DNA of 24,489 nucleotides from a virus (IMGVR_UViG_3300038548_000248:1-24489); one strand, 5' to 3'; positions 1 through 24,489 are shown, counted from the stretch's first letter. Program-made: numbers and translations. Notes: generated by a model not told the origin, from the letters alone.

Positions 1-335
1 CCACTTCCGTTGCCTTTCCGGCTATCGTCAGGTGGTCGTTTGTCATCACTCTCTGGCCCTGGATCATCGTCGGCAGGCTCGGGTGGCTCTGCAAACTGTG
101 CAAGGTATTCATCGCTGACCTCTCCGATTAGCCTGAAATGCTTCAGCTTGTAGATGTGCCCGGTCTGCGCTTGGATCGCTTCAGCAAACGGAATCATCTG
201 GTGTATCCGCTCCAGGTCGGCCGCCACCAGCGGCATCACCGAGTTACTGTCGACCAGTTCCACAGCGATCACGCCCTCGTCTCCGGTGTCACCCTCGGTG
301 ATAAAAGCGAATAGCTCGTCGACTATGTATCCCAT
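1..335 (-). CDS. Unknown phage protein, N-terminal 111 residues, cut by window edge
   Basis: This reading frame starts at an ATG at 335-333 and stays open to the left edge, so only the N-terminal part is visible. The start overlaps the TGA of the upstream gene (TGATG), which supports both the start and translational coupling. Residues 1-75 look like a compact mixed alpha/beta segment (start MGYIVDELFAF). After about residue 80 the sequence becomes proline- and aspartate-rich (EPPEPADDDPGP), like a disordered acidic linker or tail. I recognise no family. It is the last visible gene of the recombination operon that begins with recT. Confidence 0.7.
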   Translation of the reverse strand, partial: MGYIVDELFAFITEGDTGDEGVIAVELVDSNSVMPLVAADLERIHQMIPFAEAIQAQTGHIYKLKHFRLIGEVSDEYLAQFAEPPEPADDDPGPESDDKRPPDDSRKGNGS

Positions 336-583
336 CACTGTTCCTTCAGGTGTTTGAGAAACTCTTCGCATTCAACGATCAGCGCCGGCACTCGCGATGG
401 CGGGATCCGCAGCGAATAGGATCGCCACTTGTTGCTGATGTGGAGCGCCAGATATGTATTTTCTTTTGAATGGATCTGGGATCCCATGCCGCCGCCTTCG
501 GCTTCAGCAATCCAGGGACCGCCCCTCTCTCCCTCTTCGCGCTTAGGGGTGGGGCGCAACATCAACTTCATTGGTTCGACCAT
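335..583 (-). CDS. Small unknown phage protein (82 aa)
   Basis: The start is taken as the ATG at 583-581, which overlaps the stop of the upstream gene as TGATG. The frame is open further upstream, but that part is an arginine/proline-rich shadow of the neighbouring gene. The product begins MVEPMKLMLRP, has a charged and glycine-rich middle (residues 15-35, including EAEGGGMG), and ends with a segment that looks folded (YLALHISNKWRSYSLRIPPS, then an acidic helix EECEEFLKHLKEQ-like). No known domain is recognised. It sits in the small-gene tail of the recT-exonuclease-ssb operon. Confidence 0.65.
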   Translation of the reverse strand: MVEPMKLMLRPTPKREEGERGGPWIAEAEGGGMGSQIHSKENTYLALHISNKWRSYSLRIPPSRVPALIVECEEFLKHLKEQ

Positions 584-909
584 CAGCGTCTCTGGTTCAG
601 GATCTGCTGGCCTTCGTAGGTCAGCGTGTACTGGATCCAGTTCATGCACGCGACCTGGTTGCCTTGGCCGACCGGGATATCGATGAGCGCTCGGCGAACC
701 AGCTGCTTCATCCATGGCGCCGGGATTTTCTGGCAGTAGCAGTTCTTAGTCATGAGCGCACCGGGTCCACCTGGCTTGATGGTGAAGAGCATGGTCCCAG
801 GTTTCGACAGCGTAACGAGCACCGACACCAGCAGCGGATCCAGCGGCTTCTCTCGCTCGAACTCAAGAGGTTTGCCGACCTCGTCTGCATCGTAATCTGG
901 GTCAGCCAC
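583..909 (-). CDS. Unknown phage protein (108 aa)
   Basis: The product starts MADPDYDADEVG and overlaps the upstream gene by 8 nt. An acidic N-terminus is followed by a hydrophobic stretch (LLVSVLVTLSKPG, about residues 26-38) that is too short and mixed to be a clear membrane helix. The C-terminal half is basic and contains three cysteines (two in CYCQK, one in QVACMNW). I cannot assign a family. Tight packing and a coding-like composition support a real gene; its place downstream of ssb suggests an accessory early function, which is inference only. Confidence 0.65.
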   Translation of the reverse strand: MADPDYDADEVGKPLEFEREKPLDPLLVSVLVTLSKPGTMLFTIKPGGPGALMTKNCYCQKIPAPWMKQLVRRALIDIPVGQGNQVACMNWIQYTLTYEGQQILNQRR

Positions 910-1105
910 GCTGGCTCCGCTTCTGTGGCAGCAAGCCCTTGCCGTGCATCTCTTTGATCCAGGTCACGACTTCCGGATCTGCGAGCAGCGCCTCTGCAGC
1001 TTTGAGGTCGGTGTGGATGTCGGTCTCGATGTACTCTTCGAGATGGACGATGATCGAGCCGAGCTTCATGAGCAGGCCTTGGTTAGGTTTCATTGGTGTG
1101 GACAT
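902..1105 (-). CDS. Small helical unknown protein (67 aa)
   Basis: The ATG at 1105-1103 follows a good ribosome site (CGGGAGAAAAACA), separated by 18 nt from the winged-helix gene upstream. The product (start MSTPMKPNQGLLMKLGSIIV) is predicted by eye to be mostly helical: HLEEYIETD, then an alanine-rich helix (LKAAEALLADPEVVTWIKEM), then a short basic tail. It overlaps the next gene by 8 nt. No family is recognised. A small adaptor or regulator would fit, but nothing in the sequence proves it. Confidence 0.65.
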   Translation of the reverse strand: MSTPMKPNQGLLMKLGSIIVHLEEYIETDIHTDLKAAEALLADPEVVTWIKEMHGKGLLPQKRSQRG

Positions 1106-1123
1106 TGTTTTTCTCCCGTTGGA

Positions 1124-1492
1124 TCAGTCATTGACAGATCGATTAGTGGCTCGGCGCACACGCGAGTGCCTGCTGCTGGCACCCTTGCGCGTTTCTCCGG
1201 TGTACTCCATCAAGCCCTTTTCTTCGAGCGCTTTGAACCGGGCTGTCACCGTCGAATAGTCAACGTCGTTGCCATAGAGTTCACGGACCCGCGCCAGCAC
1301 CTCGCTCTGGATGCAGCCCCGCGAACCGAATTCCTTGATGATGTTCAGAACGCGGCGCTCCCAGCGCCCGGTGTTAGTCGCATGCGCGGCAGCTTTTGAA
1401 GTGTGCGGATCATCCCGGCGGGCCAGCTTTTTCGGATCCGTCCCGAATGTCGGCATGCCGAACATATCGTCCTGTTCATTCATGGCGTACAT
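1124..1492 (-). CDS. Winged-helix DNA-binding phage protein (122 aa)
   Basis: The N-terminal part contains DDPHTSKAAAH (about residues 27-37), a signature I know from small phage winged-helix proteins that carry a DP-T-S-AA segment before a helix-turn-helix. It is followed by helices WERRVLNIIKEFG, then CIQSEVLARVRELYG and STVTARFKALEEKGLMEYTG, which read as a typical helix-turn-helix with a recognition helix and the start of a wing. The C-terminus is basic (RKGASSRHSRVRRATNRS), consistent with DNA contact. The ATG at 1492 overlaps the ssb stop (TAATG); an ATG three codons later is an alternative start. It may be a regulator or replication accessory factor; its target is unknown. Confidence 0.75.
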   Translation of the reverse strand: MYAMNEQDDMFGMPTFGTDPKKLARRDDPHTSKAAAHATNTGRWERRVLNIIKEFGSRGCIQSEVLARVRELYGNDVDYSTVTARFKALEEKGLMEYTGETRKGASSRHSRVRRATNRSVND

Positions 1493-1962
1493 TAAAATGG
1501 TATGTCATCGTCGAAGTCTTCATCGCTCGGGCCAGGATCGCCGTCACTCCTCGGTGGCTCGCTGTCATCTGCGTCCGTGCGTGACCGTGGCGGCATGCCG
1601 TCCTGGTCTCGATCAGCAGCGTGCGGATCCCGATCGCCGCCCTTCTTCTCAACGAACTCGAAGCGGTCGATCACGATGTCTGTCGTGTACCTGGTGATGC
1701 CATCCTTTTCGTAGCTGCCATACTTCAGCCGGCCCTCGATCAGGATCTTGCGGCCCTTGGTGAAATGCTCAGCGATGGTCTCTGCGGTTTTCCCGTAGGC
1801 CACGCAGCGATGCCAGGACGTCTCGTCTTTTTGCTCACCGCTCTGCTTGTCTTTCCAGCTGCGGTTCGTGGCAACGCTGATCTGGGTGAGGGCTGTTCCG
1901 CTCGGCATGTATCGCGTGTCAGGATCCTGGCCCAGGTTGCCCATAATGATTACTTTGTTCAC
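1492..1962 (-). CDS. ssb: Single-stranded DNA-binding protein
   Basis: The 156-aa product has the classic bacterial and phage SSB start MNKVIIMGNLGQDPDTRYMP, followed by the OB-fold core (TQISVATNRSWKD, then TSWHRCVAYGKTAETI, then KGRKILIEGRLKYGSYEKDG) up to about residue 105. Next comes a disordered acidic linker rich in D, R, S and P and the tip DDDIPF, the conserved C-terminal peptide through which SSB binds partner proteins. Its role is to protect and organise single-stranded DNA made by the operon's exonuclease and at the phage fork. The start overlaps the upstream stop as ATGA. Length is normal for the family. Confidence 0.97.
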   Translation of the reverse strand: MNKVIIMGNLGQDPDTRYMPSGTALTQISVATNRSWKDKQSGEQKDETSWHRCVAYGKTAETIAEHFTKGRKILIEGRLKYGSYEKDGITRYTTDIVIDRFEFVEKKGGDRDPHAADRDQDGMPPRSRTDADDSEPPRSDGDPGPSDEDFDDDIPF

Positions 1963-2357
1963 GGGTCTGCGGTCTCCTCCTCCGGAAACGGAATGTCTAT
2001 TTTCGCCATCTCTTCGTTGATGCCGGCGTGGAACAGGTGCATCTCGATCTGATTGCCATCCGGCAGCGGTATCAGCGTGCTCGCGACGTACCGAATGTCG
2101 CCGTCCATCATCGGGAAATCCTCGCCGGTCTTCACCATGACAAACTCGTGCGTCTCTTCCTGGTCATCCTCGATGATCATGCACCACACGAACACCACAA
2201 CTTTCGACTGTGGCTGCCCCTTGGTCACGACGATCTGGCTGCTCTGAAATATCTGCGCCTGGAACTCGAGGCACTCGACCAGGTGACCCTTCACCCGGAT
2301 CGCGAAGTGATTGGAGTTCGGCACCGGTATCTTCAGGACCTTGAGCGAACCCTTCAC
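1959..2357 (-). CDS. Unknown phage early protein (132 aa)
   Basis: The frame is open from 2438, but the first residues are an arginine-rich shadow of the upstream gene. I place the start at the GTG at 2357-2355, which overlaps the upstream TGA (GTGA). The product begins (M)KGSLKVLKIPVPNSNHFAI and looks like an all-beta or alpha/beta protein (SQIVVTKGQ, SKVVVFVWCMIIED, HEFVMVKTGEDFP), ending in an acidic tail. No family is recognised. It lies between the coiled-coil gene and ssb, so a role in recombination or as an SSB-associated factor is possible but unproven. The GTG has no strong ribosome site and may depend on coupling. Confidence 0.7.
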   Translation of the reverse strand: MKGSLKVLKIPVPNSNHFAIRVKGHLVECLEFQAQIFQSSQIVVTKGQPQSKVVVFVWCMIIEDDQEETHEFVMVKTGEDFPMMDGDIRYVASTLIPLPDGNQIEMHLFHAGINEEMAKIDIPFPEEETADP

Positions 2358-3073
2358 CGGACAGACAACCTGGTCTCGCCCTTGACGGTGATGCCGTGCT
2401 GCGCGATCTCCTCGGCGTCTGGCTGCTTCTCGTGCCATTCCCTGGCCAGCGCGTTGAGTTTCGACTGCGAGAAAGTGACCAGGTCTGCCGGCAGCGCGCC
2501 CTTAGCGATCGCGAGGCATGCGTTCGATACGCTATGGACCTCACCAGTCCAGACCTTGGTCGCGACACTGGCGGCCCCCGTGAGTGAGCCTCGGCCGATC
2601 GACGGCTTGGCCTCAGGCTCCGGCACCTCGCTCGCCATGTTAAGGATTGCCTCCGAGGTCGCGAGGTCGCCGGCTTCTTCGGCTTCCTGGGCGGCAGCGA
2701 GATCCGTTTCCTCCTGTTCCTGTCGTTGTTTTTCTTGCAGATCTCGCTGCCTTTTCTCTTCGACGTTGTGCCAGACCGTCATCTTTCCTTTGACCTGGTC
2801 GTCGGCCTGGTCGAGGACGTCGCGTACCTTTTTGAATTCGGCATTGATAGAGCGCACCCGTTTGCCGTACGGATCCACAAGCCCCTTGCGCTGATCCTCG
2901 AGTCGCTTCCTGATTCCGGACACGACCTTTCGAAAGTCGGTACCGTTCTCGTAATCTTTTCGCTCTGCTATCTCCGCTCGCTTTCCTTGCGCGAGCAGGT
3001 CATTCGCTTTCTCCAGACCCTGAGTCAGAGTCACCGCCAGGGAGGCTGTCGACACAATCAATTCTTGGCTCAT
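2354..3073 (-). CDS. Coiled-coil phage protein of the recombination operon (239 aa)
   Basis: The ATG at 3073 is preceded by GAGG about ten bases upstream. Residues 20-150 are strongly charged and helical (FRKVVSGIRKRLEDQRKGLV, then EEKRQRDLQEKQRQEQEE), a long coiled coil. The C-terminal part (RGSLTGAASVATKVWTGEV and LPADLVTFSQSKLNALARE) is a small globular domain that I recognise from phage proteins encoded next to RecT/exonuclease pairs, some annotated DUF1351-like; the exact family is uncertain. Its biochemical role is not established. Position between exonuclease and ssb fits an accessory recombination factor. Confidence 0.75.
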   Translation of the reverse strand: MSQELIVSTASLAVTLTQGLEKANDLLAQGKRAEIAERKDYENGTDFRKVVSGIRKRLEDQRKGLVDPYGKRVRSINAEFKKVRDVLDQADDQVKGKMTVWHNVEEKRQRDLQEKQRQEQEETDLAAAQEAEEAGDLATSEAILNMASEVPEPEAKPSIGRGSLTGAASVATKVWTGEVHSVSNACLAIAKGALPADLVTFSQSKLNALAREWHEKQPDAEEIAQHGITVKGETRLSVR

Positions 3074-3182
3074 ATTTGTAATTCCTCATTCGGTATTGCC
3101 AGTTGGTATAGGCCGCTGTGTTCAGAGCTTCCGTGTCGATTCTGTTCGCGTGGAACATGCCTTCCTGGGCGATGGTCATCGG
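3000..3182 (-). CDS. Possible small ORF between exonuclease and coiled-coil gene (60 aa)
   Basis: A 119-nt gap lies between the exonuclease stop (3193) and the next start (3073). One frame reads through it from an ATG at 3182 (start MTIAQEGMFHANRIDTEALN). The first 37 residues look protein-like, but the rest overlaps the coiled-coil gene by 74 nt and turns glycine/serine-rich like an out-of-frame shadow. The ribosome site is weak (CAGGCCG); a second ATG at 3161 sits behind AGGAAGG. The gap may instead be only a leader for the next gene. Confidence 0.3.
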   Translation of the reverse strand, partial: PMTIAQEGMFHANRIDTEALNTAAYTNWQYRMRNYKYEPRIDCVDSLPGGDSDSGSGESE

Positions 3183-3192
3183 CCTGAGATTC

Positions 3193-3891
3193 TTAAAATA
3201 GCTGAGGGACTCCCTCTGCGTTTTGGACGACCGCGTGCTGGAACCTGGTCCCTGCTTTGAGATGCTCATTGAATGCCCCCGCTTTCGATCTGAAGCGTGC
3301 GATCCAGTCGTCATTGCGCCGCTGTATCAATGTATGCAGCCGCTCTTTCTCGATTGGATGTCTGGGATCGTAGCTCACAAAGATAAGCAGGTCCTGTTCG
3401 GGCGAGCACTCGAGTCCCAGCTGGGTCTGATCGACATGCCACTTGCCCATGCCGTAGCGGACGGTCTTGGCGTGGTTGCCCTCTTTGCCTGGGCACTTGA
3501 TCTCGCCAACCCAGTTGTTGGTGGTGTCGATGAAGTCGAGCGACAGGCCGAAGCATGGAAATTCTGGGTGCTCTTTGAATCCTGGCGAGTAGATGAGGTC
3601 GGCGTTCATCACCACCTGGTAGGTCGTGGCGGCCTCCAGTTCGTGAGCGGATCCCCAGCGCATGTACTCGTTGGCCTGGGACTGCTCGAGTTCGAACTGG
3701 TCCTTGATCTGCTGTGACGACCAGGTCAGTTCATCGGCAAGCTCGTCGAGCAGGCGATTCAATTCGTGCGGGTTGCCGAGGTTCGACATGTACCTGGAGA
3801 TCTTGTCAGATCCGGTGGCGTGGCCGATGCGATCGGCGAACCAGTCGACTGTCCGCTGCTTGTCTTCAAGCTCTCCGAATTTTTTAGCCAT
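3193..3891 (-). CDS. YqaJ-type (lambda Exo-like) recombination exonuclease
   Basis: This 232-aa protein carries the PD-(D/E)XK nuclease signature of the YqaJ/lambda-exonuclease family. It has G80-xxx-E84-xx-A87 (RWGSAHELEAAT), a central acidic residue D119 in GLSLDFID, the E130-x-K132 motif in WVGEIKCPG, and the downstream glutamines of DQTQLGLE (Q155, Q157). The family digests double-stranded DNA ends to expose single strands for a RecT-type annealase, and recT lies three genes upstream in the same operon. Length is normal (200-250 aa). It overlaps the upstream zinc-protein gene by 8 nt. Confidence 0.93.
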   Translation of the reverse strand: MAKKFGELEDKQRTVDWFADRIGHATGSDKISRYMSNLGNPHELNRLLDELADELTWSSQQIKDQFELEQSQANEYMRWGSAHELEAATTYQVVMNADLIYSPGFKEHPEFPCFGLSLDFIDTTNNWVGEIKCPGKEGNHAKTVRYGMGKWHVDQTQLGLECSPEQDLLIFVSYDPRHPIEKERLHTLIQRRNDDWIARFRSKAGAFNEHLKAGTRFQHAVVQNAEGVPQLF

Positions 3892-4123
3892 GCTTGTCTC
3901 TCCTGTGTTGGTCTCGAGCAGCCGCGGTTCTGAATCCCTTGCCGCATTCGCACTTGACTCGCCTGCGCTTCGGTATGTAGTTCACTGGCTCGGTGGCGTC
4001 CGGCTCCTCACCGCAAGCAGCGCAGCGAACCGGGTAGCCGGCAGGCTCGCCGCCAATGTTCATGAACTCACCGCAGCCCTCGCACATCGTACCGTCCAAC
4101 ATCATCTCTGCTATTTCACCCAC
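3884..4123 (-). CDS. Small zinc-binding protein with C2H2-like finger (79 aa)
   Basis: The product has two possible zinc sites. The first is C14-xx-C17 with C34-xx-C37, a four-cysteine ribbon (MCEGCGEF and RCAACGEE). The second is C-terminal: C58-x-C60, then H73 and H78 (KCECGKGFRTAAARDQHRRD), with the 12-residue spacing and H-x4-H of C2H2 fingers, but only one residue between the cysteines instead of two. The basic C-terminus fits nucleic-acid binding. It overlaps its neighbours by 8 nt on both sides, between the recT-linked small gene and the exonuclease. Function is inferred only as DNA or protein binding. Confidence 0.75.
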   Translation of the reverse strand: MGEIAEMMLDGTMCEGCGEFMNIGGEPAGYPVRCAACGEEPDATEPVNYIPKRRRVKCECGKGFRTAAARDQHRRDKHG

Positions 4124-4304
4124 CGGGCTTCTCCTCTACCAGGCGCTCAAGTCTCAAGAGGTGGTCTTCGGCAGTGCGATTGAATCTGTCGACGGCCTCG
4201 CTGATCATGTTGGCGGCGCGCAGCATCTCGTCGGCGGCCGATGACATTCTGCTGGCAGCGCGGACGACGTCTTCGGCGCCCACCAGGTGCATGTACTCAG
4301 CCAT
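4116..4304 (-). CDS. Small helical protein encoded after recT (62 aa)
   Basis: The product is nearly all helix and rich in alanine, methionine and glutamate (start MAEYMHLVGAEDVVRAASRM), with a heptad-like C-terminal half (VDRFNRTAEDHLLRLERLVE), so a short coiled coil or helical bundle is likely. It overlaps recT by 8 nt and the next gene by 8 nt, which supports translation as part of the operon. No family is recognised. A partner of RecT or of the exonuclease is possible from position only. Confidence 0.7.
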   Translation of the reverse strand: MAEYMHLVGAEDVVRAASRMSSAADEMLRAANMISEAVDRFNRTAEDHLLRLERLVEEKPGG

Positions 4305-5373
4305 CTCGTTGGCCTATTAGGGCGGCATTTGATTCGTACGTGGCCGCGATGTCGGTGAGTTCTGTAATGGTGAGGCCGTAGTCGCTGGCGAACACGTGCT
4401 CGCCAGACTTGGCCGTCTTTAGATCGTAGTGCGCCACCGCCTGCAGCAGCAGGTCATGGCACTCTTTGAACTTGGCAATCGGAAGCTCTTCCATCACCCG
4501 GCATTCGAATTTTTCGTAGACCCTACCGACTCGCATGTGTGCTCGCTTGCACAGCACGCGCAGCTTGTTGGCCTGGTCTTTGTCGACAAGCTCGACCGCC
4601 TCGCCGACGAGCGCCGCCTCGTCCGGCGGATCCGGTTCGATGTAGCTCTCGGCCACGTTCGACAAATTGATCGCACGGTCGAGGCGTTCGTTGCCACCGG
4701 GCCACTGCTTACGGCCGCGCTTGATGGCAGTCTTGACGCACATTTCCTGGAAGTCAGTGGTCCACGGGCCGCTCGGTTTCTTCTTCTGGTCTCGAGGATT
4801 GAAGGCCTCGGACTTCTCGGCCACCCGCATGATCTCGTCTATCGGCATCCACGTGGTGTGCGGGACCGGGGAGTGCCTGATGTGAGCGATGCAGTAAGCG
4901 CCGACGATGTCTCCCATGTCCGAGAGCTTCATCAGCGGATCCGTATTGTGCAGGACGCTCGGGCTGGTGCCTCGAGTGAGTTTGAAATTACCGCTTCTGA
5001 CTTCTTCCTCGTAGACGGCCACCGCCTGGATGGAAAGAACGAGGCCGCCGTCTGTCGCGAGCTTGATCAGCCCTCGGTAACCAGGATCAAAGCAGCAGAT
5101 GACATGGTTGCCTGCCCTTCGGGGGATAAGGAAGCCATGCTGCAGCACAGGGTTTAACGAGAGGCCGATGGCCGCGACATTGATGACGGCGTCCTCGATG
5201 GTCTGGGGAATGCAACGCTGCAGGTAGGGGCTACGTCGCATGATCTGAAGGGCGAAGCCGGCCTCTTCCTGGTACCGGACCAGGTTACCTGCCGGCCGGG
5301 CGATCTTTTCGAATGCTGGTTGGATGTTGGCGATGGCTTGCTCGACCACCACCATCGAATTCTGCTGGGCCAT
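4297..5373 (-). CDS. recT: RecT-family single-strand annealing protein
   Basis: The 358-aa product matches the RecT family. After an N-terminal helix region comes IEDAVINVAAIGLSLNPVLQ (about residues 59-78), then HGFLIPR and CCFDPGYRGLIKLATDGGL, the conserved core of RecT, then GAYCIAHIRH and a WTTDFQEMCVKTAIKRG segment typical of the end of the core (about 205-223). It pairs complementary single strands, working with the exonuclease and SSB of the same operon. Residues 240-358 form an extra C-terminal helical region not needed in minimal RecT proteins. The ATG has a strong ribosome site (AAGGAG, 6 nt away). It is the first gene of the leftward operon. Confidence 0.95.
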   Translation of the reverse strand: MAQQNSMVVVEQAIANIQPAFEKIARPAGNLVRYQEEAGFALQIMRRSPYLQRCIPQTIEDAVINVAAIGLSLNPVLQHGFLIPRRAGNHVICCFDPGYRGLIKLATDGGLVLSIQAVAVYEEEVRSGNFKLTRGTSPSVLHNTDPLMKLSDMGDIVGAYCIAHIRHSPVPHTTWMPIDEIMRVAEKSEAFNPRDQKKKPSGPWTTDFQEMCVKTAIKRGRKQWPGGNERLDRAINLSNVAESYIEPDPPDEAALVGEAVELVDKDQANKLRVLCKRAHMRVGRVYEKFECRVMEELPIAKFKECHDLLLQAVAHYDLKTAKSGEHVFASDYGLTITELTDIAATYESNAALIGQRDG

Positions 5374-5389
5374 TGTCGCTCCTTATTCT

Positions 5390-5397
5390 TGTTACCC
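5390..5397 (-). promoter_or_regulatory. GGGTAACA box in recT leader
   Basis: Reads TGAGGGTAACAAG on the minus strand, at the predicted transcript start of the recT operon, 37 nt downstream of the first base of the -35. It is one of five copies in the window and the mirror image of the copy at 5481 on the other side of the divergent promoters. It may be an operator or a transcript leader element. Confidence 0.6.
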
Positions 5398-5405
5398 TCA
5401 CATCC

Positions 5406-5434
5406 AAGGTACAGCACAGAACTGCACAGTACAA
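5406..5434 (-). promoter_or_regulatory. Leftward promoter of the recT operon
   Basis: On the minus strand, TTGTAC and TACCTT are separated by 17 nt. The -35 is fair and the -10 weak (T, A and final T of TATAAT). It lies about 33 nt before the recT start in the only intergenic gap of the region. The spacer contains two CTGTGC repeats 10 bp apart (5414-5419 and 5424-5429 on the plus strand), which could bind a regulator. Confidence 0.5.
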
Positions 5435-5441
5435 GGCATAA

Positions 5442-5470
5442 TTGATCTCGTGCCGGGTATCAGATAGATT
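5442..5470 (+). promoter_or_regulatory. Rightward promoter of the replication operon
   Basis: TTGATC and TAGATT are separated by 17 nt, each matching four of six consensus bases of a sigma-70 type promoter. The predicted start falls near 5477, just before the GGGTAACA box at 5481 and 34 nt before the GTG of the first replication gene. Confidence 0.55.
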
Positions 5471-5480
5471 GGCTTTCTGA

Positions 5481-5488
5481 GGGTAACA
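5481..5488 (+). promoter_or_regulatory. GGGTAACA box in replication-operon leader
   Basis: Reads CTGAGGGTAACAGAAC on the plus strand, 39 nt from the first base of the -35 at 5442. Same box and nearly same spacing as at the other operon starts. Confidence 0.6.
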
Positions 5489-5510
5489 GAACAATAAAAT
5501 TGGGCGACCA

Positions 5511-6302
5511 GTGGCGAATCAATTTCCGTTCTTTCCATTCTACGTTTCCGATTTCGACGGCGATACCCGGCACATGTCGGTCGAGTCGATCGGCATCTAC
5601 ATTCGCTTGCTGATCTACCAGTGGAACAACGGAAAGATTCCGGGCAGTGAGCCGATGATGGTCAGAATTTCTGGCTGCAGTCACGACCAGTTCACGGAGT
5701 GCTGGAGCAACGAGGTCGGCACATGCTTCGAGTCATTCAATGATGGAGACGCCGGCCCTGCATATCGAAATAAGCGACTCGAAATTGAGCGAAGCAAAGC
5801 GATGCAAATCACCGAACAACGTCGCCAGGCAGGCATAAACTCAGGAAAATCACGCCGAAAAACCTCCGGAAAAACCTCTAAGAAACAAGCACATCGAACG
5901 AGCGTTCCTTTCCCGTTCGAACGGGAGGGCAACGAGACGGCAACGAAACAGCAACAATCCACATCCACATCCACAATAAAGACTAAACCAACAACAGGTC
6001 GATTCGAGGAATTCTGGGAGACCTACCCGAAGAAGATTGGCCGCAAACCTTGTGAGGTAAAATGGAAAGCGAGGCAGTTGGACCGCCTGGCTGACCAGAT
6101 CATCAAGAACGTCAAGGATCGCATCGCAGGCGACAGCCAGTGGCTGAGGGGCTTCGTGCCAAACCCGCTGACGTTCATCAACCAGGATCGATGGGACGAT
6201 CCGATCCAAAAGGAAACCGCTGGTGAAAAATCGCAACGAAGTAGCACGGAGAGCTTCGACGACATCCACGCCAGGAACCGAGAGAAGGCCGGACTCGACT
6301 AG
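5511..6302 (+). CDS. Phage replication initiator (DUF1376 N-terminus, DnaT/O-like C-terminus)
   Basis: The N-terminus (ANQFPFFPFYVSDFDGDTRH, then SVESIGIYIRLLIYQWNNG) is the hallmark of DUF1376 proteins, found at the start of phage replication proteins (YdaU-like). A basic, serine/threonine-rich linker follows (about residues 105-165). The C-terminal part (FEEFWETYPKKIGRKPCE, then WLRGFVPNPLTFINQDRWDD) is the small domain shared by many phage primosomal proteins, thought to help load the host helicase. The start is a GTG at 5511; no ATG precedes the conserved DUF1376 start. It heads the rightward operon and is followed by a P-like gene, the usual O/P order. The ribosome site is weak. Confidence 0.85.
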   Translation: MANQFPFFPFYVSDFDGDTRHMSVESIGIYIRLLIYQWNNGKIPGSEPMMVRISGCSHDQFTECWSNEVGTCFESFNDGDAGPAYRNKRLEIERSKAMQITEQRRQAGINSGKSRRKTSGKTSKKQAHRTSVPFPFEREGNETATKQQQSTSTSTIKTKPTTGRFEEFWETYPKKIGRKPCEVKWKARQLDRLADQIIKNVKDRIAGDSQWLRGFVPNPLTFINQDRWDDPIQKETAGEKSQRSSTESFDDIHARNREKAGLD

Positions 6303-6306
6303 GGCG

Positions 6307-6609
6307 ATGTTGGTCTGGGTCCAGCTGGCAGAACTCTACGGCAAGGCGCTGTACCGCGAGCATGGCTCAACGCCATCGATGCTCTGGAAGCAGGCTATTG
6401 AGCGACTCAGTGACGAGCAGATCCAGAACGGACTAACGAACCTGGCGGCAGAGGCGCTGGCGTATCCATGCAATCTCGGTCAGTTCGCCGAGGCCTGCAT
6501 GCACACATCTGAAGGACGGCCGTGGCTGAACCAGGCGAAGCAGATCGAGGACAACCGGCCGATCGGCAACATGCCATACGCAGAATGGAAACGACTGAAT
6601 GGGATCTGA
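6307..6609 (+). CDS. Lambda P-like replication protein (helicase-loader domain)
   Basis: The segment VWVQLAELYGKALYREHG, then LWKQAIERLSDEQIQNGL, then LGQFAEACM matches the core of the phage P-like domain (YG ... W ... L ... DEQI-x-GL ... P-x-EF). In lambda, P brings the host DnaB helicase to the origin. The ATG at 6307 lies four bases after the previous stop. A GTG at 6223 in the same frame, behind AAGGA, would add 28 residues and overlap the initiator gene, and may be the true start. At 100-128 aa this is only half of lambda P, so it is a minimal version. Position right after the initiator supports the call. Confidence 0.7.
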   Translation: MLVWVQLAELYGKALYREHGSTPSMLWKQAIERLSDEQIQNGLTNLAAEALAYPCNLGQFAEACMHTSEGRPWLNQAKQIEDNRPIGNMPYAEWKRLNGI

Positions 6610-7357
6610 AGACAAACAGCTGGTCGTGGTCTCGACCAAGGCCGAGCGCGAGAAGCATCTGCCGATCATCGCCTACAAAGGCGGCTTCGAACTGTTGGAT
6701 GCAAAATGGGATCTCATCTCCGGCCGGACGGTGAAGTTCAGGCTGATGGAAGAGCCAGACAGGCCGATGCTGATGCACCCGTTCGTGAATTTTACTCGAC
6801 GCCGCGGCGGTCGGGTTGGCACCAGGTTTCACATGGTCATGACGGTGATCGGAAAGGATGAGCCGATGTTCACGGGCGAGGTGATGCTGATGTCCGGCGG
6901 CCAGCCGCTGGGCCAGGGATTCTGGGTTTCATTCTGGCTCGATGAAGAGGCCGATCACCATCCGTTTGCCGGCTACCGCGGCCGGAAGGGCGACACACCT
7001 GGTGACATGTACTCGGCCGCGTTTGTCGAGCTTGATGACGATGACTCAGCGATCGATCAGCGCAAGCGCGCCCTGGTCGAGGACGCGCATGCACGCGCCA
7101 CTCAGAAGCTCAGCCAGTATTGCTACCTGCTGTGCATGAACAAGATGTTCATCCTTTACCTGGAAGAGCGCGAGCCGGTGAATGAGCAAGCACAAACGAT
7201 CCACTGGTGGGCACAGGAAGATCGAGTCGCCAGGTGGCTGCGCTGGAGGTGTAACATCGAGTCGCGAGCAGAACTCGACACCAACCCGGAAGCGGCGAGG
7301 ATTTTCCATGAACAGATTCGAGAGCCATACGCGGACTGGCGGAGCGTGAATGAATGA
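6599..7357 (+). CDS. Unknown replication-operon protein (252 aa)
   Basis: The product starts MGSEDKQLVVVSTKAEREK and overlaps the P-like gene by 11 nt. Its N-terminal 150 residues look beta-rich (VKFRLMEEPDRPMLMHPFVN, RVGTRFHMVMTVIGKDEPMF), with a glycine-rich turn region (YRGRKGDTPGDMYSAAFVEL). The C-terminal 90 residues are helical and tryptophan-rich (QTIHWWAQEDRVARWLRWRC). I do not recognise the family; it is not a typical NinB or helicase, and no Walker motif is present. Its location among initiator, nuclease and rusA suggests a DNA replication or recombination role, by context only. Confidence 0.75.
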   Translation: MGSEDKQLVVVSTKAEREKHLPIIAYKGGFELLDAKWDLISGRTVKFRLMEEPDRPMLMHPFVNFTRRRGGRVGTRFHMVMTVIGKDEPMFTGEVMLMSGGQPLGQGFWVSFWLDEEADHHPFAGYRGRKGDTPGDMYSAAFVELDDDDSAIDQRKRALVEDAHARATQKLSQYCYLLCMNKMFILYLEEREPVNEQAQTIHWWAQEDRVARWLRWRCNIESRAELDTNPEAARIFHEQIREPYADWRSVNE

Positions 7358-7739
7358 ACCGAAACTCGTACCCGTTAGCCGGCATGAGAAAAACCTGAGG
7401 CAATTGAAATGCGTCGTCAGTCATCGAACGCCCGTCACCCTGCACCACTGTCACGGCGGGTCTATGAAAGAGGTCTTCCTGAATCCGGGGATCGCGCAAA
7501 AGGCCTGCCCGTACCTGCAGATCCCGCTGCATGCGAACTATCACATCGGTCAGTTTGGCATCGATTCCGGCATGGGTATCACTGGCTGGGTGGATGAATG
7601 GGAGCGCACGTTCGGGTCACAGATCGACCATCTGACAGACGTAAGTGGGCAGCTTGGCTACGACGTAATCCGGAGCGCGAAATTATGGATAGAGCAAAAC
7701 AACCATCGCTTGATCTCGGCACGACGTTCGAACCGATAA
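7350..7739 (+). CDS. HNH/Ref-like phage nuclease
   Basis: The 129-aa protein has the order expected of small phage HNH or Ref-like (RecA-dependent nuclease fold) proteins. C21 comes first, then HHCHGGS (H32, H33, H35), then IPLHANYHIG (H61, H65), then a G-x-W segment and an amphipathic C-terminus. Such genes often lie next to rusA in phage replication modules and are thought to cut branched or displaced DNA. The start overlaps the upstream gene by 8 nt. The call rests on motif order only; whether it nicks DNA is unknown. Confidence 0.65.
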   Translation: MNEPKLVPVSRHEKNLRQLKCVVSHRTPVTLHHCHGGSMKEVFLNPGIAQKACPYLQIPLHANYHIGQFGIDSGMGITGWVDEWERTFGSQIDHLTDVSGQLGYDVIRSAKLWIEQNNHRLISARRSNR

Positions 7740-8176
7740 GCCTGGACCTGCCCTGGCCGCCGTCGATCAACAGCTATTTCATGGAGTACGCGATGCCGCC
7801 GTCCGCGGCCAAGGTGATGGAACGTATCCGAGCATGGGGCGCTACGGATCTGCACGTATGGCTCAGGCAAAACACGCGCACGATGAAACGAGTTGGCGAC
7901 AAGGGGCACCAGTATCGTGCCGACGTCCAGGAGTACGTGCTACGCAATCGCCTGAACAAGGGCTACCGCGAACCGCTGGTAATGAGCATGGATTTCTACG
8001 CGCCCGATCGGAGACAGAGAGATCTTGATAATCACTACAAGCCGCTCATCGACGCACTCGAACACGCCTGCGTATTTTTGAACGATAGCCAGATCAAGGG
8101 CCACGTGACCATGATGCATGAGGAAATAATTAAGGGCGGAAAGGTTGTCGTCGGACTGCAGGAATTGGTATATTGA
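7685..8176 (+). CDS. rusA: RusA-type Holliday-junction resolvase
   Basis: The 163-aa product has the RusA start motif LDLPWPPSIN and the catalytic block RRQRDLDNHYKPLIDALEHA followed by FLNDSQI. The three RusA aspartates correspond to D113, D115 and D134; the usual DD pair is ND here, but the second, catalytic position is kept. RusA is a dimeric nuclease that cuts four-way junctions symmetrically after CC. About 30 residues lie between PPSIN and the rest that are absent from the 120-aa E. coli protein. The ATG at 7685 has GGAG ten bases upstream; longer in-frame starts overlap the nuclease gene. It ends the rightward replication operon. Confidence 0.93.
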   Translation: MDRAKQPSLDLGTTFEPISLDLPWPPSINSYFMEYAMPPSAAKVMERIRAWGATDLHVWLRQNTRTMKRVGDKGHQYRADVQEYVLRNRLNKGYREPLVMSMDFYAPDRRQRDLDNHYKPLIDALEHACVFLNDSQIKGHVTMMHEEIIKGGKVVVGLQELVY

Positions 8177-8201
8177 ATTAGGCGGCCCGAGTATCGCCCA
8201 A

Positions 8202-8232
8202 GATCCTGTCTCCGTGTCGGAGACCCCGGATC
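8202..8232. other. Strong stem-loop in convergent gap
   Basis: GTCTCCG-TGT-CGGAGAC forms a perfect 7-bp stem with a 3-nt loop. It is extended by an outer 5-bp GATCC/GGATC stem with small internal mismatches. No T-tract follows on either strand. It lies after rusA and before the end of the oppositely oriented operon C, so it may stop or stabilise both converging transcripts. Confidence 0.5.
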
Positions 8233-8235
8233 TGC

Positions 8236-8259
8236 AGCAGTGCTCCTGCTTGATTTGTT
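8236..8259 (+). terminator. Weak candidate terminator after rusA
   Basis: AGCAG-TGCTC-CTGCT forms a 5-bp stem followed by TTGATTTGTT, a partly T-rich tail. It is weak as an intrinsic terminator but in the expected place for the rightward operon. The T-rich tail overlaps the GGGTAACA box on the other strand. Confidence 0.3.
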
Positions 8260-8263
8260 ACCC
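8256..8263 (-). promoter_or_regulatory. Orphan GGGTAACA box in the convergent gap
   Basis: Reads TGTTGCTTTGAGGGTAACAA on the minus strand and continues AATC, as at 12046. Unlike the other copies it has no recognisable -35/-10 at the usual distance and no gene directly downstream on that strand. The outer TGTT and AACA form a short dyad, as at 12046. Confidence 0.5.
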
Positions 8264-8292
8264 TCAAAGCAACAGACCGGGCCGCCGACTTC

Positions 8293-8493
8293 CTAAGCCG
8301 GGACGAGTTCTATGCCGCGGCGGTTTTTGATGTTGTGGTCCGCGCATGGCGCGCACATCACGTAGACATTCCGACCGTCGTGCTGATGGAATACGACCTT
8401 GGCGCCTGGCTGCCCGCACGGTACCGGCTCGCCGTTGATGACGATGCCCATCAGGTTAGCTTCCTGGCATTTGCATTTACTCAGATCCATCAT
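8293..8493 (-). CDS. Small cysteine/histidine-rich protein (66 aa)
   Basis: The product (start MMDLSKCKCQEANLMG) contains CKC near the N-terminus, PCGQPG in the middle, HQHDG, and a closing CAPCADH, so six possible zinc ligands are spaced as in a small zinc-ribbon or degenerate HNH-like fold. A second ATG follows immediately. The first overlaps the upstream stop (ATGA) and has GAGAGG seven bases upstream. It is the last gene of operon C. No family is named; nucleic-acid binding is a guess from the zinc pattern. Confidence 0.65.
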   Translation of the reverse strand: MMDLSKCKCQEANLMGIVINGEPVPCGQPGAKVVFHQHDGRNVYVMCAPCADHNIKNRRGIELVPA

Positions 8494-8786
8494 TGCGTTA
8501 CCTCTCGCAGTGCGCGGTACAGCGTCAGCTGATCAGGGACACTCGCCCATCCGTGGATGCGCTTGCCGGCGAAGTCTTCGGATGGTCCGAACCGTGGCGC
8601 GTCCGGATCCACTTGCACCCAGGCCTGCCATAAAGTCGTGAAGCCATCCTTGCCGACGATCAGCGAGTAGGCCTCGTCCCAGGTCTCTTCGGTCGGGTTA
8701 TCGAGGACCGCTTCCAGCCGGCCGCGGCACACGGAATCGAGCGAGCCGAACATGTTGCGACAGTCATTTACGAATGCGTTTGCCAT
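8490..8786 (-). CDS. Unknown phage protein (98 aa)
   Basis: The product starts MANAFVNDCRNMFGSLDSVC and is soluble, mostly helical, and rich in tryptophan and acidic residues (EETWDEAYSLIVG, FTTLWQAWVQVDPDAPRFGP). The ATG at 8786 has AAGGGA just upstream and overlaps the previous gene by 23 nt; an internal ATG at 8753 would avoid the overlap. Operon position and coding-like composition support it. I have no functional assignment. Confidence 0.65.
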   Translation of the reverse strand: MANAFVNDCRNMFGSLDSVCRGRLEAVLDNPTEETWDEAYSLIVGKDGFTTLWQAWVQVDPDAPRFGPSEDFAGKRIHGWASVPDQLTLYRALREVTQ

Positions 8787-9006
8787 GGAGTCCCTTCATT
8801 GCTTCAACGGTGTGCTCGCGAACCCAGCGGCGCGTACCGCCGCCGATGTAGTAGATCGCTCTGGTGTGTGTCTGCCGGTTGCGATAGATGCAGGCCTGGT
8901 AGGTGTCTTCCATCAAGCCGCGCTTGTCGCAGATCGCGACCAGGTCGTCTTTAACGGCAACGAATCCCTTCTCGGTGCGGACGTAGGTGTCGAAGAATTC
9001 AATCAT
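8764..9006 (-). CDS. Small unknown protein (80 aa)
   Basis: The start is placed at the ATG at 9006, which forms an ATGA overlap with the upstream stop; a longer in-frame ATG at 9021 overlaps the upstream gene more. The product begins MIEFFDTYVRTEKGFVAVKD and ends in a basic tail (HGKRIRK). It contains a short beta-like segment (THTRAIYYIGGGTRRWVREH). No known family is seen. It may be a small DNA- or RNA-binding protein given its basic C-terminal half. Confidence 0.6.
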   Translation of the reverse strand: MIEFFDTYVRTEKGFVAVKDDLVAICDKRGLMEDTYQACIYRNRQTHTRAIYYIGGGTRRWVREHTVEAMKGLHGKRIRK

Positions 9007-9203
9007 GTCAGCAGCACCCACTTATTCTCTGGGCTGTTGTACCAGACCTCTTCGATCTCAGTCACAAATACCCGAGCACCTTCCATCGTTCCTCTATCCG
9101 CTGGCAAGCGTTTCGGAACCTCGAATTCAACCGTGGCGGCCTGGTCCATCGTTTGTAGTCTCTCGATCAATTCCTTCACCGTGAACGGCGTATCCCTACT
9201 CAT
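9003..9203 (-). CDS. Small unknown protein (66 aa)
   Basis: The ATG at 9203 overlaps the upstream stop (ATGA); earlier in-frame codons give an arginine-rich shadow. The product begins MSRDTPFTVKELIERLQTMD, a pattern seen in many small phage proteins where a TVKELIE-L helix precedes a two-strand beta segment (ATVEFEVPKR, then ARVFVTEIEEVWYN). It resembles compact regulators but lacks a helix-turn-helix. Function unknown. Confidence 0.65.
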   Translation of the reverse strand: MSRDTPFTVKELIERLQTMDQAATVEFEVPKRLPADRGTMEGARVFVTEIEEVWYNSPENKWVLLT

Positions 9204-9811
9204 TGCACTCGCCTCTTGATCCACCAATACTCGTAGGCGAACGGCACATCTAGCCACATGTCGTGTGGCTCGATCTCGCTGCGAAATCCTGTCGCGTTTT
9301 TCTTATTCAGCGGGAACTCCTCGAGGATCTTGCGAGCTTCGATAGTGTTTTTGATATACAGGTCGCTCTCGTGATGATCGAACTCGACGCCGGCCAATAC
9401 GATTTTCTGGAACAGCGTCTCGGCGGTAAGAATGCAGACAAAGTAGGTCGCGATCATCGTTGAGTCAGTGAACAACAGCACGATGCGCTCCGGATCTCGC
9501 CAGCGTTTAATATCGAAAGAACCGATGGCACCCTCGAGGCAGAGCGGCAGGCAGACGTCGATGATTTCCTGGCACGGCTTCGCGTACCTGCAGTGCCAGT
9601 CGCCAATGGTTCGAGTTTTGCCAGGCTGAGAGATCCAGCCATCCTCCGGATGCATGACGTCATTGTCGGCCATGAGATAGCGATAGCCTTGAGCCTTCAG
9701 GCCGTGATCGTCGCTACTGTTGTGGCGGATCTTCTGGGCATCGCTTTTCACTTGCATCGCAGTGAAGGCGTGAGTGATCGACATCGGCTCGCAGAGCGGT
9801 TTCCTGTTCAT
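9200..9811 (-). CDS. Unknown protein (203 aa), largest of operon C
   Basis: The product starts MNRKPLCEPMSITHAFTAMQ and has no signal peptide. It contains histidine, cysteine and aspartate residues in the middle (WHCRYAKPCQEIIDVCLPLC), a hydrophobic helix (STMIATYFVCILTAETLF, about residues 116-133) and a C-terminal part rich in aromatic residues (PFAYEYWWIKRRVQ). The hydrophobic stretch may be a buried core rather than a membrane helix because charged residues flank it closely. No motif is recognised. ATGA overlaps on both sides show coupling to its neighbours. Confidence 0.65.
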   Translation of the reverse strand: MNRKPLCEPMSITHAFTAMQVKSDAQKIRHNSSDDHGLKAQGYRYLMADNDVMHPEDGWISQPGKTRTIGDWHCRYAKPCQEIIDVCLPLCLEGAIGSFDIKRWRDPERIVLLFTDSTMIATYFVCILTAETLFQKIVLAGVEFDHHESDLYIKNTIEARKILEEFPLNKKNATGFRSEIEPHDMWLDVPFAYEYWWIKRRVQ

Positions 9812-10119
9812 TTTTTCTTCCTCTTCTGGGAGATCGCGGCCACCATGTCAGCGAACCACATGCAGCCGTCCATGGCCTTGAATACCTTCTCGCAGTGATC
9901 GCAGAGGATGGCCAGCGGTGCAGCCACCGGGAAAGCCGGCGCGAAGTCACCGCATCGCCGGCACCTGGCCATCGATGCCTTGATATACAGTCGCTGCTTT
10001 TCTGCTTCCTTCATGCCTGGCCAGCGACCTTCTTTCAAGTCTCGATGCGCCTTGTCGGCGTTGATCATCTCGTCCATGTTGGCGATTGTTTTCTCTACCA
10101 AACCTTCGTTACTTGCCAT
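9808..10119 (-). CDS. Small zinc-ribbon-like protein (103 aa)
   Basis: The start is set at the ATG at 10119, giving MASNEGLVEKTIANMDEMIN; a longer version begins five codons earlier. After a charged helical N-terminal half (EGRWPGMKEAEKQRLYIKAS) there is a four-cysteine pattern (CRRCGDFAP, then about 15 residues, then CDHC), typical of a zinc ribbon, then a short helix and a poly-lysine tail (QKRKKK). It overlaps the upstream gene by 11 nt. Nucleic-acid binding is plausible from the zinc pattern and basic tail. Confidence 0.65.
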   Translation of the reverse strand: MASNEGLVEKTIANMDEMINADKAHRDLKEGRWPGMKEAEKQRLYIKASMARCRRCGDFAPAFPVAAPLAILCDHCEKVFKAMDGCMWFADMVAAISQKRKKK

Positions 10120-10684
10120 GATTCGTACCCCCACGCTTGGTGAGCCGGTCCCACTCGTCGCTAAGGTCGATCGTGGCCAGCTGGCCGTAGGCCTGCCCCA
10201 TCAGGATCCAGAGGATTTTCTTGGCGTCGTCTGTCTTGATGGAGTCGGTGCCGAACTCACGAACGTGATCAGCCAGGCTGTTGGCAAACGGGATCGGGTT
10301 GCACGGGAAGCCGTCGGAGTCGATCGCCTTGTACGCTGGATCCTTGAGAAGATTTTCGCGGTACTCCACCTTCTTTTTGGCCTCGCGTTTCTCGGTCATC
10401 TCGGCAGAGTTTTCGAAGACGCCGAGGTAGGCATCATCGCTAACCCATTTCGGCAATACGTCTCCGAATGCTTTGTCGGGGCGGGGCTTCCGATTTTGAT
10501 CGGCCGGGTAGAAAGACCAGGTCTCTTGACTGTAGCCATTGGAAACAATGTGGCCGAGCTTCTCGTTATTCAAAAGTACGTCCGCGAATATGGGCACGCA
10601 TGAGAGAACCGGTCGGTCGATCTTCATTTGTTTGAGGAGCGCGATCGCATCGTCGCGCCGTTTGATTGTGTGTACGCTGATCAT
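10109..10684 (-). CDS. Unknown protein (191 aa)
   Basis: The ATG at 10684 overlaps the upstream stop as ATGA; a much longer in-frame extension is a shadow of the two upstream genes. The product begins MISVHTIKRRDDAIALLKQM and looks soluble, with an alpha/beta N-terminal half (PVLSCVPIFADVLLNNEKLG), a charged lysine/glutamate helix (EMTEKREAKKKVEYRENLLK) and a helical C-terminal part (DAKKILWILMGQAYGQLATI). No catalytic motif is recognised. It belongs to operon C. Confidence 0.65.
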   Translation of the reverse strand: MISVHTIKRRDDAIALLKQMKIDRPVLSCVPIFADVLLNNEKLGHIVSNGYSQETWSFYPADQNRKPRPDKAFGDVLPKWVSDDAYLGVFENSAEMTEKREAKKKVEYRENLLKDPAYKAIDSDGFPCNPIPFANSLADHVREFGTDSIKTDDAKKILWILMGQAYGQLATIDLSDEWDRLTKRGGTNHGK

Positions 10685-10884
10685 GAGCAGATCTCCGGAT
10701 CGATATTTGAGGCGACGACTTTGTCGTTCTGATCGATGACGCGCCAGAATTTGACCGCAGTCCAGCGGCCGGCTAAATCCTCTGCGGCGATTTTTGCTTG
10801 CGCGCTGGAGGCGTGAGTGATGTTGTTGCCAGTCCACGAATCCTCGGGATCGCCATACGTGTTTACTTGGACGCGATATTTCAT
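10681..10884 (-). CDS. Small unknown protein (67 aa)
   Basis: The ATG at 10884 overlaps the upstream stop (ATGA). The product begins MKYRVQVNTYGDPEDSWTGN and reads as a small beta-alpha-beta fold: a strand, then an alanine-rich helix (SSAQAKIAAEDLAGRW), then a strand (TAVKFWRVIDQNDKVVA). This layout is common in tiny phage accessory proteins that resemble a ferredoxin-like half domain. The C-terminus (NIDPEICS) resembles that of the upstream neighbour (EIDPEVYS), which may be a trace of local duplication. Confidence 0.65.
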   Translation of the reverse strand: MKYRVQVNTYGDPEDSWTGNNITHASSAQAKIAAEDLAGRWTAVKFWRVIDQNDKVVASNIDPEICS

Positions 10885-11348
10885 GAGTAGACCTCCGGAT
10901 CGATTTCGATGATGGTGTAGCCGAATGCCTGCACGGCAATCTCTTCCGATTTCACGCGGTCGACGTCGGTCCACCATTGGGAAACGCGGCCGGTGAGTTG
11001 GCCGAACAGGTGCTTGCGGAATTGATTCGAGACGTTGCTGCCGGTCTTGCCGAGCGGGTACACGTGGATGGTTTTCTGCTCGGTCTTGATGATGTGCTCG
11101 GCCGCATCCTTCGCGAGATCTCGGACATGCCTGCTACCTGGCGACTGCTTGCGGCAAGGCTTCGGAGCGCCGGCAAGCTCGCAACTTTTCTTCAGGCGCT
11201 TGCGGTCAGATTTGTAAATGCGGTGACCGGTATCGCCAGGCTCGGCTGGGCGACGGTCGCGACAGGTCTGGACAAGCTCAAGATCTCCGTGCTCGAAAGC
11301 ATAAACCCATTTGTCGTCATTCCTGATGTCGAGTCGGTAGGTGTTCAT
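10881..11348 (-). CDS. Unknown basic protein (155 aa)
   Basis: The product starts MNTYRLDIRNDDKWVYAFEH and is rich in lysine and arginine in its middle (YKSDRKRLKKSCELAGAPKP), with cysteines at several positions. The C-terminal segment (EEIAVQAFGYTIIEIDPEVY) ends much like the next gene's product (NIDPEICS). ATGA overlaps on both sides. Basic composition suggests nucleic-acid contact; no family is recognised. Confidence 0.65.
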   Translation of the reverse strand: MNTYRLDIRNDDKWVYAFEHGDLELVQTCRDRRPAEPGDTGHRIYKSDRKRLKKSCELAGAPKPCRKQSPGSRHVRDLAKDAAEHIIKTEQKTIHVYPLGKTGSNVSNQFRKHLFGQLTGRVSQWWTDVDRVKSEEIAVQAFGYTIIEIDPEVYS

Positions 11349-11746
11349 TCCTTGGCCTCCGGTATTGAATCGGTATCGATGAACGCGAGCCAGCGGCTGG
11401 CGATGATCTGGTCCCAGACAACGGTCACGAGCGACACGTTGTCGCCGCGGTCGGTGATCTGGAAATACTTGGAGCCGCCGACGACGTCGGTGTCCGTGAT
11501 GTAGCGCATAACGTCATCGGTCGGCTGTACGTGGAAGCTCCGGTGCTTGCCGCCGATGCTGCCCCAGATCCAGGTGCGCGTGCCGTTGGTGCTGGTCTTG
11601 CCTTCGGGGGTCTGGTAGCTGACGATCTTGCTTTCGGTGAGGTCAGGGATCACTGAGAACAGATCAGCGAAGAGCGTGACTTCAGGGAAGGCCAGAGTTT
11701 TGCCGACGATCTTGCAGAGGTCGAGTTTCTCTTGGACTGTTTTCAC
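11345..11746 (-). CDS. Unknown protein (133 aa)
   Basis: The product starts MKTVQEKLDLCKIVGKTLAF. A helical N-terminus (LFADLFSVIPDLTESKIVSY) is followed by a beta-rich part (TRTWIWGSIGGKHRSFHVQP, SLVTVVWDQIIASRWLAFID). No motif is recognised. It is the second gene of operon C and overlaps both neighbours as ATGA. Composition and packing indicate a real gene of unknown role. Confidence 0.65.
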   Translation of the reverse strand: MKTVQEKLDLCKIVGKTLAFPEVTLFADLFSVIPDLTESKIVSYQTPEGKTSTNGTRTWIWGSIGGKHRSFHVQPTDDVMRYITDTDVVGGSKYFQITDRGDNVSLVTVVWDQIIASRWLAFIDTDSIPEAKE

Positions 11747-11955
11747 GATGCGACCTCCAGGCCGAGACCGTCTTCCAGGATCCCTTCGATGATCGGTTGG
11801 ATGTAGCGGTGTTCGATGACGATGCCTTTCGGCCCCCAGAACTGGGTCTCGTCGTTGATCCCGACTTTCTCTTCCACCCAGGCATCGGCTGCCTCGGTGA
11901 TCGGATTCAGGATGAAGATGCTGCCTGCGTTCAGTACGGTGAAGTCTGTGCTCAT
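11743..11955 (-). CDS. Conserved small phage protein, first gene of operon C (70 aa)
   Basis: The product (start MSTDFTVLNAGSIFILNPIT) resembles a small phage family I recall with an N-terminal GSI-x-LL-P segment, an A-x-x-WVEE helix (AADAWVEEKVG here), and a R-Y-I/V-x-P-I-I-x-G-I end that includes IEHRYIQPIIEG. The family has no assigned function that I know. The ATG has AGGG five bases upstream. A 100-nt structured leader separates it from the predicted promoter at 12062-12089. Confidence 0.75.
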   Translation of the reverse strand: MSTDFTVLNAGSIFILNPITEAADAWVEEKVGINDETQFWGPKGIVIEHRYIQPIIEGILEDGLGLEVAS

Positions 11956-11975
11956 AATGCCCTGCCTGTTTTATA

Positions 11976-12011
11976 CCAGCGGAAATTTAGTTGAGCTTGG
12001 TCAGCCGCTGG
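11976..12011 (-). other. Leader hairpin upstream of operon C
   Basis: Perfect 7-bp inverted repeat CCAGCGG / CCGCTGG with a 22-nt loop, inside the leader between the predicted transcript start near 12055 and the first start codon at 11955. A second small hairpin (CTCCA/TGGAG, 12021-12036) precedes it in the transcript. It could affect translation or transcript stability. Confidence 0.4.
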
Positions 12012-12045
12012 CTCTGATTACTCCAGTCCGTTGGAGCGCTCGATT

Positions 12046-12053
12046 TGTTACCC
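12046..12053 (-). promoter_or_regulatory. GGGTAACA box at operon C start
   Basis: Reads TGTTCACTCAAGGGTAACAA on the minus strand, followed by ATCG. It starts 36 nt from the first base of the -35 at 12089. TGTT and AACA are outer halves of a 19-bp imperfect dyad, the best operator-like copy of the five. Confidence 0.65.
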
Positions 12054-12061
12054 TTGAGTGA

Positions 12062-12089
12062 ACATTACAGCAATACTACATCAAGTCAA
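12062..12089 (-). promoter_or_regulatory. Promoter of operon C
   Basis: TTGACT (five of six -35 matches) and TAATGT (three of six, preceded by GCTG) are 16 nt apart on the minus strand. The stretch from the -35 to the GGGTAACA box is clearly related to the promoter at 16122-16150, sharing TTGACT, GATGTA, GCTGTA and TAATGT. Confidence 0.6.
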
Positions 12090-12100
12090 TAGATGCGGTC

Positions 12101-12631
12101 TCAACTGCGGAGATAGTCATCCAGGCCGCCATTGTTGTCCGGGACGTAGTCACGCCGGCCGGCGAAGATCGAGGTCTCTGGAGCATGCTTTTTGATTATG
12201 TCGCAGCGCTCGCGCACCGACATTCCGGCCCAGTAGGTGTTGGATTCCTCGAATTCCAGTTCGCTGAAGTGCTCCTCGTCGTACACCGGGTAGTTCTCGA
12301 TCGCCTCGTAGATCTCTTCGCAGTAGCGGATCAGATCCTCCGGCGCCGAGGCCTTGACGATGACCTGGTCCACCCAGCCGACGGCCCAGTGGTTGGCGCG
12401 GAAATCGTAGACGTACTGCTTCGGATCCTCGTCATAGTCGGTCTCGATGCCATCATCCTGGCCAAGCTCGACAGCTTTCTTCACCAGGTCTTCGAAGATG
12501 CGTTTGTAATTGGAGCGCTCGAGCGCGTCTGAATCACGCGACTGGCCGCACATCATGTAATCGCCGTCCGGACTGTGCCCGCCGTAGTCGCTCGGGTGTG
12601 ACCAGCGGCTGAGGATTTCACTCTTGTACAT
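12101..12631 (-). CDS. Conserved acidic phage protein (176 aa)
   Basis: The product begins MYKSEILSRWSHPSDYGGHS and is strongly acidic and tyrosine-rich (DDGIETDYDEDPKQYVYDFR, EEIYEAIENYPVYDEEHFSE). The segment ANHWAVGWVDQVIVKASAPE matches a hypothetical protein family I recall from many phages with an HWA-x-GWV core. Strong acidity and compact size are features of DNA-mimic inhibitors, but I have no further evidence for that. It is the last gene of operon D, two bases after the previous stop. Confidence 0.7.
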   Translation of the reverse strand: MYKSEILSRWSHPSDYGGHSPDGDYMMCGQSRDSDALERSNYKRIFEDLVKKAVELGQDDGIETDYDEDPKQYVYDFRANHWAVGWVDQVIVKASAPEDLIRYCEEIYEAIENYPVYDEEHFSELEFEESNTYWAGMSVRERCDIIKKHAPETSIFAGRRDYVPDNNGGLDDYLRS

Positions 12632-12633
12632 AT

Positions 12634-12810
12634 CTAATCTCCCAGTCCCTTGCCAAGCCGCTTAATTGTTTCGGCGAGGCCTAGTTTAGTTTTCGATCCC
12701 CAGGCAGTCAGGCGCCTGTCTTTGTGATCAGGATCTCGTTTGAGGTAGTACCAAAAAACATCGGCCACCTCTTCGGTCGTGAAGCTTTCGCGTTGCTTAC
12801 CCACGGTCAT
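12634..12810 (-). CDS. Tiny helical protein (58 aa)
   Basis: The ATG at 12810 overlaps the upstream TGA as ATGA; codons before it are a basic shadow. The product starts MTVGKQRESFTTEEVADVFW and ends in a basic helix (GLAETIKRLGKGLGD). A TTEEVADVF segment followed by a basic helix could be a small DNA-binding fold, but the second half of a helix-turn-helix is not convincing. Function unknown. Confidence 0.6.
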   Translation of the reverse strand: MTVGKQRESFTTEEVADVFWYYLKRDPDHKDRRLTAWGSKTKLGLAETIKRLGKGLGD

Positions 12811-12998
12811 TCCTTGTACCAGCCGTCGAACCAGTCTCCGCAATCTGCGGTGCGCGCCTTGCCGTCGATGCTGGTGCATTTTTTGGATGACGACTCTGGG
12901 TCAGAGCAGTGCTTCTGGACCTGCTCGAGAGTCAAGCCGGTGTCGATGATTTCCTTCGGATGGTTCTGAAAGAATCGAACGATTTTGTAGGTGCTCAT
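12807..12998 (-). CDS. Conserved small phage protein, KIVRFF family (63 aa)
   Basis: The product begins MSTYKIVRFFQNHPKEIIDT and continues GLTLEQVQKHCSDPESSSKK, a pattern I recall from a common small phage protein (YKIVRFF ... GLTLEEAQ-HC-DPE-SS ... DWFDGY). It ends DWFDGWYKE. Three cysteines are present, but no metal site is obvious. In other phages it is often encoded beside the MAYMSQ-type gene that lies just upstream here. No function has been assigned that I know. Confidence 0.75.
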   Translation of the reverse strand: MSTYKIVRFFQNHPKEIIDTGLTLEQVQKHCSDPESSSKKCTSIDGKARTADCGDWFDGWYKE

Positions 12999-13393
12999 GC
13001 TGCTTCCTCCAGTTGATACGGTTTGTCCCACTGGCCGATGTTGATATTCACGTACCAGCCGACGTCGTGGTAGTCGCTCATGATGTCGCTGTTGTTGTGA
13101 TTGCCGACGTTCATCGCTGCCTGGAGTTCGGTGAGGAACTCGAGCGCCTTGTCGGCCCAGTGATCCTTGATCCAGTACGGATTGACCTGCTCGTGGCCAG
13201 TCCACTCGGAGCGGCCTAATTGCGTAGGCTTAAGGACGCGATCCGACGCGAAGTCGATCGCGCTGGAGCGGATGTTCACGACCAGGGTGGAGTGATGGTC
13301 GACAGCGATCGAGGCTTTGACGCTGTACTTTTTCAGCGCGGCCTTGATGCCGATCGATAATTCTTTCTTGCGGTCCTGGCTCATGTAGGCCAT
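12995..13393 (-). CDS. Conserved MAYMSQ-type phage/plasmid protein (132 aa)
   Basis: The product starts MAYMSQDRKKELSIGIKAAL and contains HHSTLVVNIRSSAIDF, then AMNVGNHNNSDIMSDYHDVG and WYVNINIGQWDKPYQ. I recognise this combination (MAYMSQ, HHST, N-GN-D-SDI-DY-x-VGWY, W-KP) from a widespread hypothetical family in phages and plasmids. Some members sit near anti-restriction genes. No activity is established. It follows the previous gene by one base and overlaps the next as ATGA. Confidence 0.8.
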   Translation of the reverse strand: MAYMSQDRKKELSIGIKAALKKYSVKASIAVDHHSTLVVNIRSSAIDFASDRVLKPTQLGRSEWTGHEQVNPYWIKDHWADKALEFLTELQAAMNVGNHNNSDIMSDYHDVGWYVNINIGQWDKPYQLEEAA

Positions 13394-13394
13394 G

Positions 13395-13598
13395 TCAGTT
13401 CCTCGCGGGTTGTTGTGCGGTTTCCAATTTTCTGATGTCTCGCTTCAGGATTCTCACGTAGCGCCTGGCGTTGCGTAAGTCTTCCAGGTCCCAAGGCCAC
13501 ACGCAGGTATAGGATCCACCGGTATTGCCCTGGATGTCTTTGACGAAACCTTCAGCATCCGCCAGCGATTCTCGTTTGAGATCCAGTGCGGTTTTCAA
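13395..13598 (-). CDS. Small helical protein (67 aa)
   Basis: The product starts MKTALDLKRESLADAEGFVK, has a short tryptophan turn (YTCVWPWDLEDLRNARRYVR) and ends in a basic helix (ILKRDIRKLETAQQPARN). It looks like a helical hairpin, possibly a coiled-coil dimer. ATGA overlap with the upstream gene. No family is recognised. Confidence 0.6.
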   Translation of the reverse strand: MKTALDLKRESLADAEGFVKDIQGNTGGSYTCVWPWDLEDLRNARRYVRILKRDIRKLETAQQPARN

Positions 13599-13834
13599 GT
13601 CAGTTCCTCAAGCTCGTCGATGCCTGGGCAGAAGGTGTCGCACTCGTCGTACGGCCACCAGTCGGGGATCGAGTCGACCTGGATCTCCACGGCGTCGTGA
13701 GTCGTCACTTTCTTGCCGTCGACGTAGAATGATTCGCTCGGGTAGTGAGTGATCACCTTCCCGGTGACCGTGTTCTCTGGTCTGTCTTCGCGAGTGAATC
13801 GAACACGTGTTCCGATGTCAGGCATGGTCTTCAT
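13595..13834 (-). CDS. Small beta-barrel-like protein (79 aa)
   Basis: The product begins MKTMPDIGTRVRFTREDRPE and has the layout of small SH3-like barrels: G-T-x-V-x-F, then TVTGKVITHYP, then SFYVDGKKVTTHDAVEIQVD. The C-terminal tail is acidic with two cysteines (WPYDECDTFCPGIDELEELT). Such barrels often bind nucleic acid or proteins, but the tail's acidity argues against simple DNA binding. It overlaps its neighbours as ATGA. Confidence 0.6.
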   Translation of the reverse strand: MKTMPDIGTRVRFTREDRPENTVTGKVITHYPSESFYVDGKKVTTHDAVEIQVDSIPDWWPYDECDTFCPGIDELEELT

Positions 13835-14010
13835 TTGTCGTAGCTCCAGCGCCGATCACTTGAGTCGATGGCGCAATTGCGGTGGGCCAGGTCAACAGAA
13901 TCAACGAGCAGGTCGTCGGTGTAATTCGTGTACTCCGCCAGGTCCGCGGCCGGCGTACCGGCCGGGATTGTTTCCTGGCAGAGAGTGCACGAGACGGCTT
14001 GCTCGATCAT
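13831..14010 (-). CDS. Tiny zinc-site protein (59 aa)
   Basis: The ATG at 14010 overlaps the upstream TGA as ATGA; an in-frame ATG 12 codons earlier is less likely. The product begins MIEQAVSCTLCQETIPAGTP and later has DLAHRNCAIDSS, so C8-xx-C11 plus a His and a Cys (LAH-RN-C) could bind one zinc ion, as in small treble-clef or zinc-knuckle proteins. Function unknown. Confidence 0.6.
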   Translation of the reverse strand: MIEQAVSCTLCQETIPAGTPAADLAEYTNYTDDLLVDSVDLAHRNCAIDSSDRRWSYDK

Positions 14011-14399
14011 GCGGCTTCCCTCAGATCTTGGAGTTCCTTCTCCCACTCAACGAGTTGAGCGGTATCTGCTTCTCGAATTGCAGGACCGTTTGGGCCGGTA
14101 TACGACTTACCGTTTTCTTCGCAGCCCTCGATCCACTTCAGCTGCTTGATGATGTTCGTCGTCAGGAACGACTGGCGTTTCTGTGTCGGTGTCATGGCGT
14201 CTTCCCTTATTGCTCGAGCGGCCTTGACCAGGTCACGAAACGGACTCGGTCGCTTGCCACCATCGATGCGGTTGAGGTGTACCCAGATGCCCGCCCAGTA
14301 GCCGAACATCGCGAACTTGTACCTGGCCAGGGAGTCGATCGCCTTGTCGGCGGCTTCCTGGATCTCGGCGTCGAGATTCTTTCTGGTCTCAGCATTCAT
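14007..14399 (-). CDS. Unknown helical protein (130 aa)
   Basis: The ATG at 14399 overlaps the upstream stop (TGATG). The product starts MNAETRKNLDAEIQEAADKA and is helical and charged, with an aromatic segment (YKFAMFGYWAGIWVHLNRID, about residues 26-45) that is amphipathic rather than clearly membrane-spanning. The C-terminal part (KQRQSFLTTNIIKQLKWIEG-like, then EADTAQLVEWEKELQDLREA) ends in a probable coiled coil. No family is recognised. Confidence 0.65.
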   Translation of the reverse strand: MNAETRKNLDAEIQEAADKAIDSLARYKFAMFGYWAGIWVHLNRIDGGKRPSPFRDLVKAARAIREDAMTPTQKRQSFLTTNIIKQLKWIEGCEENGKSYTGPNGPAIREADTAQLVEWEKELQDLREAA

Positions 14400-14641
14400 C
14401 AGTTCACCTGTTCCTGTATCATTTTGAGTGATGCCCTGGCAGACAAGATCAGCCCGCGATATTCCTCCCAGTTGTAATTTCCTGGGTGAGCGTAGTGCCC
14501 GGCGTCTGATTTCAATTCGGCCAATTGCTCTGGCGTACATTCGAGGACCATGGCGGCCTTGTTCTCGGTGATGTAGGTGCCAATATCTAAGCAGCGATCA
14601 ATTGCATCCTGGCCATACTTGGGTTTGATTTGGATACGCAT
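14399..14641 (-). CDS. Small unknown protein (80 aa)
   Basis: The product begins MRIQIKPKYGQDAIDRCLDI. It contains a TYITENKAAMVLECTPEQLA segment and a mostly helical C-terminus (RASLKMIQEQVN). It starts four bases after the previous gene's stop and overlaps the next as TGATG. I see no catalytic or metal motif. Confidence 0.6.
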   Translation of the reverse strand: MRIQIKPKYGQDAIDRCLDIGTYITENKAAMVLECTPEQLAELKSDAGHYAHPGNYNWEEYRGLILSARASLKMIQEQVN

Positions 14642-14645
14642 CAGT

Positions 14646-14825
14646 TCATCTGCTCTCGAAGTTTTCGGCGTAAACTCGCTCGGTTATGCGGTAGACGTCA
14701 GCGCCGGTCAGGCACTTATCCGTGTACCGAACCGCGACCTCGTCGCACTCGTCTCGGATGTAATCATCGTCGACGCCTTTGTGCGCGAGTTCAGCGATTC
14801 GGTACAGGTCAGCGGATAGGTTCAT
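14646..14825 (-). CDS. Tiny unknown protein (59 aa)
   Basis: The real start is the ATG at 14825, forming ATGA with the 46-aa gene upstream. A far longer in-frame extension to 15059 is an arginine-rich shadow and is rejected. The product (start MNLSADLYRIAELAHKGVDD) is helical and acidic with two cysteines and ends RVYAENFESR. No function is visible. Confidence 0.6.
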   Translation of the reverse strand: MNLSADLYRIAELAHKGVDDDYIRDECDEVAVRYTDKCLTGADVYRITERVYAENFESR

Positions 14826-14962
14826 GCTGCTGCCTTGACGGTGTCCAGGTGCAGGACGTTGTCGCGTGCGTACCGATGGGCGGCTGCGTGTGCCAGCTGC
14901 TTGCTGTACGCGGTGAAGGTGACCAGGATCTTGCCGTTGAACTTTGCGATGTAATCTCTCAT
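14822..14962 (-). CDS. Tiny gene (46 aa)
   Basis: A very short frame runs from an ATG at 14962 to a TGA at 14822, with ATGA overlaps at both ends that make it a convincing operon member despite its size. The product begins MRDYIAKFNGKILVTFTAYS and has a helix (KQLAHAAAHRYARDNVLHLD) and a short alanine tail. The beta-hairpin-helix layout resembles other small single-domain phage proteins. Function unknown. Confidence 0.7.
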   Translation of the reverse strand: MRDYIAKFNGKILVTFTAYSKQLAHAAAHRYARDNVLHLDTVKAAA

Positions 14963-15780
14963 GATTTGCCCTCGGTTGATTCTGCCAATACGATTGCTTT
15001 GGTTGGTCGCTTAGTGAACCCGAACTTGTCGTCTCGATCGCTGATCTGCAGCGTTGCATCGAACTGAACCCGCAGACCTCTAATCTCGTCGCGGTAGCTC
15101 AGGATCGTGTGTTCGTTGTCTTCGTTTTTGCCTTCAACCTGCCAGAAAGCAGACGGGCAAGTGCCCCACAATTTGAAACCGCGGTCATCCAAGAAAATTA
15201 TTTTAGTGACCGAGCCGCCGAAGCCATCTGGCTCTGATCTGTGGCCCAGAATCTCGCCGGTAAAAGTGTGACGGCCCTCGGCCAGGTCATGCGGGATCGG
15301 TCGGAGCAGCGCCTCCAGTTCGGCATCGCGTTTCTTGCGTTCCTCGAGCCTGATCTCAGCCTTTGACTTACCGAGGTTCAGATCTTCGAGCGCGGTGAGC
15401 AGTGACTTCATGCGCGGCTTGGTCGATGTGAAATTGTCGCGGATGTAGAGCAGGTACTCGCGGCCCTTTTCATCCTCGAGTAGGTCGGCGATCGCTTTGC
15501 CCTCGTGCTTGCCGAACCACAGATAGTCGTCTTCATAGACGCCAGGCTTGCGAAGGGTGCCGCCCTCGTCGGAGATGTCGTATTGCTTGATGTGATCGCA
15601 GGGATTTTGGTCGAGCCACTTGTCTGCATTTTTGCAAGCGGTCTCCCAGGTACGTCCGAGATTGCGAACGTAGGTGTATATTTTCACGCCGGGGAACTCT
15701 GGTCGGTCGACGAGCTTGCGGTGCAGCGTGTACAGCGCGCTGGTTCTGCCGATCTCGATCCAGGCTATGAACTCTCTCAC
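14959..15780 (-). CDS. Multi-domain phage protein with DUF3820/ExoX-C-like middle domain (273 aa)
   Basis: The GTG at 15780 overlaps the upstream TGA (GTGA). Three parts are visible. Residues 1-75 (start (M)REFIAWIEIGRTSALYTLH, then YTYVRNLGRTWETACKNADK) match the N-terminus of a phage protein family I recall. Residues 87-125 (YLWFGKHEGKAIADLLEDEK, then YLLYIRDNF) match the small FGKYKG domain found at the C-terminus of ExoX and in DUF3820. Residues 175-273 look like an OB-fold (HTFTGEILGHRSEPDGFGGS, then GLRVQFDATLQISDRDDKFG, then FTKRPTKAIV). No nuclease active site is visible. It may bind DNA; this is inference. Confidence 0.75.
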   Translation of the reverse strand: MREFIAWIEIGRTSALYTLHRKLVDRPEFPGVKIYTYVRNLGRTWETACKNADKWLDQNPCDHIKQYDISDEGGTLRKPGVYEDDYLWFGKHEGKAIADLLEDEKGREYLLYIRDNFTSTKPRMKSLLTALEDLNLGKSKAEIRLEERKKRDAELEALLRPIPHDLAEGRHTFTGEILGHRSEPDGFGGSVTKIIFLDDRGFKLWGTCPSAFWQVEGKNEDNEHTILSYRDEIRGLRVQFDATLQISDRDDKFGFTKRPTKAIVLAESTEGKS

Positions 15781-16079
15781 GATGCCTTCCTCGCTACGAC
15801 GCGAACGGTGTCGATGTTGATCTTGCTGGTGTTGGCGGCGATCTGCTGATTCGAGGCGCCGAGCTTTGTGGCGATGGCCTTCCATGCAACCTGCTTGCGG
15901 ATGCTGTGGCTGACGGTGGAGCGGAACAATTCGCCATCGATCTCGCTGAAACCTGAGTCGATGAGGACTTTTTGCAGGTCGCCTTTCTGCTCTTGAAGTG
16001 CGGCGATCTCTGCGAGAACTACTCCCAGGTCATCGGAAGCTTTGATTAGCTTCGGTGTGATCCGTGTCGTTTTTGCCAT
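15777..16079 (-). CDS. Conserved phage protein, first gene of operon D (100 aa)
   Basis: The product starts MAKTTRITPKLIKASDDLGV. A coiled-coil segment (VLAEIAALQEQKGDLQKVLI) comes next, then a compact motif (SEIDGELFRSTVSHSIRKQV, then AWKAIATKLGASNQQIAANT) and a VRVVARK end. I recognise this arrangement (coiled coil, E-x-DGELFRATVS, DWKAIAAKL, QLIAAHT, VRVVARK) from small phage proteins of unknown function. The ATG has AGGAG seven bases upstream and lies in a short leader behind a good promoter. ATGA-type coupling (GTGA) links it to the next gene. Confidence 0.8.
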   Translation of the reverse strand: MAKTTRITPKLIKASDDLGVVLAEIAALQEQKGDLQKVLIDSGFSEIDGELFRSTVSHSIRKQVAWKAIATKLGASNQQIAANTSKINIDTVRVVARKAS

Positions 16080-16104
16080 GATTGGACTCCTGTATAATCT
16101 GATT

Positions 16105-16112
16105 TGCTACCC
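16105..16112 (-). promoter_or_regulatory. GGGTAGCA box (variant) at operon D start
   Basis: Reads CCAAGGGTAGCAAATC on the minus strand, 38 nt from the first base of the -35 at 16150. The single change from the other four copies is A to G at the sixth base. The shared AAATC follows, as at 12046 and 8256. Confidence 0.6.
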
Positions 16113-16141
16113 TTGGAACTGACATTACTACAGCTTAGTAC
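16113..16141 (+). promoter_or_regulatory. Possible rightward promoter before operon E
   Basis: TTGGAA and TAGTAC are 17 nt apart on the plus strand, in the gap divergent from operon D and overlapping its promoter. Both hexamers are partial matches. No better rightward site is visible before the first gene of operon E. Confidence 0.3.
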
Positions 16142-16150
16142 ATCAGTCAA
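16122..16150 (-). promoter_or_regulatory. Promoter of operon D
   Basis: TTGACT and TAATGT are 17 nt apart on the minus strand. The sequence from -35 to the box is related to the operon C promoter. The transcript would start about 40 nt before the ATG at 16079. Confidence 0.65.
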
Positions 16151-16168
16151 GGGACTGGGGGGTGAAAT

Positions 16169-16432
16169 TTGGATGTGATCCGTGGCATGATTGTCACTAG
16201 CGTGAACGCTACTGTTGAGATCCTGGTGCCCAGCCACAAGGCGCGGCTGCCAGGCTGGACCAGGTTAGAGGCTGCCGGCAAAGTGCTCGAGGCCATAGGA
16301 CTGGAGATTGAGGGTGCGAACAGAATCGAGATCAAGCCCGTCAGCGAGGATGACTCCCTGATGATCTGGCACGAGTTCCCAGGCGACTACAACCGCGTCT
16401 CCAAGGTATTTGGATTCGGTATCGATGATTGA
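16169..16432 (+). CDS. Unknown protein before terS (87 aa)
   Basis: The frame begins with TTG at 16169, four bases after a GGGGGGTG run; an in-frame GTG at 16175 and an ATG at 16187 are alternatives, and I cannot decide between them. The product is a small alpha/beta protein (MIVTSVNATVEILVPSHKAR, then RLEAAGKVLEAIGLEIEGAN, then DSLMIWHEFPGDYNRVSKVF). It overlaps terS by 8 nt, so it is probably translated together with it. No family is recognised. Confidence 0.6.
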   Translation: MDVIRGMIVTSVNATVEILVPSHKARLPGWTRLEAAGKVLEAIGLEIEGANRIEIKPVSEDDSLMIWHEFPGDYNRVSKVFGFGIDD

Positions 16433-17093
16433 GATCGATCGACACAATGGCCGTGGCTGGCCGAAGACCAGGCAACAGGATGCTCTGTGCCTGGCGATCG
16501 TCATCGAAGGATTGAGCCTTGTCGAAGCCGGCCGCAAGGCAGGTTATTCCGAGACCACCGTCCGGAAGAAAATACCGACGCTGGCGAAACAGCTGGCGCC
16601 ATACATCGCGCATCTCCGAGAGGCGAAGGCCGAAGTCATCCAGCGCAATTTCGATGTGACCGTCGATCGCGTCGTCGACGAGCTTGCCGCGATGGGCTTT
16701 GTCAATCCGAAGGATTACATACGGGTGGTCCGGTACCGCGACGTCGATATGGTGATCGGCAAGTCGCCGTTAGATCTCACTGACGACCAGGCGAAAGCCG
16801 TCGCCAACTGGGACCGCGTCAAAGTGATCGTCGATGGCGGCTACGATTTCGATTACCAGTACTCATTCCACGATAAGCGCCAGTCGCTCCGCGACATGGG
16901 CCAGCACCTCGGCATGTTCAACGAGAAACTGATCCTCGAGCAGCGCATCACCAAGACCTACCGGGTGGATCTGTCCCAGGTGCCAGACGATATTCTCGAG
17001 CAGTGGATGGGAGACTTGAAGAAGCACGCAGCGCAGCTGCCTGATCAAAGTAAGCCAGCAACGATTGATAACCAAACAGGAGCAGTAACGTGA
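16425..17093 (+). CDS. terS: Terminase small subunit (Terminase_2-like)
   Basis: The 222-aa product starts MIEIDRHNGRGWPKTRQQDA. The N-terminus holds a helix-turn-helix (LCLAIVIEGLSLVEAGRKAG, then YSETTVRKK) matching the AA-x-RAGYS pattern of phage small terminases. The middle includes TVDRVVDELAAMGFVNPKDY, typical of the ITxERVLxELAxIAF block, and the end has the conserved KRQSLRDMGQHLGMF. The small subunit recognises phage DNA at the packaging site and helps the large subunit start packaging. The ATG at 16425 overlaps the previous gene by 8 nt. The cognate large subunit lies 7 kb away. Confidence 0.88.
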   Translation: MIEIDRHNGRGWPKTRQQDALCLAIVIEGLSLVEAGRKAGYSETTVRKKIPTLAKQLAPYIAHLREAKAEVIQRNFDVTVDRVVDELAAMGFVNPKDYIRVVRYRDVDMVIGKSPLDLTDDQAKAVANWDRVKVIVDGGYDFDYQYSFHDKRQSLRDMGQHLGMFNEKLILEQRITKTYRVDLSQVPDDILEQWMGDLKKHAAQLPDQSKPATIDNQTGAVT

Positions 17094-17105
17094 TGAAGAA
17101 TTTAA

Positions 17106-17191
17106 GGAGAGGACGCGCAATAGGAAGTGCACCGGACTGTAAATCCGTGGTCGGTTCATCCGTGGGGGTTCGACTCCCTCTCTCTCCACCA
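17106..17191 (+). tRNA. tRNA-Tyr (anticodon GUA), CCA encoded
   Basis: The acceptor stem pairs GGAGAGG (17106-17112) with TCTCTCC (17181-17187, one G-T pair), followed by A and an encoded CCA. The D arm (GCGC/GTGC) contains the GG loop. The anticodon loop is CTGTAAA with GTA in the middle. A long variable arm follows, as expected for class II tRNA-Tyr in bacteria, then a T arm with loop TTCGACT. Total length is 86 nt. The first anticodon-stem pair appears mismatched (C-T). It lies 13 nt after terS and likely shares its transcript. Confidence 0.93.
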
Positions 17192-17194
17192 AAG

Positions 17195-17470
17195 TTGGTT
17201 GCTCTCGCAATCCTGGTGTGGGCGGCCTTGATGCCGAATGCCGAGGCCGATGACGATCTATTCTGGTACGCATACCCGATGCCGCAGGCTTATCTCTACG
17301 TCCAGGATCCAGTGCGGTACGCATTGTGGAGCGCTCATTATGGCGACAGCCAGGCTCGCGTGCCGATTGGATATTCGATCTATACGCCTGTCGTGCGGCA
17401 CCACAGCAACAGCAGGCTGCGCCGCCGAGCATGCGAGATCAGGATCCTGGCTGGCCATGGCCGACTATGA
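17195..17470 (+). CDS. Small protein with Sec-type signal peptide (91 aa)
   Basis: The open frame continues upstream through the tRNA, but that part is only the translated tRNA. I place the start at the TTG at 17195, three bases after the CCA. The first residues, (M)VALAILVWAALMPNAEA, form a plausible hydrophobic signal segment ending in an AEA-type cleavage site. The mature part is aromatic and tyrosine-rich (DDDLFWYAYPMPQAYLYVQD), then basic (HHSNSRLRRRACEIRIL). No family is recognised. Export to the periplasm or membrane is inferred. The non-ATG start and lack of a clear ribosome site lower confidence. Confidence 0.45.
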   Translation: MVALAILVWAALMPNAEADDDLFWYAYPMPQAYLYVQDPVRYALWSAHYGDSQARVPIGYSIYTPVVRHHSNSRLRRRACEIRILAGHGRL

Positions 17471-17633
17471 ACCCGAGTGTCCGGAGTGCGGTGAGGATAT
17501 GGTGAAGCGCAGGAACCGAATGACCGGAGACGAGTTCTACGGCTGCTCAATGTATCCGCAGTGCACCGGCACAGAATCGATAAGCGATTACAGGAAACCA
17601 GATTACCCAGCTTGGGCAAAGGATCCGAACTAA
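17457..17633 (+). CDS. Stand-alone topoisomerase-type C4 zinc finger (58 aa)
   Basis: The ATG at 17457 overlaps the upstream gene by 14 nt. The product (start MADYEPECPECGEDMVKRRN) has CPECGEDMV, then FYGCSMYPQCTGT, which is the four-cysteine finger of the topoisomerase I C-terminal family: C-x2-C, a G-x-FYGC step, and a final P-x-C. In topoisomerases these fingers bind single-stranded DNA. Here the finger stands alone with a short acidic/proline tail (YRKPDYPAWAKDPN). DNA binding is likely; a specific role is unknown. Confidence 0.75.
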   Translation: MADYEPECPECGEDMVKRRNRMTGDEFYGCSMYPQCTGTESISDYRKPDYPAWAKDPN

Positions 17634-18103
17634 TGCCGGCGACGACTCGCGTTGAGTTGACGTTTGCCGAAACCCTGCAGGGAGCATTCGCAGGTATCTG
17701 CAGGCAAGTCGAGAATTTGAAGAAAAACCGGAAGCCGTATTACGGCGCCGGCACTGACAAGGATTGGCAGAAACATATCGATGGCTGCCTCGGTGAGAAG
17801 GCTTTAGCAAAATACCTGGGCGTCTACTGGAGCGGCAAGGGTGGATTCCGTGGGCCTGATGTCGAGGACTTCCAGGTTCGCACGACGCAGTATGCGAATG
17901 GCCACTTGCTCTTACACCCGGAAGATGACGACGATAAAACCTTCTGGCTGGTGACAGGGCTGAACGGGATCTACGATATCCGCGGCCATATTTTGGCAGG
18001 CCGTGGCAAGCTAGATGAATTTTGGAGAGATCGCCCCAATGATCAGTCGGCCTATTTTGTGCCGCAGTCAAAGTTGAGGATGCCACATGAACCAACCGAG
18101 TAG
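17633..18103 (+). CDS. Phage protein with possible nuclease-like fold (156 aa)
   Basis: The ATG at 17633 overlaps the previous TAA (TAATG); an upstream extension is rejected. The segment HIDGCLGEKALAKYLGVYW, then GPDVEDFQVRTTQYANGHLL, then TFWLVTGLNGIYDIRGHILA is a pattern I recall from phage hypothetical proteins. The order GE, then PD, then a Q-V-R-T strand is reminiscent of PD-(D/E)XK nucleases (GE helix, PD turn), but the expected E-x-K is not clearly present, so activity is uncertain. It lies in the operon between the zinc finger and small genes. Confidence 0.65.
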   Translation: MPATTRVELTFAETLQGAFAGICRQVENLKKNRKPYYGAGTDKDWQKHIDGCLGEKALAKYLGVYWSGKGGFRGPDVEDFQVRTTQYANGHLLLHPEDDDDKTFWLVTGLNGIYDIRGHILAGRGKLDEFWRDRPNDQSAYFVPQSKLRMPHEPTE

Positions 18104-18269
18104 GCACGACATGTTCGCCCTGGCGGAGACGTTGGAAATAGAGTCGCGATTCTATAACGAAGTTGCTAGACTCCGGCAAACGCACGGAGGGTACCGTGAT
18201 GCCGAGCAGGTCGAACAAGCAAGCCAGGTACATGGCGATGATGGCGAACAATCCGGAGAAGGCGCGTAA
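18087..18269 (+). CDS. Small overlapping ORF (60 aa)
   Basis: The ATG at 18087 has GAGG seven bases upstream and overlaps the previous gene by 17 nt. The product (start MNQPSRHDMFALAETLEIES) is helical and acidic. Its last 71 nt overlap the next gene in another frame, where the other gene has the stronger ribosome site. It may be real but shortened, or partly spurious. No family is recognised. Confidence 0.4.
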   Translation: MNQPSRHDMFALAETLEIESRFYNEVARLRQTHGGYRDAEQVEQASQVHGDDGEQSGEGA

Positions 18270-18366
18270 GGCTGGCGTCTCCCAGGCAGTAGCCAAAGAT
18301 TTCAACAAGGCCGATTCCCGTTCTGGGCGGCTATCCAAAGCGATGAAGAAACGTGGGCGCAAGTAG
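18199..18366 (+). CDS. Conserved small basic phage protein (55 aa)
   Basis: The ATG at 18199 is behind GGAGGG with a 7-nt spacing, an excellent site. The product (start MPSRSNKQARYMAMMANNPE) is strongly basic and resembles a small phage protein family I recall with the layout MPSKS-KQARFMAAxANNPxFAKK-GV-xxVGKEF-xAD and a lysine-rich end. Members are encoded in structural or packaging modules of many phages; their role is not established. DNA binding or virion association would fit. Confidence 0.8.
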   Translation: MPSRSNKQARYMAMMANNPEKARKAGVSQAVAKDFNKADSRSGRLSKAMKKRGRK

Positions 18367-18661
18367 AGACTGCGGTCACTTCAGTGTGGGCCTGCACATT
18401 ACTGGCGGGCTGCGCAGCGGTGGCGGGAGGCTAGTCAAGTGGGATCAAAAATTCAAAGACCGCACCGCCAAGGCGCTCGAGAAACTCCAGAAAAAATACG
18501 AAGAGAAGTTGCTGGCCGAATTCTGCAAGACGATCGGCTGGGATGAAGAGGCTGCGGCCGAGGCAGTGGCAGCCGCGGAATCTGATCGCGATGCATTGCT
18601 GGCTGCTGACAAGACAGGCAGGGACGAGAAGCAAGCCAGGCGAGTAGCTGCTCGGGTGTAG
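18353..18661 (+). CDS. Helical charged protein (about 76-102 aa)
   Basis: The strongly coding part is WDQKFKDRTAKALEKLQKKY, then EEKLLAEFCKTIGWDEEAAA and an alanine/aspartate-rich end, a long charged helix. The true start is unclear: a GTG at 18353 overlaps the previous gene by 14 nt, and a GTG at 18386 has no ribosome site. The frame between these starts and the helix is glycine-rich and looks weakly coding. No family is recognised; a coiled-coil virion or DNA-binding accessory protein is possible. Confidence 0.55.
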   Translation: MGASRDCGHFSVGLHITGGLRSGGGRLVKWDQKFKDRTAKALEKLQKKYEEKLLAEFCKTIGWDEEAAAEAVAAAESDRDALLAADKTGRDEKQARRVAARV

Positions 18662-18669
18662 CGTGTTGA

Positions 18670-18688
18670 CGCAGTGCCCGGTACTGCG
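18670..18688. other. Short stem-loop in 155-nt gap
   Basis: CGCAGT-GCCCGGT-ACTGCG is a perfect 6-bp stem with a 7-nt loop in the gap between 18661 and 18817. No T-tract follows. The rest of the gap holds one possible 20-codon frame from the ATG at 18741 (MARWPTWNTCLYALGALFDH) with no good ribosome site. Nothing else is seen. Confidence 0.3.
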
Positions 18689-18816
18689 TGAGTGCGTTCG
18701 GCCCGAGACAACAAACTGCACGGGGCTACGGTAAGACCAATGGCGCGTTGGCCCACCTGGAACACATGTCTCTATGCGTTGGGCGCGCTCTTCGATCACT
18801 GAGAGGAGGGCACGTT

Positions 18817-19005
18817 ATGGACTTTCTCAAGAAGATGGGCAAGCAAGCGATACTCGCCGGCATCGTTGCCATCGTGCTGTTTTTCGTGTGGCCTGGCGCC
18901 ACGACATTATTCTTCGGAGGCATGGCCGCCGGCATCATCATCGGCAACCTCTCCGATCCCGTCGAGAAAATAGCCGAGAAAATCATCGACAAAATCCCAG
19001 CTTAG
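18817..19005 (+). CDS. Small two-helix membrane protein (62 aa)
   Basis: The ATG at 18817 follows AGGAGG with a 7-nt spacing. The product starts MDFLKKMGKQ and has two hydrophobic segments, AILAGIVAIVLFFVWP and LFFGGMAAGIIIGNL, then an amphipathic tail ending DPVEKIAEKIIDKIPA. This is a small inner-membrane protein with two short helices. Size and topology would allow a holin-like role, but it lies before the packaging genes and no other lysis gene is visible, so I do not call it a holin. A GTG at 18688 in the same frame is rejected. Confidence 0.7.
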   Translation: MDFLKKMGKQAILAGIVAIVLFFVWPGATTLFFGGMAAGIIIGNLSDPVEKIAEKIIDKIPA

Positions 19006-19014
19006 GAGACAGCT

Positions 19015-19233
19015 ATGGGCCGCAGGAAAGATCTCAAACGCAGGCAGGGAAATGCTGCCGGCATAGCGCGCAACAGACAGCGCGTGGCACCAGCATCAAA
19101 CGGAGGCGGCGCCACTGCAGCCGTGGATCCAGCCATGGATAATTCGTGCTCGAAGTGCGGAGCGAAACCTGGCGAGATCTGCGTGACACCCAGCGGCAAC
19201 CCGGCAGCCAAGACACACGCCGCTCGAGGGTGA
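19015..19233 (+). CDS. DNA-binding phage zinc-finger protein (72 aa)
   Basis: The ATG has AGGAG eight bases upstream. The first 40 residues are basic (MGRRKDLKRRQGNAAGIARN), then a zinc motif: CSKCGAKPGEICVTPSGN, then KTHAARG. This is the common phage zinc finger C-x2-C-GA-x-PGE-x-C-x-T-x-SG ... H-x-x-R, proposed to bind DNA. It ends the first block of operon E, just before a T-rich terminator-like site. Confidence 0.8.
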   Translation: MGRRKDLKRRQGNAAGIARNRQRVAPASNGGGATAAVDPAMDNSCSKCGAKPGEICVTPSGNPAAKTHAARG

Positions 19234-19284
19234 TAGTATTCAGAACGCGAAGCCTGCCTGTACTTCATTGAACCTCGGGGTAGG

Positions 19285-19325
19285 AGCCGGGGGGAATCCA
19301 AGGGAGCATCCAGAGGCTTTTTTTT
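19285..19325 (+). terminator. Candidate intrinsic terminator with T8 tract
   Basis: The sequence GGAGCC, a G-rich loop region, then GGCT is followed by eight T residues (19318-19325). The stem is only AGCC/GGCT plus a few internal pairs, so its strength is uncertain, but a T8 run after a GC-rich inverted repeat is unusual here and typical of rho-independent termination. It lies in the 117-nt gap between 19233 and 19351. The next gene has its own strong ribosome site. Confidence 0.45.
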
Positions 19326-19350
19326 AGCACACCATTGTTGGAGGGCCACA

Positions 19351-19626
19351 ATGGACGAGCGATTGAAACCAGGGCAGCTTCACGAGACGCCTGAAGAGAA
19401 GAATGATCCGGACCTGCACGCGCACGAGTTGCCCGACGTAGGGTTCGGCCTTCGGGAGATGGGTGACTATCCATACTTCCCAGACTACGATCCACCGAAA
19501 GCGACACGAGCGGCCGATGAAGGCTCCTCTGCTGAACTACGTCGCGAACGGGTTGGCAAAGCGGAGAGCGGCGGCTACACGGATCCTGCCTATGGCAAGG
19601 TACGTTCGTTCCCATCGCAGAAGTAA
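19351..19626 (+). CDS. Unknown acidic/proline-rich protein (91 aa)
   Basis: The ATG follows GGAGG with six bases spacing. The product (start MDERLKPGQLHETPEEKNDP) is low in hydrophobic residues and rich in P, D, E, G and Y (YPYFPDYDPPKATRAADEGS), so it is probably mostly disordered. A tyrosine/proline segment recurs near the end (YTDPAYGKVRSFP). It starts a run of three hydrophilic proteins (to 20218) with similar character. No family is recognised. Confidence 0.65.
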   Translation: MDERLKPGQLHETPEEKNDPDLHAHELPDVGFGLREMGDYPYFPDYDPPKATRAADEGSSAELRRERVGKAESGGYTDPAYGKVRSFPSQK

Positions 19627-19973
19627 TGGCCGATCGTAGGGCAGATCGTAGGGCGAATGCAGGCAGGCCTGACAAGCCGGCGGAGAAACCAGTCGTTGCT
19701 CACGGTGCTCCACTGTCAACACCGAAGCCTAAACCTCCAAGCGCGCAGCGCCCGAAAGCGGGTCCTGCCGATGAGGAAACCAGGCGCCGCGAGATTGAAC
19801 GTCGCGTCCAGGAAGGCAAAGACGCCAGCGAGAACGCTCGCGACACCCCGGTAACGAAATCAACAGCACCGAAGCCACCACCGAAGACTATCGGCGAGCC
19901 TGGTCGGTCCACGTACACTACGCTACGAGACCGAGGCAAGGACACGGATGAAGCCGTGGAGAGGGAGCAGTAG
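19626..19973 (+). CDS. Basic disordered protein, first of a P/K-rich pair (115 aa)
   Basis: The ATG overlaps the previous TAA (TAATG). The first codons contain a 12-bp tandem repeat (GATCGTAGGGCA/G) giving MADRRADRRANA. The remainder is proline-, lysine- and arginine-rich (PKPKPPSAQRPKAGPADEET, then RRREIERRVQEGKD, then APKPPPKT), with one charged helix. This composition fits an unfolded, DNA- or protein-binding protein. Its proline-lysine motifs recur in the next gene, suggesting related function or ancestry. Confidence 0.6.
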   Translation: MADRRADRRANAGRPDKPAEKPVVAHGAPLSTPKPKPPSAQRPKAGPADEETRRREIERRVQEGKDASENARDTPVTKSTAPKPPPKTIGEPGRSTYTTLRDRGKDTDEAVEREQ

Positions 19974-20218
19974 TGCCCTCTTCACGGTCAGCCAAAGAGA
20001 TCTGCCGTGAGGATCCGAAGAGCATCTCGTGCAAGGTAGCAACGAGTCGCGAGGCGCGACGTAAGCGCCGTGCTGAGGAGTTCGGCGAAGCTCCGGCTCC
20101 CAAGCCACCGCCGAAGAAGCCAGCGCCGAAGAAGCCACCGCCTCCGAAGCCAGTGACTGAGCGCCATCGGTACCTTGAGGAGCAGATCAGCAAGGGCGAG
20201 GGATCGAACGAAAGCTGA
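19973..20218 (+). CDS. Basic disordered protein, second of a P/K-rich pair (81 aa)
   Basis: The GTG at 19973 overlaps the previous TAG (TAGTG). The product starts (M)PSSRSAKEICREDPKSISC and has a lysine-proline tract (PAPKPPPKKPAPKKPPPPKP) encoded by three tandem 15-bp repeats at 20111-20155, then a helical end (ERHRYLEEQISKGEGSNES). Two cysteines are near the N-terminus. It seems unfolded and basic; a role with DNA or the virion is possible. No named family. Confidence 0.6.
   Translation: MPSSRSAKEICREDPKSISCKVATSREARRKRRAEEFGEAPAPKPPPKKPAPKKPPPPKPVTERHRYLEEQISKGEGSNES
20111..20155 (+). repeat. Three 15-bp tandem repeats inside a coding region
   Basis: CCGAAGAAGCCAGCG, CCGAAGAAGCCACCG and CCTCCGAAGCCAGTG follow each other directly; the first two differ by one base. 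They encode PKKPA, PKKPP and PPKPV and keep the frame, so the repeat number may vary between relatives. Confidence 0.7.
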
Positions 20219-20250
20219 ACGAAACGCGAACGAGAACTGAACGGTCGTTC
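20206..20250 (+). repeat. GAACG repeats at exact 11-bp spacing, with inverted end copy
   Basis: GAACG begins at 20206, 20217, 20228 and 20239, one per 11 bp, each followed by six bases that are often A-rich (GAACGAAAGCT, GAACGAAACGC, GAACGAGAACT). The last GAACG is followed by GT and the inverted CGTTC (20246-20250), making GAACGGTCGTTC. The array spans the end of one gene and the 53-nt gap before the Tat-like gene at 20272. Confidence 0.75.
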
Positions 20251-20271
20251 AAGTCCAGACGAGGTCACGAC

Positions 20272-20622
20272 ATGAAGAGACGAGGATTCCTTAAGCGCCT
20301 GGCCGGCGTAGCCACCGCCGCGGTAGTGAGCGAGCGAGTCATCCCTGATGACGGCGTGTCGCTGTATAGTGCCGCGCACCCAGTATCCACGGAGGGCTTC
20401 GGGCTGGCGCCGATCAAGGCTGAGGGTGCGACCATCCCGTATGATCTGAGCGAGGAGTCGCTCGAGCAGGTCTGCATTGATGTGCACGAGCAGTATCGAT
20501 GGGTAACGTCTCGCCGGCTATTCGATTTCAGACGTCGTGTGATCGATGCTGTGGAGATTGACGTTCGAGAAGGCGACGGCGCTGATTTGTACCACCTGAT
20601 GCGCTTCAAGATTCCTCGATAG
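20272..20622 (+). CDS. Tat-type signal protein with capsid-like segment (116 aa)
   Basis: The ATG has GAGG seven bases upstream. The N-terminus MKRRGFLKRLAGVATAAVV has the twin-arginine motif RRGFLK followed by a hydrophobic stretch, a good Tat signal. The next part, DGVSLYSAAHP and later PYDLSEESLEQVCIDV, resembles a segment of a phage major capsid family I recall (DGVSLxSTAHP ... DLSEAALEQAxIDI). The C-terminus (RRLFDFRRRVIDAVEIDVRE) does not match that family clearly. It may be a capsid-derived piece given a new N-terminus. The 11-bp GAACG array lies just upstream. Confidence 0.6.
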   Translation: MKRRGFLKRLAGVATAAVVSERVIPDDGVSLYSAAHPVSTEGFGLAPIKAEGATIPYDLSEESLEQVCIDVHEQYRWVTSRRLFDFRRRVIDAVEIDVREGDGADLYHLMRFKIPR

Positions 20623-20626
20623 TGCG

Positions 20627-21049
20627 ATGACTCCCAAGGTCCTGGTATACGTCGACGACGGCACGATCGACATCAGGCATACCCGTGGTGTCGAGGTCGC
20701 TGTGATCGTCGAAGGGGAGGACGTAGTGGTCCCAGACGACTGGGTGGGACTGAGCGTCAACCAGCACCATTCCCTGCCAATCACCATAAACCGGGAAGAA
20801 ATGCCTCAAAAGCGACCTCTGGCGTGCAATTCTACGGGACTCGTGGGTACCAAGACTCCAGAACTTGATCACAGCGGCCTCATGAAGGCGCCGTACTGCC
20901 CTGATTGTGATGGGAATCATTCGCTGAGTATAGGATGCGATGGCCTGCCGAAGACCTGCAGCTGCTGCGGTGCTACCTATGGACAGCTGCATAGCACGGG
21001 CTGCGCTGACCAGAACCCGCTCGTCGAAGGTGGGAACATAGTGCAGTGA
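20627..21049 (+). CDS. Cysteine-rich phage protein (140 aa)
   Basis: The ATG at 20627 follows the previous gene by four bases. The N-terminus (MTPKVLVYVDDGTIDIRHTR) is beta-rich and resembles short phage proteins starting KVLVYLDGG. The C-terminal half has zinc-type pairs: C91-xx-C94, C104, C111-xx-C114 (CSCCG), H122 and C126 (LHSTGC). The final CSCCGATYGQLHSTGC resembles a zinc-ribbon end seen in phage proteins. Two metal sites are possible. Function unknown. Confidence 0.65.
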   Translation: MTPKVLVYVDDGTIDIRHTRGVEVAVIVEGEDVVVPDDWVGLSVNQHHSLPITINREEMPQKRPLACNSTGLVGTKTPELDHSGLMKAPYCPDCDGNHSLSIGCDGLPKTCSCCGATYGQLHSTGCADQNPLVEGGNIVQ

Positions 21050-21243
21050 ACTGGCTCAAGGTCGTCGTCGTCTACTACATCCTGATCTACCTGCTACTGG
21101 GCCGTATCGCCGTCGACCTCTTCGACCTGGTCACCTGGGGAAATATGATCGGACTGTTCATAGGTTGCTGTGTCGGGCATTACTTGGGTAAAATAGATGC
21201 AGGTGGGTTACAGGTAGGCAGCGGTAGGAGCCGGAAAGCGTGA
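21046..21243 (+). CDS. Small membrane protein (65 aa)
   Basis: The GTG at 21046 overlaps the previous stop (GTGA). The product starts (M)NWLKVVVVYYILIYLLLG and continues RIAVDLFDLV, then MIGLFIGCCVGHYLG, giving two hydrophobic segments, then a short basic tail (SGRSRKA). It is predicted to be an inner-membrane protein of two helices. Which side the ends face is not clear. No family is recognised. Confidence 0.65.
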   Translation: MNWLKVVVVYYILIYLLLGRIAVDLFDLVTWGNMIGLFIGCCVGHYLGKIDAGGLQVGSGRSRKA

Positions 21244-21261
21244 ATCGGACCACAGGATACG

Positions 21262-21435
21262 ATGGAAGTACGAGGAAACGATCAGCATCGCGCTGCGCTT
21301 AGTGAACTGAGCAGAAGACTCGGAGGGTACGCTATTGTCATCGATGAAGAGATCCCGGACGACGAGATCCACGTTATTGAAAAGCTCAACGGGGGAGTGC
21401 CTGCCAAGCAGGTCGTCTACCTCGAGGGCGCCTGA
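21262..21435 (+). CDS. Tiny protein (57 aa), possibly first half of a frameshifted gene
   Basis: The ATG has AGGA five bases upstream. The product (start MEVRGNDQHRAALSELSRRL) is well-formed: a helix, GYAIVIDEEIPDDEIHVIEK, and an end LEGA before TGA at 21433. Immediately after this stop, the +1 frame continues with a convincing coding segment (PEVIILDDLSPTEPP) that lacks its own good start. The two may be one protein split by a frameshift, or two genes; see the next entry. Confidence 0.65.
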   Translation: MEVRGNDQHRAALSELSRRLGGYAIVIDEEIPDDEIHVIEKLNGGVPAKQVVYLEGA

Positions 21436-21550
21436 GGTCATCATCCTCGATGACCTGTCTCCCACTGAGCCACCGACAACCGAGGATCGCGAGCGGCTCA
21501 AAAGCTGGTGGATGAGATCCATGCTTGATCGCTCCAGGCGCCAGCTGTGA
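21344..21550 (+). CDS. Small acidic/basic protein (about 40-68 aa), start uncertain
   Basis: The convincing part is APEVIILDDLSPTEPPTTED, then RERLKSWWMRSMLDRSRRQL, beginning near 21430. The frame is open upstream to an ATG at 21344 and a TTG at 21377, but that portion is serine/arginine-rich and overlaps the 57-aa gene, like a shadow. No good ribosome site precedes any start. The protein may be produced by a +1 shift at the upstream TGA, or from a weak start. It overlaps the following gene as GTGA. Confidence 0.45.
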   Translation: MKRSRTTRSTLLKSSTGECLPSRSSTSRAPEVIILDDLSPTEPPTTEDRERLKSWWMRSMLDRSRRQL

Positions 21551-21915
21551 AGCTGGACCAGGCTGACTTCATCCGGGCGGGCGATATGCCGCCTGAAGCG
21601 CTGCAGGGCTATCTTGATGCCGGCTTCGCGTTCTTCGAGATCCTGAAGGACCATGGCAACGGCAAAGACGATGTCTATCCGCTGTGCTCGATGGTGATCG
21701 AGCGCATGCAGGAGGAACATCTCAAGCATGCCGAGACCATGGACTCGGATGATGTGTTCTCCTGGTCGATCCTCGTGCTGGTGCTGGCGACGACGATGAA
21801 GGTGTGCATCAACGGCAACCCGCTCTACAATACCGAGGCACTGACAGATCAGCTGCGCCATCAATTCGAGCAACTGCTGCGCTCGTCCAAGGCGATAGAC
21901 TGCAAGCCATCATGA
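21547..21915 (+). CDS. Unknown helical protein (122 aa)
   Basis: The GTG overlaps the previous stop (GTGA). The product (start (M)KLDQADFIRAGDMPPEALQ) is all-helical and acidic (YLDAGFAFFEILKDHGNGKD, then VIERMQEEHLKHAETMDSDD), with one hydrophobic helix (VFSWSILVLVLATTMKVCIN, about residues 70-89) that may be a buried core or a single membrane segment. The C-terminus (TDQLRHQFEQLLRSSKAIDC) is amphipathic. No family is recognised. Confidence 0.65.
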   Translation: MKLDQADFIRAGDMPPEALQGYLDAGFAFFEILKDHGNGKDDVYPLCSMVIERMQEEHLKHAETMDSDDVFSWSILVLVLATTMKVCINGNPLYNTEALTDQLRHQFEQLLRSSKAIDCKPS

Positions 21916-22157
21916 TCACGATCAAGAACATCAGCAAAGAGGAGGTCGAGCTAGTGCCGCATCTCGATAGAGGTGTGCCTGGTTGTCGGTTAGCTGATCA
22001 GACGCTGGCAACCGAGATATTACGTCCGGATGACGAGATCACTTTCATGGCTTATGAACCCGGTATCAGCTATACGATTCGCCCAGTCAAAGCCCCAGAA
22101 GTGCCGCGGAAGCGTGGCGCTCATGGTGGTTTCGCAATGCAAAATGGAGGTGGATGA
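21912..22157 (+). CDS. Small beta-rich protein (81 aa)
   Basis: The ATG overlaps the previous stop (ATGA); a longer in-frame extension is rejected. The product starts MITIKNISKEEVELVPHLDR and looks beta-rich (LRPDDEITFMAYEPGISYTI), with a glycine/arginine-rich tail (RKRGAHGGFAMQNGGG). Layout suggests an Ig- or jelly-roll-like small domain, such as a capsid decoration or assembly factor, but no match is recognised. Confidence 0.6.
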   Translation: MITIKNISKEEVELVPHLDRGVPGCRLADQTLATEILRPDDEITFMAYEPGISYTIRPVKAPEVPRKRGAHGGFAMQNGGG

Positions 22158-22158
22158 C

Positions 22159-22389
22159 ATGGCAGCCACATCGGTTTTCGCTGACGACCTCCTCGACATG
22201 AAGTATCGAGCGCACGAGCGCTATGCGTTCGGCTGGACCGACTACCGCGGGATGTACTCGAAGCAGCGCGTCAAGCGCGTCAAGCTGGCCACTCGCAATT
22301 ACGACCAGTTCATCACCAACTTCATGGGCATGGTGATCATCATGATTCCCGTGACCATCATCACCTACTGGCTGTGGCCCTGGCTCTGA
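22159..22389 (+). CDS. Protein with C-terminal membrane helix (76 aa)
   Basis: The ATG follows GGAGG eight bases upstream. The product begins MAATSVFADDLLDMKYRAHE, then YAFGWTDYRGMYSKQRVKRV, and ends in a strong hydrophobic segment (FMGMVIIMIPVTIITYWLWP). This is a single-pass, tail-anchored membrane protein with a soluble N-terminal part. No catalytic motif. Role unknown. Confidence 0.7.
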   Translation: MAATSVFADDLLDMKYRAHERYAFGWTDYRGMYSKQRVKRVKLATRNYDQFITNFMGMVIIMIPVTIITYWLWPWL

Positions 22390-22565
22390 TGAGCACGCCA
22401 GCCGAACTTGAAGACCTGGTCGAGAAGTGGGGCGCTGAGCGCGTCGAAAAGACGATGATCTTCATCGAGCTATCGGAGGATGCCCGCGGCCTGTTGGTCA
22501 GCATCCCGTGTACCAAAGAGCGAGTCGGAGCGGTCCTCGAGGCCGTCTATGGAGAATACGAATGA
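22389..22565 (+). CDS. Tiny acidic protein (58 aa)
   Basis: The ATG overlaps the previous stop (TGATG). The product (start MSTPAELEDLVEKWGAERVE) is an acidic alpha/beta miniprotein (KTMIFIELSEDARGLLVSIP). It looks like a fold of one helix and a few strands. ATGA overlap with the following gene. No family recognised. Confidence 0.6.
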   Translation: MSTPAELEDLVEKWGAERVEKTMIFIELSEDARGLLVSIPCTKERVGAVLEAVYGEYE

Positions 22566-22768
22566 AGGCATACATCGGCACGAAGGTCGTGCAGGCCGAG
22601 CCGCAGAAGAAGTCAGTCGTCTTTGATGGCGAGACACCTGATGACGGTTACAAGGTCGTGTACGAGGATGGCTACGTTTCCTGGTCGCCGAAGGAAACCT
22701 TCGAGCGGTGCTATCGTGAGGTCACGATCGCAGAGTCGGCGCTTATTCTTGCTGGAGATGTCACATGA
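22562..22768 (+). CDS. Conserved MKAYIGTK-type phage protein (68 aa)
   Basis: The product (start MKAYIGTKVVQAEPQKKSVV) continues DDGYKVVYEDGYVSWSPKET and ends after FERCYREVTIAE. I recognise this from a very common small phage protein: M-K-YIGTK-V-A-P ... GY-V-YEDGY-SWSPK-F-AYR. No function is established. Flanked by ATGA overlaps, it is a clear operon member. Confidence 0.8.
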   Translation: MKAYIGTKVVQAEPQKKSVVFDGETPDDGYKVVYEDGYVSWSPKETFERCYREVTIAESALILAGDVT

Positions 22769-23322
22769 AACGATTAGCAACTTTAGCCGCTTTAGCGGTA
22801 CTGCTGTTCTCTCAAATTACGCATGCCGGCGAGGCAATGCTCAGCTGGGTGGCGCCGACGCAGAACACTGACGGCACGGCGCTGACTGACCTGGCCGGCT
22901 TCAAGATCTACGCCGGCCTGGTGCAGGGTGGACCGTATGGCGACGTCAGCATCACGATCAACAACCCGACGGTGACGACATTCACGGTGCCAGGCCTCGC
23001 CGAGGGCACAACGTACTTCTTCGTAATAACGGCATTCAATAGCGCGGATCCAGTGGAGGAAAGCGACTTCTCCAACGAGGCCACCAAGCTCATACCGCCG
23101 CTGGTACCGATGCCGCCGACCATGCTGACTGTGCAGAACCTGCTGGTCTGGGATGTGCTCAAGGAAGATGATCACTTCAAGTTCCTGGGTGTCGGCACGG
23201 TGCCCGGCGGCACTGCGTGCGATCCAACGCAGGTCGTGAATGGCAGGTACGTGGTGCCGAACGATCTGGTGGAATGGTTTGGCAACGTCCGGCCGCCAGT
23301 GGTGGTCGCTGACTGTTCATGA
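22765..23322 (+). CDS. Secreted fibronectin type III-like protein (185 aa)
   Basis: The N-terminus MKRLATLAALAVLLFSQITHA is a classic Sec signal peptide with an AHA-like cleavage site. Residues 24-110 read as one fibronectin type III domain: LSWVAPTQNTDGTALTDLAG, then FKIYAGL, then TFTVPGLAEGTTYFFVITAF, then SNEATKL. A second part (VQNLLVWDVLKEDDHFKFLG, then GRYVVPNDLVEWFGNVRPPV) has no match I know. FN3 domains bind glycans or proteins and occur in tail proteins, but a separate signal-peptide version before terL is unusual. Its site of action would be periplasm or outside the cell. Confidence 0.8.
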   Translation: MKRLATLAALAVLLFSQITHAGEAMLSWVAPTQNTDGTALTDLAGFKIYAGLVQGGPYGDVSITINNPTVTTFTVPGLAEGTTYFFVITAFNSADPVEESDFSNEATKLIPPLVPMPPTMLTVQNLLVWDVLKEDDHFKFLGVGTVPGGTACDPTQVVNGRYVVPNDLVEWFGNVRPPVVVADCS

Positions 23323-23492
23323 GATTATGGGAGCGGATCCGAGCTTGGCTGTGCCGCAAGTTCGGATGGTTCTGCAAGCAGGATCCGCTGGGGCCAGTTG
23401 AGAATGCGAGAGTAGAGATTGGAGAGAGCGATGACGACAGCGACAGCGAGATGGGGAGTACCAACGAAGCGACAGAGCGGCCTGCCGGTTGA
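23319..23492 (+). CDS. Small basic/acidic protein (57 aa)
   Basis: The ATG overlaps the previous stop (ATGA). The product (start MRLWERIRAWLCRKFGWFCK) has a tryptophan- and cysteine-rich basic helix, then an acidic disordered tail (ENARVEIGESDDDSDSEMGS). The helix could associate with a membrane surface, but it is too charged for a clear transmembrane segment. It overlaps the next gene by 62 nt in another frame. Function unknown. Confidence 0.6.
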   Translation: MRLWERIRAWLCRKFGWFCKQDPLGPVENARVEIGESDDDSDSEMGSTNEATERPAG

Positions 23493-23745
23493 CCCGGACG
23501 ACTACAAGGGCTGCGAGATAGCGATCGCGGTTGCCGGTGGCCCGTTCACCGTACTCACGGACCTGGTGCCGACTGGCACGTTTGAGCGGGAGATGCCGCC
23601 TGACCTGACGCCGGGTGACTACGAGTGCCGCTATGTGCCGATCGATGTCGACGATGTCCGCGGCAAGCAGAGCATAGTCCCGTTCAAAATCCGAGACGAG
23701 ACAGCGCTTGATGAGGTCGACAACCCGACGGTCGACGTCGTCTAG
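23431..23745 (+). CDS. FN3-like beta protein (104 aa)
   Basis: The ATG at 23431 lies after GGAGAG. The product (start MTTATARWGVPTKRQSGLPV) has a fibronectin-like layout: ARWGVPT..., then YKGCEIAIAVAGGPFTVLTD, then MPPDLTPGDYECRYVPIDVD. It has no signal peptide and ends in an acidic tail (DETALDEVDNPTVDVV). This form is common in phages as a virion or decoration-like domain. It may pair with the FN3 protein two genes upstream. Confidence 0.65.
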   Translation: MTTATARWGVPTKRQSGLPVDPDDYKGCEIAIAVAGGPFTVLTDLVPTGTFEREMPPDLTPGDYECRYVPIDVDDVRGKQSIVPFKIRDETALDEVDNPTVDVV

Positions 23746-24047
23746 TGAAGAGACGCACATTCATCCTGGGCGCTGTCGCTGCTGCGGTGAGCGCTGCGCT
23801 GCCGGCACTGCCGAGCGATGGCTACGAGTACAAGACGGTCAGCATGGGCTTCACGATCGCCAAGGAGGAGGTCCATGGCAAGGGCGTCTACGGTGCGATC
23901 GGCCGGCGCTACGCTGACGCACTGGCCAAGTCGATGAGCCAGACCAAGGAGCGCGTCATTGCCGACGTACTCAGCAGAGCATTCGAAGATTCGGGCGAGG
24001 GCGCACGGAGATCGATCGGGGTCGAGGGCAGTCCTGATCGTATTTAA
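23745..24047 (+). CDS. Tat-type signal protein with second capsid-like segment (100 aa)
   Basis: The GTG overlaps the previous TAG (TAGTG). The N-terminus (M)KRRTFILGAVAAAVSAAL has RRTFIL and a hydrophobic alanine-rich stretch, a Tat-like signal. The rest (YEYKTVSMGFTIAKEEVHGK, then YGAIGRRYADALAKSMSQTK, then ERVIADVLSRAF) resembles a phage major capsid segment I recall (GF-V-KE-x-DD-YG, RRAKALAxSM-QTKE-VAANVxNRAF). That segment normally lies just before the DGVSL-S-AHP part seen in the 20272 gene. It ends two bases before terL. Whether it is functional or a relic is unknown. Confidence 0.6.
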   Translation: MKRRTFILGAVAAAVSAALPALPSDGYEYKTVSMGFTIAKEEVHGKGVYGAIGRRYADALAKSMSQTKERVIADVLSRAFEDSGEGARRSIGVEGSPDRI

Positions 24048-24049
24048 CG

Positions 24050-24489
24050 ATGTCACTGACGCAGCCGCAGCAGCAGGCAACCTTCACGGAGATGGAGGCG
24101 GAATGGCTGCGTCGTGACCTGAGGCGCTACGTCCCGAAGGTCTGGTCGCTGGTCGAAGCTCGGGAGTTCAAGAATAACTGGCACATCGATGCCATCTGCG
24201 ATCACCTGGCATACGTGACGCTGGGCGACATCCGCAACCTGATCATCAACGTGCCACCCAGGCAGACCAAGTCGCTGACGGTCTCGGTCATCTGGCCAAC
24301 CTGGTGGTGGGCCGATGAACCGCAAATCCAGTTCATGTACTCGAGCTATTCGCACGACCTGGCGCTGCGTGATGCGGTCAAGGCGCGCGACATCATCCAG
24401 TCTGGCTGGTACCAGGACCACTACGGCGGCAAGTTCTATCTGGATCCGGGGCAGAACCAGAAGCACCGCTACGTCAATGACAAGCACGG
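24050..24489 (+). CDS. terL: Terminase large subunit, N-terminal part
   Basis: The gene runs off the right edge; 146 codons are visible. The product starts MSLTQPQQQATFTEMEAEWL. It has the ATPase P-loop variant NVPPRQTKSLTVSV (about residues 67-80), the P-P-R-x-x-K-S form used by many large terminases. WHIDAICDHL comes before it and FMYSSYSHDLALRDAVKARD after, both typical of the family. The protein is the packaging motor and its C-terminal nuclease is outside the window. The ATG lies two bases after the previous stop, without a strong ribosome site. Confidence 0.95.
   Translation, partial: MSLTQPQQQATFTEMEAEWLRRDLRRYVPKVWSLVEAREFKNNWHIDAICDHLAYVTLGDIRNLIINVPPRQTKSLTVSVIWPTWWWADEPQIQFMYSSYSHDLALRDAVKARDIIQSGWYQDHYGGKFYLDPGQNQKHRYVNDKH

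Follow-up and report, generated by a model that had tools for sequence, protein, structure and literature searches.

A family of small phage proteins that appear to carry permuted capsid-protein motifs behind predicted export signals

Three small genes of an uncultivated virus record encode what look like members of a small-protein family in which motifs of the Mu gpT-like, HK97-fold major capsid protein (MCP) are freely permuted behind a putative membrane or export signal, as judged from sequence comparison. The window analyzed here is the entire record IMGVR_UViG_3300038548_000248 (24,489 bases), which stops inside terL. On its plus strand are located P0001 (20272..20622, 116 aa), with a predicted Tat-type signal followed by permuted capsid pieces; a third small protein (22159..22389), with an MCP C-terminal piece and a C-terminal transmembrane segment; and P0002 (23745..24047, 100 aa), with a predicted Tat-type signal, two capsid pieces and a conserved tail. 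The 5' part of the terminase large subunit gene terL follows (24050..24489, plus strand; phrog_4758, 7.3e-25) and is cut off by the record end. The P0002 start codon overlaps the stop of the preceding gene and its own stop lies 2 bases before the terL ATG; small genes are also found directly upstream of terL in several carriers. The window also encodes a RecT-type annealing protein (4297-5373).

Relatives of the window in IMG/VR encode an intact 304-aa Mu gpT-like MCP, 58% identical to that of Roseobacter phage CRP-901, which occupies 19745-20656 in the relative G001, where the P0002 homolog lies about 12 kb upstream of it. The model of this MCP showed the HK97 fold (pLDDT 79; Foldseek matches to encapsulins and phage capsids, 3e-10). 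Nine phage records and seven further loci provided 7,439 six-frame ORFs, on which an MCP HMM (about 88 MCPs) was run unfiltered. The small proteins and their relatives were the only matches below E 0.03 besides three true MCPs, and the next match was at 0.6. All three window proteins resembled this profile: P0002 at 2.4e-12 (covering MCP 78-136), P0001 at 4.6e-4 (MCP 134-179) and the third protein at 1.3e-6. For each of five proteins, 0 of 2000 shuffles reached the real score. Searches with the whole-length HMM yielded nothing beyond the MCP gene itself, either in 23,061 ORFs of ~160 other phages with the same MCP type (best 0.95) or in 18 MCP loci from bacterial and archaeal genome records. 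These results agree with a preliminary description of this DNA, which had reported two ORFs with twin-arginine-type starts, a capsid resemblance of both, and a reversed order in the window; P0001 begins with MKRRGFLKRLAGVATAAVVS and P0002 with VKRRTFILGAVAAAVSAALP, and the P0002 piece indeed precedes the P0001 piece in MCP order.

The pieces were numbered on the G001 MCP as follows: A, N-arm helix 3-31; E, E-loop 48-70; F, second E-loop strand 76-97; G, spine helix 98-134; D, loop 134-151; H, P-domain helix 160-181; and I, C-terminal strands 262-302. One HMM was used per piece, and 9,682 target ORFs were compared with 23,061 control ORFs from the ~160 other phage loci of the same MCP family. 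In P0002, piece G VYGAIGRRYADALAKSMSQTKERVIADVLSRAF (23886..23984, plus strand) resembles the MCP spine helix 98-130 and scored 40.9 bits (1.8e-10) versus 12.3 for the best control, while piece F from the second E-loop strand region (23823..23885, plus strand; MCP 78-97) reached by itself 11.0 bits versus 10.6. The tail SGEGARRSIGVEGSPDRI (23991..24044, plus strand) is not capsid-like, and conservation at the nucleotide level continues through it up to terL. A tblastn search with P0002 of 50,697 named phages gave six matches only, all of them in capsid genes and within residues 27-97; one of these genes is annotated as hypothetical and noted as Mu GpT. Residues 27-87 matched MCPs annotated in Roseobacter phages CRP-901/902, phage DSL-LC04, Alcaligenes phage QDWS535 and HTVC023P. 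The best match to a named phage MCP had 43.5% identity (4e-6), and a PDB sequence search with the MCP and P0002 gave no match.

The signal-like N-terminus of P0001 (20272..20331, plus strand), with the motif RRGFLK, shows a dN of 0-0.1 between homologs and is followed on the same strand by piece D DDGVSLYSAAHP (20347..20382, resembling MCP 137-148), piece E GFGLAPIKAEGATIPYD (20395..20445, E-loop 52-68) and piece H DLSEESLEQVCIDV (20443..20484, P-domain helix 164-177). Piece E scored 22.6 bits (E 1e-4) versus 7.2 bits for the best of the 23,061 control ORFs, and piece H 12.8 bits versus 6.5; piece D was weak alone and significant in combination with piece H. Because P0001 carries the E-loop piece besides D and H, it is internally permuted. 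Homologs are present in G001 to G006, and no relative was found among the 50,697 named phage records. The AlphaFold model of P0001 was poor (pLDDT 60, pTM 0.38); therefore, no fold is claimed for the small proteins. In the third protein, piece I MKYRAHERYAFGWTDYRGMY (22198..22257, plus strand; MCP 277-297) scored 3.4e-9 with its segment HMM and is 67-70% identical to Caulobacter phage MCPs. The predicted transmembrane segment of this protein (22309..22374, plus strand; Kyte-Doolittle 2.06 over 19 residues) lies just behind the basic KQRVKRVKLATR and is conserved in G005. MCP genes were the sole tblastn matches of the third protein among named phages, and the passenger of the L048 locus likewise matched only MCP genes in that collection. 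The small proteins had no useful match in PHROGs or PADLOC, and their matches in Pfam and NCBIfam were confined to sub-threshold Tat hits.

In the family as a whole, target ORFs scoring above the best control numbered 4 for piece A, 6 for F, 23 for G, 1 for D, 9 for H, 6 for I and 18 for E (15 clear, the last three marginal). Five pieces (A, E, G, H and I) were individually significant and two (F and D) weaker, and they are spread over up to three small genes per phage, so the two halves of a capsid sequence proposed earlier were too simple a picture. Three HMMs for segments of the A-domain, which are as conserved as the pieces (relative entropy 2.8-3.4), placed 0, 0 and 0 target ORFs above the best control. 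The small proteins, being permuted and without an A-domain match, do not show a full-length HK97 fold in MCP order.

About 20 related contigs carry the same pieces in many orders behind several different RRxF signals, single assignments in short members coming partly from reading the sequence. The order is D-E-H in P0001 and D-D'-E-H-A in its relatives in G001, G004, G005 and G006; P0002 has F-G and the conserved tail, and L052, in which no P0001 gene was found, has D'-E-F-G and a P0002-type tail. L048 and L050 share D'-E-G-F, the other L048 gene carrying I; L231 has G-F and D-D'-E-A, L232 has E-F-G and D'-E-D-A-H, L236 and L274 have F-H-G-D, L237 has D-F-G, L239 has F-G, and L383 has D-F-G-H. 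The element D' (LLHDAAHH) is common to the small proteins, only weakly MCP-like and not counted as proven. Piece I is located before the C-terminal membrane segment in the window and in G005, behind the signal in L048, and also in a short ORF of G001 and, weakly, of G006. The phages of L237 and L274 share about 84% DNA identity in the flanks and have near-identical MCPs, yet their piece sets differ; the small gene is rearranged, with the signal, piece G and the flanks still alignable. That motif content survives changes of order suggests that selection acts on the short motifs rather than on a single fold.

The comparison of L237 and L274 also bears on a role in the phage's own head, in which the small proteins would be membrane-anchored docking or nucleation peptides holding the MCP at the inner membrane during prohead assembly. 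Such a role would suit genes that adjoin terL and are closely packed with it, and carriers that are complete enough have a gpT-like MCP (found in G001, G004, G007, G011, G013, G015, G018, G021, G023 and G024); moreover, as read from the sequence, the C-terminal anchor of the third protein and the basic residues preceding it would leave piece I cytoplasmic. However, we consider it quite improbable, as the pieces do not track the phage's own MCP, near-identical MCPs being accompanied by different piece sets in L237 and L274. The 23,061 ORFs of other phages with the same MCP type are free of such pieces, so these are dispensable for MCP assembly in general.

Purifying selection acts on the small genes. 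Between closely related P0001 homologs, dS is about 0.3 and dN 0.08-0.17, indicating maintained proteins, and dN/dS in the P0001 family is about 0.25-0.5. The preliminary description had offered a broken, shuffled capsid gene as one explanation. The selection and the retention of motifs through several permutations do not support this, nor do the MCP genes, which are intact in the more complete relatives. Relics of a capsid gene that was duplicated or broken would account for the homology of the pieces to the MCP, and deletions in tandem copies could in principle give permuted orders, but the frames are open in about 20 contigs from many samples and the same architectures recur in separately assembled contigs. 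Such relics, or assembly artefacts, are disfavoured as very improbable.

Codon agreement with the G001 MCP at shared residues was 50/111 versus 48.6 expected, and agreement at expectation leaves no trace of recent copying from the MCP. A recent duplication of the phage's own MCP was rejected, as codon-level similarity is lacking and the own MCP is usually not the closest. For 28 pieces taken from ten phages, an average of 37% of 159 MCP clusters outscored the own MCP, the piece-A value for G004 in this comparison being an artefact of trimming at the MCP N-terminus. In phages with divergent MCPs (G011, G013, G015, G023), foreign MCPs are a better match than the own MCP for most pieces; piece D of L237 is 79% identical to a Desulfuromonadales locus versus 50% to its own MCP, and piece G of L274 is 76% identical to a foreign MCP versus 52% to its own. 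Similarity of a piece to any examined MCP never exceeded about 80%. For piece G of the small proteins, those of other groups were as close as or closer than any MCP (18/18), and 'SMM' occurs in 15/18 of them versus 19/203 MCPs at that place. Hence the pieces stem from the MCP family but appear by now to be an exchanged set of their own, and the RecT-type annealing protein could help the shuffling.

It is also conceivable that these are genes born of recombination, with capsid fragments as the raw material for fusion to signal sequences and with products whose membrane function has nothing to do with capsids. The modular, permuted make-up, the annealing protein encoded by the phage, signals that are better conserved than the passengers, and the loss of a nucleotide trace of the own MCP would all fit such an origin. 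We nevertheless rate it as rather unlikely, since what distant and permuted members retain are the residues conserved in MCPs (DGVxL.S..HP, K.EG...YD, DL.E.SLE, ALARSM.QTKE), and since among the large proteins of G001, G002, G004 and G007 only the MCP was found as a piece source, with its A-domain avoided.

Apart from the third window protein, its relative in G005 and the short ORFs of G001 and G006, every small protein opens with the Tat pattern, in which a twin arginine is followed by a hydrophobic residue two positions later and by a stretch of weak hydrophobicity. The motifs RRGFLK, RRTFI, RRDFI, RRKFLK and others conform to this pattern, with Kyte-Doolittle values of 1.5-2.3 over 12 residues. 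P0002 scored 15.1 bits against Pfam TAT_signal (cut-off 22.7), and P0001 and the second L048 gene scored 14.6 and 16.6 bits, respectively, against TIGR01409 (cut-off 16.7). The small proteins are thus putatively Tat-type, by motif only. The earlier suggestion of small exported proteins made from capsid pieces, perhaps as surface-exclusion or decoy factors, holds for the capsid pieces behind signals, whereas export is a prediction from the motif.

The pieces come from those parts of the coat protein that contact neighbours in HK97 folds. Our best guess, tentative but the most likely of the single readings, is that the products are membrane-targeted capsid mimics that interfere with the capsid assembly of related phages. 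They would be made late, together with the packaging genes, and would be tethered to, or exported through, the inner membrane; by mimicking N-arm, E-loop, spine-helix and P-domain surfaces they may bind capsid subunits and disturb the capsid assembly of co-infecting phages or induced prophages with the same MCP type, and recombination would reshuffle the piece repertoire as rivals change. The choice of pieces (N-arm, E-loop, spine helix, P-domain helix and C-terminal strands, with the equally conserved A-domain absent) favours this, as do the pieces of divergent-MCP carriers, mostly nearer foreign MCPs than their own. However, a Tat passenger would reach the periplasm and thus be separated from capsid assembly, unless it stays anchored or is active ahead of export, and carriers must avoid self-harm, their own MCP belonging to the same broad family. 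Furthermore, pieces H and A in the G001 group are closest to their own MCP, and the pieces resemble the MCP family generally and not an identified rival.

P4 Sid is a mobile-element protein that acts on capsid assembly. To our knowledge, neither Sid nor PLE TcaP nor the SaPI size-redirecting proteins are built from MCP pieces with export signals. TcaP and the SaPI proteins are likewise described as mobile-element proteins acting on capsid assembly (PMC10945586, PMC12409344). The nearest precedent for capsid mimics that interfere with assembly comes from SaPIbov5, whose capsid homolog Ccm redirects its helper's assembly and suppresses another phage's capsid; four of the resistance mutations are located in a patch of the P-domain to which the spine helix belongs (PMC8569155). 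The likeness lies in a capsid-protein homolog from a second element that is able to alter a phage capsid; however, Ccm is encoded by a satellite as a full-length HK97-fold protein and acts inside the capsid, whereas short shuffled motifs with predicted signals are seen here. Nor does the window resemble a Ccm-like satellite without full head genes, as terL adjoins and carriers have their own MCP.

Alternatively, the MCP motifs may be decoys that occupy or sequester a host defence protein sensing new capsid protein, thereby preventing abortion of the infection. Bacterial MCP sensors exist; for the Lit protease, the recognised element is a short linear stretch of the T4 MCP, the Gol peptide (mentioned in PMC3014915). 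CapRel-SJ46 binds newly made MCP (PMC9712102). Both resemble the present case in that whole or short MCP elements serve as recognised signals, and differ in being host sensors, while here the phage itself encodes the capsid-like piece. Short motifs that are independent of order would fit a linear-epitope decoy, and fast rearrangement between close phages would fit an arms race. However, a mimic of the trigger should itself trigger, export out of the cytoplasm is odd for a decoy, and the PADLOC defence families gave no match to the small proteins (best E 0.05), with no defence gene identified as a partner; we regard decoys as unlikely, ranking them after an origin by recombination. These two readings are close rivals of the capsid mimics. 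The export signal is the main difficulty for both mimic models, that of interference and that of decoys. Taken more broadly, a hitherto undescribed phage weapon or shield, with recombination-diversified, membrane-sent capsid-motif peptides, a shuffled set of conserved MCP-family pieces for each phage, blocking competitors' heads or blinding capsid sensors, seems a fair guess that falls short of being probable. Its logic would be comparable to that of Gag-derived restriction factors of animals, with linear motifs here.

The motifs have relatives in Mu gpT-like, HK97-fold MCPs (Roseobacter CRP-901/902, Pelagibacter phage HTVC023P, Caulobacter phage GB2A). Compared with these full MCPs, the small proteins have about 70-130 aa, are permuted, are without the A-domain, cannot form the full fold and bear a predicted export or membrane signal. 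No annotated relatives of the three window proteins besides MCP genes were found in the named-phage collection, nor were capsid pieces behind Tat-type signals found in the literature, subscription journals being mostly outside the coverage. What seems new, as far as sequence tells, is the architecture, which is without a known family match.

Coat proteins are regarded as single, conserved folding units. Here, conserved motifs of a coat protein appear to have been cut out, permuted, joined to export or membrane signals, and kept by selection whatever their order. Should the products act on capsids or capsid sensors, phage-phage or phage-host conflict would gain a new layer, and ready-made peptides for probing capsid assembly would be at hand. 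If they act on neither, they would still be an unusually clear case of new genes made from shuffled pieces of one old gene.

In several close relatives, the gene for a fibronectin type III protein lies immediately 5' of the capsid-piece gene and terL, the terminase large subunit gene. The window protein (22765-23322, + strand; fn3 match, 6.8e-6) has a signal-like N-terminus and is probably secreted. In addition, small proteins of three further related phage loci, L235 (6055-6321), L236 (724-1200), and L274 (448-1053), share the motif EFLHVEGISREEMY, placed C-terminal of the capsid pieces; no origin of this motif was found among the loci examined. The window also codes for a RecT family single-strand annealing protein (4297-5373, - strand; 2.5e-21), and the relative phage G004 contains a 13.3 kb open frame of about 4,450 codons (10052-23398, - strand), a very large predicted protein.

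The DNA immediately 5' of P0001, GAACGGTCGTTCAAGTCCAGACGAGGTCACGAC (window 20219-20271, + strand), is almost unchanged across the related phage records G001 to G006. It contains a short inverted repeat, GAACG-GT-CGTTC, and is a possible regulatory element. The stretch from the final 18 codons of P0002 through to terL (window 23991-24049, + strand) is conserved at the nucleotide level, including in G002 and G003, where P0002 has been lost except for this tail DNA before terL. It might represent packaging-site or regulatory DNA.
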